The translations under genes were made by a program, and so were the position numbers. Shown here piece by piece: positions 1-64,000 of a stretch of 64,000 nucleotides of DNA. Origin of the DNA: Polytrichum commune (lineage: Eukaryota > Streptophyta > Polytrichopsida > Polytrichales > Polytrichaceae); the NCBI GenBank assembly GCA_950295325.1, contig OX485809.1, positions 494,001 through 558,000 of the forward strand, given 5' to 3'. The notes beneath the pieces are model-generated. The model was given only the letters and a program-made list of their open reading frames with translations. It did no database searches and had not been told where the DNA came from. Position 1 is the stretch's first letter; every line of letters starts with the position of its first letter.

Positions 1-1068
1 CATCCACCATACGCGTTAAAATGGTTAGAACGGATACTTTGGCTGGACCGGAAATTGATCCGGGGAGACCGTTTAAAAACGGTCCGGCCTGGAGCGTCCG
101 GACCGGAAAACGGATACACCGGAATCCGAACGGTTGCAACGGAATCTGAACGGTTGCGGAGGAAACGGTTACGGGACCAGAACCGTTAGGAGAGAGAGAG
201 AGTACTTAAGACTAATTTTCCTCTCCTCCGAGCCATTTGCGCGAGCGGCATTGTTGAGAGAACGCCGCACCCCCAGTGCACCCCCCAAATCCACCCCACC
301 CATACCAACCTCCCCCGCCAAAAGACATTCTTAAAAACCCTAGACAGTCCCCCATCCATACAATCCTTGATCATAAACAACGGCACTACACCGACTCCAA
401 TGGAATAACGAAAAACGACACATCATATCTATGCCAATGGATAATAAGAAATAATAACATCTATAACAAATGGCGAACCCAAAGAGATTTATTCCCATGG
501 TACGCCGTTAACACTTGCGTCCATAATATCGGACTATTAACTCAATACTACACCAAAAGACAACATAAACATTTCTCGAACCTAATAAATATCCACTTTG
601 ACACATAACAACAACGAGACTCGAGATACGTTACCCCCGCAACAATTATCCCATTAGCACATATTTCTATCAACAAATGCAACCCCGAAAACGATATAGA
701 AACCAACACCAATACTATCCAAACACACTTTGATGTTGCCCACATATATGAATGGTGGTGAATGGACGGCACCTCACCACCATTCCCATAACCAGACTAC
801 ATTGGCTATGAAAATAATACCAACTCGCAAAAAACGCTCCGCACGGACTAGAACCACCCACACAACCATTCGAAACTAAAATAGTATGGTTATATCAAAG
901 GCACAAATACCGCATCCCAAAGAATGACCCCCTAAAACTAGTCCAATACACAATACCAACTCCAATATTAAACTTTCTAACTACATCATTCAACATTAGT
1001 CAATCATACTTTTCATCTCCAGTCACATGCAACTTAATCAATTTTACTCCCCATTCTCATAAGATAAA

Positions 1069-1464
1069 ATATTTGGATCTTTAGGAAAAGCCTTTGATCA
1101 TAAATGGAAAGGAATAGGCTATGCTCACCCTAACAATGTAATGGACTTACAACAGGCTATCCATTGGGCACGTCTTGCCGCCAAAAAAGACCCAAATACC
1201 ATCACAATACTCATCTCACCAGATACAAATTGGTACCAAAACTTCAACTCACATTCCGGCCCATTCCCAGACACAAATATTATCGCCCACTTTGCTGTAG
1301 ATACCATCACATATGAAGCACCCACCATACCGCCAGAACTTAACATACCTAGAAAAAAACTTTCTGCACTACAAATACTCTGCATACACCACCAAAATAA
1401 CTACGTAAGATCATATGAACAATTAAATCAACTCACCCATACTATAAATAATCTCTCAATATAA
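1069..1464 (+). pseudogene. Unrecognised retrotransposon domain upstream of RNase H
   Basis: An open stretch of about 130 codons begins near the residues FGSLGKAF, continues through WKGIGYAHP and ILISPDTNWYQN, and ends at a stop at 1462-1464. It belongs to the retroelement because it precedes the RNase H block on the same strand at the expected distance. I do not recognise the family. The FGSLGKAF and PDTNW strings recall catalytic loops of small-molecule or nucleic-acid modifying enzymes, but that is only an impression. Upstream, 1-1000 contains more short open stretches on both strands that I cannot align to anything. Confidence 0.45.
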
Positions 1465-1635
1465 CAACCATATACACAAATTGCCATGCACACTCCCCCG
1501 AATACCCATGTCAACCCTAGCAAAAAGTAGTCCAAACTAACCTACCCCAATACCCCCACGCTCAATGAAACACCTATGCCCCAATTACCAAACTACCAAA
1601 CTAACTTACCATTAAAATTCCATCCACAATTCAGC

Positions 1636-2511
1636 TATTATACCGACGGTTCAATTTAAAAACCTAAATTAATCTCCCCCGAAACATGGAGAAGGGAAAC
1701 AACATGATATGGCATCTACAGCTCGAAAGGGATTAACATTGCCAAAAGAGTACATGGCCACCAGAATATCTTACGTGCAAAAATGATTGGTATACATAAA
1801 ACACTACGAATTATCAACACCCAATATCCAAATGAACCCGCATACATATTCACCGATAGCCTAAATGTATTATATCTATTAAACACATAAATTAAACACC
1901 CCACACCACACAATAGCCACCCCGACCAAATCACACTTGCCTCACGGGGGGATCACTCCATTGTCAAGTTGAACACCACGTGCGACCAAAAAAAATCTTC
2001 TTTTGGTAAGTTGCACCACCAAAATGGGTCACAATTTTATCAAATTTTTTTCATGAGTAGATATATACAGTACCTATGACATAGTTAAAAATGGTAACTA
2101 AATTTGATGATTTGTTTTTTTCATAAAACATACCGTTTCTAACTAGAATGACACATAATTGAACTAAAACAATTACTAAAAATAATAAAGATGACTAAAA
2201 TTTTCAAAGAATAATATAAAATATACTATCAATGGTTATGTATATGTAGAAAAAATATCATAAATTTTAAAATTATATATGGCATGTAATATAAGGGTAG
2301 CAAACTTTGTCCTCACGTGGTGTCAACTTGACAATGAAGTGACCTCCCCGTGACTTGCCTTCATGGTACAATTGCTCCAAAACCGCTCCCAACCAATCAC
2401 ATTATACAAAGTCAGAGCACATGTCAACATAGACGGCAACGACCAAGCAGATAAATTAGCAAAAAAAGGACTTGACCTTGCCCATAGAGTGCCATACACC
2501 CATACGAACAT
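1636..2511 (+). pseudogene. Retrotransposon RNase H domain, interrupted by a MITE
   Basis: YTDGS at about 1647-1661, FTDSLNVL near 1850-1873 and GNDQADKLA near 2432-2460 match three of the four conserved acidic positions of ribonuclease HI. Where the family usually has a glutamate in RAELxAI, this copy reads RAKMIGI, so the second acidic residue appears to be lysine. Stops near 1656 and 1889 interrupt it. The hAT-like MITE at 1943-2352 splits the domain; skipping the MITE and one copy of its duplication brings the two halves back into one frame. RNase H in a LINE degrades the RNA strand of the cDNA hybrid. Confidence 0.75.
1943..2352. mobile_element. hAT-type MITE, 410 bp, inside the RNase H domain
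   Basis: The two ends are inverted repeats of about 39 bp (CACGGGGGGATCACTCCATT at the left; the right end reads the complement with a few changes and finishes CCTCCCCGTG). They are flanked by a perfect 8-bp direct repeat ACTTGCCT at 1935-1942 and 2353-2360. An 8-bp duplication with CA...TG ends is typical of the hAT superfamily. The interior is AT-rich and has no coding capacity. Confidence 0.9.
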
Positions 2512-2556
2512 GCTCATGCCACACCTTACTACTACCAAAAAGACGAATGGCCCTCC

Positions 2557-4268
2557 ATGATGGATACGCCAGATAAAGGCCCCGTTAGATTCCTAGAAAA
2601 ACAAATCAAAAAATATGACAAAATAAATAACTTAGAAAATATGGCCATACGGACCCCCAATATCTGCAAATGGACAGGCAATACATACATTGACAAAGAA
2701 CTCTCTAATGAATTTTGGAATAACCCCACTATTATGGACAAACAAAAATCATGCCTTATCAAATTTCGCACTGGAACTTACATGGGCCAAGCCAGAAAAC
2801 AAACCTTTTTTGGTAGACAAAGATTTCCCACCATCACCTGTCCTATTTGTAACTTATACGAACCCGACACATGGCTACATGTACTACTCACATGTAGGCA
2901 ACAACACATACACTCACTACACGTTAAAAGACACAACAAAGCAGTATGGGAAATCAAAAAATTATTAATTTCATCCGAAAAAACCCGATGCTACACTCTC
3001 ATGAACGTTGGTACCTTTAAAAATAACCCCCGAGAAAACACCGTCCCTAACTGGCTATTACCATGCACATGCGGAACCCAAAGATGCCACTGTAACTCTT
3101 GGTTTAGACCCGACATTCTTTGCGTTAAAGGGTTACCATATCAAAATGAGCCCCCCACAAATATAGACCAAACACTTACCATACAATTCATTGAATTCAC
3201 ATACTGTAATGATAGATTTTCACCAGAAACACTAGAAGCTAAAGCTAACAAATACAAACCACTGATAGAAAACATTGTTGCTTTAGGCTGGAAAATTGAT
3301 CCGCTCATTGTTATTACAGCAGGCGCCAGAGCCGCAACACACATTCCATCAATGAAAGTACTTGAAGACAAGTTTAATCTACCTATGCTCAGGGTTGTCT
3401 ATTGTATCGTAACGGAGGTTAATCTCGGCATAATGTCGTGCCGTCACGACACGTATCCATCACGACATTATGCCGGATGCTGTCTTTATCCTGACGGACT
3501 TGAATTTTACCAAATTCTGTGTGTAATTACATTACCCCATTTCGGACACGTAGGATGTAAGATGTCCACGTGTGATGACATGTCAGCAAAGTAGAGGTAA
3601 AGTGGGGAAAAAATTACTAGCGCTTGTCCGCCCCCGTTCCCGCCCCGTTCCCCCCCGTTCCCGACCCCGTCCGCCCTTGTTCCCAACCCCCGTCCGCAAA
3701 TTTTAAAAATAATGATAAAAAAACAAACCCCGTTCCCGTCCCCCGTCCGCCCCCGTTCCCGACCCCGTCCGCCCCACCCTCGTCCCCCGTCCGCCCCACA
3801 CCCTCCTTAGTCATATTTTACTACTTTGATTTTAACAGAATGATAAACATAATGGCAAAATGGTTTACCTGGCGCTAGGCATATCCACGTCCACGTCGGC
3901 CTTTTCTGCCACATAGGACGCCACCTTGGCAAGAAGGTAAGTATTTTACCCACCCTACTAGCTTCCCCCTAGGTTGACCCTACGTGGACCCTATTGTGTC
4001 GTGACGGAGGGGTCCGTCACGACACGACACGTCATGACGGCACGACACCGTCATGACGTCGGGATAGACAACCCTGCCTATGCTATCCATCCGAAATACC
4101 TTCAAAAAACATCAATACCGTTGCCATACAATACGCCATGTCCATCCTCCTCCACAAAAGAAAACTAGAAAATTACCAACCTCTACCTCAAATACAAGAC
4201 CCCCCCTAGCTATACCAAAGTTATATATAAAAACGTCCTCTCCACACAACAATAAGTTCATGGCCTGA
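2557..4268 (+). pseudogene. Retrotransposon CCHC knuckle and restriction-like endonuclease, split by a hAT element
   Basis: The block at 2557-3389 contains CPICNLYEPDTWLHVLLTC, a C-x2-C-x9-H-x4-C knuckle (around 2840-2896), followed about 80 residues later by cysteine pairs and then RPDI ... IEFTYCND ... KANKYKP. That RPD ... E ... K arrangement fits the PD-(D/E)XK endonuclease found at the C terminus of R2-like LINEs. The element at 3390-4076 cuts the frame; beyond it the same frame resumes at 4085 and ends at a stop at 4266-4268 after a basic, proline-rich tail of about 60 residues. This part has no internal stops, so it decayed less than the upstream RNase H part. Confidence 0.72.
3390..4076 (-). 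mobile_element. Short non-autonomous copy of the giant hAT element (687 bp)
   Basis: It begins CAGGGTTGTC and ends in the inverse, with a perfect 8-bp duplication CCTATGCT at 3382-3389 and 4077-4084. Its left part (about 3390-3600) is the reverse complement of the right end of the 13.7-kb element at 7233-20909, and its right part (about 3830-4076) matches that element's left end. Between them lies a C-rich array (about 3625-3805) corresponding to the element's G-rich arrays. No transposase or cargo remains. It inserted in the endonuclease domain of the LINE in opposite orientation to the giant copy. Confidence 0.93.
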
Positions 4269-4412
4269 CGTCCAAACTCCGCACAAAACAAACCTATATT
4301 AATTAACCCTTACTTGTATTCTTTCTATTTGTTACTGGTTTCTATCTGTTATTGGTTACTTGTGACTATAGTGTCTACTCTCGAAAGGGGGAAGTAGTTC
4401 TTTACTTCTATT

Positions 4413-4487
4413 CCTATGTCCTGTGGACATAGGTCTAGGGGTGGAACGAAGAGACACTTCATTCACGTCGGTCCCCTACCGGGGACC
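4413..4487 (+). other. Two perfect stem-loops in the retrotransposon 3' tail
   Basis: Positions 4413-4433 form a 9-bp perfect stem around TGT (arms CCTATGTCC and GGACATAGG). Positions 4470-4487 form a 7-bp perfect stem around TACC (arms GGTCCCC and GGGGACC). They lie 145-220 bp after the element's stop codon. LINE reverse transcriptases often recognise structure in the 3' untranslated RNA, so a recognition role is plausible but inferred. Confidence 0.55.
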
Positions 4488-4512
4488 AAAGTTTCTTCTT
4501 CCTCTTCTACAG

Positions 4513-5419
4513 ATGTGGCTTGACGGATTGGTGCTTGGCATCGGATAACATTACCCAGCCCAATACTCTTAACTCCGGCGCGGAGTTCGATGCGGCTCCG
4601 ATGCGGCTCCGGGGAGGTTCGGATGCCAGCTCCGGTGGGTTCGGGTGGGTTGGGGCAAAAATTGCCCCCTATTTTTTTGATTGGGTGGGGCCTTACTTGA
4701 TCTCATAAGGGGCCTCCTAGAGTAATTTGGGGCCGTAGAACCCAAATTTAGCAAAAAAAAAACCAAAAAAAGTCATCAAGGGGCCAAAACGGGGAGGGCC
4801 AGAAAAATGGACCCACCGGAGCTGGCATCCGAACCTCCCCGGAGCCGCATCGGAACCGCATCGAACTCCGCGCCGGAGTTAAGAGTATTGGGTTGGGTAA
4901 TGTTAGGGCTTGGCATCCACTTATGGAAAGTTGGGGCTATTTATTATTGTGGCATGGGCATGCTCGAATGACAGTGTCATGGCGGGTTTAGCTGTGTGTG
5001 AACTTATGATGTCTATAGTTTCGACAACATCTGACCTCACTCAAGACTTTAACACATGGTACCTAACCCCCGTCCCCTATGTTTGTAAACCAACTCATTG
5101 GGACCTCATGAGTTGTTTATTGGCAGCTCTCACTATCTGGCTTTTCTACAAGGCATTCGATTGTGGCGACAAATCTACATATTACACAATTGTGTTCCGG
5201 TCCATGGCTTTAATTGGGGTGGAACGCTTTAATGTTCTCCCCTCCCACTGCCTCCAACTTTGTTATAGATTTTTTGTTATCAACCTTGTGCATGATTTGT
5301 CACCAAACCACGTTGCAAAGTGCATCCGGATTCCCTTGGTCATGGCTATCCGTTTCTACATTGGAGGATACTTTGAAATCGACATGTTCATGAGGGTGTC
5401 TCATCCGCTTTGCATATGA
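4513..5419 (+). pseudogene. Unrecognised hydrophobic ORF split by the Mutator-like MITE
   Basis: A polypyrimidine run ending CTACAG precedes 4513. Skipping the MITE and one duplication copy gives one open frame of about 175 codons from there to a TGA at 5417-5419. The product is hydrophobic, with several stretches that could span a membrane and eight or more cysteines. I do not recognise it. The frame could be an exon of a host gene or a chance ORF. The splice-like upstream context and the continuous frame across the insertion favour an old exon, weakly. Confidence 0.3.
4543..4907. mobile_element. Mutator-like MITE with ~100-bp terminal inverted repeats
   Basis: The first and last ~95 bases are inverted copies of each other (left part AACATTACCCAGCCCAATAC; right part ends ATTGGGTTGGGTAATGTTA), leaving a GC-rich core. 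The element is flanked by the 10-bp direct repeat GCTTGGCATC at 4533-4542 and 4908-4917. Long inverted repeats with a 9-11-bp duplication are the hallmark of Mutator-like elements. No coding capacity. Confidence 0.88.
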
Positions 5420-5794
5420 AAAAATCGACAAAAAGAAGTCAGTCACAATGAGCCCAACCCATCGCTGTGGGGACCCAGTTGTGGAGATGGTGAATGGATA
5501 ATATCAAGTGCATTTTTTTCCTTGGCCATGGTGGATCCTCCAATTTGCATGTACCTCTTTGCCGGAAAAAATGCATTGATACCAACAAATGGGTATTAGG
5601 GTGTACAGCAGACAACAAGTTCTCTTCACCTTGTAAATTAATCCAGTGAAATTGTCTATACTTCAGATGTGATCTAAGGACCACTCAAACTCTTTACCAT
5701 TACACTTATTCATTTATGGATTTTTTCCTATTTCTAGGCTGTCTATGATTGACATTTTGATGTTTGTCCTGGGGTGCATGTTTATGTTCTCAAG
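5420..5794. other. Non-coding flank, nothing recognised
   Basis: This stretch between the hydrophobic ORF and the next hAT copy holds only short frames on both strands. I see no repeat ends, RNA gene or splice-supported exon in it. Confidence 0.5.
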
Positions 5795-6362
5795 CAGGGT
5801 TGTCTATCCCGACGTCATGACGGTGTCGTGACGGACCCCTCCGTCACGACACAATAAGGTCCACGTAGGGTCAACCTAGGGGGAAGCTAGTAGGGTGGGT
5901 AAAATACTTACCTTCTTGCCAAGGTGGCGTCCTATGTGGCAGAAAAGGCCGACGTGGACGTGGATATGCCTAGCGCCAGGTAAACCATTTTGCCATTATG
6001 TTAAAATCAAAGTAGTAAAATATGACTAAGGAGGGTGTGGGGCGGGAGGGGGGGGGGGGGGACGGAGCGGATGGGGGGGAACGGGGCGGACGGGGGAGGG
6101 GAACGGGGTCGGGAACAGAGCGGACGGGGGCGGGAACGGGGCGGACGGGACGGACCTCTACTTTGCTGACATGTCATCACACGTGGACATCTTACATCCT
6201 ACGTGTCTGAAATGGGGTAATGTAATTACACATAGAATTCGGTAAAATTCAAGTCCGTCAGGATAAAGACAGCATCCGGCATAATGTGGTGACGGATACG
6301 TGTCGTGACGGCACGACATTATGCTGAGATTAGCCTCCGTCACGACACAATAGACAACCCTG
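5795..6362 (+). mobile_element. Second short non-autonomous copy of the giant hAT element (568 bp)
   Basis: The ends are CAGGGTTGTC and its inverse, with a perfect 8-bp duplication TTCTCAAG at 5787-5794 and 6363-6370. The left ~225 bp match the left end of the 13.7-kb element and the right ~220 bp (from about 6150) match its right end, in the same orientation as the giant copy. The middle (6030-6150) is a G-rich array of the CGGACGGGGG type. It lies 870 bp upstream of the giant copy. Confidence 0.93.
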
Positions 6363-6370
6363 TTCTCAAG

Positions 6371-7224
6371 CAGATGTTGGCTTCTCAACTTTGATGAGCG
6401 GGGCTGGAAATGGTTAAATATACTTGGAGATTAACTAGAATGTGATGTGAATGTCGGAAGACTGATGTGGCAGTTGTCCAGCCCTCATAAAATTTAGCAA
6501 GTATGATATTTGTAAGGTTGCCACTGTTGATGAAATTCTCTATTTTTCCAACAATGACCAACTATGGTACCATCTACCATTGTCCTAGATAACTAACAAG
6601 AGTGATGAACTTCAGGGCCCTTGTGTATTTCTCATGTCAAAACTTTTGGATGATGCTGATGCACTTCAGGTGCCCTTAGGATTTAGGTCTGAGTATAACT
6701 CAAATAGTAAGTAGAAGCTTCAAAATAAAAATCTTGTGTAGGTTGTGACCACCAACGTACCGTGGCCCTCCTCCATAAATGCATTCCGTAATTTCAAGTT
6801 CTGGATTGGATGAGAAGTTGTCTCAATTGATTAAAAGTCATTGAATTTAGATATTGACAAGCTTGGGGTGGTCATTAAGAGTTTCAAAATAAATTTGCAA
6901 CCATGTAGCATTCAATTTCATTTGCATGTATTGATCATATATTGTTGTCATTTTGTTAAATATTAACATCATTTTTAAAATTCAAAAATCCAATATTTTG
7001 ATAAATAATAAAATTTACAAAATAAATAGAGTATAAAATAAATTCAAGGTGTAAATTATATTTATCTAAAGGGTCTTGGAAAATATCTTAAAGTATCATC
7101 GTATCTACTAATATGATGCCAAATATTCAAGAAATTTAGATAAATAGGCCAACTTTAATTAATACCCTGACCGCACGTGGTTTACAAAAGTATATTAGGT
7201 TGTGATCTTCTTGTGAATTTTCAT
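6371..7224. other. AT-rich spacer between two hAT insertions
   Basis: No frame longer than about 60 codons, no inverted repeats and no recognised domain. The last third is strongly AT-rich. Confidence 0.5.
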
Positions 7225-7232
7225 GGAGGAAG

Positions 7233-7504
7233 CAGGGTTGTCTATCGCGACGTCATGACGGGGTCGTGCCGTCATGACGCGTCGTGTCGGGTCGGACCCC
7301 TCCGTCACGACACAATAGGCTCCTCGTAGGGTCAAACTAGGGTCAACCTAGTAGGGTGGGTAAAATACTTACCTTCTTGCCAAGGTGGCGTCCTATGTGG
7401 CAAAAAATGCCGACGTGGATGTGCATATTTCCCTTGGCATGTAAACCATTTTGCCATTGTGTTTACCATTTTGTTAAAATCAAAGTAATAAAATATTACT
7501 AAGG
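7233..7504 (+). repeat. Left terminal and subterminal region of the giant hAT
   Basis: After the terminal repeat, the first ~90 bp are dense in short motifs related to CGTCATGACG and CGTCACGACAC in both orientations. hAT transposases usually bind many short subterminal repeats of this kind. The rest (to 7504) is shared at high identity with both short copies, including ACTTACCTTCTTGCCAAGG. It ends where array I begins. Confidence 0.8.
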
Positions 7505-7512
7505 AGGGTGTA

Positions 7513-7750
7513 GGTCGGACAGGGGAGAGGGTCGGACGGGGGGAACGGGTGGGGAGTGCGGGCGGACGTGTGGGAACGCGGGGGAACGTGGGGTCGGACG
7601 GGGGGGTCGGACGGGGGGGGGGGAACGCGGGGAGCGTGTGGGAACGTGGGGAGCGGGGGGTGGGAGCGGGTTTAGGAGGTTTGGATAGGACGGGATGGAT
7701 GGGAACGGGATTAGGGGAACGGGATTAGGGGAACGGGAGGGAGGACGGGG
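7513..7750 (+). repeat. G-rich array I
   Basis: About 240 bp of irregular repeats of units such as GGTCGGACGGGG and GGGAACGGG, with many runs of four or more G on the plus strand. The part from about 7620 to 7745 is nearly identical to 20391-20520 in array IV. It abuts the TATA box at 7751. The G runs are suited to forming quadruplexes. Confidence 0.85.
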
Positions 7751-7758
7751 TATATAAG
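7751..7758 (+). promoter_or_regulatory. TATA box for the RING-like cargo gene
   Basis: TATATAAG lies directly after array I and 334 bp before the ATG at 8085. Its position next to an otherwise featureless G-rich array suggests a core promoter driving rightward transcription. Confidence 0.6.
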
Positions 7759-8084
7759 TGGGGGGACCACTTATCTACCTCATTCTACTCCTTGTGGGAG
7801 CCCGGTCGGCCCTCCTCTTAAAGAGAGCGTGGGGCACTCGGGGGAGTGCGGGGTCCCTATTTGGGGGCCCTTTTATCTTTATTGGGGAAATACTCACGTG
7901 TTTTGTGGGTGTGTTTTTGGTGGTTGTTTTTTGACTTTAATTTTTAACAACATTTTTGAACTTATTCCACGGAAACACTATTTTAAAGTGTATGCTTGGA
8001 TGTTTTTGTAGCACTATTATGAAGTGCAAGTAGTATTTTAAAACTTTAGAGTTATACACTAGATTTAGAAACCACAATTGGGAT

Positions 8085-10396
8085 ATGGCAAGTGGAGGAT
8101 CTAAAGACATGGCAAGTGGAAGATCAAGGGAGGCCAAAAAATATCAACGCAAGTTCGCTGAGTTGGAGTGGGATATTTATGATGACCACACCCAAAAAAC
8201 GAGGACAGGTTGGGAGAGGGTACCACAGCCGTGGACTACGAATATTGCAATGCAATATGTGGGCTTCCCTCACTTTGATCGTTTGTGGCCAAGACCTTGT
8301 CACGAGATACATTGCAGGTCCATCAGTGCGAATTATAACCAACTTCAAGATGTGGAGATAAAATGGAGATTTTTAACAATCCTTAGAAATATCTCCAATT
8401 TGGAAAGATGGCGCAAGGGCGCAATTCCGAAGTCAGTGGCATGTATGATGTATGCGGAGCACGTGTTGCGAGTTAGAGTGGATTGGTCGAGTTTGGATGC
8501 TCTGAATGAGAAGAAATTTGGAGGTATTGGAATTGCATTCACAAAGTGCACAGTTCCAGATATTCCATACATTCCCGTTCCGGAATGGTTCAGGGAGAAT
8601 TCCAGACTAGTAAATGATCCTAGGACCCCAGTACCAGATGGTCGGGAACAAAAAATGCCACGTCATTCTTGTCGAGTAGACAATGACATTGAGACAGTAA
8701 GTGGGGAGGTGGTTGCAAATATGGAGGACGGCATTGAGGATATCGTAAACCAAGAAAACATTGTAGAAGTTGAGGTCAACAATTTGGTCAACGAGGTAAA
8801 CCTTGGTGAACTTGGAGGGGACACATTGGAGAGCAAAATAGAAGAATTGCGTAAGCAACATGCTGAGGAAATTCGTGAGTACAAAGCAAGGATTCTCGAT
8901 TTGAAAAATTAAGTTGTAATACTTACGATGGGGGGGCTGGCAGTTCAAGCAGTGCACCAATGGCAACAACTGACAGTAATTTCAGTCTTTGCAAGTAGAG
9001 AGGGACACAGCTTTAGAAGAAGCCAGGATTGCAAAGTCACAAACTTTGGAAGTATGTACGATGAATCAAGTAATGCAATCAAAGATGGAGGCTTTGCAAA
9101 AATAGGTGGTTGACATGCATCAACAACTTCAAGTGGTCAATGAAGTTGTTGTTGATTACAAAGCCAAGATTGACCTTGATATTCTTGGTCAACTGGAGGA
9201 GCAGAATGACAAGCTAAAGAAATTTATCTTGGATGCGATTGTGGAGCGCAAAAATATGAGGACAGACACATTGTTTGCTATGGCAAAGGCCCGGCAATTT
9301 GAAGCTGAGTTTGAGAGCATCCAGAAAGAATGGAACCGCAATTAGAGAATGCGGAATATGATGCTCACTTCGTGGCCAGAAGATGAACAGATGTACCCTA
9401 GTTGGTGGGATGCGTGTAATTGGACATTGCCAAGTGGGAGCATCGATTGGAAGCAAGTGCCGGATAAAAATCACCATTGGGATATGCAACAAGTGCATGA
9501 ATATCATGTCTGCATGATTGGTGAGAAGTTATGGCTAAATCCACATCCAATGGTTTTGGACAGATCCGTGTGTACGATTTGCCAATGTCCATTTGACCCA
9601 GAGGGATGCTTTCAAGTTGGATCATGTGGGGCCCAATTTCATCCACAATGTCTAATAAGGAATATGATCAAGAACCGCCAATATCCTCATTGTAGATCAC
9701 CCTTTCACCCTCGTTTGTACCTCCAATTTGGTCTTCGGGATTACATGCCTAACGAGTGGGTGTTAAAGCTATGGGGCTTTCTTTTCGAACTTCAAGACTT
9801 TGATGGGCAGTGTGTTGAGTGGAGTTGGTTATACAATTGTGCCAAGGTTGAGCTATGGAATGAGAACAAGAATGGAGCATGGACACGGAGTGCACATCAA
9901 ATTTTGTATGTTGCAGACGAGTTGTATCCCAACAAGCCCCAAATTTGGCTTGAAAAGATTTTTTTACCAAATTCTTGGTTGGCATTGGGATACAACAAGC
10001 AGACAATTAAAGAGCGGCAAGCACCCTCCTTGGTACAATACAGCAGGTCTCGAATCAGTATCGGAGCATGATTTGGAACAAGATGCAGATGACATGCCTA
10101 TGGAACGGGATCCGAGACTTGAATTGGAATTAGAGGAGGGGTACCACTAGAATAGGCTGCAATTGAGTGCAATTGATGCGATCTTGCATAGAGTTACGGG
10201 TGATGCGGTTTTGAAATGGCTAAATGGTGGCCCCAGACCACGTAATGCCATTCCATTGTCTCCCGGAAGTCGCCCATATCTCACCCGTGGAGTAGCGCGA
10301 AGCATGGAAGCTGGTGAATCATCACGAACACGACGAGGACTTCATCTTCATCCAGCTAGTTCAGTGGCTATAGACCTCGATTCAAATTCGGATTAG
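8085..10396 (+). pseudogene. Cargo gene: N-terminal domain, coiled coil and RING-like finger (decayed)
   Basis: An ATG at 8085 opens 275 codons with no recognised fold, ending in an acidic and coiled-coil segment (EELRKQHAEEIREYKARI). A second coiled coil (about 8980-9342) follows in one frame, interrupted only by TAG codons at 9103-9105 and 9343-9345. Then 9349-10071 encodes a finger with CTICQCPFD, SCGAQFHPQCLI and a final PHCR. This resembles RING/E3 ligase zinc fingers, but the expected cysteine before PHC is tyrosine. A frame change near 10020 and a stop at 10148-10150 precede the last 80 codons. A phase-0 intron (donor GAG|GTAAAC near 8792, acceptor TTTCAG near 8977) could remove the first stop, but not the others. 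The function is unknown; ubiquitin ligase activity is an inference from the finger only. Confidence 0.6.
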
Positions 10397-10989
10397 GAAT
10401 TTTTGTAGATTGTTTAGAAAGTTGTACAAGAAGGGAGGAAAATTTTGGACACAATGAACATATTTCATGTTTAAAAAGTATGTAATATGAAGAGGATTCA
10501 CTGACAATTTTTCATTTTAAAGTGATTAGAACGTGTAAAGGATATCATATGGATGCCATATATTTTAATGCTTTTTGAAAATTTTAAAAACTTACTTGAA
10601 TAATAGTCATTCATATGATAGTCTCACCAAGAGTACTATTAACTAATAACTACATAGCCAATATTGAATAACATATAAAGATATAATTATGTAAAACATA
10701 TAGAAATATTCCAAAAAATAGGAAGCCACCAACGAAGCATGTACAATCGAACAATAGATGGCTTGCAATGTTTATAAAAACATTTGCTTCAAGAAGCTCA
10801 ATAAATAAAAACAAAACTCTATTCACCGTAAGAATAATACATCATAATAAACGATACAACTACGAAGGTAGCATTCGCTTTGTGGTCTAAATGTCTCACC
10901 GAAGGCCCTAAGGTTGTATCAATTTTGACGTAAGTAATAAATTACGGTATTACGTGGGAACACCGAAAGACCACATTTTTGCAAAACCA
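10397..10989. other. AT-rich spacer between convergent genes of the transposon
   Basis: This 590-bp stretch separates the 3' ends of the RING-like gene and the transposase gene. It is AT-rich and without frames, as expected for two converging 3' untranslated regions. No clear polyadenylation cluster can be assigned. Confidence 0.5.
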
Positions 10990-13900
10990 TTACATTCGAA
11001 TCCGTACTGTGGGATCATTTGCTTCGACACATCTTGGGTCCTCTTCAGACTCGTCTGTGCTGAAATCATCATCTGTTTGGGGAGTCGCGCTCCGAAGACG
11101 CAACTCTCGGTCACGTTGTGAGATAATTATCTTCTTGGTGGGCCGGGAGCCTTCTGCATCCTGTATGCCATTTTCATCTAGATGTGGTCTACCCTCATCT
11201 TCATTGTAGTCTTCAGCAGTAAACGGAAGCGATCTTCCTTGATACCTCTTCCTAGTACGTTTGACACCTCTCGTAGTTCTATGGCGCCCTCCACCCCTAC
11301 CACGACTTGAAACATTGTGTATAGCAACCAAAGTAGCACCCACAGTAGTTGCTAGTGAAACATCCAATCTAGAAGTATTGGCAATACTTCGAGTGAGAGG
11401 ACGATGTTGACGTTGTGCATGCACTTGCACAGTAGAGGTGGATGCAATTCCTTGAAGAGCACGACATCGGGTTATAAGCATTTCAGCAACATTGGACGTT
11501 TGAACTTCGGTACGATGGTTGGATATGAGGGAGGCGTCCATGGATTCGGAATGTACTCTGGTTGGAAGTGGATCCTGTTGAACATGCGTTGGCTCGTTTG
11601 CGGGTAGTACATTGTCACCTCCACCAAAAGAAAGGGAATCGCTGTGAGGTTGCAAGGAATCTACTTCAATTCCTACATTCTCTGTTGCCCCCATAGCAAC
11701 ATTATGGTCAAGGCGACAACCTTGTCCAGTATGGAGGGTTTCAAGGGGTGGACCTCCAATAGACCCCTCATGATCGTCATGCATTCCATCGTTATTATGG
11801 GGGACATCTGCTTCATCAAAATCAAACACCCCAAGGTTTCTATCATTACTATTATAACCCTCATCTTCATCATCAGAATCAGATTTCTCTGAATCGAGAT
11901 CATCCAAATCATCGTCAATGTCATCAACATTGTTGTCGTCATCATTTCCGGCCCTATCATTTGGATCCACGTCGACTTCGTTGTCATCTTCTTCGTCAAG
12001 GTCATCGTCAGAATGGACCTCATTCACTTCGTACCATTGTGCAGGTCTCGGGCCCCTCCGATGTCGAATGAGCCTACTATTGGTATATATGTAGACGAGG
12101 TCCTCAACACGACTATGCTTAAAGCGATTGCGACTCTTGTTGTGAACATATGAATACATGCTCCAATTGCGCTCACATGCGGACGCGGAACATACTTTTG
12201 CAAGGATACGTCTCGCTATTGTTTGGAGGGCCTTAGCTCTACCTCCCATTGCATCCCACCATTCATGGAGAGGTGCGGCATGCACGTTCGGGTCTGTAGA
12301 ATCAGCAAAAGGCCCTCGATTTTCAAGGAAATCTTGGTACTGGTGGAGGATTTGGACATAAGTGTCTTGATCTGGAGTAAGTCTGCGAAGAACTCGATTT
12401 AGGATTGGCCTCGAATTCTCATGCTCATGGAGTGGGGCCCAACTACGTAGAAGCGGATTTAACATCGCTCCAGCCCAATGAAGATCATTCAACATCAACC
12501 TCCATCTATTTTCAAACGTTACCATAGCATTTGCAGCAAGCTCAGGGCTTAAGCGAAATGGAGGTTTACTGAATCCACGAATATGGGTTTGTAAATCATG
12601 CATGACCTTCCAAGCCAATCCCATTGCAGGCGCCTTGCCATCAAATACACGAAGAGCTTTAACAACCGGGATCACCATATACAAGAAATTTTCGCACGTG
12701 TTCCAGAATCCATCGGAACGTATAAAGCGTCGCACTGCAAAGCCCTTCGTCCAAGCGGTGCCTGATCTCCTCCTCAAATCACGCATTAGAGTAGACCAAT
12801 CATCATCAACCACCATTCTTTCCAAAGCATTGCGTACTTGAAGAAGACGTTCTATCATGATGAAGCTTGTTGCAAAACGGGTCTCTACAGGTAGGCGGAG
12901 TGAGAGATCTGGTGGCAACCTCCGGAATATAGCTTGAGGAGCATGATGGTTTTTTATAAAAACACAAATATGGCGCCCTTTTTTTACCAACTTTTTCACC
13001 CATTCCTCATTCCCCCAATCTTCTAAGAGGAGATCTAGGCAATGCGCAGCACATCCTTGAACATATAGATCGGGATTTGCTTGAATCAGGTCGCGGCAAG
13101 CGGAGGCCATAACCGGGGCATTGTCGGTGCAAACTTGGACCACATTATGTCGACCAACCTTTTCCACAAATGGTTGAATTTGAGCAGCAACGTAGACATG
13201 ATCCTTGTGATTCCCCGTGGTATCAATGGTACCCAAGAAGACGTCTCCCTTTGTGCCACATTGAAGAACGTTTAGGAGAGGTCTGTTTTGCACGTTGTCC
13301 CATCCATCACAACATATTGTAACGCCGTATTTGTCAACGGAATTCCCCAGCTTCTCCTTCACTTCCCTGTCTAGGTCAACCTTTTTATCAGTTAACAACT
13401 TCGTACGGATGGCATTGTACGATGGTGGTGTGTAGGCTGGCATTCGATGACGGGCAGTTTCACGCACAGCATGAACAAATGCTGGATGTCTCACAATGTT
13501 GAAAGGAATGTTAGCTTCATAAAAAGCCGTTGCCCATGCTCTATCGAGGAGTTGTTTTGTTGACACATTGAACCCCTCCGGTATGTTGAGTTGACGTAGT
13601 TCACGAGGAGGTGTGCTATATATCACAAGATCAGAATGCTGAGTGGATTGGGACATAAGCAAAGGCTCTGTTTCACTAACTACGGAGTCCGCTATAATAG
13701 GCTCTAGAGGTACATCATCTCGCATCGGAGAGTCCTCATTTACAATGCCTACATGTAAGGGCACATTGCCTCCGCAATTTTCAAACAAGACCCTAATATG
13801 CGGGGGTACCATCCTACATGAGGAAACATCAGAAGCACCCCCTAAAGGAGGTCTATAACCAAGGTGGGCCAACATTCTATTTCCTCGGTAAGATATGACG

Positions 13901-13998
13901 AACGAGCAATACCTACATTTAACCTGCCTTTGTGATTTACCGGGAACCAGCCCCTTATCCTCGTACCAATGATCCCATGCATCATTTCGGCGTGGCAT
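10990..13998 (-). CDS. hAT-superfamily transposase with BED finger, intact
   Basis: The open frame runs without lesions to a TAA-type end at 10990. I place the start at 13998 (MPRRNDAWDHW) because a 3' splice site (TTTGCAG) lies just upstream of it and the ten residues before it read across that site. The frame gives about 1,002 residues. Numbered from the upstream methionine at 14028, a BED-type zinc finger lies near 38-58 (CRYC ... H), the catalytic triad candidates are D241 (CCDGWDNV), D302 (CTDNAPVM) and E619 (SASACERNWS), and the C-terminal hAT dimerisation region spans about 585-660. An acidic low-complexity stretch follows (about 670-760), then a basic C-terminal part. It would bind the element's ends and catalyse cut-and-paste transposition with 8-bp duplications, which matches the flanks. 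The intact frame and catalytic residues suggest recent activity. Confidence 0.93.
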   Translation of the reverse strand: MPRRNDAWDHWYEDKGLVPGKSQRQVKCRYCSFVISYRGNRMLAHLGYRPPLGGASDVSSCRMVPPHIRVLFENCGGNVPLHVGIVNEDSPMRDDVPLEPIIADSVVSETEPLLMSQSTQHSDLVIYSTPPRELRQLNIPEGFNVSTKQLLDRAWATAFYEANIPFNIVRHPAFVHAVRETARHRMPAYTPPSYNAIRTKLLTDKKVDLDREVKEKLGNSVDKYGVTICCDGWDNVQNRPLLNVLQCGTKGDVFLGTIDTTGNHKDHVYVAAQIQPFVEKVGRHNVVQVCTDNAPVMASACRDLIQANPDLYVQGCAAHCLDLLLEDWGNEEWVKKLVKKGRHICVFIKNHHAPQAIFRRLPPDLSLRLPVETRFATSFIMIERLLQVRNALERMVVDDDWSTLMRDLRRRSGTAWTKGFAVRRFIRSDGFWNTCENFLYMVIPVVKALRVFDGKAPAMGLAWKVMHDLQTHIRGFSKPPFRLSPELAANAMVTFENRWRLMLNDLHWAGAMLNPLLRSWAPLHEHENSRPILNRVLRRLTPDQDTYVQILHQYQDFLENRGPFADSTDPNVHAAPLHEWWDAMGGRAKALQTIARRILAKVCSASACERNWSMYSYVHNKSRNRFKHSRVEDLVYIYTNSRLIRHRRGPRPAQWYEVNEVHSDDDLDEEDDNEVDVDPNDRAGNDDDNNVDDIDDDLDDLDSEKSDSDDEDEGYNSNDRNLGVFDFDEADVPHNNDGMHDDHEGSIGGPPLETLHTGQGCRLDHNVAMGATENVGIEVDSLQPHSDSLSFGGGDNVLPANEPTHVQQDPLPTRVHSESMDASLISNHRTEVQTSNVAEMLITRCRALQGIASTSTVQVHAQRQHRPLTRSIANTSRLDVSLATTVGATLVAIHNVSSRGRGGGRHRTTRGVKRTRKRYQGRSLPFTAEDYNEDEGRPHLDENGIQDAEGSRPTKKIIISQRDRELRLRSATPQTDDDFSTDESEEDPRCVEANDPTVRIRM

Positions 13999-14226
13999 GA
14001 CTTCAACAAAACCTGCAAATACAAACAATGTAGAGCAAGTAGCTTTGATCGCATACTAGGTCCTGTTCAAGAGTGCCACAAGGGCATCCCTAATTCACAG
14101 TGACCAGAATGGACAAAGTATCCTCTGCAATCGGGTCTCACGCATTCAATCCTCACTCCTTAGAGGAGAATCAAAAGTCTTGAGACACACTATGACAGTG
14201 GAGGCAAAAATGGCTCCTTGAACCCT

Positions 14227-14236
14227 TAATTTATAG
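14227..14236 (-). promoter_or_regulatory. Candidate TATA box of the transposase gene
   Basis: On the minus strand the sequence reads CTATAAATTA, about 230 bp upstream of the chosen start and 30 bp from the edge of array II. A short 5' untranslated exon with an intron ending at TTTGCAG before 13998 would fit. Confidence 0.45.
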
Positions 14237-14267
14237 TAATCATGGAGGAGGTTAACGAATCTAGAGT

Positions 14268-14510
14268 GGGAACGGGGGCGGACGGGGGGAACGAGGTCGG
14301 ACGGGGAGGGAACGGGTCGGACGGGGGGGAACGGGGGCGGGAACGGGTCGGATGTGGTGGGAACGGGTGCGGGAACGGGTAGGGTAGGGTAGGGTGGTCG
14401 GACGGGGGGGGGGGGGGGAGGGAGGGAGGACGGAGGGAGGACGGGGGGGGGGGGGGGGCGGGAGAGGGGAGGAGGGAGGAGGGGGAGGGAGAGAGGCGAG
14501 GGAGAGGAGG
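14268..14510 (+). repeat. G-rich array II
   Basis: About 240 bp of CGGACGGGGGGAACG-like units, then nearly pure G/A runs, G-rich on the plus strand like the other arrays. It sits directly upstream of the transposase promoter. Confidence 0.85.
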
Positions 14511-15324
14511 TTCGTTAAATTAATTAATTAATTTAATGGATGATTATTTAATTAAATATAATATATGTCAGATATAATTAGAATATAAACGTAGATTCTA
14601 AAAAATAAACATAGGATCTATGTTGGTATTAAGTCATATTATTAAGGATAAGTATCTCGTTTGTTTTTTAAATGTTCAACATGTTTAAATATACTAATTC
14701 TTATTCACTAGCACTTCAAGATTGATATTTTAATTGGATATTAGTGGATTGATTGCATTATGCTTATATTCACATGCTCTATATGACATAATGTAATTGA
14801 TATTTGTACCTTTTTTGGGGGGATTTTGTTAATGTTGTATTTAGAACCCGTCCAAAGTGGATTTAAACCCGTCCAAGGCTAAATTAGGGTCTAAACAAAT
14901 CTCAATAGCTATAAGGCCCTGGAATAGTTGGTGATGTCTAAAAGGTAGTTGCACTTTTCCGAATAGTCAAAGGGTACCCTCCTAGCATTGCTACTTGATG
15001 GCACTTGCGCAATAGGGTGAACTTGAAGCCCCTTGATGCTCTTATGCGGGTCTTTATTTGTGGGCTTGAAGTGGATGCAATGGATTGGGCTACCATCTTC
15101 ATCATTTGAAGAAACATATGAACATTTTAGAATTAGAGGGTAAACATGAAGATGATGCGGCAACACTACACAAGACATTAGACATACCATATCCGAAAGC
15201 TCCAATTTTATCTTATTTTTACACCATGCATGCATATCCTAGCTTCGATCTGAGATACTCAAGCAAACGCATTGTACCACTACCAAAAAGATAAGTAACA
15301 TGTATCTATTGAGTTGTTGTATCT
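14511..15324. other. Transposon interior without a convincing gene
   Basis: AT-rich up to about 14900. From 14909 to 15294 there are open frames on both strands (109 codons on minus, 70 on plus), neither recognised. They may be remnants of the same degenerate gene as the block at 15960-16800. Confidence 0.4.
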
Positions 15325-15957
15325 GAAAATACATGGGTTGTGAAACCATACGAACCACTAAGGTTGAAGCACAAATTAGTGACTTGTTGTTGTGAAACCA
15401 TATGAACCACTAAGGTTGAAGCACAAATTAGTGACTTGTTGAATGAAAATGCATTCGGGTGCGCGACATGGGTTGTGAAACCATATGAACCACTAAGGTT
15501 GAAGCACAAATTAGTGACTTGTTGAATGAAAATGCATTCGGATGCGCGACATGGGGTGTGAAACCATATGAACCACTAAGGTTGAAGCACAAATTTGTGA
15601 TTTGTTAAATGAAAATGCATTCGGGTGCGCGACATGGGTTGTGAAACCATATGAACCACTAAGGTTGAAGCACAAATTAGTGACTTGTTGTTGTGAAACC
15701 ATATGAACCACTAAGGTTGAAGCACAAATTAGTGACTTGTTGAATGAAAATGCATTCGGGTGCGCGACATGGGTTGTGAAACCATATGAACCACTAAGGT
15801 TGAAGCACAAATTAGTGACTTGTTGAATGAAAATGCATTCGGATGCGCGACATGGGGTGTGAAACCATATGAACCACTAAGGTTGAAGCACAAATTTGTA
15901 ATTTGTTGAATGAGTGGATAACTAATCAAATATGGAAAGTTCAAAGAGGTATCAAAG
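15325..15957 (+). repeat. Higher-order tandem repeat inside the giant hAT
   Basis: A ~33-bp core (containing GAACCACTAAGGTTGAAGCA) occurs eight times, at spacings of about 51, 85, 84 and 83 bp and then the same series again. A ~302-bp higher-order unit made of one short and three long monomers is thus present twice. The long monomers carry an extra GAATGAAAATGCATTCGG segment. Minus-strand frames through it are open only because of the repeat structure. Confidence 0.85.
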
Positions 15958-15959
15958 AA

Positions 15960-16800
15960 GTTTCCAATGCGGATGTCGGAAGACTTTTTCAAAAGTGTAC
16001 CTTTTTTACCTAACCAACTTTATTTTTATGCCGATTGCGTTGACTTTATCTTACCAACGAGAATTGGATCTTCTACATATTGGATTACATCAATTATTGG
16101 TCATCGTCATCAAGTCCTTAGAGCTCAATATATAAGTATATCATTGAGACTCATACATATAATGAAGGTAGGATATCATGGATAGGATTGGAAAGGAGAG
16201 AGTCATGTTTGAGGGTCTAGAATGCGATGAGGAGATACACAATTTAGACGATCTTCATATTCCATTCAATCCAACACCCGAGCGTGAGAGAGATGTTAGA
16301 AGTGCTAGGGATCGATTTCGTGATGAATATGTCATTACTCCCTTCTTATAATCTACACAAGCTTGGAGGATGAGGGCGGAGGAGGAACAACGACGATATG
16401 CGGACAACTTTGAGATCGATGCGGTGGAAAATGACAACACACAATGCGTGGGTGGAGATCTAAATGATTTGATTGATTTGTGTGCGGATATTTTGGAGAA
16501 GCCCGGGGATGTGGATGTGGATGAGACTTCAATCGACATTGAAATAGTCAAGGTAGCGGGTGAATCTTCAAAGACTTGCCTATTCGTAAGAAGATGAGAG
16601 GATTATTGCCTCATCGGCTACCGTTGAAGGAACGGATGAAAGACCGAACGATTAGCCATGTTGATTACTTCGGCCGAATCCTCTTCCAAAAATGGACCCT
16701 CGCCGGAAGCCAGGAGCATGTACGAGGTTGGCATGACGGAAGTCAAGTTGACGGAATGAAGTGGAATATTAGAATTTGCATGGTTTGTTTATGTATATGA
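15960..16800 (+). pseudogene. Degenerate acidic ORF(s) of unknown function in the transposon
   Basis: Several plus-strand open blocks look coding. One at about 15967-16185 includes RMSEDFFKSVPFLPNQLYFY. One from an ATG near 16180 ends at a stop near 16350 after RDRFRDEYVITPFL. The next (16370-16597) is strongly acidic (MRAEEEQRRYADNFEID). A last block (16576-16800) is in another frame. They are separated by stops and frame changes, consistent with a decayed third cargo gene. No domain is recognised. Confidence 0.4.
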
Positions 16801-17242
16801 TTAATAAAAGACATTTGTACCGTTGTCGTAATAATAAAGTTATGACTTGTATAATATGTTATACCACTTCTATGATTTTTATTTTTATTTTTTTTAATTC
16901 GCCAACCGATTATTACTGCATACTTCTATGACTTTAGTACATCGTAACACCTATCAACAACAACCCTTAAAGTTTCCCCTTGGCCCCAAATTCCATTGAA
17001 AGTATTGAGGGGGACCTTAGCGAACATGGTCTAGTCCTCACCTACTTAACCCTTAAAGGAAAATGTGGAGATCTAATACCACATCCAAAATCTCTTTCAA
17101 ATATACAACACAGTTGTATTTTGCTTTGTGTTTGTTCATCTCAACAGAAACACAAAGTTTATATATAGAAAGACTTGAGACTTCTTAAAGTATTTATATA
17201 TAGAAAGTCTTGAGACTTCTAAAAGTATCTCATAGAACGCTA
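16801..17242. other. Transposon interior, AT-rich with a small duplication
   Basis: No gene. A ~35-bp segment, TATATATAGAAAGACTTGAG and following bases, is directly repeated at about 17160 and 17195. Both copies contain TATATAAA when read on the minus strand. Confidence 0.5.
17193..17200 (-). promoter_or_regulatory. Possible TATA box next to array III
   Basis: TATATAAA on the minus strand, 43 bp from array III. The spacing resembles the array-to-TATA spacing at the other genes, but no good minus-strand gene lies downstream, so it may be fortuitous or a relic. Confidence 0.25.
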
Positions 17243-17347
17243 TGGGGGGGGGGGAACGCTAGGGAACGGGTGGGAGCGGGGAGGGAACGGGGGCGGACGG
17301 GGGGTCGGACGGGGGGTAGGGAGCCGGGGGGGTGAGTGGATGGGGGG
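17243..17347 (+). repeat. G-rich array III
   Basis: About 105 bp of GGGAACGGG and GGTCGGACGGGG units on the plus strand, the shortest of the four arrays in the giant element. Confidence 0.8.
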
Positions 17348-17368
17348 ACTATTATTTAGAGGACTGTT

Positions 17369-17684
17369 ATTGCATATTTATGTAGAGGACTTCATTACCT
17401 ATCCATGGATACCAAGAACTCATTTTTTGGTCTTCATATGAATTTTTGAGAGCCAAAAAACCGAGACTATGTCCAAACTTCCAAAAAATAGAGACAAAGT
17501 GCAGATTCAAAGGGAACAGCGTAGAATTGCGACCATATACTTTTTTGCAGTAGAAATAGTATTGCATATTTATGTAGAGGACTTCATTACCTATCCATGG
17601 ATACCAAGAACTCATTTTTTGGACTTCATATGAATTTTTGAGAGCCAAAAAACCGAGACTATGTCCAAACTTCCAAAAAATAGT
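17369..17684 (+). repeat. Direct duplication of ~120 bp
   Basis: The segments at about 17369-17490 and 17563-17684 are nearly identical (both contain TTGCATATTTATGTAGAGGA and end ACTTCCAAAAAATAG). They are separated by about 73 bp. No coding role is evident. From 17685 to 18128 I see nothing further. Confidence 0.8.
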
Positions 17685-18128
17685 GATTGTGAATTTTATA
17701 ATTATAAATATAAGCAATTGTGAATAGTCCTTGTGAGAGAATACTATTCATAAAATTGTACACCCAATCAAAACTTTATTCAATATCAAGTTTACAAATC
17801 ACGAGTGAATATGAATCAATGTAACTGGATGTGTAGTTTTTATCATCCATATTATGGTTGAATTTCATCCGTTAACGTTTATAGAGTCAGATTTACAAAG
17901 AAGGGAGTACCATTTTGTTGACAGTTAACACGTGTCCTCACGAGAGGCGAGAACCTTGCTTAGCCTCCCATAGACTTCTTCTCGATTATAAAGCAAAAGC
18001 TTCATGGAGTACAAACATTCCATAAACCTCATACAAGTTTTGTATGCAAAATTGATGGCTTTATTTACATCTCCAACGGTTACAAAATTGGTATGATTCA
18101 AAATTGATGCAAAAAAAACAAAAAAAAT

Positions 18129-19526
18129 CTATTTTGCCGTGTCTCGGAAGCACATTGTCGGGTTAACCATGTTGTATGGAGGCGACTTCAAAATGTTCAC
18201 TTCGTGTGTGACGGTTGACCTTTCCGCTAGATTGGTCTTCGTTAATGCATCCAATGCTACCTCAAACCGCATCTTCAAGGCATTTGGATCACGATTTAGT
18301 TGAAACAAGGGGGAAGTCGCATCCCTGGCATAAATCTTCTTTGCCAAAGCACCCACTGAGAAGGACTCCGAGAGATATGTGTGCCTATGTTTCCGAGTCA
18401 TCCTCATTGGAGAGGTCGATGTTCCACGCTGCCCTCGTACATGGAATAATTCAGGACCAGCACAATTGTATTGTGCTTTGTGCTTATTCATCTCATCCAC
18501 TGAATCTTTTCCATAGTTAGAGGGGGCGTCCTCATCTCCCCATGATGCCATGCCCCAATCACACACACCAATGAAAACCGTGTTCTCACGGTCTTGTGGA
18601 AAATGCAACATGACATTGTTGGGATTAAGGTCATTGTGCAACACGTCCTGCTTGTGCACTACATCCACAATGCACATTAGAGCCCATGCCAAATAAGCTC
18701 GATGCTTTCGATATACAACCAAGCGTTTTCGTGAATCAAAGTCGAGCCCTGGCGCTTTAAGGATTGTGCTCTCGTGGACAACCGGAACTTGGTAGTCATA
18801 GACCCTCATGGTCTTCAAAGAGCCTCCATTCCACCACAATGAATAGGATTCGTATGTTTTCACATGGATGTATTGTATCTTGATTACCCCAGGATGATCT
18901 ACAGGACATGCCAATGCTTCAAGTGAACGCTCCTTTCGATTCTCCAAACTATTCGTGGCCTTCATGGTCTTCCCAACCCACTCTATCCAGCTAGGAATGA
19001 ATGATGCTCCATGAATTGTGACCCTCCGCACCACTCCGTAGGACCCTTGGAAGATTTCCTTATCCAAGGCTTTGATCTCCACATCTCTAGGCAACCATAT
19101 GACACCATGTCGGCCCTGAGTGGCAATGTTGTCTGCCATTTGTCTGTCAATGAAAACGGGAAGGGTGCGGGCGGATGTTCCTTTTGCGCTTATTACGCCT
19201 CTTCTCCAATTCTCTAGCTTCTCGTACAGCTCAAACTTCCTGCCACCACTACTTCCCTCACCGGGATGCACAGCATCATATGTCATTGTTGGATTGTAGA
19301 TTGCTTCCCTGGCTTGAGATTCAATCCATGTGTCCCAATCGCTCATGCCCCTAGCTTCTTCAAACTCAGCTCCAGCCATGCCTTCCGTGAGAAGAAGAAT
19401 CAACTCGTTCTTCACCAACTCTAAACCCTTTGTACCATCATTGAGGTATTTTTTTTTCCAAAAAAACCATGCTGTGCTTGTTAAACCATTCCAACACCAA
19501 TATCCTACAATGGTTTCGAGCCTCAT
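18129..19526 (-). CDS. Cargo protein-kinase-like gene, catalytic part
   Basis: A 465-codon open frame contains kinase landmarks: a glycine loop QGSYGVV (residues 160-166), an ATP-site lysine candidate in VGKTMKA (K186), the catalytic loop HNDLNPNNV (297-305; HND in place of HRD), the metal-binding CDWG (322-325; DWG for DFG) and a GPELF activation-segment end (about 357-361). Catalytic Asp299, Asn304 and Asp323 are all present, so it may be active despite the variant motifs. The true N terminus lies in the adjoining frame at 19438-20061: an A9 run near 19450 separates the two frames, and one base less would join them. The host or element function is unknown. Confidence 0.75.
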   Translation of the reverse strand: MRLETIVGYWCWNGLTSTAWFFWKKKYLNDGTKGLELVKNELILLLTEGMAGAEFEEARGMSDWDTWIESQAREAIYNPTMTYDAVHPGEGSSGGRKFELYEKLENWRRGVISAKGTSARTLPVFIDRQMADNIATQGRHGVIWLPRDVEIKALDKEIFQGSYGVVRRVTIHGASFIPSWIEWVGKTMKATNSLENRKERSLEALACPVDHPGVIKIQYIHVKTYESYSLWWNGGSLKTMRVYDYQVPVVHESTILKAPGLDFDSRKRLVVYRKHRAYLAWALMCIVDVVHKQDVLHNDLNPNNVMLHFPQDRENTVFIGVCDWGMASWGDEDAPSNYGKDSVDEMNKHKAQYNCAGPELFHVRGQRGTSTSPMRMTRKHRHTYLSESFSVGALAKKIYARDATSPLFQLNRDPNALKMRFEVALDALTKTNLAERSTVTHEVNILKSPPYNMVNPTMCFRDTAK

Positions 19527-20061
19527 CGATATGTTTATCGCGTTTGCCTCTATATCTCTTTTTCTTTGATTGAGAACCTGATGCCATAGACCCCTCCTCC
19601 ATCCCTCCCGATTCTGCTGCGCGTTTCAATCCCCGTCTTTCATCATGCTCCGAACCTTGAGGTACATCTCGAGCAGGGCTAAGCGGTGTTGATGTCCACG
19701 GTGTCGGAGATTGTGGTGGCACGTTCTCCGAACGAGTGGGTGCATTTATACCTGTGGAACTGCCTGAGCTTGGTCCCCTTCCTGTTCTCCCTCTATGTCC
19801 ACTATTTCCCCGACTCCCACGTGTTCCACGGCTTCCCCGTGTTTGGTTGCCTCCTGAATGACCAACAGCCAAGAACTCCTCATCAAACTGAAAAGGATCT
19901 AGACGTGGATTACGTGCTGCAATACTTCCACTTCCGGGATCGCATCCTGTACCCTTGCCAGTATTCGCGGATGCCTTGCTTTGGAGCCAATCACGGTGCA
20001 GCCTTGAATCCTCGTCTTGGTAAGGAGCAATGGCCTCCCCCTCCATCAAGAAAAAAATCAC
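19438..20061 (-). CDS. N-terminal part of the kinase-like cargo gene, in another frame
   Basis: 207 codons rich in Gly, Ser, Arg and Pro, apparently disordered, with repeats of the type RGSRGTRGSRGN (about 75-90) and a basic nuclear-localisation-like cluster SKKKRYRGKRDK (about 163-174). It ends at a stop just after an A9 run, where the kinase ORF continues one frame over. The overlap and the shared strand indicate one original protein of about 640 residues. An alternative start six codons inside (MEGEAIAP) is equally likely. Confidence 0.6.
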   Translation of the reverse strand: MIFFLMEGEAIAPYQDEDSRLHRDWLQSKASANTGKGTGCDPGSGSIAARNPRLDPFQFDEEFLAVGHSGGNQTRGSRGTRGSRGNSGHRGRTGRGPSSGSSTGINAPTRSENVPPQSPTPWTSTPLSPARDVPQGSEHDERRGLKRAAESGGMEEGSMASGSQSKKKRYRGKRDKHIDEARNHCRILVLEWFNKHSMVFLEKKIPQ

Positions 20062-20255
20062 GTGAATGAATGAGTGAGTGTAAAAACGAGTGCGTGAATA
20101 TGGAAAAAAAATTGCGAGGGTTACCCCACAATTTGCCCTAACCTCCCAAAACCACTAAGATCCGCGCGGTGCCGCTGTCCCTTGGGACGCAACAAGGTCT
20201 CGGGTCCCTAAGTGGTGGGAAGAGAGGAAAGTGATTATAAGTAAAGCACCCCCGG

Positions 20256-20264
20256 CTTTATATA
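20256..20264 (-). promoter_or_regulatory. TATA box of the kinase-like cargo gene
   Basis: TATATAAAG on the minus strand, about 195 bp upstream of the ORF start at 20061 and 27 bp from array IV. This repeats the array-TATA-gene layout at the left end of the element. Confidence 0.6.
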
Positions 20265-20290
20265 GGGAGAGGGGAGCCCAATCATGAGGT

Positions 20291-20676
20291 ACGGACGGGG
20301 GGAAGGAAGGACGGGAGGGTCGGACGGGAGGATCGGACGGGGGGAAGGAAGGACGGGAGGGTTGGACGGGGGGGGGGGGGGGGGCGGACGGGGGGGAACG
20401 CGGGGAGCGTGTGGGAACGTGGGGAGCGGGGGATGGGAGCGGGTTTAGGAGGTTTGGATAGGACGGGATGGATGGGAACGGGATTAGGGGAACGGGAGGG
20501 AGGACGGGGGGGAGGTTCGGACGGGAGGGTCGGACGGGAAAAGGGAGGACGGGAAAAGGTTGGACGGGGGGGTCGGACGGGAGGGAACGTAGGGAACAGG
20601 TTAGGGAACATGTTAATGGGCTAAGGGAGCGGGGTTAGGGTACGGGGAACGGGGGCGGACGGGAGGGCGGACGGGC
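20291..20676 (+). repeat. G-rich array IV
   Basis: About 385 bp of CGGACGGGNGGAAGG and GGGAACGGG units on the plus strand. The segment 20391-20520 matches 7620-7745 of array I almost base for base, including the unique-looking GTTTAGGAGGTTTGGATAGG. It ends at the shared right subterminal region. Confidence 0.85.
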
Positions 20677-20909
20677 GCTAGTAATTTTATTCCCCACTTT
20701 ACCTCTACTTTGCTGACATGTCATCACACGTGGACATCGTAACTCCTACGTGTCCGCAATGGGGTAATGTAAATACACAAAAAAATCGGTAAAATTCAAG
20801 TCCGGCAGGATAAAGACATCATCCGGCATAATGTCGTGACGGATACGTGTCGTGACGGCACGACATTATGTCGGGATTACCCTCCGTCACGACACAATAG
20901 ACAACCTTG
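20677..20909 (+). repeat. Right terminal and subterminal region of the giant hAT
   Basis: Matches the corresponding ends of the short copies at 3390 (inverted) and 5795. It holds an imperfect palindromic cluster of CATAATGTCGTGACGG and GCACGACATTATG plus CCGTCACGACAC, related to motifs at the left end. The terminal bases are CAACCTTG where the short copies have CAACCCTG. Confidence 0.85.
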
Positions 20910-20917
20910 GGAGGAAG

Positions 20918-21534
20918 AGAATATACACATCATTTGAGGTTCTGTGCGTAGTTTGGGGAACCATATGGTTGTTCTAAATGAGGTGGATGTGTTTGAACGT
21001 ATTTCTGTTTTCCGTTGAAAAATCATGACAACGTCATCTATGAGAACATGATAAAATTTTCTGTTTTAAACTTTTGGATTGTATTCAACAATCCCATCAA
21101 TTAGCAAGAAAACATATAATAGTGACGAGTTGTCTTAAACAATATAAAGCACAATATAATGTTGTCTCATGTCCCTCAACTTGAACACTGGTGAACACAG
21201 CTTTATGTTGCCAGACCTCTTGTCAACTTTGTCCCAACTTGTGGATGATTTATATATAAATGTCAATGTTACATCCTACCACATTCCTCATGGATTGCTT
21301 GTTTCCAATGACCATGGCGTCAAAACCTACCTGGACCAAATAATCTTTGATTGCCTACTTAGTTGACCACCTTCCACATATTCTAACTAATCAAACTTCC
21401 AATGTAAAGCCACAACTGCCTCCTTACAGTGCTAACTCTCTAAAACAATGATAATAAAATAAATAAGCCTCAAGGATAAATATACTAGATCCAGAACAAC
21501 TAGCATGAAATGGTGGTCCATTGGTATGCTCCAC
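20918..21534. other. Intergenic, 3' of the phytocyanin-like gene
   Basis: AT-rich and without coding signals. It probably includes the 3' untranslated region of the minus-strand gene that ends at 21535. Confidence 0.4.
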
Positions 21535-23078
21535 TTATGGCTGGTCTATGATTTGCGGGTTCTGATTTATGTTTTCTGGTTTCTCTTTTACACCGCCGTT
21601 CTTTTCCATAGGTCCACTGGATTCATTATGGTAATGGATTATGCAACATTCCAATGATACCCAATCCATTTTCAGTGCTATTCCTCCTCCAACTCCAACA
21701 GCGGATGCAATAAAAGCTACTGCGATACCAGCTATTGCCCCAACGCTAAGTTTGCTACTAGTACCACTCTCTGTTGTTGGTTCAGGTTGTCCCTTCAATG
21801 GAGGTGAGGTCGGTGCAGGTGGTCCAGGAGGACTGATTGGAGGCAGAGGCATTGGTGGTGGCGGTGGTGATGTCGGTGCATTAGTAGTAGGTGATGGTGC
21901 TGCTGGTGGAGGTACACTAGCAGGATCATTTACAATTGTGTTGAATTTCATGCCCGCCATGCAATTGCTAACATTAGCTTCTACAAAGAGGTATGATTGT
22001 GGGTATGTGTTACTAACAGGGAAAGGGCCCACTGTCAACACATAACCACCATAGCCAAAAAAATATGCTAAGGGATTGGAACTGTTACACGTAGAATAAT
22101 CTAGTGTTGTAACATCGTATACGTAACCATCTGTTACTCGGTCAAACCCTGCAACCAAAAAGAAATGCCATACGTTATAGATCTCCATATATTAATTCCT
22201 AAAGGACTACATCGTTTATAGTATATAGTGTCGCTTGCATAAGGTTAGTGTCATTTTACTCTATTTTGTGATGTATGGCATACGCTAGGTTACACTAATG
22301 ATCAACAACTTCATCATTAGTGTCACCTCAATGCACTTGGCATTCAAGTACTAATGTCTTGGTATGGGACCTATGTTCAACAAGTTACGAGGTATATGCG
22401 TACAACTTGACTAAAAGTGTAGACAAATGACAGTTGGCGTTAGTATGCTCAAGAATATCTTCCTCTTGCATATTGTATTATAAACATTTGACACTTGCCA
22501 TTATGGAGGAAGCTCAATTTTAATATTTTCCCTTTACATAAATTTACTAATTTTTTTTTATCATGTCAAGTATCCCAATGTGCTACACCAAATGCCATAA
22601 CGTACATAACTTTCCACTTCATAAAGTTACTCATTTGACGAACAATATGGTGTTAGTGAACATGGCACTTTAGGACCCCTAGGCATCTAGTTTAGACTTT
22701 AGGTTGTTCGCCAATAGTGTGCGTGACACTAAATAACATAAACAATATACACTTACATGGATTTTAGTTACACTTCCTATTTGGAATTACACATCACTCT
22801 ATGTCTCATTTTTTACCAACATAAATGTTACACGAATTATCCAGAACCTAGGGCAGAAGTTTTCGGTTTCTGTGTAACTTACAGAGACAGTCTCCAGGTA
22901 GGAATTGAATGCTTGCTGACCAGTTTTGATAAAAGTCTGGATTGCTTTGAATGGTCCACGGAATCCCAGCACCACCCACTTCAAAATATCGTGAGCAATT
23001 TTGTTGAGCAAATGCTCCTGTGACCGGTCCAAGTACAAGGATGAGATTCACCAGCAAAACCAAGTCCAATCGCTCCAT
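21535..23078 (-). CDS. Early-nodulin-like phytocyanin (two exons)
   Basis: Exon 1 is 23078-22883 and exon 2 is 22148-21535; the 734-bp intron has GTAAGT and TTGCAG borders and phase 1, giving 269 residues. I start at MERLDLVLLVNL because it begins a clean signal peptide (about 1-24, cut after GAFA); an upstream ATG at 23114 adds a polar leader. The phytocyanin domain follows (about 30-120: FEVGGAGIPWTI, WSASIQFLPGDCL, YVYDVTTLDYSTC, ANVSNCMAGMKF). The two histidine copper ligands appear replaced (Y in YVYDV, N in VSNC), so it is of the early-nodulin-like type that probably binds no copper. A Pro-rich segment (about 125-170) and a hydrophobic stretch (about 190-216) follow. The 45-residue polar tail is odd for a GPI-anchored protein and may hide another intron. 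Confidence 0.78.
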
Positions 23079-24932
23079 CCTCCGACCACAGATCCAAGCG
23101 CCCGCAATGGTCATTGTGATGAAACTTTGTGTGACCTATTTCTGGATGAAATGTATCACCAGTTGTGCAGCCTGCAGCTCATTCGTAATTAGCAAACTCC
23201 TTTCGAATCTCTGCGATGTAGGACAACATAAAAGCATGGTTCAGATGCACACCAAAGTGGAGGCACTCGATTAATCGTCCTCAAGCACCCCTCTCTCGTT
23301 TCTCAGGTGCTGTTAGATTTTTTGCAATGAAATAATGAAGTGAATGACTTCTATACGAGGACGTTTATAAGGACAAATGATCAATTGTCCGAGGTTAACG
23401 TTGGACGCTGCAAGGTGGGACCCCCACATTGCCAAAAGAATCCAGATCATACTGCAATAGGACACAGTGCTTAGAGCTGTTTTAATTCAAGCAGCTATGT
23501 CATAATCTACTCGAACTACGTGCATGGTGAGATGACAAAACCTCCATCTAAAGATTTCTTGAGAAACAATGTCATCATGCATGCAAGTAACTGCAAATTC
23601 AATTTGAACACTGGTGCAGACTGCAGTGTACGGTGTACTGCTGCATTTTGGGATCAAAAGTATAGCAAGATAGAAAAGGAAAACTACTGATTCAACGTTT
23701 GTATGTACAGATCTAGAGGTAACTCGTATTGTCTCTGCAACAACGGCACTTCAGAGCTAACAAATTCCTCTACCATAGGACCAACAGTGGAAGAACGAAT
23801 TGGAACACTAGAGCGCCCAATGTTGGCATAGATAACTATGGTTAGGATCAAGTTCACTTTGCGGGGTGTTTTGGTTCCATCGGGTGCATTGAAGAGTGCC
23901 CGCTGATCTATCTTTTTGGGATCCCGGTGGCCTTGTATGTTTTTGGCATTGGGATACGCTTATTCGAACCGGCAAATAAATAACAAACACACAGCGGCGC
24001 TAGAGAGACATAATGCCAGCCTGCAGTGAGAGCCGACTGATGTTCACCCTAGATCAACGTCACAAACTTCAATTTGAAAATCCGAGACAGATTTACGAGC
24101 ATGGCTGAGGGGCGCCAAGGTCTACTGCTTCCTGTTGGAAGTGGTCACCTCTTGTTGGAAAAGCTTGACTTGAATTCTTCTGACAAATGTGAAACTGGCG
24201 ATGGATGTTGCGGATTGCTTGCCTTCTCTCCAGCTCCCAGCATGAGCATCAACGTCATGAAATGGACTTTGAGAGTCGGCAACACACTCCGCTCCGGACT
24301 TAGACCGCTCAGAAGCAAGCATGACGCAGCTCCAAGCACTCATCAAAGTTCGACTCTGTTGGGTAGCCGACCTTGGACCAGCAGGTCCGTTACCCCTGAT
24401 CTATGAAAGCTGTGGTCCTCAGAAAACTATTATATGCTACGTGAAAGATCTTGTAGAAAAAGCGGCTCGTGGTGACCATCTAACTAAACTCATTCGATAG
24501 CTCATTACTATTTTATACGAACTGCGGACAACATGTGATGAGCATCTTGGTGGATTTAGCCTCTAACTTGCATTTGGAGAAGCTACTTCTAACAGCTAAT
24601 TCGACAGTGCTCGCACATGCATGGCGGTCGTGGCCACAGTGCAGCCTCCCATTACATTGTCATATTGAACATTAATTAATTGGCACCCTGTTTCCAGCAA
24701 CCAGCAATTCCAATGCTAGGATCGAATCAACTTGTCTGTACGTACTATGCCGCTACGCAGGAACATATACATGCTAAGTTGGAACCCATGCTGATTTCTC
24801 AAGTGCACTTTGAAGAATTTGTGGTTTTCCCTGTGCAACTCGCTCCGAGTTCAGAGGCTTCCATCTACAGCAGGCAGCTGAGGTTTAACTACCATATATG
24901 TTATTTTGAGGATGATCACACGCTGTGCACCA
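23079..24932. other. Upstream region of the phytocyanin-like gene
   Basis: This should hold the gene's promoter. A plus-strand frame at 24074-24406 and others are open for 60-110 codons but show no domain or splice support. I assign nothing here. Confidence 0.35.
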
Positions 24933-25181
24933 CAATGGACGGGAAGAACCGACCGCTTGTTACAGATGAAGCGGTTGAAGTCCAAGACTTCCGGAAAATT
25001 ACCGATCACTTGAAAAGCATCTATAGAAATCATACCTCAAATCAAAGAAAAAACGATCTTTATGTATTTGGCGTTGGCATCTTCGCCTTCTGTCTCAAAC
25101 TAAACAGAAACAACGGAAAGATCACAACATGTAACCTGTTGGACTAGGAAAGGTTGTGCCCAAAAATCTCGTCGTACATTG
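24933..25181 (-). mobile_element. hAT MITE family 'CAGTGCCCGGG', copy A (inverted)
   Basis: A reverse-complement match to the five other copies at 28345, 30711, 44228, 60249 and 63108. Flanks GTGCACCA and GTGGACTA agree at 6 of 8 positions, as for an old duplication. A 155-codon plus-strand frame at 24680-25147 runs through it and is therefore not credible as a gene. Confidence 0.72.
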
Positions 25182-25189
25182 GTGGACTA

Positions 25190-28100
25190 CATACAATGAA
25201 GGGATGTTTGTAGAAACAAGATTTTGTTTTATCTTCACAAGCTGTATTTCAACGACTGGCTAATTAAACTGTACATTGATCACATATAAAGACCTAGAAG
25301 ATCAACCATTGCCGCCATCAAAATCGACAGAGAAAAACTTGCAAAATAGTTGGTCAAGAGTGTTTCAAGTTGCTACTCAACGTGGCTCCATAAACTTTTT
25401 CCCCAAGGGTAGAATGGCCAACTTGCATTGTAGTAATGGGGACAACCTATTCTAACTTACTAATGGTAAAGATGAGGTGCGAATGATGGTTTCTAACAAT
25501 GTCTTCCCTCTACGCGTAAAAGTTTGATGAAGGTGAGGGAAGGAAGTGTTGAGATTTGTTTGTGGAAAATTGTAGCGTAGGAGGTCCAGCACCAATAGAC
25601 TTGGCTATGAAACCTGATTGAATTGCCATAAATCTTATTGCTCTCTAAAGACATTTGCATGGTGATCCTTTTATTATGAATCAACTTTAACAAGTAGAAG
25701 CATTTTTTCTTATTTCCCTTTGTTTGTCAAATATATCGTTTGGGATAACATTAATAAATTGTAAAGTGGCATGTTCTTGAAAATTAAAGAGCTCAAAAGG
25801 TTTGACTCATTATGACAATGGCTATGGTGCAAAGTATAGGTCTCATCTACATGGTTTGGGATGCCACTGTTGTGAGCATGGGGAACATAACATTATTCAT
25901 GTTCCTACATGAAGAATATATATTGGTTTGAATGGAGTTTAAATATCAATCAAAATCAAACATATACTCCACGCGATTTTTCAATAACACAAAATTATCT
26001 TGTTGGAGTTGTGCCAAAAATAATTATCAAATCCAGAAAATAGCTTTCACTTTATATTATTATAGAAATGGGTGAGCATCCCAAACATAAGGGTTTTTTT
26101 TATTTGAATGAGGCATCCCAAACCTATATATATCATCGAGAAACCCTAAAACAAGAAGTCTATAAAATGTGTTTATTTTTTCCAATAACCCTGATTATAT
26201 CAATGGGGCTAGTTGGAACAAAAGTGGGGGACAACAACGCCTTTACCAACCCAATTACATTCTTGTTGATTTGATGCCAAAATCAATTTCAAAGAGCTCA
26301 AAGTAGTCTATTTGAACTCATTTTGGATAAAATTAACCATAATCCTATAGGGGGTAGGCTTTTGATCTACATGAATGAGACATAAGCTTGTATGAAAGTA
26401 TCTTCATGCCTTGTGATGAAAGTAGGAAATAAGAATGTGTGTGCATGGCTTTGTCAATGTGATCTAGAGTGACTGCTAGAGACAAATGTGTCAAATAATT
26501 TGAACCAAAAATAAAACGAGAATGGGCATGTAACCAATCACCTTGATGTTATCATAGCATTGGGTTGACAAGGTCAAATTAGATTACAAGAGCACCATAG
26601 ATTGGCTACAATATAAAATTTAGCTACTGATAGCACGCACAAGCACTATTTTGAGGGTTTAAATTTAAATTTTAGCATAAGTGTGGCTAGCATAAGACTA
26701 GAAATACCTTGTGGCATGAATAGGAATAAAACACTAAAATATATGCTTTAAGCTTAAAATGCAAGTACTTAAGAACAAAAAGTCTCCATTTGAGCCAATA
26801 GATGTGACATTAACATGCATGACAGTTGAGTTCATATCAATCATTAGCTTTCAAAATATTCAAAATCAAATTAGCTTTAGTATTTCGGTTGAAATGTGAG
26901 CTTAAGAGGTAGTGAAACTTGAAAGAGCATTAAGTGTAAAAAGGCTTCATTGGAAGTCATTTGAGAGGCACCTATAGGATAGTAGGAATAGGTTGGCATA
27001 TCACCAACTGGACCCATACTATTGCTCCATTTATTATGGGATATGGACTATTCGGTCTTGAGTTTAGACTCGCCGAGCAAACACCACGATTGTTTTGGAG
27101 TTTGGAATTTATTTACTTATTATTTATGTTTTTCTTTGTAAGCTTATATATAGGTTAACTAATAGCCCACCCACATTTACTAGTGTGGGCCACGAGTGAA
27201 CAGTTCCTACCAGCAAGTGCCACTTTTAGAGTTGGTTTAGCCAGTGAGAGTCACTAGATGCAACCAGTGTTGGTACTTACTGTTCACTAGTGGCTCACAC
27301 CACTAAGTGTGGGTGGGCTATAGGCAATGATATACTAAGCAATCGGTGGGTAGCAATGAGAATATGTGAGAGGGGGAATGACATGTAGGTAGTGGGGAAT
27401 TCCAAGAGTATTCACCCAATATTAGGTTATTTGCCTGGGGGCTATACTTTTCATTGGACATGTAAATGACGTGCGTGGGTCACTATGAAATTAGACCCCC
27501 TAAATACGAGAAGTTCATATAGAAAAACCAAATATATATACACTAACGATATGCTTGAAAATGGACTCATATATTTATACTTAGCTTTGCAATTTTATTT
27601 GATAAATGCGTCAAATTATTTGTATATTTGTATATTTGTATATTTTGCATATTCAAAATATAAATCATGCATTCAATAGGTCTTCAATATAATTAAATTC
27701 CACTTTTACCTTTTAATGAGAAATTCATTGCCCCACATTGGTTTAGGGCTTAGCGTTTAGCAAGAATAATTTATGTTATGCACCAAGGACATATTTACTG
27801 GGCATATTGCTACATGCTGTAGAAGAATTTAATTTGTGCACAACCTAAAAGACTAAGCTTTCACTGTACTCAATCATGTTATGAGTTACAAGCTTAAATT
27901 TGCGAAATAAATTTGAAGACAATAATTGGATTGGCATTCGATGTCCAAACAAAATGTACAAAAAGTTCCAAGCCCTAAAACAAATACATATAGACAAGAT
28001 ACTTCAAGCTAATCAAGCTTACCTTGGACCAGTCTGCGCTGCACCTCATACCTTTTTGCTAAATCAATACCAATATTGGCCTAACACATGGTGTGAGGCG

Positions 28101-28336
28101 CCGCACATTATGTAAATGAAAACTTTTTGGGTCTGAATCAATGTCTTTAAAAGTTACGTATCATGGCTATGTCTGTAAATACCCATCTCCAGTAATTGCA
28201 CTTGTCAGAGTCATAAGCTTGGAATGAGTGTTGGTATAAGTGAGCGATGTTTCTTTGGACATCAACAATCATAGTTTCAGGAGAGGCCCCTCCTCAGCTT
28301 AACTTACACCAATCTGACAGGCTTGTACTTGAAAAC
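25190..28336. other. AT-rich intergenic region, no gene recognised
   Basis: Both strands show only frames below about 75 codons with the composition of random AT-rich DNA. The only structured item I see is the inverted-repeat element at 27162-27321. Confidence 0.5.
27162..27321. mobile_element. Small inverted-repeat element (160 bp)
   Basis: The ends are ~45-bp imperfect inverted repeats starting ATAGCCCACCCACA and ending TGTGGGTGGGCTAT, with further pairing through GTGAACAGT. No clear target duplication could be assigned (possibly TA), so the superfamily is undetermined. Confidence 0.7.
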
Positions 28337-28344
28337 GTGTGGAC

Positions 28345-28569
28345 CAGTGCCCGGGAAGTTTGGGGGCAAAGTGGGTCAAGGTCCTAGTGATTCTAAATCT
28401 AGCCAGTTACATGTTGGCATCTTCCGGATATGCTTTATTCATTTGAGGTATATTCTATAGATTCCTCTCAAATGATCTGTAATTCTCCTGAAGTCTCCAA
28501 CTTCAACCGGCTATTTCTCGAACTCAACTGGTTCGTCTGTAACGAACCACCGGTTCTTCCTGGACATAG
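28345..28569 (+). mobile_element. hAT MITE family 'CAGTGCCCGGG', copy B
   Basis: 225 bp beginning CAGTGCCCGGGAAG and ending TTCCTGGACATAG, with a perfect 8-bp duplication GTGTGGAC at 28337-28344 and 28570-28577. The ends are only weakly inverted, and there is no coding capacity. Confidence 0.9.
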
Positions 28570-28577
28570 GTGTGGAC

Positions 28578-29830
28578 AACCTTTCAAAAAGCTCGCCCAA
28601 ACTGAATGAATTAGAGCTACCTTGGGACCCGATGCCATTTCTGAATATTATATATTAACTTATACAAAGTGGTGACTGAGTTGGTTTCCAATGAGCAGTT
28701 TGGAACCCTAGCTTTTTATATTTTTTAAGGAGATTTCCTCGTGAGTGGTGTTCTTCCTCACAGGCTCTCACTTCCTCTGCTTTCAAGTGGAGTTGGAGTA
28801 AGAGTGCATGCAAATTCGTCCCATTGAATTTCAACTTCTTCATGTGACATAACCAGTTGCTCGTCCAAGTGGAGAGCACTTCCACCTATCCATGCAGAGA
28901 GCATTTCATTTATATTCGTGACTTTTTGCTCACGAGCAAACCGGTTATGTCCCATAAATGGTTTGAGTAGCTTGGGTTGTTACTTCCTACTATCACAATT
29001 TCTGTACATAGTCAGGTCTTGAATTTTTTGATTTTTTAGTTTCCAGTTTCCAGTTTCATCGGTCGTTCAACCAAGTTGAGAGCACATGCAACAATTCTTA
29101 GGGTGTATATTTATATCCATGCAAAGAACATTTCATCCGTGACCTTCAAAACATGCCTTTAAGCAGACCGGTTATACCTCATAAACAATTCAAGTAGGTA
29201 GGTCATGGGTATTCTAGATGGTTTGACTCCGGAAATAACATCAGAAACCTCGAGTTAGTCCAATAAGATAAAACTGGAATGAATTTGCCCTCAACATGTA
29301 GGGGATTCATTTTTCACTAGAGCTCAGTCATCCAGGACTGATGGGTTTACATAGACGTCCCAAACCCCAAGGCCTACTGCAGTATGTCAACTACTGTCCT
29401 ACCGCCGGTTTTGTAGTCTGTGGTGGAGCCTGCTAGTGTTCTGCTGGAACCACCAAAAGCAATTTAAGGTCCACAAGGTGCTCCGCTGGAAACAAACATT
29501 CTTACGACTCTCTATTTTGTGTTCTTTACTGCGAAGTCAGATTTCTTAGTTTTCCCAGCCTCTTGCTCAAGGTGGATCAAATCAGTCCAGCTCGTATCTT
29601 TTTTGCAGAGTCTGGATGAACACTCCTTGCGGACAGCGTGTTCTAAGTATCAGCCACTCGTTTTACATTGACCATATTGGAGCTTTGGGCTGGAAGGATG
29701 CACTGGTATGTCCGAACATTCCCTCTCCTCTTTCTGACGGAGTAAATTAGTATTCATCGGTGGTAGATGTATGTGTGAAAATGAAATGTGGAGTTTGTGA
29801 ATGGTGTTGGTAGTTTCATTTTTAATCAGT
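28578..29830. other. Intergenic with a diverged local duplication
   Basis: About 28855-28985 and 29063-29195 are diverged direct copies (both contain GAGAGCAC, ATCCATGCA, GCATTTCAT or a close variant, and ACCGGTTAT). Minus-strand frames at 28655-28955 fall in the first copy and are not supported. No gene recognised. Confidence 0.45.
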
Positions 29831-29879
29831 CGCAGTGCGCTCTCGAAAGAATATTACACTTCCAGGATATAAGTTCCCA

Positions 29880-30710
29880 ATAATTGACATACGTCACAAG
29901 AAAATTGTCCAACGTCACCCGGAAAGCTCAAAATCTGGCGAGTTTCTCAAGGCTGAAGTCAAGACGGAAAGAGTGGGAGCTTCCTCTCTCCTTGTACAGG
30001 GAGCCTTGCCGATGCTCTTGTTTGCTCCCAAGAGTATTGACCTGGTACTTAAAACTTGCAGGGACAAAAGTCTTTCATGAGCCCCCGATCGATTACATGA
30101 AGCATGTCCTAGTTCCGTTACTTTGCGCGCAATTTAAGGTGAATGTTGAGATGAAGATCATGAACCGCGGGTACATGCCACGGGGCGGCGGAATCCTCAC
30201 CATGAAAGCGGCCGATCCCACAGACTCGGTTTTACAGCCGATCCAGATGCTCCACCAAGGCGCTCTCCTCAAAATTGTCGCCAAGCTTGTGGCTATGGCC
30301 AGCCAGCGCATCCTGAGTTTATCGACCACGTTCACGAGGCTCTGCTGGAAAGAGCTCCGTGAGAAGGGTGTCGAGGATAAAGTTTTCATGGAATTTGTAT
30401 GAGATCGACGGGATGGATACGAACGTGCAGCTAGAATGTCGGCTCTTTCTTTATGCAGAAACATTGGGAGGGTGTGCTCTCTCAGGCGCCTCGAAAGGAG
30501 CGTGTGAAAGCATGAATCCTGAGCTTTTGGCGTCTCAATTGGTGGAGCAACTGGTAGAGCAGTTGTCACACGGAGTCTGCATCGATGAATACTTACAGGA
30601 TCAACTTATCATCTACATGTCCCTCGCTCGGCGGAAGGAGTCTCGGAGATTTTAACAGTACCCATCACTTCGCACACGGAGACGGCTATTCACTTTGCAC
30701 ATCATATGAC
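29880..30710 (+). pseudogene. RTCA-like: RNA 3'-terminal phosphate cyclase pseudogene
   Basis: Blocks in three frames match the RTC family in order. First is LVQGALPMLLFAPKS (about 29990-30040, frame of 29835). Next is IDYMKHVLVP ... NRGYMPRGGG (about 30090-30190, frame of 29884). Then comes LFLYAETLGGCALSGASKGA ... CIDEYLQDQLIIYMSLA (about 30440-30625, frame of 30359), and last VPITSHTETAIHFA (about 30657-30700) in a further frame. The enzyme converts RNA 3' phosphates to cyclic phosphates. Frame changes near 30050, 30395 and 30630 disable it. The N-terminal third is not seen. The lack of introns between blocks suggests a retrocopy or a fragment of a large exon. Confidence 0.8.
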
Positions 30711-30938
30711 CAGTGCCCGGGAAGTTTTTGGGCATAGTTGGTCAAGATCCTAGTGATTCTAAATCCAACCGGTTACAAGTTGACATCTTCCGGTTTTGCT
30801 TTCATTCATTTGAGGTATATTTTTCTGTAGATTCCTCTAAAATGATCAGTAATTCACCTGAAGTCTTGAAGTTCAGCCGGTTATTTCTCCAACTCAACCG
30901 GTTCATCTGTAACTAACCGCCGGTCCTCCCAAGCAGTG
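30711..30938 (+). mobile_element. hAT MITE family 'CAGTGCCCGGG', copy C
   Basis: 228 bp with a perfect 8-bp duplication CATATGAC at 30703-30710 and 30939-30946. It inserted at the very end of the RNA cyclase pseudogene, just after the IHFA motif. Confidence 0.92.
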
Positions 30939-30946
30939 CATATGAC

Positions 30947-31700
30947 GCAAGTGAGGATTATGGTCAAACCCATATTTGGTACCCTTAGAAATTTCATATA
31001 TTGTGATAATAGCCAATGCCAGAAGATAACACTGTAACTTACAAATGTAACAAAACTCTAATTCTCTATTGGATATTTTTTTGGCATGAACCACCCAACT
31101 ACAAGAGAAGATAAAGGACCCTCACTCTTGCGCAAGAGCCCTTTATATACCTCCCCATCATGCTTGGTTGTCTTAAGTTTAACTGAAGTCTAAGCAAGTT
31201 CAACTATAATGAACTCTATGTTTTTACTTTCAACTCATTCTAGTTTAACTAAAGTAAAATCAAGTTCAACTAAAATGAACTCTATGCTTTTAGTTTAAAC
31301 TCATTCTAGTTTAACTGAAGTAAAAGCAAGTTCAACTTTAATGAACTTTATGCTTTACTTTCAATTCATTCTAGACTACCGTTATCTTAGTTCTAGCCCA
31401 ACATGTACCAATAGTGGCCCATGTTACACTCCTCTCCATTTAACTTTGAGCGTCTCTGCTCAAATGGTAGACTATCTTAAACTCCTTAGCCATCAGTTCA
31501 TTTTCGTTCATGATTGCTTCTTCTATTGATCTTATTGAACACACTAACACTCTCAACACCTTTATTTTGTGTAAGCCGTTCTTGTGAATGTGCCACGGTG
31601 TTCCAATCTTCATTGAGCACTTCTGAACTCAAATTTTTTTCTAACTCCCAAGAATTATGTTCAAGGTACCCGAATTTCTATCTAATTCCAGCTTGAATCA
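30947..31700 (+). repeat. Tandem repeat of ~66 bp (31176-31371) in an LTR-like region
   Basis: Three copies of a ~65-66-bp unit (AGTTTAACTGAAGTAAAAGC then AAGTTCAAC, AATGAACT and TTTCAACTCATTCT) lie at about 31176, 31241 and 31307. Just upstream, CTTTATATACC at about 31141-31151 looks like a TATA box, so this may be part of an old LTR, but no second LTR was found. The rest has no gene. Confidence 0.65.
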
Positions 31701-31945
31701 TCCATCTTTTATTCTAATTAGAACTGTCTAATTCCAACTTGGTTCATCCAACCATTTTTCTAGTTGGAACTGTCCTAATTCCAACTAGATCTATTTATTC
31801 ATTGAGAGTTGTCTAACTCCAATGAAAAACATTCATATTTCCAAATTTGAAGTGGTCTAATTCCAGTGCACATATTGTCAATTTGGAATTGTTTAACTTC
31901 AATCCATGCATCTTCAACTGGGAGTTATCTAGCTCCCATCATCCT
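31700..31945 (+). repeat. Array of short hairpins with a common loop
   Basis: Successive inverted repeats of 6-9 bp surround a TGTC-TAA-like loop. The clearest are 31761-31787 (arms TAGTTGGAA and TTCCAACTA) and 31919-31938 (arms TGGGAG and CTCCCA). Several degenerate units lie between at ~45-60-bp spacing. A counterpart in the opposite orientation is at about 46247-46520. Confidence 0.6.
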
Positions 31946-32717
31946 CTGCTTATACACTGGCACATGTGGTTAGAATATTCAATCATCCATCAATATTTCT
32001 AGTTACCTTACACTGGGTTTCCTCTTTGGATGTCTTTCCAGCCTCATTTTTTTTAACATTACTTCAAACATTTTGATAAAATTTCTTGCTTGTGGCACTT
32101 TTGGGCCACCCCCTTCCGAGGGAGCCTAAAAGTATCACACAAGCCCTTCGGTGAAGGTGGCATGCACTTGCATGTGTCCAAGCCGAACCCGGATGATAGG
32201 TGTATAACGTGAGTACTTAGATTTTTTGAGGAGAACTAAATATGCGTTGTAGTACCTCCGGAGGTTGGACCTTAGTTTTTTATTATTGTGGCTCTAAACT
32301 CCACTAATCAATTTTATATCTAGTTCTAACCTAAACCTACAACTTATTCTAAGCGCAGACACACCAACTTTAGAACCAAGACAATCCTAACATGTGAATT
32401 GATATGACTCTGATACACACCAACCGGGTGTAATTCATACCACCCTAGTTCAATGAACAAAATAATAACGATTTGATGGACCATTCAATTTTATTTATTT
32501 ATTTTTACTTAATTATATTTAATTTCTTAAACGCGGGGACTTGGCCTAAGTCCCACCTTTTATACAAATTCCTTCTTATTGAGTTAATTTTGTTTATACA
32601 TCCTACCTTATTATATTCATATATTAGGCATCATCCCTTATCTAGTTGGTCCATCCCTTAGCTCAGAATCTTTTAAAGCCTCGTGCAGGTCCTTTAAAGG
32701 TTGAATAACTTCTCAAA

Positions 32718-32744
32718 CCCTTCGGACTTCAACAGTCCGAAGGG
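32718..32744. other. Perfect 11-bp stem-loop
   Basis: Arms CCCTTCGGACT and AGTCCGAAGGG surround TCAAC. The surrounding region (31946-35374) has no gene I can support; frames are short and composition varies. The hairpin may be part of an old retroelement or an untranslated region. Confidence 0.55.
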
Positions 32745-35374
32745 TGGTATCACCCTACCGAGTTAAGTTTCCGATTCGGATCTCTTGCCAATAAGGGTTT
32801 ACGATTTGTTTTGTATGTTTTTAATTGTTAAATATGTTTACACAAGATAGATTACGAAATGTAACTTAATGGGACTAGGATAACAAACAACATGTAGGTT
32901 CAACCTGTTACATCATCTTCATAAATTAGGGTCATTACTCCCAATTCACGGGGCCAACAACATAATAGTAAATTTGCGGGTCATTAATCCCACATTTCCA
33001 CCAACAACATTCAGAGTGATCGTGTCGGTGATTAATCCGACTTACCACATATGAAATTTGCTAATAAATAAAACTACTATCACAAAACATACCAAGGAGC
33101 TCGAGAACAATGGAGTTGGGTATCCCCTGGGCGGTCAAGTGATCAAGTCATTTGACCTTACGAGATAGGTGAGTGGGTTTAGGGATGCATACCTTGGCCG
33201 CGCTCCCTCCAATCCTAAATGAAAAGCTATGGTTAGTTAGTTTACCTCAATTCTCCTCGGTTAATTGGGCTCAATGTAGGCCGAGCCGCTATCCTCTTCC
33301 TTATTCCACTTCCCAGACGTTGTATTCTTGGCCTTTTATACACCAAGAAAATAAACATCCCAATGTGTGTTGTGGCCTGCTATGGACTTGTCTACAACGG
33401 TAACATATATAAATCTCATGCCCTCAACTCAACTTATTTATGCCTAAATACTATGGGTATAAGATACTTATGACTCTATTTCCAAAAAGATTCTTACCCT
33501 CCTTGCTCATGTGTTACCGCTCATTATTCACATCATAGCACTTCCTTTTCGACATGCATACGCTTCATAAGATCCACACCGCTATTTTTTTGATTTGTTT
33601 ACAATTATTTTGAACAAATATATTTTGTCTCTATACTGCCCTTGGAACTTGCTACCATGGACGTACTTGAGGCTTGAATGGTCTTTGAGCACCGTGATAC
33701 TACCCATCTACCCATTCTACTACAAACAAAGTATTTTTGAGTCCAAGACAGACTTACGATAATTTAGAGAGGCAAGAGTTATGAAATTATCTATAACCAC
33801 CTCTAATGTTGAACCTCCTAGGTGGTGGCCTTCGTTGTGAGAAGGAGATTTTAAAAGGTAGTCAACCATGATGGCAAGCGGGTAATTTCATGACCTCCTT
33901 AGTAAAACATTGGAAAGCCATGTCTAGTGCCTCACAACATGTACCATTGGGTACAAGGTGGTTATGAACGCTGAAATGAATACATGCTCTTGACATCCTA
34001 GGGGATGTGAAGTGCACATATATTATGTGAGCTTGGCACAAGGCAATGCACATATGTGTTGATGGACATACCTTCAATTTGATTGACAAATTGACCGAAA
34101 CAAACCACGTCAATCTAACATTGTCCATAAATTGCATTGTATTCACAGTTTTAGAAGTTAGAAACTGATTGACTCAGAGATCTCCTATATATTCACATGA
34201 TAGCACCCCCCAAGAATCCCCCAAGAAAGTAAGCTTGGAAAGGAAATATTCAATTCCAATTTAGTTTCTTCACCAAGGTCCGTTTAAAGAAAGAGTTTTT
34301 GAGGATATCTTTCTCTTTGTGGTTTCTAAGTGCCTAACACCACTCAAAATCCAATACCTTGTATCATTGGTCCAAATCCAATAGTTTGTCCAATGTGCAC
34401 ATTGCCTCCCAAGGACAAGAATAATCACTCACTATTATTATAGGAAATAGTTGGGTTGTCACATGACATCACCAAAGGGGGGGGGGGGAGAGAATATTTA
34501 TTTTTGAAGAAGAAAATCCCAACCAATCGCATCACTGCACATTTGACTCCCTCGGTGCACAAATAAGTTGACTCATTGACATGCCCATTTGCCAAAATTT
34601 GATTGGTTGACTACATTCTTTCATTTCTTTACACTCTTCCTTTGATCTAGTGTGAGTTTCATTATTTTGAAGTTTTCACTAATTTTGTTGTCTTGATTTT
34701 ATGTGGTAGAATAAATTTGGTGTTGGTGGAAGTATCCAAGAAGATTAAATTAGAGGAGGACTCATGGTCTTGGACCCACATTATTTCCACCATGATTATA
34801 AGATTCACGTGGCCTGCAATGATTATTTCACATGTTAATCTTTCACCCACATTTATAGGAATATTTAGTGTAATTGCAATTGTGTGCAATGATTGGTGGC
34901 TAAACAATGGTGGCGAAAGCTCATGCAAATGATTCATTCGAGATTTTCTATTTCAATGAGCCACTTTATTTCCCCCTTTCCCCCAAATAAATCAATTAAA
35001 TTGGACCACCCTAATATGTTGGCACATTACTTAAGAACCCACACTACACATAATAATAATAAAATGTACCCACATTGATATATGCGATTAGGTTGCCCCA
35101 TGCTAATTTATCGATATTCCACACTATTTTGAATATGTATTACCACTTTAACAAAATACTTTGCATTATTTTTACTATGATTTCCATATGGGTGAGTAAT
35201 AAAATTTGCCATAACTTTTAAGATATGATTTTGACCCATGACAAATTGCATGGCGTACATAAACAACCTATTTGCAAAGGCAACCTAATTGCGCATTTCA
35301 ATGTACCTACCATTAACCCACATTAATTGCTTTGCAATCACTCAAGGGCAACTAGAAAGACTGTCATATGACAC
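32745..35374. other. Intergenic, no gene recognised
   Basis: Short frames only, with a G11 run at about 34481-34491. I see no domain, repeat pair or RNA gene here. Confidence 0.45.
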
Positions 35375-35760
35375 TTGACCCAACATGACAAGTCATGAAA
35401 ACCACTCTAAGGTATGTGGTTGTTATTTGGTTCAATGTTTTATGTTCTTAACTTCTACCGATTAGATATTCACAACAAAACTCGTGTTGCATTACCAGAT
35501 CTACAACGAAACATATGCAACAACCGGCTTCAAAGTCGGATCTCCTTGATTTAGCTATGGTTATTGGAAGTGCATGTTTGTTGATTTCTCAACTGGATAC
35601 ATTAGTCCTCCCAATTATGTTCACTATTGAGTTGTAGAGTAATTATTAATATATGAAAAATGTCTATTAGAGATTTGCTCTTTGATCCTCACCGAATCAC
35701 ATACCAATCAAATCTAGGGATCCGATTAAGAAGAGGAGCCACTAAAAACCGATCTACGTT
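35375..35760 (+). repeat. Dispersed repeat, copy 1 of an inverted pair
   Basis: This ~385-bp segment matches the reverse complement of about 50195-50590 over its length at roughly three quarters identity by eye. Shared strings include AACTCGTGTTGCATT, GTGCATGTTTGT and ACATACCAATCAAATCTAGG. No ends, target duplication or coding capacity are visible. Confidence 0.7.
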
Positions 35761-36094
35761 AGATTACTTGCAAATTATGTCAACTTAGATGTTTAAGTTT
35801 AGTGTTCCTATTTTGACAAAGGCAAAAATGCCCAAAGGGAGAGAGTTGGGTGGGTACCACACCATAGAACATAGAGAGATAGATAGATATATTAAAGAAA
35901 GCCGGCGTCAGTAAAGAGGAAAGAAGCAGGGTGGTTCCAAAGTGATGGAGGTGGAGCTTCAACGCCATCGCCGAATAACTCAACAAAGGAATAACAATCG
36001 ACGACCAATTTCCCCGAACACCAGCCACCTACCTTCGGATGCATCACTCGCTCGCACTTTGTCCGTGCATTCTGGTGCACGCAAATTGACACGA

Positions 36095-36508
36095 AAGTGG
36101 AGTGGCACGAAAATTGATACGGCGAGGAGGGAGGTTTGGGCGAAGAAGGATTGGTTGGAGTGTACACACGCTAGGGTTCGGTCGGGGTCGCACCAGGCTC
36201 GTTTCCACCATTTGTTCTCAATTTGTCCCGAGAGCGGCATCGATGTCAGGTGAGTTGTGATCGCGAGAGAGTAGGATGAAGTGGCAAGATAATTGACCCC
36301 CTGGAGGAGGTTTTCCGAGGATATAAAGCGGTTTGAGGATATAAAGCTAGGGTTTGGCCGGGGTCGCACCAAACTTATTGCAACATTTGTCCATTATCGT
36401 CACGATGTCGGGTGAGTTAATGCGAGAGAGTAGGATGGAGTGGCAAGAAAATTGATCAGCTGGGGGAGGTTTTCGGAGGAAAAGTGGTTCGAGGATATAA
36501 AGGTAGGG
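36095..36508 (+). repeat. Tandem duplication upstream of the BTB-trihelix gene
   Basis: Three successive diverged copies of a ~165-180-bp unit contain GAGTGGCAAGAAAATTGAT, GGGGGAGGTTTTC, GAGGATATAAAG and CTAGGGTTTGGCCGGGGTCG. The units start near 36098, 36272 and 36434. They end about 290 bp before the ATG at 36799. The repeated GATATAAAG (about 36320, 36337 and 36492) could act as alternative TATA elements. Confidence 0.7.
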
Positions 36509-36798
36509 TTTGGTTTGGATTTGATCACATCATCAGCACTGGTTGGGGATTTCCCTACGTGGCGGAAGACCCGTTTTGCGTGAATGTTTGCTTTTAAGTG
36601 AATGAGTGAGTAAGTAAGTAGGTATGATGAATTGAGTGGGAAGAGAATTCATGGAGTGAGTGCATTCGACCAAGGGTTTGGGGCTGTGTCATTATACGCA
36701 ACGGAAGTGGGGCGGGGGGGTGGAGCTGGAGGTCGGATGAACGGCCAAGGGAACCCCCGTGAGGGTGACGTAGAATTGCGCTGGGAGGCGGTATCGGT

Positions 36799-39700
36799 AT
36801 GGCGGCAGTGGAGGACACCACGACAACGAATTTGAAGCTTCTAAGCAGGAAGCGGAACATGAAGCCTAGGGTTTCGGACACGACGGCGAAGAGCTTGAGA
36901 GCGCAGGTGAAGCGGTTGGAGCAGCAGCGGGAGTTTCTGAGTCTGTTAAAGCCTGCGTTGGCGTTAGATGGTGACGTGAACGCTGCGTATGCGGATGTTG
37001 AACTGCAGGCGTGCGATGGATCCCCTGTCTTCGCTCACAAGGCCGTGCTGGTCAGCTCACCAACCTTTTTGTCCCCTGCGTCCCTTGAGAGGATTGCTCG
37101 AATTTTAGGCATAAATTGGTGGTTGCAATCTATGCGCGGAACTGAAATGGAATCGGACACCTCAATAACGGATGACAATATAGGTTGGGGATGGGCCACA
37201 TTCCCACCCCGACCTCAATCCCGACTTCATATCCAACATCTCAATATTGGATGACAATATAGGTTGAGGTCGGAGACATTTCCACCCCAATTAGAACCCC
37301 GACCTCAATCCTGTTGAGTTTTTGAGGTCGGGGTTGAAGGTTGGGTGGCCTTGCTCTGAAAAGTACAAATGTGGAGAAGTTGGGACTCAAGTTTGGAGCC
37401 CTTTAATAAGGAGGTCGAAGTCATGTGGTGGAGAATTTCCCTGTCTTAAGGAGTTCTTGATAGTGTAATCAGGAACTGAAGAATTGAAGCAGTGTGCGGG
37501 AGTTTCTCTGTCATGTTGTCATCAGCGTCTGTTTACTGAACAAGAGGTTCTGTGTTTGCTGCATCTCAGGGTAGATGTCTTCAGGGTAGTCCTGTGCAAT
37601 CAGCCTTTCGCTGAGCACGTACTCATTCGGTCAAAAATTTGCAGGCTGCAAAATCGAAGGAGTTTCATGCTGACTTCCGCAAGGACCCCGAATTGAAGGT
37701 CATTGAGGTTCCGGAGATGACCCCCCAGGAGTTGAAGGCTTTTGTAAATTTTTTATACACAGGAACGATCGTCCACAGTATCATGGCAGAGTGTATGACG
37801 ACCTTCTTGCGTGCCGCAGAGAAATACAAGGTCCAGTACCTGAATGAAGTCTGTGAGGACTCTTTGATCTCTAATCTTTCAAGAGAAAATGCAATCACAA
37901 CCTTTGATATTGCCAAAAAGCATTGCTCCAGCACCGTGAAAGAACTGGTGCTTATGAAGGCGTTGAAGATGGGCGAGTTATCAACTTACGAAGAGTATAA
38001 GGCATACACTCAAAAAGATCCAGGCTTGCTGTTGGAGTTGTATGAACAGCTATCAGAGCGGATCGGCCCATTACTTGCCAAACGACGCCGGACTACCACA
38101 GGTAAACACTGGCGCAAGCCATTCGGCGCTTTGATATTTTCCCTTTGACTTCACAAATACCTGGTAGTTCCAGAAGGACTGATATTGTCATCAGTACTCT
38201 CAGGGCATAGCATTAGAAGCCTTAAACCTCTGCTGACCAACTATGAGATATTTCATGGGCTTGCCATAGCAAATAAATACCTACAAATGCAAAGACCCCA
38301 TAAAGGAAATGCAGTGGCAAGGCCCTGAGCATATCTTCCACCAAGTGGGACGTGAGAACTCAAGTCCTCAAGCACCCTGTAGTCCAGCCTCTTGAGTATG
38401 GGAAGACTGGCTGGTGCCAACAGGCGTTAAAGCTATTTGGTGCAGTTCAACACATTTAACTGGTAGCACGGCATTCTCAGGGAGTTCTCACTATTAGTTG
38501 ATTTTGTCAACATCTGGGAAGGCTGCCAGTGTGAAGCAATATCCAAGTCATTGCTTCACATTTGTTTCATACTTACACTCAAAAATGTAACATAATGTAA
38601 AGGATGAGAATCTGAAACACCTAGGATATGCTTCAAGTTAGACCACTTGCACTTCTTCATGCACTACTAATGCCTTGGTGGGGCTTACACTTTTAAACTC
38701 TGCTATATTGAAGATTAATAAAGAACAGAGATGTTTGCCATTTTCCTTTTGGAGAGGCCTTGAAAAATACAGGCATATTTCTGAGGGCTGCTAAAGATTC
38801 TCCATCCTAGGCTTTCAAAAAAGATGTTGAAAAGACTGAAAGACTGCCCATCTCTATTTATTTAATGCTCTGGATGTTGCCAAATTAGTTTTGATTTAGA
38901 GAGTAGGATCTGCATAGGTAAGTGAGCCATAAGCATTTTTCAGACACTAATTCTTCTGGCTACCTTTATTGGCGAGTAGTATCTCACTTAGTACTTATAA
39001 AAGAAAATTGCACGCAGAGATTGGTACAAGTGAGCAAGAATTGGTCAACAACACTTTCATTCTATATGATGGATGTGATGGCAAATATGATAGCGATGAT
39101 GATGACAGCGAAGGTCACTTGAATGGAGATGAAAGGGAGATGAAGCCAGACAATGAGATTGCATCTGGTAAGCTTAGATTCTAAAACTCTAAATGATTGC
39201 AGCAATTGGGATATTGTACTATAGATCTAGGAGGCGATTGGGCGACCATGGTTGAGAGCATTAACAAGGTAGTCAAAAAAGTGAAGGTTTGAATGCTTAA
39301 TTAGGAGAAAATGGCCCTCTTCTCTCTCCTATCTGTGTCTGGTTGTTTTTCCTACTCTCAGGACATTGATTATATTTCAAAAATGTGTATATTGATGAAA
39401 TTCAGGTGGGGCAATTTTACCTAATGGAACTTCTCGTTATGGAGGAAGTGGTGGCAGCAGTGGAGGGGGAGTTGTTCTCTGGCATGGGGGACCCCCCATG
39501 CCTCCACAGCATGGTCGAACATTTGCGTCAGGAAATGATAGGAGCACTGGCCCCAGGCCAGCTTATGACAGCCAGATTATACCTGCTCCACCTTATGGGA
39601 CCCCTCCATTTTTACCAGGTCCTCTTCCAAGGTAAGAGACAGGCACTCAAAGTATCAGACATTTATGCTGCATGTCCTGTACTTGATTGTAACCAGTCAT

Positions 39701-40722
39701 AATGAGAGCTTCAATATATCTCTCTTGACTGTGCACTCAATTGACTGCTGTTATGTTGCATGTCTTAAAAGCATGGAAACTTGATGTCTAATAAAAAATG
39801 TGTTACACTTTTTTCATGGACGTTAGCTTAGGGAAAGTGCTAGATTCTGAAGAGGTGATTCTTTCCTGCTTGTACTGTTATCTTCGAGTTCTTGCATTGG
39901 TCTCTGAATCATTTTTAATCAGTTCCAGAGGAGGATATGCGGGATCTGGTGTACAAGGAAATTTTGCCATCATGGAAAGGTCAGTTGGTGGTGATGAGCT
40001 CCTTGTCCAAGAAACAAGGGGAAAGAAACTGCCACTTGATTCTCAGGCAAAGATTGAGGGAAGACGAGGTCAAAATTGGACCAACGGTGAAGTGGAGGCG
40101 TTAATTGCATTAAGGGGTGAGATGCATGAAGAATTTGAAAGAAACAAACAGAAACAAGGTACTTTTTAGGCTGAACCTTGAAGTGCTGAATCCATTGTAC
40201 TTACCTCCACATGACACCAGGGTAAAGTTTGAAAGTGCTGGTATACAGATTGGTTGGGTGCAGGACGTCTTGATTTTTTGCACTGGATCCTGAGACAGCC
40301 AACAGTTTTAAAGTATTGGCATCCTCAGTCAATGGATGAGGAAATGCTAATCAGTAAGCCAACTTGCCTGTCACTTGAAGATTCCTAATCTTTTGTATGT
40401 GGTTGCAGGTGTTAATACTTGGAATAAACTTCATGTGAGAATGCTGAATGTATGTAGAGGGTTCCGCAAGAGCGCAAATGCATGTAAGAAAAAGTACTCA
40501 ATACTCTACAATGAATATAAAAAGGATCGAGATTGTGCAAAAGAGATCGAGAATGACACTTTGGCCACAGGTAGCATCAACAGAACCAAGAAGTGTGCAT
40601 TTTTTGAGCAGATGGATACATGGCATCAAAATAGACCAAGATGTAAGGTTGATGCCAATCAAGGTGATACTTTAGAGAGCCCATGCACGAGCGCAGAGGA
40701 TGTAGAATTGAAAGATGAATAG
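36799..40722 (+). CDS. BTB/POZ-trihelix fusion protein (six exons, 542 residues)
   Basis: Exons 36799-37050, 37645-38101, 39018-39167, 39406-39631, 39929-40158 and 40409-40722 all have GT-AG borders and matching phases (0, 1, 1, 2, 1), giving 1,629 bp in frame. Residues about 65-165 are a BTB/POZ domain (YADVELQACDGSPVFAHKAVL joined to AAKSKEFHADF, then ELKAFVNFLYTG), followed by a helical BACK-like part to ~236. BTB domains dimerise and commonly bind Cullin-3. An acidic stretch (DSDDDD) and a Gly/Pro-rich linker (about 287-361) follow. Residues about 410-475 are a trihelix/Myb-SANT-like DNA-binding domain (QNWTNGEVEALIALRGEM ... NTWNKLHVRM ... ACKKKYSILYNEYKKDRD). The product may link DNA sites to a ubiquitin ligase or repressor. 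Reading past 38101 would give a short BTB-only protein. Two adjacent genes are the alternative, but no start codon precedes exon 3 in frame. Confidence 0.8.
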
Positions 40723-43471
40723 AATATTTCCATCAGCAAAATTAGGTTCTGGTGCTCAAACAATCAGCTAGGAATACAACATTTTTAGAGAAGCTTGAAA
40801 TCTTGAGCTGCAGTCCAGCTTAAAAGTGACAGCGCCCAATCTCTTTCTGGACATTTACCCCAACAGGAGGAAGTTGAACAAGATCTGTGTGGAGGAACCC
40901 AGCCATGTCTTTTACAGCATGGGGAACAGGGATGCACTAATCATCAACAGGAATTGCATGTACTCTTCATAGACACGTAAGTGCTTGTGTTCTCAGTGTT
41001 CTCTACTGTAACATACTTGGGAATAGTCAATTTTGCCACAACATATTGGCACCATCTCCTGTAAATGTCCATAGTTAGGTGAAGTGGCATCTAGAAGCTT
41101 AGAAAGAGTGGTGAGTCTGTTTAGGCTACTTACTGATCTAGCTTCTCCCCAAGAAATCCTACTTCAAGATTTGCTAGGCCACATGAGCCATGTACTGCGC
41201 TTTCTCAGCCGTGCATGAGTGGAAACAGTAGCACTCAAGCAGGTGTAGAACATCCAATTTGAGGTTTCTCGATGACTCCTGCTGCTTGTTTAGTTTGGAA
41301 TTGTACAAATGTTACGATCTGTCTTGTAAGTTACCAGGAGAGGGTTCTCATTGAAGGCGACTGGGTTTGATCCATTGCTAGCTATTTGAATTTCTGTTTT
41401 AGAGAAGGAACTTAAGTTTGGAATCAAAAATTTGATTGAGTCAGATGCACAGATGATATAGTAGGGCTTTAGTTGATTCTGCCTATCAGATTAGATGGTT
41501 ACTTTGCTGTTCTGGCATTGGTAGCATATTGTATACTCACTTGAAAACTTCTGGAATTGTTAATCTGATTCAACATCTGCAGAGACCCTTTACAGGGATT
41601 CACAGCGGAGTCTCAAAGATCAGATTTGTACTGTTGAGGGATTTCCCAGTACAGTGGCCTGACACTGTTTACAATAGTATTTTGTATAGTATTTTGAGCA
41701 AAATTTATCTGTCTAAGGCTCTATTTTTGTGGTGAGCAAAGTGTCACATGTACTGTAAAACATGTCTAGGCTCTACATGAAGGTAGGTGCATGTATTTCA
41801 GTTACACTTATTCTCTTGACACGAAAAATTGCGGGCATAATGGATACATAGCACAAATTACATGGTTTCCAAAAAGCAAGAAACAAGTGGAGGCATAGTA
41901 GGCATTACCAATATTCACACATGTCAAGTCCACTGGTGTCACATTGTGACGAAGGTAGTGAAGGCTCCAACATATGTAGGGCCATAATTTTCCCAACTTT
42001 ATAATATAATGCACCACATATAGTGATGTTTTAAAAGAAACTGTAGCATGTCACTTGTTGTCCCACATTCTCATGGTCATGAGGTTTTATGTATGATCAT
42101 TATACTAGTTATTTGAGAGACAACTTATCCCATGCAAAAGGGAAGGCATGACCTAGACGGGTAACATAAAAGGGATGCTCCTATGTGACTACAGTGGATT
42201 TTGACTCTAATTCTTCTTCTTTTTTGTGAAATTGATAAAATGGGTTAGGAATAGATGGGATTATTGAATGCTATTATTTATCTTAATGATTGCATCTAAG
42301 TTCATGGCTCCTTATGGGTTGTTGAGGAAGACACTTATCCAAGGAGATTATCGAAGGCCTAACTTACCTCACAACGAGTGCAGTCTATCTTAAGGATACC
42401 ATAAGAGGGGTAGTATTGGAATCAAAACATTATGAACCTCTAGATTCATATAGCAAATCATTTTCACATATATTCACATCAAACGACAAGATACCATACA
42501 TACAATTGCAATGTAATTTTTTCTTTGTATATCAATGTAATAGTTGCAAGACCTAAAAGGCTCAATCATGAGTTCAATCAAATTGAGTGAAGCATTAATT
42601 AGATATTGAAATAGCTATACAAATATATGAAACCCTAATGAGTATGTATCAACAATGACTTGACATTAAACATTGGCCATTGCATTTTAAGATGGAGGAC
42701 AAGATAACTTAAAATAACTCTCTGAAAGCTGCAAACATGCACAATGTATCAGTCATCATTTCATTATGATATTGGACATGTAGCTCATTTTATAAAATGG
42801 GAGGATGAAAAAGACCGAACTTAGTTGAAGGACTCTGAAATGGTCAAGTACTTCATATGAAACTGCACTAAAAATTGTCTTTAGTGTAACCAATTCTGTT
42901 TGTCTTGCTCAATACTAATTGTAAACCGCCCATTTAGCGTCACCAACACTTAATGTATACCTATCATTATGTGCCATTTCTTGTATAAAATCTAGGGCAT
43001 CATAAATTTACAATGTTGCAATTACTGTCACTTACTAAGTGATTTTTCAGTCAGATTTTGATCGTTCATGACAATATTTCATCACATAATTGTTAGGATG
43101 CATAACACATGGAATTTTGTTTCACTACTTGGCATTTCATTCAAATCTCAATCATCCATGATGGTACTTGTAAAATTATCCATAATAAGTGTCATTAGAA
43201 ATGTTATCATGGTGACATAAAATACCATATGACACTAAATACAATGTTTGGTGTACAATGTAGTATACAATGTTAGCATGACATTGCTACAACCCATGTA
43301 TGTTAACCCTTTTACATATACAACAACTTAAACAAACTATCATGTTTAGGGTTAGAGAAAATTGGGCAAACTAGACTCAATCTTAATGTGTAGGGAATCG
43401 TTCCATTATTTACACTACAGTGCCCTATTTTTCTTCCCATGGGCAGTTTTTGATTCTTTGTCTGGAGATAG
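40723..43471. other. 3' flank and intergenic DNA, no gene recognised
   Basis: The first few hundred bases are probably the 3' untranslated region of the BTB-trihelix gene. The rest is AT-rich with only short frames. I see no element ends. Confidence 0.45.
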
Positions 43472-43747
43472 TTGAAGGTCCCATGCTATTTGGCATGTAT
43501 ATTGATGAAATATTGGATCAATGGGAACTCTCCGTGTTTCTTTCGTACGGTGGCCGTCATTCTTCTTTATGTTGACGACGTTGTTTTGATCTCTAGATCA
43601 AGAGCAAGCCTACATGAACAAACTACACGAGTTTTGCACTTTCTTCTAGCCTTGACGTCAATTTATCTAAAACGCAAAATCATGATCTTTGGCTGCAACA
43701 AAAGAAATATAAACCAAGTCTTCCTTTCAATCGGATCTTCAAGTTGA
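43472..43747 (+). pseudogene. LINE reverse-transcriptase fragment
   Basis: The frame contains LLYVDDVVLISRSRASLHEQ, the YxDD active-site motif with the following helix, and further on KRKIMIFGCNK, both typical of plant non-LTR reverse transcriptases. The segment before it (MYIDEILDQW) looks like the conserved region upstream of the active site but in a different frame. Only about 90 residues are recognisable, and it is an isolated relic. Confidence 0.75.
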
Positions 43748-44227
43748 CATTAGTCTCTATCTCACGGAGGCTACTGCACTCCATCACTCTAGAAAATTAG
43801 CCGGTTCGAAACTTCCAATCCCATTAACCTTTTGGCTTCCCAGAGTGTAGAATCAATTTCATTTCATTTCATAAGGAGCTCAACAAAGATATAATAGAAC
43901 AAGATGGAGTTTAACATTCGGTTGATGCCTATACAACCAATTGTGGTTGCAACTATGACACCTAATGAAGAGGGAAGACAAGGTCAAGGTACTATTATTA
44001 CCTAATGACCTCGCCACTTCATTGGGGTGTCTATACAAAAAAGTGCCCATATTTCTCACAGCTATCTGTGCAGTATTTGGAGGGAAATAAAAACCAAAAT
44101 ACCGACCTATATGGGAGTCACCTTGGATCCACATTTGTTTTCTTGTTGACGACTTCATATTAAGGCCATTGAATATTTCATCTAGCATTTGTAGCTGTTG
44201 GAAAATAGGCCCCATCAGACTTTGTAC

Positions 44228-44439
44228 CAGTGCCCGGGAAGTTCTTGGGCATATATAGTCGGTCAAGATCCTAGTGATTCTAAATCCAACCGGTTACATG
44301 TTGACATCTTCCGGTTTTGCTTTCATTCATTTGAGGTATATTCTTATAAATATTCCTCTAAAATGATCGGTAAATTTCTTGAAGTCTTGAATTTGAACCG
44401 GTTCATTTGCAACTAACCGCCAGTTCTTCCTAGACATAG
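44228..44439 (+). mobile_element. hAT MITE family 'CAGTGCCCGGG', copy D
   Basis: 212 bp starting CAGTGCCCGGGAAG and ending CTAGACATAG, between CTTTGTAC (44220-44227) and CTTTGCAC (44440-44447), a duplication with one mismatch. It is slightly shorter than its siblings because of small deletions. Confidence 0.88.
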
Positions 44440-44447
44440 CTTTGCAC

Positions 44448-46246
44448 ATCATTAGTTTAGTTGAGTATCAATTGTCATAAGTCTAGTTTCACACTAATTT
44501 TTTTAATGTTACTCAGGACTTGGGTGATGCACCCCTAGTATTGGTAATTTTGGCCACTTTAAGAGAATAATGTCCCGCTTATGTTGGGCCACCTTTGTAA
44601 AGAAAAAAATATTGAACATGAGTATTGTTAAGTATGTGAAAATGGACCAGCAGATGGGCCTACCCCGGGAATGTTACGTACCAAAACTAAAAACTAAATA
44701 CTATTAAAACAACTTGCCAAGTGAGAGGGAAACAAGTGAGTCGCCAATTGGGCAAGTCGATTGGGTTTAGGTATTACCAACAACCTTGGGCATCATGTAT
44801 TTGTTGGGCCATGGCGACCAACTAGGCCTCCCCTTTTAGAAATGGGAGCCTACCCTGTAGGGTGTGTAATGTTATATAATTTCTATGACATGTGAAAGAT
44901 AAGTAAATGGGTCAAATGTGGTCGATACGTAGGCAAGCAAGATGATACCTTAGTAGGCACTTTTCACTAGATTGTAAACAACGGTATTGGTTGAATGAAA
45001 GGTAATAATTTGTAATTTTTCTCACACATATGTTGCACCTCAATGGACTTATATTAACCCCTAAATGTTCAAGCCTTCACAATTGACTTTCAAGTAGGGG
45101 CAACACCATTGCTTCAAATTTCAGTCATGTAGCAAAAATACATTTATTGTCTTGAATTCCAACCATATGGATGTAAACTAGACTATCATAAAAAACCTTT
45201 TGTGAAGATTTGAAGTCAATCAAACCACATTTGCTAGGTCAGATTGACATGTGAACATGGCCTTCCTCAAGGGGGTAGCTATAGAAAACTCTAAGAAGTT
45301 TTGTTTCATGACCATTACTATCAAGCCACAATTTTTTATAGTTGGAAACTTTGCCATAATATACCACAAAATAGAGCCAACGTTTTTGGGATATTCACTC
45401 TATGACTAGGAGTAAGCAACATGTGCACTAATTTTTTTTTCAAATCCATCCCGTCATGTCCATAATATTATTCAGCCATGCGGGTCAATTCCAAGACCTT
45501 GATATATGTCAATCATATTCTATGGCCCCCCTAACAAACTAAAAATATTCGTTTATTATTCATACATTTAGGTTGATACTTGGAAATATGGGTGAAGTTA
45601 TATTCCTGACATCATTCACACAATTTATTGTTCATCCCGGTATTATTTATTATTTATAATAACAATATCATTGAGAATACCAACACTATTCATACCAACA
45701 CTATCCGTTATTCATACCGGCATCAATTTCTTCCTATTTTGTAAGTTTCTTCCCATGAAGGTAGATGGTGGAGGCCCATGTTAGATGGTAAATATTGAAA
45801 GGAACACAACCATGTAGATAAATAATGTTATGTCGTGCACAACCCTCACCTTATCCTAAGGGGAAAAGACCCCACCCAATTGGGCATCATATGTGAAAGA
45901 TACTGGCTCCCAAATATGGCATCTAGATTTGGGTAGCTCATGGGACTGCCTCCCAAGACAAGCAATTCCAAACTAACAAAAAGTCCTACATGCTTGGAGG
46001 ATGAGGTTTTTCTATGTTATTTTGGCCCATGTGGTAGCGGGCACCACCCTACACCAATTTATACCTTCTAGCCTTTTAGATTGCCACCTAGTGGGTCGCA
46101 AACCCCATCATAACAGTAAGTGACAACCCATTTTAAGTTAAGTTACATGAGCGCTTAAGGGTTAAATTGATTAATTGGATGATCAATTGATGAGGAATGA
46201 TGACTCACCATACTTTGTTGTATTTAGCATGTGTGCAAATGGTGAT
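44448..46246. other. Intergenic, no gene recognised
   Basis: AT-rich DNA with short frames only; no repeat boundaries seen. Confidence 0.45.
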
Positions 46247-46520
46247 TGGAGTTAGATAACTCCAAAAAAACAAATTGGGCTACAAAAAATCATGATTGAA
46301 ATATGCACAAGGTTAGACAACCCCAAAATGATATGTGCAAAAGAGTTGGACATCTCCTGATGAAAGATCTTTGGGTTGGACTTAGACAGCTCTAAATGGA
46401 ACATATTGGAACATTGGTGCTACACAACTCCCTACTGATGGATGATATTGATTGGAGTTGGACAATGGATGGACGAATAAGCTGAATTAGACGATTCAAA
46501 ATCCCTCCAACTAGAGCAAT
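46247..46520 (-). repeat. Second array of short hairpins
   Basis: The clearest unit is 46247-46266 (arms TTGGAGTT and AACTCCAA around AGAT). Further imperfect units carry GGTTAGACAACC and TTGGACTTAGACAGCTC. The loop GACA is the complement of the TGTC loop in the array at 31700-31945, so the two arrays lie in opposite orientation. Confidence 0.55.
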
Positions 46521-47149
46521 ATGATTGAATTAAAAAAATTCTACAAGGCTTTACGACTGACCAAATTGTTATGGCATTTATAGTAAAACATAAAATTTAA
46601 TGATGAATAGAAGACTCTTCCTCTGCTTGATTCAATGAGTAAAATCAAGTAGGATCAAGCTCAAGGTTGGAGAGGGGACCTTGTGTGTCTTTCCTATGGC
46701 CATGTGGTTTGAACTTATGACCAACCACAATATCATTGTCGAATTGCGGTGTTATTTGCAACTATGTCAAGTTTCAAGGTCCACAATCCAAGTGCCCCAA
46801 AGTTTTTGTGTCCCGGGGGCCAGGGCACTAGCGGTATTTTAGACAATATGTGCAATAAAATATAAGGTATTTAATATTCATTCGAGGTAAAATTTCAAAG
46901 AATTCTATATAAAATATAAGGGGTGAAAAATATTGAAAACCTCTTATAAAAAAATAGCATGCAATATAACATGTGTAATATATACATATATAGCCTTGAA
47001 TAAGGGTAACCTAAGTTAAATACTATTTAAACTCAAATGGGATGGATGAAAATTACTTTTATCTAGTCTAATTTTGTAGATGAACTGTGGTTTTAGTATG
47101 GAGTGAAATCATGTAATGTGTTGTTTCTTTGTAGAGCAAGAGTTGCAAC

Positions 47150-47420
47150 AATCATCCATCTACTTACATTACATAGATGCATTAGTGCCATGTGCTTGGG
47201 CCAAGCTAGAAATTGGTAAGGTGCTATGGAGGCGATCTATTCTACCATTTGTGAAGTTGCCAATCCTTTCATGAATGATACATGCCATGGTATTTTCTAA
47301 GATTATCAACTTGGCTACCTATATACCGTCTACATCATACCCATTTACTTATATTCCACAGTTGCATGGGTGCCACATGCTTGGGCCAAACTAAAGAGTA
47401 AGAGGTGTTGTGGACTATAC
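47150..47420 (+). repeat. Diverged tandem duplication of ~185 bp
   Basis: About 47155-47220 and 47340-47405 share ACTTACATT-like, GTGCCATGTGCTTGGGCCAA and AAGCTAGA-like strings. No coding signal. The region 46521-47150 and 47421-48066 holds nothing else I recognise. Confidence 0.6.
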
Positions 47421-48068
47421 TAGTCTATTAACCTCCATATTACAACACTCAATTATACGACACCTCAACTACATGATGCATTTCCCCATTGTTTAAACTT
47501 TTTAGTGTTGATTTATCTCCATACTACGACTATGCCACTTGTAATACGGCATTGTTTTTAGGTATGATTTGTCATATAATAGAGGTAATTGATTTGCACA
47601 AGCAGTGGGACCCACATTTATTTCAAGTATCATATGTGATTAGTAGATTGGAACATGTAGGGGAATCCTGTGAACATTGGGGAACTTTAAGAAACGTTGG
47701 AGAATGTTGTGAGCATATTTCTTCAATGCAAAGGTTGTTTCATACTTCTGTACGTGTCTTCATCGTGTATACAAACTGGCATTTACATTCAAGTAGGTCA
47801 TTTCCTTGAAAAACCTCAATAGTACAACATTTGAGACCAAATCGTCATATTACCAAGAAATACAACAATTGGATAATACGACACTTTCTTGCAACACCAA
47901 ACGTGTCTTAATAAAGAGGGAGAATAGTAAACCATTAATATTCAATTATTTTAAAAAATTAACTCTAAAATGTCAATAGATGGAGAAATCCAATGTATTT
48001 TTTTAGATCAACATTGAATCAAAGGCCATCCTCTCCTCATGATAGACCCATGTTGATAACAACAATAT

Positions 48069-48257
48069 TTAGTGTCACTTACTATTCGGAGTTACACAAT
48101 GCTATATCCTTTTACTCTTGATGTGATTTCTAACAACATACATATGTCAACGGTCAATAGTATCCAAACAACTAATTTGACCTTTGTTGACAAAAGAACC
48201 GGGATACACAGTAAACATTCATAGCATTACGTAATTCCAAATAGTAAGTGACACTAA
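48069..48257. mobile_element. MITE with ~35-bp inverted repeats, copy 1
   Basis: Starts TTAGTGTCACTTACTATTCG and ends with the complement of TTAGTGTCACTTACTATTTG. A second copy of the family is at 61902-62088, sharing GTAATTCCAAATAGTAAGTG at the right end. No clear target duplication was found, so the superfamily is open. Confidence 0.75.
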
Positions 48258-48627
48258 ATACAATACACTCTAAACTCCATAATATCAAGCTTGCGGCAAC
48301 CAAAGTGCACAAAATATTAAGAAGTTATCTAGTGTTAAAATGGATGCGTGATAAAAGAGAATTAATATAACACATGACATCATGGAATAACACAAAATCA
48401 ACATTGCAATAAATGACACTAACTACATTGATGACAACGTGATGCATGTGAGTGTGGGGCTTATATAACTTTGGTGGTTTATTTTGATGTCGAAATATGG
48501 ACAAGAAACGTGACAATAAGGAGTGAGATTTAAACTGAGAACATTTGTCCCCTACGGTTTTGGGATATAAGTGAAGGAGTGACATTAAGGAGGTTGATAA
48601 TACGGAATTTAGAGTGTATTTAGTGTA
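48253..48627. repeat. Inverted-repeat element abutting the previous MITE
   Basis: Left arm 48253-48288 (ACTAAATACAATACACTCTA ...) pairs with right arm 48594-48627 (... TTTAGAGTGTATTTAGT). The left arm overlaps the end of the MITE at 48069-48257, so one may have inserted at the border of the other. No coding capacity. Confidence 0.55.
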
Positions 48628-48838
48628 GTGCCAAGGGACATCAACCTCCTATGAGTTGATTTAAGACCTTTTCACACGTCTAGAAGGGGCCTTACTCGTA
48701 CCCATTGTGGACCAAACACTTCCACAAGGTGGCATCATCCTTTGTTGACAAGAGAAAGTAACCATGTCCAATAGGATCGTTTCCCATTCTCCAAAATTCA
48801 AGGACTTCCAAGTGTTAGTGCCCGGAAGAGCTTGGTTG

Positions 48839-50164
48839 TCCCTTTCTTGCTATGTCAACGTATTACGTGCCACATGAATTTCCGAATCTAATCTCGAACC
48901 TAGTGTAAAGTATGTATGACTCAATGTTGCCAATTTCTTCTTTATATGACACGTGGTTTAATTTCAAATCCCATGAAACTTCTCTATATCTTGGTAATTA
49001 CTTAGTAGGAAGACTTCTATTTGTGTAAGAAGGAGACGCAATTGTTGGCACATCCCAAGTCATATCTAAAAATATAGAAATTTGAATCTACACTCGAATC
49101 TAAAATGTATGTTACATGACTCATCATTGCCCATCCCTTCGAGTTCTCACATGACACATGTTGCATCCGGGAACCCATGAAACTCCTCTTCTTTTATATA
49201 CCACATAGTAGGAATGTTCTAAACTTGTTTTTTTTAGGTAATCTAGACATATTCTTAAAATACATACTTTTGGTTTGCTCCAGTTTTATAGGCATATTCA
49301 TTGACACACTTTTGATACACCTAAAGCATATGTGAATCCTTAGTTATTACTTGAATGCTTTTCTATTAAACTATGATGGGGAAAAAAATCACATATCTTA
49401 TTTTTGATGTTACATATATATATGTACAAATGTTGAATAGTGAAAAATACAATCATGCAATCATAATCAACTTTGCATATTCTATCTGAGGATCTATAGT
49501 AACCACACAATCTTATCGTAGAATCCTATAATAAAATCCAACATGTTATAATCTTGCACTTGGACTTAGTCCAATTTACTTAAACATCAGTTTCTAGTTG
49601 TGTAAACATGATATGTAGTTGGTGACACGCGCCATGTCATATTCAAAAACACCCAAGTGTGAGTCTAAGCTTGAACTTCAAAAGTATGTATAACTCATCG
49701 TTGCCAGCCCCTATTCATATGCCATAAGGGTGCATCCGTGAACCAACGAATCTCGCTCTCTCTCATAGGAAGACTTCAAGTTGTGTAAAATAGATACATT
49801 GAAATGTGCTATTAGGTTGCCTTGACAAATAGGTTGCCTTACCCATGCATATTAACTTGGCGCAAAACCCTATTACAAAAATTTGCAACTTTGTTTATTC
49901 TCTCGTATAGTAACCACAAGAAAAAATAGATTCTCGTATGTTGTTAATGGGGTAATAAATATTCAAAATGGTGTGGAATGTCGATAAAGTAGCGTGAGGC
50001 GACCTAATTGCACATACCAATGTACTGTACATAGTTGTTGGCACATGCTAGGTCATATCCAAAAATATCTATTTTGAATCTAAACTTCGAACTGAAAAAG
50101 GTATGTATGACTCATCATTGTCGATCCCTTCTCAAATGACATATGGTTGCATCCGAGAACCAAT

Positions 50165-50187
<23 letters not shown>
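48839..50187 (+). repeat. Four diverged direct repeats of ~150 bp
   Basis: Segments near 48839, 49046, 49618 and 50037 share the order GTCATATC-AAAA, GAATCTAAACTCGAA-like, TATGTATGACTCATCATTGCC-like and TGCATCCGAGAACC. They are 200-570 bp apart and strongly diverged. The last copy runs into the CT microsatellite. A shorter match (AGGTCATATCCAAAAACC) is at about 50600. Confidence 0.6.

Positions 50188-50198
<11 letters not shown>
50168..50198 (+). repeat. (CT)n microsatellite
   Basis: An uninterrupted CT dinucleotide tract of 31 bp at the end of the fourth direct repeat. Confidence 0.95.
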
Positions 50199-50200
<2 letters not shown>

Positions 50201-50590
50201 CATGAGGTAGATGGGTCTTACGTGGCTTGTTTTTGTTAATCGAACCCCTAGATTTGATTGGTATGTGGTTCAGTGAGGATCGAAGAGCAAACATCATGGA
50301 GACACATGTCGAAAAGCGATTGGACTACATCTTCAAATATTAATAACTGCTCTACACTCAATGGTTAAGAAATCTACAAACATGCACATCCGACGACCAT
50401 AACTAAATTAGAGGCAGTCCGATTTTCAATCCGGTTTTTGCAAGTGTTTCATTGTAGATTTGCCAATGCAACACGAGTTTTCTTGAGTGAACCCAATCGG
50501 TAAAAGTTTGGAGAACATGAAAAGAGGAACCAAATAGCACCCGCATACCTTTAGGACGATGACTTGCATTGAGTCGTGTAAAAAGGATAC
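50199..50590 (-). repeat. Dispersed repeat, copy 2 of an inverted pair
   Basis: Reverse-complement counterpart of 35375-35760 (for example CCTAGATTTGATTGGTATGT and AATGCAACACGAGTT). The two copies are about 14.4 kb apart. Confidence 0.7.
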
Positions 50591-52296
50591 GTACACATGC
50601 GAGGTCATATCCAAAAACCTTTTTGGGGACGTGGATGATCATAGGCAAGTTTTGTCCTCAAGTCCTAGAGTCCTAGGTGTTGGGCCCACATTCATCCGGA
50701 TATCCATCCATCCATTTATCCATCCATATCACGACACCTTCATTGTGATTGGTGGGCTTCGAAGGCACGCCATTGTACGTGACCCCCAAGAGACGGGTGA
50801 CGTGGCAGTAGATGGTGGGCCCCACACGCCTCGCCTCGCCGACCTCGCCGACCTTTGCCTTGGAACCAGTCGTCGTCGTCCCCTTTACTTTAACTTATAC
50901 TCCCCGCATATTCTTCCCATCTCTTGGCATAGATACAAATCTAGAACTCGTCACTTTGATTGCTTTCTGATTGTTCCCAAGCTCGTACTCGCATTCTCAA
51001 TTCTTACTGGCGCTCTCAATTCTTCCCTCCTCGCTTCTTGCCATTCATTGCCTTGCGGGGGCAAATTCTCCGTCGTAGGTCGGCTTCTTGCCACTCCCCT
51101 TGGCTTCAAGGATTGCAGCACATGTTCCAGGATTCATTTTGCATTCGAATTCTGAGTTTTCTTTCCAGTTTGTTCTCTGTTCTTGCCGATTTTCATCCGG
51201 CGACTTAGTTTCTGGAGAGAGGTTGCTGTTTTGTTTGGAGTCATCCTCTTCGCAGGTTCCTGTGAAGGTGCTCTCGTTTTTATTTCGTTGTTACGCCATT
51301 TTGCTCAATTAGGTTAGATCAAATTTGGAATTCTGCGTGTGATTTTGGGGTTTCCTGCTTCTTGACTGACTCCCCTCTTCTGCCAATCTTTTCTTAACGT
51401 CGTCGAGTACTTTCGCGAATATAAATTCGACTGCATCCCCTCCTCATTTGTGGCTGTCGGTCAAATTGATCGTCATTGTGACGATCCATTAGTCGACCCG
51501 CAAGTCCCTCTACTTAATTGTAAGCTTCTTTCCGTTCTTAGCCTTCTTCAGTCAAGCCTCTGAAACCTTCCTTGGCTCTTGTAAAATCCAATCTCTGCAA
51601 GTGCCGTCAAAGCATTGACACTCCCTTTGGGTCAAATTTTTCCTTTCTACAAAGGCGTTTCTTCCTTGTGTATAGTGTATTGTGTATTTCTTCGGACCTT
51701 TTGTGAGTGGATTCCCCTTCGAAGTGAGCTGAGTTCTTGGAGTATCAACCATAGCGTTCAAGGAAGTGTCGGAGGTAGAGTAGCATGATGGAGTGGTTTT
51801 CTCAAAGGCATTTAGGTGGGCATCCATCCAACCCTAATTCTTTTTCTATGTGTATTTACATATCACTTCCTACGGGATTGATGTTTTGAAGCAATGTACA
51901 CAATAATCATCCATGAATCTGTAACGTATGAAAGGTTTTTGTGCTGTGGAGTGTGATGAGGATCACAGTTATGAGCAATGCTTGCAGTTCTTGGGGCTTT
52001 TTGAGTTGTGAGGTTGTGTTCTCATGAGGAGATGTGTTCAAGGGGGCGTCTTTTTGAGGGTGGAAAAATGTTGGCCATTTCTGGTTGTAATTTGAGATTG
52101 AAAGTACAATATAAGATCTGTGAGTTAGTTTATACACCTAAGCATGTAGTCCTTTGCGTTGCTGTAGTTGTGGTCACCACCTTCATTGGAGGTTTCCATG
52201 ATGGAAAGATGATAGATTCTGGTTCTGTTTCGGTCCCAAACTAATTAAGATGGTTCTCGTGGTTCATTTTCATATCCAGCAGGATTACGGTGGAGG
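50591..52296 (+). promoter_or_regulatory. Upstream region of the acid phosphatase gene
   Basis: From about 50750 onward the sequence is richer in C and T than its surroundings, as expected for a plant promoter and leader. Plus-strand frames at 50559-51312 are open but show no domain. A leader intron is possible before 52297. No TATA box can be fixed with confidence. Confidence 0.35.
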
Positions 52297-54574
52297 ATGG
52301 CGGCATTTCGGGTGTATTTGTTGTGTTCTGTGCTCTTTCTTTGTGTGGTTGCCAGCACCTGTGAGGAGTTTGGAATGAGCGTGGGATTGGTGGGCTCACA
52401 TATCGTGACGAAGACCTCGTGTTCAAGCTTTTTTTTCAACAGTCAGGTCAATAATGCTCAGGTCAGTGTTCTGATGTACAAGTCATATTTCAGCACACAT
52501 TAGGGTATTCAAAATCTCATCAATTTTTTGTACCAAGTTTCTGCTGGTAGTTGCTTCCGTGACACAGTAGATTTCTTCATAATAATGTGGTGGGGAGTGT
52601 TCTTTGAATCCCCAGCTCACTCTGAAACCATCATGTAGGCCCTAGTCTGTAATGATTTTCATAAGGTGTACTTGATAATTGGCTCCACAGTGAAGAGCAC
52701 AATGAATTACTCTAGCTATTGGCTTCTGGTGAGGATTTTGCGATCAATCTGCATCTGGTCTCACTTGGGCGTTTGATGTACTCCTAATCAATGTTAATTT
52801 TGTGTATTTTAGTTTCAGATACCTTATTTTAAGCTGCCACTGATGTAAAATGTTTGGATTTTAGGGATGGAAGGTCATACCTGAGGAGTGTGAGGACCTA
52901 GTGGCTCGGTATATGAATGATGGTCAATATCACATTGACATGGAAGGTGTTGCAGACGCAGCCCGTGAATATCTCAAGGGCATTGCACCACAGGAAGATG
53001 GAATGGATGTTGTCATCTTTGATATTGATGAAACAGCTCTCTCAAATCTACCTTACTATGAGCAGCATCGTTATGGGTAAGTTGCTACTAGTGTTGGACT
53101 GCTATTACCTGTTTTGATCTCAGTTGGGTAAATATATTCAGAATTTTATTTTTGTATGGGTATTTGAGGATATTATTTTTTTTGAAACCATTTGGGTCTA
53201 GATACTATTAAAAAACCTCCATACCTAGGTAAAATAACCCGAGTATCAGTATGGTATTAGGTGGTATTTACCCAAATAACGACTCAGGTATATAAAAATC
53301 CTCTCATATTGTGATACCTACCCAGTATCAATATATGACCGGTTCTACAATTTTCATACTCGTCTGATAGGTTCTTTGATAGCATGTATTGTGTGTGTTG
53401 ATACCATGCATTCACTTATATACGAGTCCAACATTGGTTGCTACTCCTGATGATCGAATACAATAATCTCTATCTGTCTGCAGTGTTTCAGTGTTCCAAA
53501 CAACCTAAGTTTCAGATTCGGCTTATCTTCCTTTGCGTAGTGCATAACTTAGGGCATTTCACCATTTTGTTGCTGTAAGCTCAATGTTTCTTGTATCTTG
53601 TATGTCCAGGGCGGAGATTTTTGACCATCCACGATTCAGTAAGTGGGTAGAGGAGGGTAAGGCTCCAGTAATCCCATCTATGTTGAAACTGGTTAATACT
53701 CTTCAAGAAGACAGCTGGGGCATTGTATTCATGACTGGAAGAATAGAGAGTCAACGAAACATCACTATTGAGAACCTTTCTGCAGCAGGCTTTGCATCAT
53801 GGACGGACTTGATTCTCAGGTTAGTTCTTGATTCTCAGGCTTGGTTGATCTTGATTTTACAGTTGATCGCACTTGTATCGATGATCGAAATAAGATACAG
53901 ACGAGCTAGATTAAATAGTAGGTACATGGATTTCCAATTTCTTTAATTTGGAGGCAATTGGATACATGAAGGGTGCAAATAGGTTAGAATTAAAGTCTCT
54001 CAAAGAGGGAAGTTTGGTCCCTCTTTTGAGACTCTTCTTCTAAGAGCTTGTTAGAGCATCTTGTGTTGGAGCCTAATTTTGAAGCTGGATGAAACTCTTG
54101 GACCTTCTCTTTTGAATCCAATAAACTTAAAGAGAACTTCAGGATCTACAATAAGGTCTCACCGATTGGATCAGCCATCCTAAATCGATTGATCGTTAAT
54201 GGACAGCTAGCATGGCCCATTGATCCTAGTTTAACAAGCGAGAACGATGGGTTGTTGTAGCTCAATCACGCCTTAAGAAAAGTTGGGTGATTTAATGCAT
54301 AAGCTCTCAAACTCACCTTTTAGCCAATTCACCTAGAGATTTAAATTTTAAAAGACATGAGGGGAACTAAATTTTGTGGATGGTGCGTATTTTCAGATCG
54401 CCTTCCGAAGCTCATTTGCCTGCTGTCACCTACAAGACGAAGAAACGGTTGGAGCTTCAACAGCAGGGATATCGTATTTGGAGTTCACTAGGCGACCAAT
54501 GGAGTGATCTTGCAGGACCAGAGGTTGGTAACCGCACATTCAAGCTGCCCAATCCAATGTACCACATTCCATAG
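52297..54574 (+). CDS. HAD-type plant acid phosphatase / vegetative storage protein-like (four exons)
   Basis: Exons 52297-52461, 52865-53076, 53610-53819 and 54397-54574 have GT-AG borders and fitting phases (0, 2, 2), giving 254 residues, the usual family length. Residues 1-22 are a signal peptide. The class-B acid phosphatase fold follows. The nucleophile motif DIDET is at 108-112 (Asp108 nucleophile, Asp110 acid/base), motif II is MTGR at 167-170, a lysine lies in TYKTKKR (207-213), and GDQWSDL is at 228-234 with the metal-binding Asp229 and Asp233. All catalytic residues are present, so unlike some storage proteins it is probably an active phosphomonoesterase, secreted or vacuolar. The family is often induced by wounding or jasmonate, but no such element was looked for here. 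Confidence 0.92.
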
Positions 54575-57001
54575 AGGTAGAGCAAGGTAGTTGATGCAAT
54601 CTGTTACACCACTTTCTCAGCATCATCTTAGCAATTTGTAGGGATCCAACAATTAATTGGCAGAACTTTTGGAAGGCCGGCCTTCAAAACCGAGGGCAAG
54701 AGCTTTCTTGCAAACATGGTTTCCAGTAGCTTCCCAGATTTGGATCATGTTTCTGCCACTCTTCGAACTCCACAACATCAAATTCTGGTATAGCAAATTT
54801 TACTGGGCATGAGTAAAAAGCTTTGATTCTTGGAACACAATGTTACCTGAGAGTCATTCTTTCGTGTACAGGTTAAATTTAGGAAGAGGTGTAGAGAAGA
54901 AACATTTAAAGGTTTAGAGGCTGGTTGGCAAGGATGACTATTGATTGTCATACCTGTCATTTTGACCATGTACAAAAAAACCTCTGTACTGCCAATCAGG
55001 AAATTTGTAACATTGACAAATTTCTAAAGCTGTGCAAGATTGTTCTGGATTAGTGCTTATATATTTCTGGTGCTATCAGGTTTTTGCTTTGAACTCGCTT
55101 CAAGTATGATAACCTATGTGTTCTCTATTGAAACAGTGACCTTGTGAGTCACTGTCAAACCCCAAGATTTTGTCACAATTTTCAATTATGTTGGTAAAAG
55201 CAAGCAAAATATTACAGTTGACAGCAAAATTGTTCTATGTACTTAACCTTGAGAGTTGTATAAAAAGAATTATTCCAAAGATAATCCACACAGCCTCTGA
55301 TGGTTGTAGGATGTGGCACGCAATTGTAAGTAAGCTTGTGTGTATAGATATTGTGATTGGAACGATACTCTCTGAAGAATATAATATTCTCTCTGAGTCA
55401 TCTGATCTGGGGTCTATCATAGGCGTTGCTTATGTGACTTTGGACATGATTTGAGAAAATGCTAAATATTTTGGAAGGCAACTTGTGCACACTGGTAAGA
55501 GAGATTGTTCCTCTATCTTGGAAATATATAGGGCAAGGTCTCTTCTGAGACCTGACCATGTAATTCATCCATTGAGAAGGTGACCATGTAGTTAACAATA
55601 CTACAGCATGAAAGTGAAGTTGAAAATGCAGTGAAGATTAGCTTTAGAAGTCTATAACATTATTCAGAGCATACTATGTCTTATCTTTTCTATCTTTGCA
55701 CTTACATCACTGCCTACAAGGAATACTAAGGTAAGCAGGCCTAAATCTATTGCTTATGTTAAGCGGACACCTATATTCAAGTGGTTGATGATTATGTGTA
55801 GATATAAGAGCGGACATCAAAAAAATACGTGTTGAAAAGGGTGTGGACTATATTTGATCAAGGTTCAATAGTCTACATAATTGGATGAGCACAAGAAAAT
55901 ATTCCATACTTTGACAATGAATAAGATATTCATATGAGCTCCAAAAACTATAAGGAGAGTGCATTTGGATTTGCTGATCATCTCACACTAATTGTGTTAT
56001 TCATATCCTACAAGAAGTGGGTACAAAGCTGAAAGTGTTTGTTTAAAGCATGCTTACCTTAGCTTGGAACATGCTTCATCATTCTTCTTGTCCCCTCAAG
56101 CTGGAGATAGTGACATGATGTATAAAGCTCCACATTGTCTATGAGATAATCCTAAGCAAGCCTTTTATTCTCGAATATATGAGCATTGTTCCTTGGACCC
56201 ACATAACATAATGTTATGGTTGCATTGTTGCTTTGACTATAAAAAATGCAATAAAGTCCCTAAATTAGTTTGGTTGGAGTGAGTGAGAATGAATTAACCA
56301 TCAACGCTTATGGGGAACTTGAGAAGGTTTTTTTGAACATAGTCCCTCCATCCACAACGGATGAGTTTACATGGTTGGGGGGGAAGTACACACAAGTTAA
56401 CCACAATGATGTCTACAAAATGAACTAGCCATGTTTGCCCAGGTTCTTCATAGAAAAAGGTATTTGTTATTCATAGAATGAAACTCATCCTAAAAATGTG
56501 AACAATCTTGGCATATGATGTTCATGCTTTTATCAAGTACCCTTAGATCTCAAATGAAACAACATTCTGATTCGTTTTTATTGTATTTCTTCCTCTAATC
56601 TCCAACTAATTTGATGAAATTTGAGTATGCCGACTTAAGAGAGGGCTTGAAGAACATGCAAATATTTGATTTTGTAACACATTACTCAAGTACTACTAAT
56701 ACACATGTGTTAACTAGGTACGACAATTGCAAAAAGTCAATATCTGGTATTGAATGATGAACAATATTATATATGCGAGTGGTCATAATGGGTATGAAAG
56801 TTTCGATTTGAAAGTGAAATATGTGTGACTTGCCCATGTCACTCTTTATCTCATAGGGTGACCCAGAAAACATGTGGAATGTCCTTAGGCTAACCTAATA
56901 AAATTTACACATCCTATGAAGGTGTGAACATCTAGTTACAAATAAGTCTTTTTAACATCTTGTGTGCATCTTGCAACATGCATGTCTAAGAAACTTGTTC
57001 C
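54575..57001. other. 3' flank and intergenic, no gene recognised
   Basis: The first few hundred bases are probably the phosphatase 3' untranslated region. The rest has only short frames, the longest about 95 codons with no domain. Confidence 0.45.
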
Positions 57002-57077
57002 AAAATCAACACTATGTACCATATTCATACATTTGTAAGCTCCAAATGTATGACAATGGTACATAATGTTGGTTTTA
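57002..57077. other. Foldback of ~35-bp arms with a 7-nt loop
   Basis: Left arm 57002-57035 and right arm 57043-57077 pair at roughly 30 of 34 positions (centre ATACATTTG ... CAAATGTAT, outer ATGTACCAT ... ATGGTACAT). The size suits a microRNA-type precursor or a tiny MITE remnant; no evidence of expression can be seen. From 57078 to 58684 I see no gene, though frames of 80-107 codons exist on both strands. Confidence 0.5.
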
Positions 57078-58684
57078 GGTTTTGTGTTGGTTTTGGGAGT
57101 GCCTACATTACACAAGGGTTTTTTTCTGTGAGCATGGTGAGTGCATCCGATTTTGCACATCTTCAACACATTGCTCATTTGCAGACGAGGATTTGCTCCA
57201 AATGTGACTCAAAATAGTCAGTTGAATGAGGTCGTTGAGGACAATGCCGATGCGATCGAACTCCTCGAGATGCAAGGGGGCTAAAAAATGGTGGTATTTT
57301 CTTCTGTTGAACTTCACTTTCTTGGCGATCCAAATGCTTCCGTTGATATTGGAGGGCGACTCCATCGCGTCTGTCTGCAAGCAGTTGTTGGAGAAATTGA
57401 GAACCCAGAAGCTCCTTCATCAGGTGACAACCACGAATGCAAGCCACAACAAGCAACCTGATTTGTAACTATAATCTTCAAAACATTTTGCTACATTGTG
57501 TATGCTGTCAGGGAATACAGTGCTTGCATTATTCAAAATAAATTCACGAAATTGAAAGTGTTTAATTTAATGATGAATTACTTAATTACCATGCGGACAT
57601 GAGTAGGAGATGGTGAGCGGATATCGCATGTTAGCTGTTTAAAACACTTACTTTTTCTTTTTCCTTTCTTTTCTTTTCCCGTTTCCGAACTACTTGGTGG
57701 TCAACACCTGCATCTATAGGAATTAACCTATGAGCTTTGCTTAGGTGAAATTACAGAAGCCAAAAAATTGCACAATAAGTCTTTCCTTTATAGTGTTACA
57801 TTGGTACTGCACACATTTGGTGGGTTTCTTTTTCAACCTGATCATGGAAATCCATTGTTGTCAAGGTGAGCATATCCTTGAGGTCAATTAGGGCTTACTT
57901 CCATGTATCGTCCTACTTTGGCAAAAACCACAATACCATGAAAATTTGAGCCCCCCTTCCACATGAAAAGTATGCGTATTTCTCCCTAGAGAATGAGTAT
58001 CGGTGGTTGGTAGGAGTCTAGGGAGAAGTTGGAGATTCAGGAGGGGTTGTTGACTATCTTACTACTCCCGTTTTCGAAAATCAACTTTGATTTGAGCCAA
58101 GAAACAATTGATTTGCAAAATCCTATTGGTGTGGAGCCAAGATTGTCACATTTTATATTCAAACTTTCCGTGAAGTTTTCATTTTTCAAGATGGTATTTG
58201 AGTCCGAGAATAAGTGGAGTTTGTGCCAACACTGTTCACTCAAGATCCTCTCCAAGGCGAGATTCGGACCATGAAACTCACGATGCACGGCACACACACC
58301 ATACCCAAAGAGCCCACCTACCGCAAGGTAGGCAATAAACCCTACACTGCACCAAGGCAATTCTTGAACATAGTAAGACCAACATAGTAAGACTCACATT
58401 CACGTCGGAATAAATGGACGAATGTTTCTTTCTTTTCTTCTCTTTTCTTGGCACATGTCCATCACCATGCGCAAAATACAACCTCTGCCGATTTCGGGAA
58501 GAAAAACCTTGGGAGTGGCTTGCTAAATTTTGTGTAAAATCCACTCACGCAACAACAACAACAACAACAAATAAAGCGAGGGTGTAAATGCAAGGACATC
58601 CACTCCTTCGCACCTGGCACATGGAAGCAATCTCGCCTCACCGAATTCTCATAATCGTAACGCTGAAAGTGTCAATCCTATCAG

Positions 58685-61600
58685 GCGTGTGGAACCGACG
58701 AGATTAAAGTGGCTGATCGCGAGCAAATCTTCCTATCAAGCGACCCACGACTCCACCGACGCCAACAAACTGCGGTCCTCATGCACTTGTGGGAGGTGAG
58801 CCCCCTCTTGACGTCCTCCTCGAAAACGAAGAATCTCACGGAAGAATTCTTGAAGGAGAATGGTTTGGAGACACTATCATTAAGAGTCCCGCGGGCGCCT
58901 CACTTGGAGGATTGCAAGGCGAGGGCATCCATGAATGAGCAGCTGGATGCTCGTGGGGAGGCCGGTCAAAGGCCACGGTGGCCTCTATGGAGGGGCCGGT
59001 TGCAGAGATTTCCTCTTAAGAATGTTAGCGATGGTGGTGATGATGGAGAGACCCTGTTGACAGACAAGGAGAAATTGATCATGGGCCCTTATCCCCCCTG
59101 GGTACGTATATGTACATACATATGTATATATATATATTGATTGTAGACAACTGAAACAAGGTTTTATTTCATTGTCAAAGAACGTACAAAGCTATCGGGA
59201 TTCAGAAGACAAGGGTGGGAACTTTCCTGGGTGAACTTGATGGAACCGCCACTGGGTATGAGTCCTAGACAATTGTCGTGCGTGGGTGAAAGACACAAGG
59301 CACGTTTACCACGGAGATAGATTTATAGGTTTTCTAGTGACATAGGACGAGTTTTCAATGACGGAGGACTCATATGCTTGTAGTGCACGCACTAGTAGAA
59401 AACTATGCCAAAAAGAACTGCAACCACAAACGGCTGCGGTTCTTTTGACTAGCCTAATCTGCAGTCGCTAAACGATTGCATATTTGTTTTTTGGTTTAAC
59501 AATTGAAATTTTAGGAATTAGAGGCATGTAATGTCCCGTTGGAAAGGTCTTGAAAATACCTTGCCAATGGTATATTATACGCCCAAAAAATTTAACATTT
59601 TCAGTTGCAAAACGAAAAAGAAAAATCTATAGTTGTTTGGCGACTGCAGATCGGGCTGGTCAAAAGTACCGCAGCCGATTTTGGCTGCGGTTTTTTTGGG
59701 CATAGTTTTCTACTAGTGACATAACCCCAAGAAAGATGAACAACCTAAGTATGAATAACTAAGCCAACATTGGACTCACGATTGTTACACATGATTTTAG
59801 AATTCGACCTATGGTAAAGGAGGTTCATGCCAACCCACATAATGTCGAACTTGGCAAAGACGCCATCATAAATGGATATATATATATGTAATTCCACAAC
59901 CCCGGCCCAGTCATCTCCATTCTTGGCAACTTTGCTTCCTGAATCTGGCATTTGATGACTTCGAACTGGGTGTGTTTGATCCATGAATCAATGTGTAGTT
60001 GCTAGCTGTGACTGTTGTTACATATCAGTTACGCATTGTGACAATTGCTGCTTGATGCTGCCTCCCGTAAAAACCTGACCTAATTTATTTTTTCCTTTAT
60101 GTTTCGAGGTACCTTGTCAGGCGTAATAAGAGTCCTCTACATTAATCTAAGTCATCTAAGTCATCTAAGTCATAGACATGCCTTTTGGTTGGTAGATTGT
60201 TCCCTTGTTCAAAGTCAGGTTGGTTTTCTGCACCTGAAAAGTGTAGCTCAGTGTCCGCAGAGATTTTTGGGCATAAGAGGTCAGAATCCTAGTGTTTCCC
60301 AGTCCAACTGGTTACATGTTGTGATCTTTCAAATATATATTTTATTTAATTTGAGATGTATTCCATAGCACGGGGCCGGCACTTAGTGTGGCTTATGGGA
60401 ACCACGTGTGGCAAGGGTATAATTGTTTGGGGGGGTATTATCTTGGTGGCATGTAATTAAATGACCCATTCAATTAGGTAGTTTTTCTAATCATGCATAT
60501 TTTGCAGTTATACATTTCAATCATTTTGAAAGGTCATTTTCATGTACCATGTGTTTCTTATAAATCAACAAGCGGCTTGTTGCAAGAGTGATGCCCCACG
60601 ATTATCCTCCACGCATGGCCAATTCTAGTTGGTTCAACTTGGTTGTCCAACCAAGGCCAAACTTTGGCTTAATTTCAAAAACCACTTGAAAAGGCAGAGC
60701 CAAAAATTCATTGCAATAGCCTCAAAGCAATTTCAAAAATCCATAATACAAAACAAGCATACACAAAATAGATATGCACTCAAGGAAAAAAACAATTTCT
60801 TTTATTAAAGAACCATAAACTGATCAAATATGATTCATACCATGGTATTTTAGAAATAATGTAAATTTAGTTTCATGGAATTTATAACAACCTACATCAT
60901 TTTATACTCAAAGTGACATATTATGTGGGGTCTATTTCATTTTGAAACCGCTTCAAAAATTTTATACCATCAATAAAAAATATTAAAAAAAAACCTCTAT
61001 CTTTGGTTGCACATAATTTCTAAATTTTGAGAAATGTCGGGCCCGAGTTGCATAGATTCCTTTAAAATGATTGGTAATTTCCTAAAGTCTTGAACTTCAA
61101 CCGCTTATTTCTCAAACTCAACTAGTTCATTTGTAACTAGTTGTTAGTCCTCCCCATTCATTGGTGTATCTCTTTCGAGGTCCTCATGTGGTCTTTTGTG
61201 AATGGAAACTAGGATTCCCACCCTTGTCCCCATTGCCCTTGCATTTTGTAAGGGCCTCAAGAGCTATCATTTTCTATTGCAAAGTGCATTCATTAGATTG
61301 TAGTTGAATTGGGGGTAAAACAATTATATGTGCAAATAATTATTACAACTCTCACAATTTTGGGTCATCTTCCATCCAAGGACACATTGTTGTGTGCCCA
61401 TAAATGCTCCCCTCCATTGTAAAGCCCTCCATCCATGGTCTCCCTCATTCTTAGGGGCCAAGGCACTTCCATGTGAGGGGGCATGCACCAAGTTGTTGGT
61501 TGAGGCACCGGCCCATAAGTGGATGCAACTCGGGGAGGGGGGGAGGGGGGGAGGGAGGTTGTCACTCCCTTGTAGAGATATATATGAACCACATGAGACA

Positions 61601-63036
61601 CATGGATATATTAAAGAATGCTTCGAAGAAATATGGCATACATAAGATATTATATATTACACATGTATGATGAACATTCTTGGAAATATATCCAGTATAT
61701 TCGCAAATTGAATTTTCCAATGCCCTAATTTTTATAACACTTTTATAATTTTCTTTTAGAAACATCAAATATGTCCCTCTTTTTTTTATCACACATTGTT
61801 TTCTAGTGGAACATGGGTTACCCCATATGACATATAAGCTTTGTCCCAATGTGCACCATCCAAAAGCGGACGGCTTCATGGAACTAAACCGCTTATGGTA
61901 ATTAGTGTCACTTTCTATCCATAGTTACACCATACTACAACTTGTTACTTATCATGACGTTTCTCATCAATCAAAGATATCTATATCCTATAATGTTTAA
62001 ACATCTTTATCAACTTTTGTTGGTAAAAGATGATATCTATACCAAAAAGTCATAACATTGCGTAATTCCAAATAGTAAGTGACGCCAAATACCATACTTA
62101 ACAATGTAGATAGATGACTCAGAAATGCTTCCTTCGTTGCTCTGGGTGGTTAGAACTGAGATGAAACTAGATCATCACTTACGACACGGTGATTAAAATT
62201 TAACGCTATCACCCAGTTCAATATCACCATGCTTTGTCATTCATATTGCGTGCACATTATTGATGATTTAATGATGTAGATAGATGACTCGAAAGGCTTC
62301 CTTCATTGCTCTGGGTGGTTAGAACTGAGATGAAACTAGATCACTTACGACATAGTGATTAAAATTTAGCGCTATCACCCAGTTCAATATCACCATGCTT
62401 TGTCATTCATATTGCGTGCACATTATTGATGACCTAATGGTGTAGATAGATGACTCAGAGTGGCTTCCTTTGTTGCTCTAAGTACTTAAAACTGAGATGA
62501 AACTAGGTCACTTATGACACGGTGATCAAAATTTAGCGCTATCACCCAGTTCAATATCACCATGCTTTGTCATTCATATTGTGTGCACATTATTGATGAT
62601 TTAATGGTGTAGATAGATGACTTGAAAGGCTTCCTTCGTTTGCTATGGGTGGTTAGAACTGAGATGAAACTAGATCATCACTTATGACACGGTGATTGAA
62701 ATTTAGCGCTATCACCCAGTTCAATATCACCATGCTCTGCCATTCATGCTTCGTGCTAATATTATTGTGAGTCGAGTTAGGTGCAGGTGGAAGGAGCCGA
62801 TGAGGATAATCTGGCTATGACTCGGCGAGTGCAACGAGACCTGTGGCTCCACCAACATCCGAAAGACGACTGCAGGAGCCCCTCCCACAACTTTCTCATC
62901 GCAAAGTGGGCGGACGGCGATGTTGGGTTGGGAGCGCAGTTGAATTGGGTCGCAGGTGCGCTGGCTATGGCTGTGAGGGAGAACCGCATCCTCGTCTTGA
63001 AAGGCTTCTCTCGAGCTGACCACTCCGGATGCAAAG
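58685..63036 (+). CDS. Plant alpha-(1,6)-fucosyltransferase-like protein, two internal exons (partial)
   Basis: The first block ends at 59101 (MGPYPPW, then GTACGT). The second begins at 62787 after GTGCAG (VEGADEDNLAMTRRVQRDLW) and ends at 63036 (GCK-G, then GTGCCG). Phases fit (0, then 1). From memory of the family, the joined order (RVPRAPHLEDCKAR, GPYPPW, GADEDN, RRVQRDLWLHQHP, C, GLGAQLNWVAGALAMAV, NRADH-like SRADHSGCKG) matches a plant protein often labelled alpha-(1,6)-fucosyltransferase. Biochemical activity is uncertain. The first block opens from an in-frame stop with no ATG, so an upstream exon is needed, and later exons lie beyond the window. The 3,685-bp intron holds at least four repeats. 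The weak GTGCCG donor means a decayed copy is possible. Confidence 0.58.
59390..59718. mobile_element. CACTA-type MITE
   Basis: Ends CACTAGTAGAAAACTATGCC and the inverse (GGGCATAGTTTTCTACTAGTG) match the CACTA terminal signature. Inside are further inverted segments (GGCTGCGGTT ...). The flanking triplets ACG and ACA agree at two of three bases, fitting a 3-bp duplication. It lies in the intron of the fucosyltransferase-like gene. Confidence 0.85.
60249..61163 (+). mobile_element. hAT MITE family 'CAGTGCCCGGG', copy E, split by another element
   Basis: The left half (60249-60368) and right half (61056-61163) together make one family member. The outer duplication is GTGTAGCT (60241-60248) and GTGTATCT (61164-61171), one mismatch. 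It is more diverged than copies B and C. Confidence 0.85.
60369..61047. mobile_element. hAT-type element nested in copy E (679 bp)
   Basis: Begins CACGGGGCCGGCACTT and ends ATGTCGGGCCCGAG, imperfect inverted repeats, with flanking TTCCATAG (60361-60368) and TTGCATAG (61048-61055). The interior is AT-rich with no coding frames. It must be younger than copy E. Confidence 0.72.
61902..62088. mobile_element. MITE with ~35-bp inverted repeats, copy 2
   Basis: Left TTAGTGTCACTTTCTATCC and right GTAATTCCAAATAGTAAGTG match the copy at 48069-48257. Same orientation, similar length, diverged interior. Confidence 0.72.
62105..62765 (+). repeat. Tandem repeat, four copies of ~167 bp
   Basis: Copies begin TGTAGATAGATGACT at 62105, 62275, 62441 and 62608. 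Each contains GGTTAGAACTGAGATGAAAC and CGCTATCACCCAGTTCAATA. The array stops 21 bp before the splice acceptor region of the next exon. Confidence 0.92.
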
Positions 63037-63107
63037 GTGCCGGCCACATACTTTCACCTCCTACCTTGAATTTTGATGCCTTAACCCGAAAAGTATCAAC
63101 CCCAAGC

Positions 63108-63348
63108 CAGTGTCGGGGAAGATGTTTGGGCGATGTTGGGTTGTCGCTCAAACTTCTAGTGCTTCCAAGTCCAATTGGTTACATGTTGTGAAATTACGGT
63201 ATTTTTCTTTATCAGTTTGAGGTATATTCCACAGATTCCTCGAGAACGATGCGTAACTTTCCTGAAGTCTTGAACTTCAACCGGTTATTGCTCAAACTCA
63301 CTCGACCGGTTTATCTGTAACTAGCGGTCGGTTCTCCCCGTTCGGTGT
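63108..63348 (+). mobile_element. hAT MITE family 'CAGTGCCCGGG', copy F
   Basis: 241 bp starting CAGTGTCGGGGAAG, with a perfect 8-bp duplication CCCCAAGC at 63100-63107 and 63349-63356. It lies 72 bp downstream of the last visible exon of the fucosyltransferase-like gene. Confidence 0.9.
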
Positions 63349-63356
63349 CCCCAAGC

Positions 63357-64000
63357 TTCTGTGCGTTTTCATCTAGATCAGTTTTCAAATTGAGTTTTGC
63401 AAGCTTGCTTTGTGAAACATTCGTGAAGCAACAAAAAAAATTGGTGTTACAATGTCAAAGATGAAAGACGACTTCGATGTTGTCACCGGCGTGAATTTTG
63501 GTGTGCTTCGTTGTCGAGTTCGTCAAAGTCGAAGTGTCATCTCGTAACGGGGATTACGAGAAATAGAGGGCCTTGCTGAATATTGCCTCCGTTCGAAGGT
63601 GAACACCTTGAATGGGTGTGGACAAGCCAGCCAACACCCATCTCCCCCGAGGGAAAATCCCTAGGTTCCCACATGTTTGGTTGAAAATGTCCGGTTCATC
63701 TGGATATCCCCACTATGATTGGGTGGATCATAGGTGGTCGGCTTAACCTCGGAGTTCCCATGGAATCCAAGTTAAGGCCTTGGGTTTAGGCCACCTCAAT
63801 GTCAAAGAACATATCCGTACAGTTGGATTGTCTTTTATATAAGGTCATGAGCTTCACATAAGCATTTTTGAAGCCAAAACTTAAGAAAAACTTCTTATTA
63901 AACTAGAGATAACATTAGCTTGCCTAGATATTTTGTGGATATGTTAATCTTATGATGACTTATGATGTATATTCAAATGCATAAAAGAATATGCTTATAT
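63357..64000. other. Intron or intergenic, nothing recognised
   Basis: No exon of the fucosyltransferase-like family was found in the remaining 640 bp, and no repeat ends were seen. Confidence 0.4.

Follow-up and report, generated by a model that had tools for sequence, protein, structure and literature searches.

Few plant transposons are as well known as those of the hAT superfamily, which are usually treated as one-gene units. The question raised by the present locus is how, within a 64,000-nucleotide stretch of the Polytrichum commune genome (hereafter the window), the borders of a hAT transposon come to enclose, besides a transposase gene, one kinase-like and one RING-like gene, and whether these two belong to the element. 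We consider it very probable that the window holds one member of a young, high-copy family of giant hAT elements, in which each full element carries a package of three genes, two of them encoding accessory proteins that would act in trans. The plastid PsaB has its best matches in 6l35, 8htu and 7ksq, which represent moss photosystems, and the genome comprises seven very large contigs, as would agree with a chromosome count of seven in the Polytrichaceae. The features that delimit the element and its short relatives nearby are as follows.

7233-20909, + strand: whole hAT element, 13,677 bp, subfamily B, with the layout RING-like gene (+), transposase (-), kinase-like gene (-)
7225-7232, no strand: left target-site duplication, GGAGGAAG
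20910-20917, no strand: right target-site duplication, GGAGGAAG
7233-7245, + strand: left terminal inverted repeat, CAGGGTTGTCTAT
20897-20909, - strand: right terminal inverted repeat, ATAGACAACCTTG, with one mismatch to the left repeat
5795-6362, + strand: short non-autonomous derivative with a perfect 8-bp duplication, TTCTCAAG
3390-4076, - strand: short non-autonomous derivative with a perfect 8-bp duplication, CCTATGCT

The matching ends with their exact 8-bp duplication, from which a previous, sequence-only reading had delimited the element, hold up, and so do the two derivatives, each with a perfect duplication of its own. The left end, CAGGGTTG, agrees with the hAT terminal inverted repeat consensus [T/C]AGNGNNG, as given in PMC6027215; the right end, read inward, is CAAGGTTG and departs from it, and CAGGGTTG is found at the right end in five of the six copies compared. 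When up to two mismatches are allowed, the 408-Mb genome contains 325 matches to the left end and 480 to the right end, versus none for the same patterns read backwards, and thus these end sequences are not a product of chance. Besides the window element and the two derivatives, 12 of the 14 long pairs of ends found on contig C1 (see below) are flanked by 8-bp duplications. The interval 7233-20909 is confirmed as a single hAT insertion. Inside it, the three genes and their upstream regions are arranged as follows.

10990-13998, - strand: intact hAT transposase, 1,002 amino acids, with a weak BED match, DUF659, Dimer_Tnp_hAT and an acidic, Ser-containing tail
18132-20046, - strand: kinase-like gene, frameshifted in the window copy, with the Lys, HND and DWG motifs kept
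8085-10393, + strand: coiled-coil/RING-like gene, frameshifted in the window copy
9571-9696, + strand: RING-like finger, with Ala for the usual first His and, in the window copy, Tyr at one Cys position
7511-7750, + strand: left GC-rich array preceding the RING-like gene, with GGACGG/GGAACG motifs and followed by TATATAA at 7751
14235-14500, - strand: upstream region of the transposase, with a TATA box at -237 and a GC-rich array
20264-20690, - strand: upstream region of the kinase-like gene, with a TATA box at -218 and the right GC-rich array

The transposase is, as was first supposed, intact: its open reading frame (10990-14055, - strand) matches DUF659 (1.2e-33) and Dimer_Tnp_hAT (PF05699; 2.5e-10, 40.4 bits versus a cut-off of 21.4), both above cut-off. 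It contains CCDGWD, CTDNAPV, CERNWS and GCAAHC, which we take to represent the hAT catalytic residues (the DDE triad) and the CxxH motif. Its acidic tail is long and follows the dimerisation domain, and a PDB search returned weak matches to Hermes. An array and a TATA box precede all three genes, as checked in the window copy and in one copy of subfamily A.

The kinase-like gene lies where it had been placed, within the hAT borders, but it is interrupted by frameshifts here; in other copies it is open, at 635-638 amino acids. The motifs GKxMK, HNDLNPNN and DWG, presumably the catalytic Lys, HxD...N and DxG motifs of kinases, are invariant among four aligned copies. The window open reading frame (18129-19625, - strand) falls below the Pkinase cut-off (1.6e-5, 24.9 bits versus 31.7) and just exceeds that of the APH phosphotransferase family (3.5e-5, 24.1 bits versus 23.2), so the label kinase-like is safe and a substrate class is not; the substrate may be something other than a protein. 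An open copy scores below both cut-offs (Pkinase 27.5 bits versus 31.7, APH 20.2 bits versus 23.2), and the PDB search returned generic kinases, mostly TTK, plus FUS3 and SKY1.

The coiled-coil/RING-like gene is likewise present between the borders, yet frameshifted and with the substituted Cys position noted above; the copy at 27.95 Mb on contig C7 is open and encodes 767 amino acids. RING finger E3 ligases have eight zinc ligands, in a C3HC4 or C3H2C3 order. In the finger described here, CxxC, C, H, C and CxxC are kept, short of the eight ligands. Matches to zf-RING_2 are below cut-off both for the window open reading frame (9346-10071, + strand; 0.0015) and for the open copy (8.2e-4, 20 bits versus 27.3), and with Ala at the first His position this justifies the label RING-like only; given that Ala, ligase activity is doubtful. 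The PDB search points to the RING of RNF38, and single-sequence structure prediction of the window kinase and RING open reading frames gave a mean pLDDT of 34, too low to be informative.

As to the recurrence of this arrangement, contig C1 is informative. Ends with at most one mismatch, taken from 100 of the 325 left and 100 of the 480 right ends plus one extra left end, form 36 pairs among the ends listed: 22 are shorter than 3 kb, none measures 3-10 kb, 12 measure 14.6-18.4 kb and 2 exceed 30 kb, and the element sizes are thus bimodal. The common full length is 15.7 kb, and the longer pairs (17-36 kb) indicate that extra insertions do occur. Twelve of the 14 long pairs have perfect duplications; since the copies at 21.87, 21.92 and 21.95 Mb have CCAAAAAG in common and look like a segmental duplication, these twelve correspond to about ten independent insertions. 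When positions are compared with the listed profile matches, all three genes are found in 13 of the 14 long pairs, the exception being a 15.0-kb pair at 72.69 Mb that has kinase and RING and no DUF659 match. Of the 22 kinase loci detected on C1, 20 have a hAT end no more than 9 kb away, versus 0.38 expected.

The same association is seen genome-wide. All 138 DUF659 candidates were scored, giving 132 matches, of which the first 103 (down to 70.9 bits) are referred to as strong; first-pass profile scoring covered the best 86 of 312 kinase, the best 150 of 240 RING and the best 65 of 263 transposase candidates, and 103 RING places were kept among the matches listed, further pieces of the same loci being excluded. 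A listed RING match lies within 16 kb of 92 of the 103 strong DUF659 matches, and a kinase match within 22 kb of at least 65. This is a lower bound: for 38 of the 103 no kinase is listed up to a distance of 22 kb, and two RING-bearing loci from this group, when inspected, both proved to contain kinase sequence. Conversely, 67 of the 86 listed kinase matches and 94 of the 103 listed RING loci are within 22 kb of a strong DUF659 match (0.011 expected). The 29 weak DUF659 matches have RING nearby in five cases and kinase in three. The spacing is regular as well: at distances of up to 6 kb from a strong DUF659 match there are 87 RING matches, 86 of them at 3.4-5.7 kb (54 at 3.8 kb) and all 87 in a single orientation relative to it.

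Eleven of the 103 strong matches lack a listed RING within 16 kb, and six lack both RING and kinase; these six are fragments of a disrupted transposase, and the 9.4-9.5 kb inspected at each contained neither element ends nor kinase or RING. For four of the 65 transposase places no RING is listed up to 22 kb away; three of these have their kinase nearer than is common, suggesting genuine deletions. At one further locus (M3_C6_39.2) kinase alone was seen within the 9 kb inspected. Overall, the proposal that this hAT lineage is multi-gene, its transposase travelling together with the kinase-like and RING-like genes, is borne out by long copies with 8-bp duplications of their own that carry the same genes, and long copies lacking both genes were not encountered as intact elements; nor was an intact one-gene copy found among the copies examined. 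The two genes do recur, but not in a fixed order, as the kinase cassette is located on the left or on the right, in either orientation, depending on the subfamily.

The genes also appear to be maintained. Between a reference copy of subfamily A and three B copies, dN/dS is 0.46-0.50 for the transposase, 0.49-0.50 for the kinase and 0.51-0.58 for RING, with dS across subfamilies of approximately 0.14-0.29; higher values occur in some pairs (0.98 for the transposase of two near-identical copies, 0.85 for the kinase versus copy I). For all three genes alike, stops are few and the observed synonymous/non-synonymous ratio was reached by none of 1000 neutral simulations, in which multi-hit codons were counted more roughly than in the observed data, slightly lowering the simulated ratio. 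The divergence matrices of the three genes are concordant (r = 0.87-0.95, nine copies forming few groups). Purifying selection acts on kinase and RING to much the same degree as on the transposase, and across many related copies all three have been mobilised and conserved as a set.

Beyond the structure, recurrence, co-inheritance and purifying selection observed here, the working of the family may be pictured as follows. A full element of approximately 13.7-18 kb unites a DUF659-type hAT transposase with the kinase-like and coiled-coil RING-like genes, each behind its array and TATA box; the transposase would cut and paste the whole unit, leaving the 8-bp duplications, and would also mobilise the many short derivatives, in which nothing but ends and arrays is left, while the other two proteins would serve the family in trans. 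Their likeliest role, which we put at somewhat below an even chance, may be to counteract silencing or some other form of control by the host. The C terminus of the RING-like protein reads IDLDSDSD, in our estimation similar to a SUMO-interacting motif, so this protein could direct ubiquitin to chromatin proteins marked by SUMO. A more specific and more tentative version is that the kinase-like and the SUMO/ubiquitin-directed RING-like proteins form a dedicated module that would disable host silencing or damage signalling, letting a very large element keep transposing.

Alternatively, the target may be the transposase itself, whose phosphorylation or turnover would restrain transposition or set it off, amounting to self-control rather than counter-defence; the acidic tail with Ser residues that follows the dimerisation domain would make a plausible kinase substrate, and we regard this as a possibility of about one in three. 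That an ordinary hAT swallowed two host genes in a Pack-type manner, and that these hitch-hike without benefit to the element, is unlikely. Such capture is known yet rare in hATs, as described in PMC3260210, and both genes being broken in the window copy, as well as the four RING-less transposase places out of 65, would agree with it; it is disfavoured by purifying selection of the transposase type acting on both genes across subfamilies at the above dS values, by the existence of full-length open copies of each, by the array and TATA box that each gene possesses, and by the lack of an intact one-gene version among the copies examined. An origin of the two genes from unrelated elements nested in the hAT, for which the pairs exceeding 15.7 kb could speak, is highly improbable in view of the narrow range of RING spacing (86 of 87) and the single orientation (87 of 87), the recurrence of the same genes in copies with different duplications, and the closeness of most C1 kinase loci (20 of 22) to hAT ends.

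Returning to the giant hAT family with its three-gene package, it shares with the rest of the superfamily (Ac/Ds, Tam3, Hermes, Gulliver) the 8-bp duplications, short [T/C]AGNGNNG terminal inverted repeats, Dimer_Tnp_hAT, motif-rich regions near the ends and many short derivatives, and unlike them it adds two selected genes. A search of the open-access literature, by titles and abstract openings, found no hAT described as carrying a kinase or RING gene, and pattern-based scans of IMG/VR gave no confirmed relative. VANDAL/MULE elements belong to a transposase superfamily other than hAT. In Arabidopsis these elements encode an accessory protein, VANC, whose targets are often tandem repeats (PMC5735166), comparable to the moss GC-rich arrays; VANC is a sequence-specific anti-silencing protein, neither a kinase nor a RING protein. 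Giant KDZ, EnSpm and Sola-1 elements of algae and fungi are likewise DNA transposons that exceed 10 kb and carry accessory genes, and their hosts, like the moss, have long haploid phases, but they belong to other superfamilies, and the accessory domains named are ParB-like and DNA methyltransferase, the words kinase and ring each having zero occurrences in the main text (PMC12477816). The Burro giant LTR retrotransposons of planarians possess a RING zinc-finger motif together with domains related to ubiquitination, thought to interfere with systems of the host; these, however, are retrotransposons with the motifs inside a polyprotein, and kinase has zero mentions in the source (PMC6431247). 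Pack-MULE-type capture also places non-transposase genes between terminal inverted repeats (PMC6431247), but Pack-MULEs are gene fragments moved in trans, while the moss element has full-length selected genes beside its transposase. As to size, Ac measures 4.6 kb (PMC3260210), and the moss element is about twice as long as Gulliver, at 7,144 bp the longest plant hAT consensus in the 276-sequence survey as reported in PMC6027215. The conserved kinase-like and RING-like pair would offer a natural system for studying what a DNA transposon does with signalling enzymes, against its host or in concert with it, and an entry to the persistence of giant elements in plants that are largely haploid, questions made directly testable by near-identical copies with open reading frames.

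Two further features lie between the transposase and the kinase-like gene.

15248-15913, no strand: 83-bp tandem repeats
16175-16730, + strand: acidic open region, g4, broken

The latter had been read as a further degenerate coding region, and it was considered as a fourth gene and dropped: dN/dS versus the reference copy is 0.54-1.36, stops occur in six of eight copies, and the observed synonymous/non-synonymous ratio is reached by 33% of neutral simulations, giving no signal of selection; g4 is probably not a gene. An antisense open reading frame, g4b, absent from the B, M1, M2 and M3 stretches examined, is found only in A-type copies, in copy I, and in the copies N_C4_26.05 and C1_36.35.

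Judged by its transposition features, as far as tested, the element at 7233-20909 is a hAT, and the borders and 8-bp duplication claimed for it in the sequence-only reading are correct, with GGAGGAAG at either side. That reading also placed a kinase-like and a RING-like gene in the element; both are present inside its borders, and both are frameshifted in the window copy.

8085-10393, plus strand: RING-like gene, frameshifted in the window copy
10990-13998, minus strand: hAT transposase, intact; its DUF659 and hAT dimerisation domains both exceed the Pfam cut-off
20046-18132, minus strand: kinase-like gene, frameshifted in the window copy

The window transposase possesses motifs corresponding to the hAT DDE residues and CxxH. 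The RING-like gene is open elsewhere (767 aa), its finger weakly matching zf-RING_2 and RNF38, with Ala where the first His normally stands; the finger of the window copy also lacks one Cys. In two copies of subfamily A, one of subfamily B and a further copy, I, the protein ends C-terminally in IDLDSDSD, which resembles SUMO-interacting motifs. The kinase-like gene is open in other copies (635-638 aa), with Lys, HND and DWG motifs invariant across four aligned copies. Its substrate may be other than protein, as both the window ORF and an open copy match Pkinase below the cut-off, and the cut-off of the APH phosphotransferase family is narrowly exceeded by the window ORF (24.1 bits, cut-off 23.2) and not reached by the open copy.

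All genome-wide counts refer to one genome, the source assembly of 408 Mb in 64 contigs, in which the window is C7:494001-558000. With up to 2 mismatches, the terminal 34-mer has 325 matches and the terminal 30-mer 480, and the same sequences read backwards have none in the 408 Mb. The left-end matches, taken as the best 40 out of 607 candidates, show 99-100% identity across as much as 268 bp, suggesting a young family. Both ends are found in all six complete copies compared, including the window copy, the duplication being perfect in five and 7 of 8 in the remaining one. On contig C1, pairing ends at up to 1 mismatch, with one end added from the left-end matches, gave 36 pairs, leaving 11 of 47 left ends without a partner. 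Of these pairs 22 are below 3 kb, 12 measure 14.6-18.4 kb and 2 exceed 30 kb, while the range of 3-10 kb is empty. The duplication is perfect in 12 of the 14 long pairs and agrees at 7 of 8 positions in another; the last pair, of 35.8 kb, has none and may represent two elements. Transposase, kinase and RING occur together in 13 of the 14, judged from gene matches and fetched sequences, and the other has kinase and RING with no DUF659 match. Three full-length copies at C1:21.87, 21.92 and 21.95 Mb share the duplication CCAAAAAG and an identical stop pattern in kinase and RING, probably reflecting segmental duplication of a single insertion.

The association extends through the genome. Within 22 kb of the best 65 of 263 candidate transposase places, a listed RING match is found at 61, a listed kinase at 43 and both at 39. 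A DUF659 scan in which each of the 138 candidates was scored produced 132 matches; we class 103 of these as strong and 29 as weak. At least 92 of the 103 strong matches have a listed RING within 16 kb, at least 65 a listed kinase within 22 kb, at least 60 both, and 6 neither. The kinase count is a lower bound, as two fetched loci with RING and no listed kinase both contain kinase sequence (one gapped and cut by the edge of the fetched stretch, the other interrupted). Conversely, 67 of 86 kinase matches (best 86 of 312 candidates) and 94 of 103 RING loci (among matches listed from the best 150 of 240 candidates) have a strong DUF659 match no more than 22 kb away, chance being about 1% for each. 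Among the strong DUF659 matches, no intact long copy devoid of both genes was found: each of the six loci with neither gene holds a broken piece of transposase, and the 9.4-9.5 kb fetched there contain neither element ends nor RING or kinase sequence.

Gene order is not identical in all copies, the kinase varying in position and orientation. In type A, which is common and about 15.7 kb long, the genes run kinase(+), RING(+), transposase(-); in type B, that of the window, they run RING(+), transposase(-), kinase(-), and a third type shows an in-place inversion of the kinase block. The more diverged copies M1 and M2 both possess all three genes. GC-rich arrays in opposite orientations adjoin the kinase block, suggesting its rearrangement through these repeats. 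In the two copies examined for this, the window copy and an A copy, every one of the three genes has a GC-rich array together with a TATA box 218-459 bp upstream of its start. Per 10 kb, CGGACGG occurs at 13.2 in the element versus 0.41 in the remaining window, and GGAACGGG at 12.4 versus 0, the remainder leaving out the short derivatives at 5795-6362 and 3390-4076(-). The window element also contains 83-bp tandem repeats at 15248-15913, and matching sequence is repeated near 5.9-6.15 kb of an A copy.

Comparing a reference A copy with three B copies gives dN/dS values of 0.46-0.50 (transposase), 0.49-0.50 (kinase) and 0.51-0.58 (RING); the respective values against M1 and M2 are 0.45 and 0.64, 0.65 and 0.60, and 0.46 and 0.52, and the kinase gives 0.55 against M3, another copy. 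Some closer pairs give higher values, 0.98 for the transposase (two A copies, 13 changes) and 0.85 for the kinase against copy I, which contains stops. In 1000 neutral runs of random mutation with a spacer-derived spectrum, the observed ratio was reached in none for any of the three genes, and mean simulated versus observed stops were 8.3 versus 0 (kinase), 8.5 versus 1 (transposase) and 15.2 versus 4 (RING). The acidic open stretch at 16175-16730 (+), previously proposed as a fourth, degenerate coding region, does not depart from neutrality (331/1000 runs reach its ratio) and is probably not a gene. Across nine copies, the three genes have divergence matrices with correlations of 0.87-0.95, each value reached in 1 of 2000 permutations, indicating that the genes are mostly inherited as one unit. 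The structure, recurrence and co-inheritance of the three-gene element are evident in these copies. As purifying selection extends across the subfamily divergence, the kinase-like and RING-like genes must be of benefit to the element; their mode of action is inferred.

Among the closest analogues are the VANDAL elements, which encode an anti-silencing protein; the targets of this protein are often arranged as tandem repeats (PMC5735166). Giant algal and fungal DNA transposons likewise possess accessory genes (PMC12477816), and the RING motif of Burro retrotransposons is comparable to the RING-like gene described here; the respective review of giant transposons contains neither "hAT" nor "kinase" (PMC6431247). 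The longest consensus in a survey of 276 hAT sequences from plants, published in 2018, is 7,144 bp, and that survey found no hAT in Physcomitrella (PMC6027215). We found no description of a hAT with a kinase and RING gene load in the open-access literature searched.

Other features neighbor the element in the window. An open frame at 2488-3393, with no Pfam match, is broken by the derivative at 3390-4076; a foldback element occupies 4546-4905 (95-nt arms, 98% complementary, 170 nt apart); and an OPT oligopeptide-transporter fragment (4907-5419) lies directly left of the derivative at 5795. Likely host gene exons are present at 29884-30402 (RNA 3'-terminal phosphate cyclase) and 37615-38148 (BTB-domain protein).
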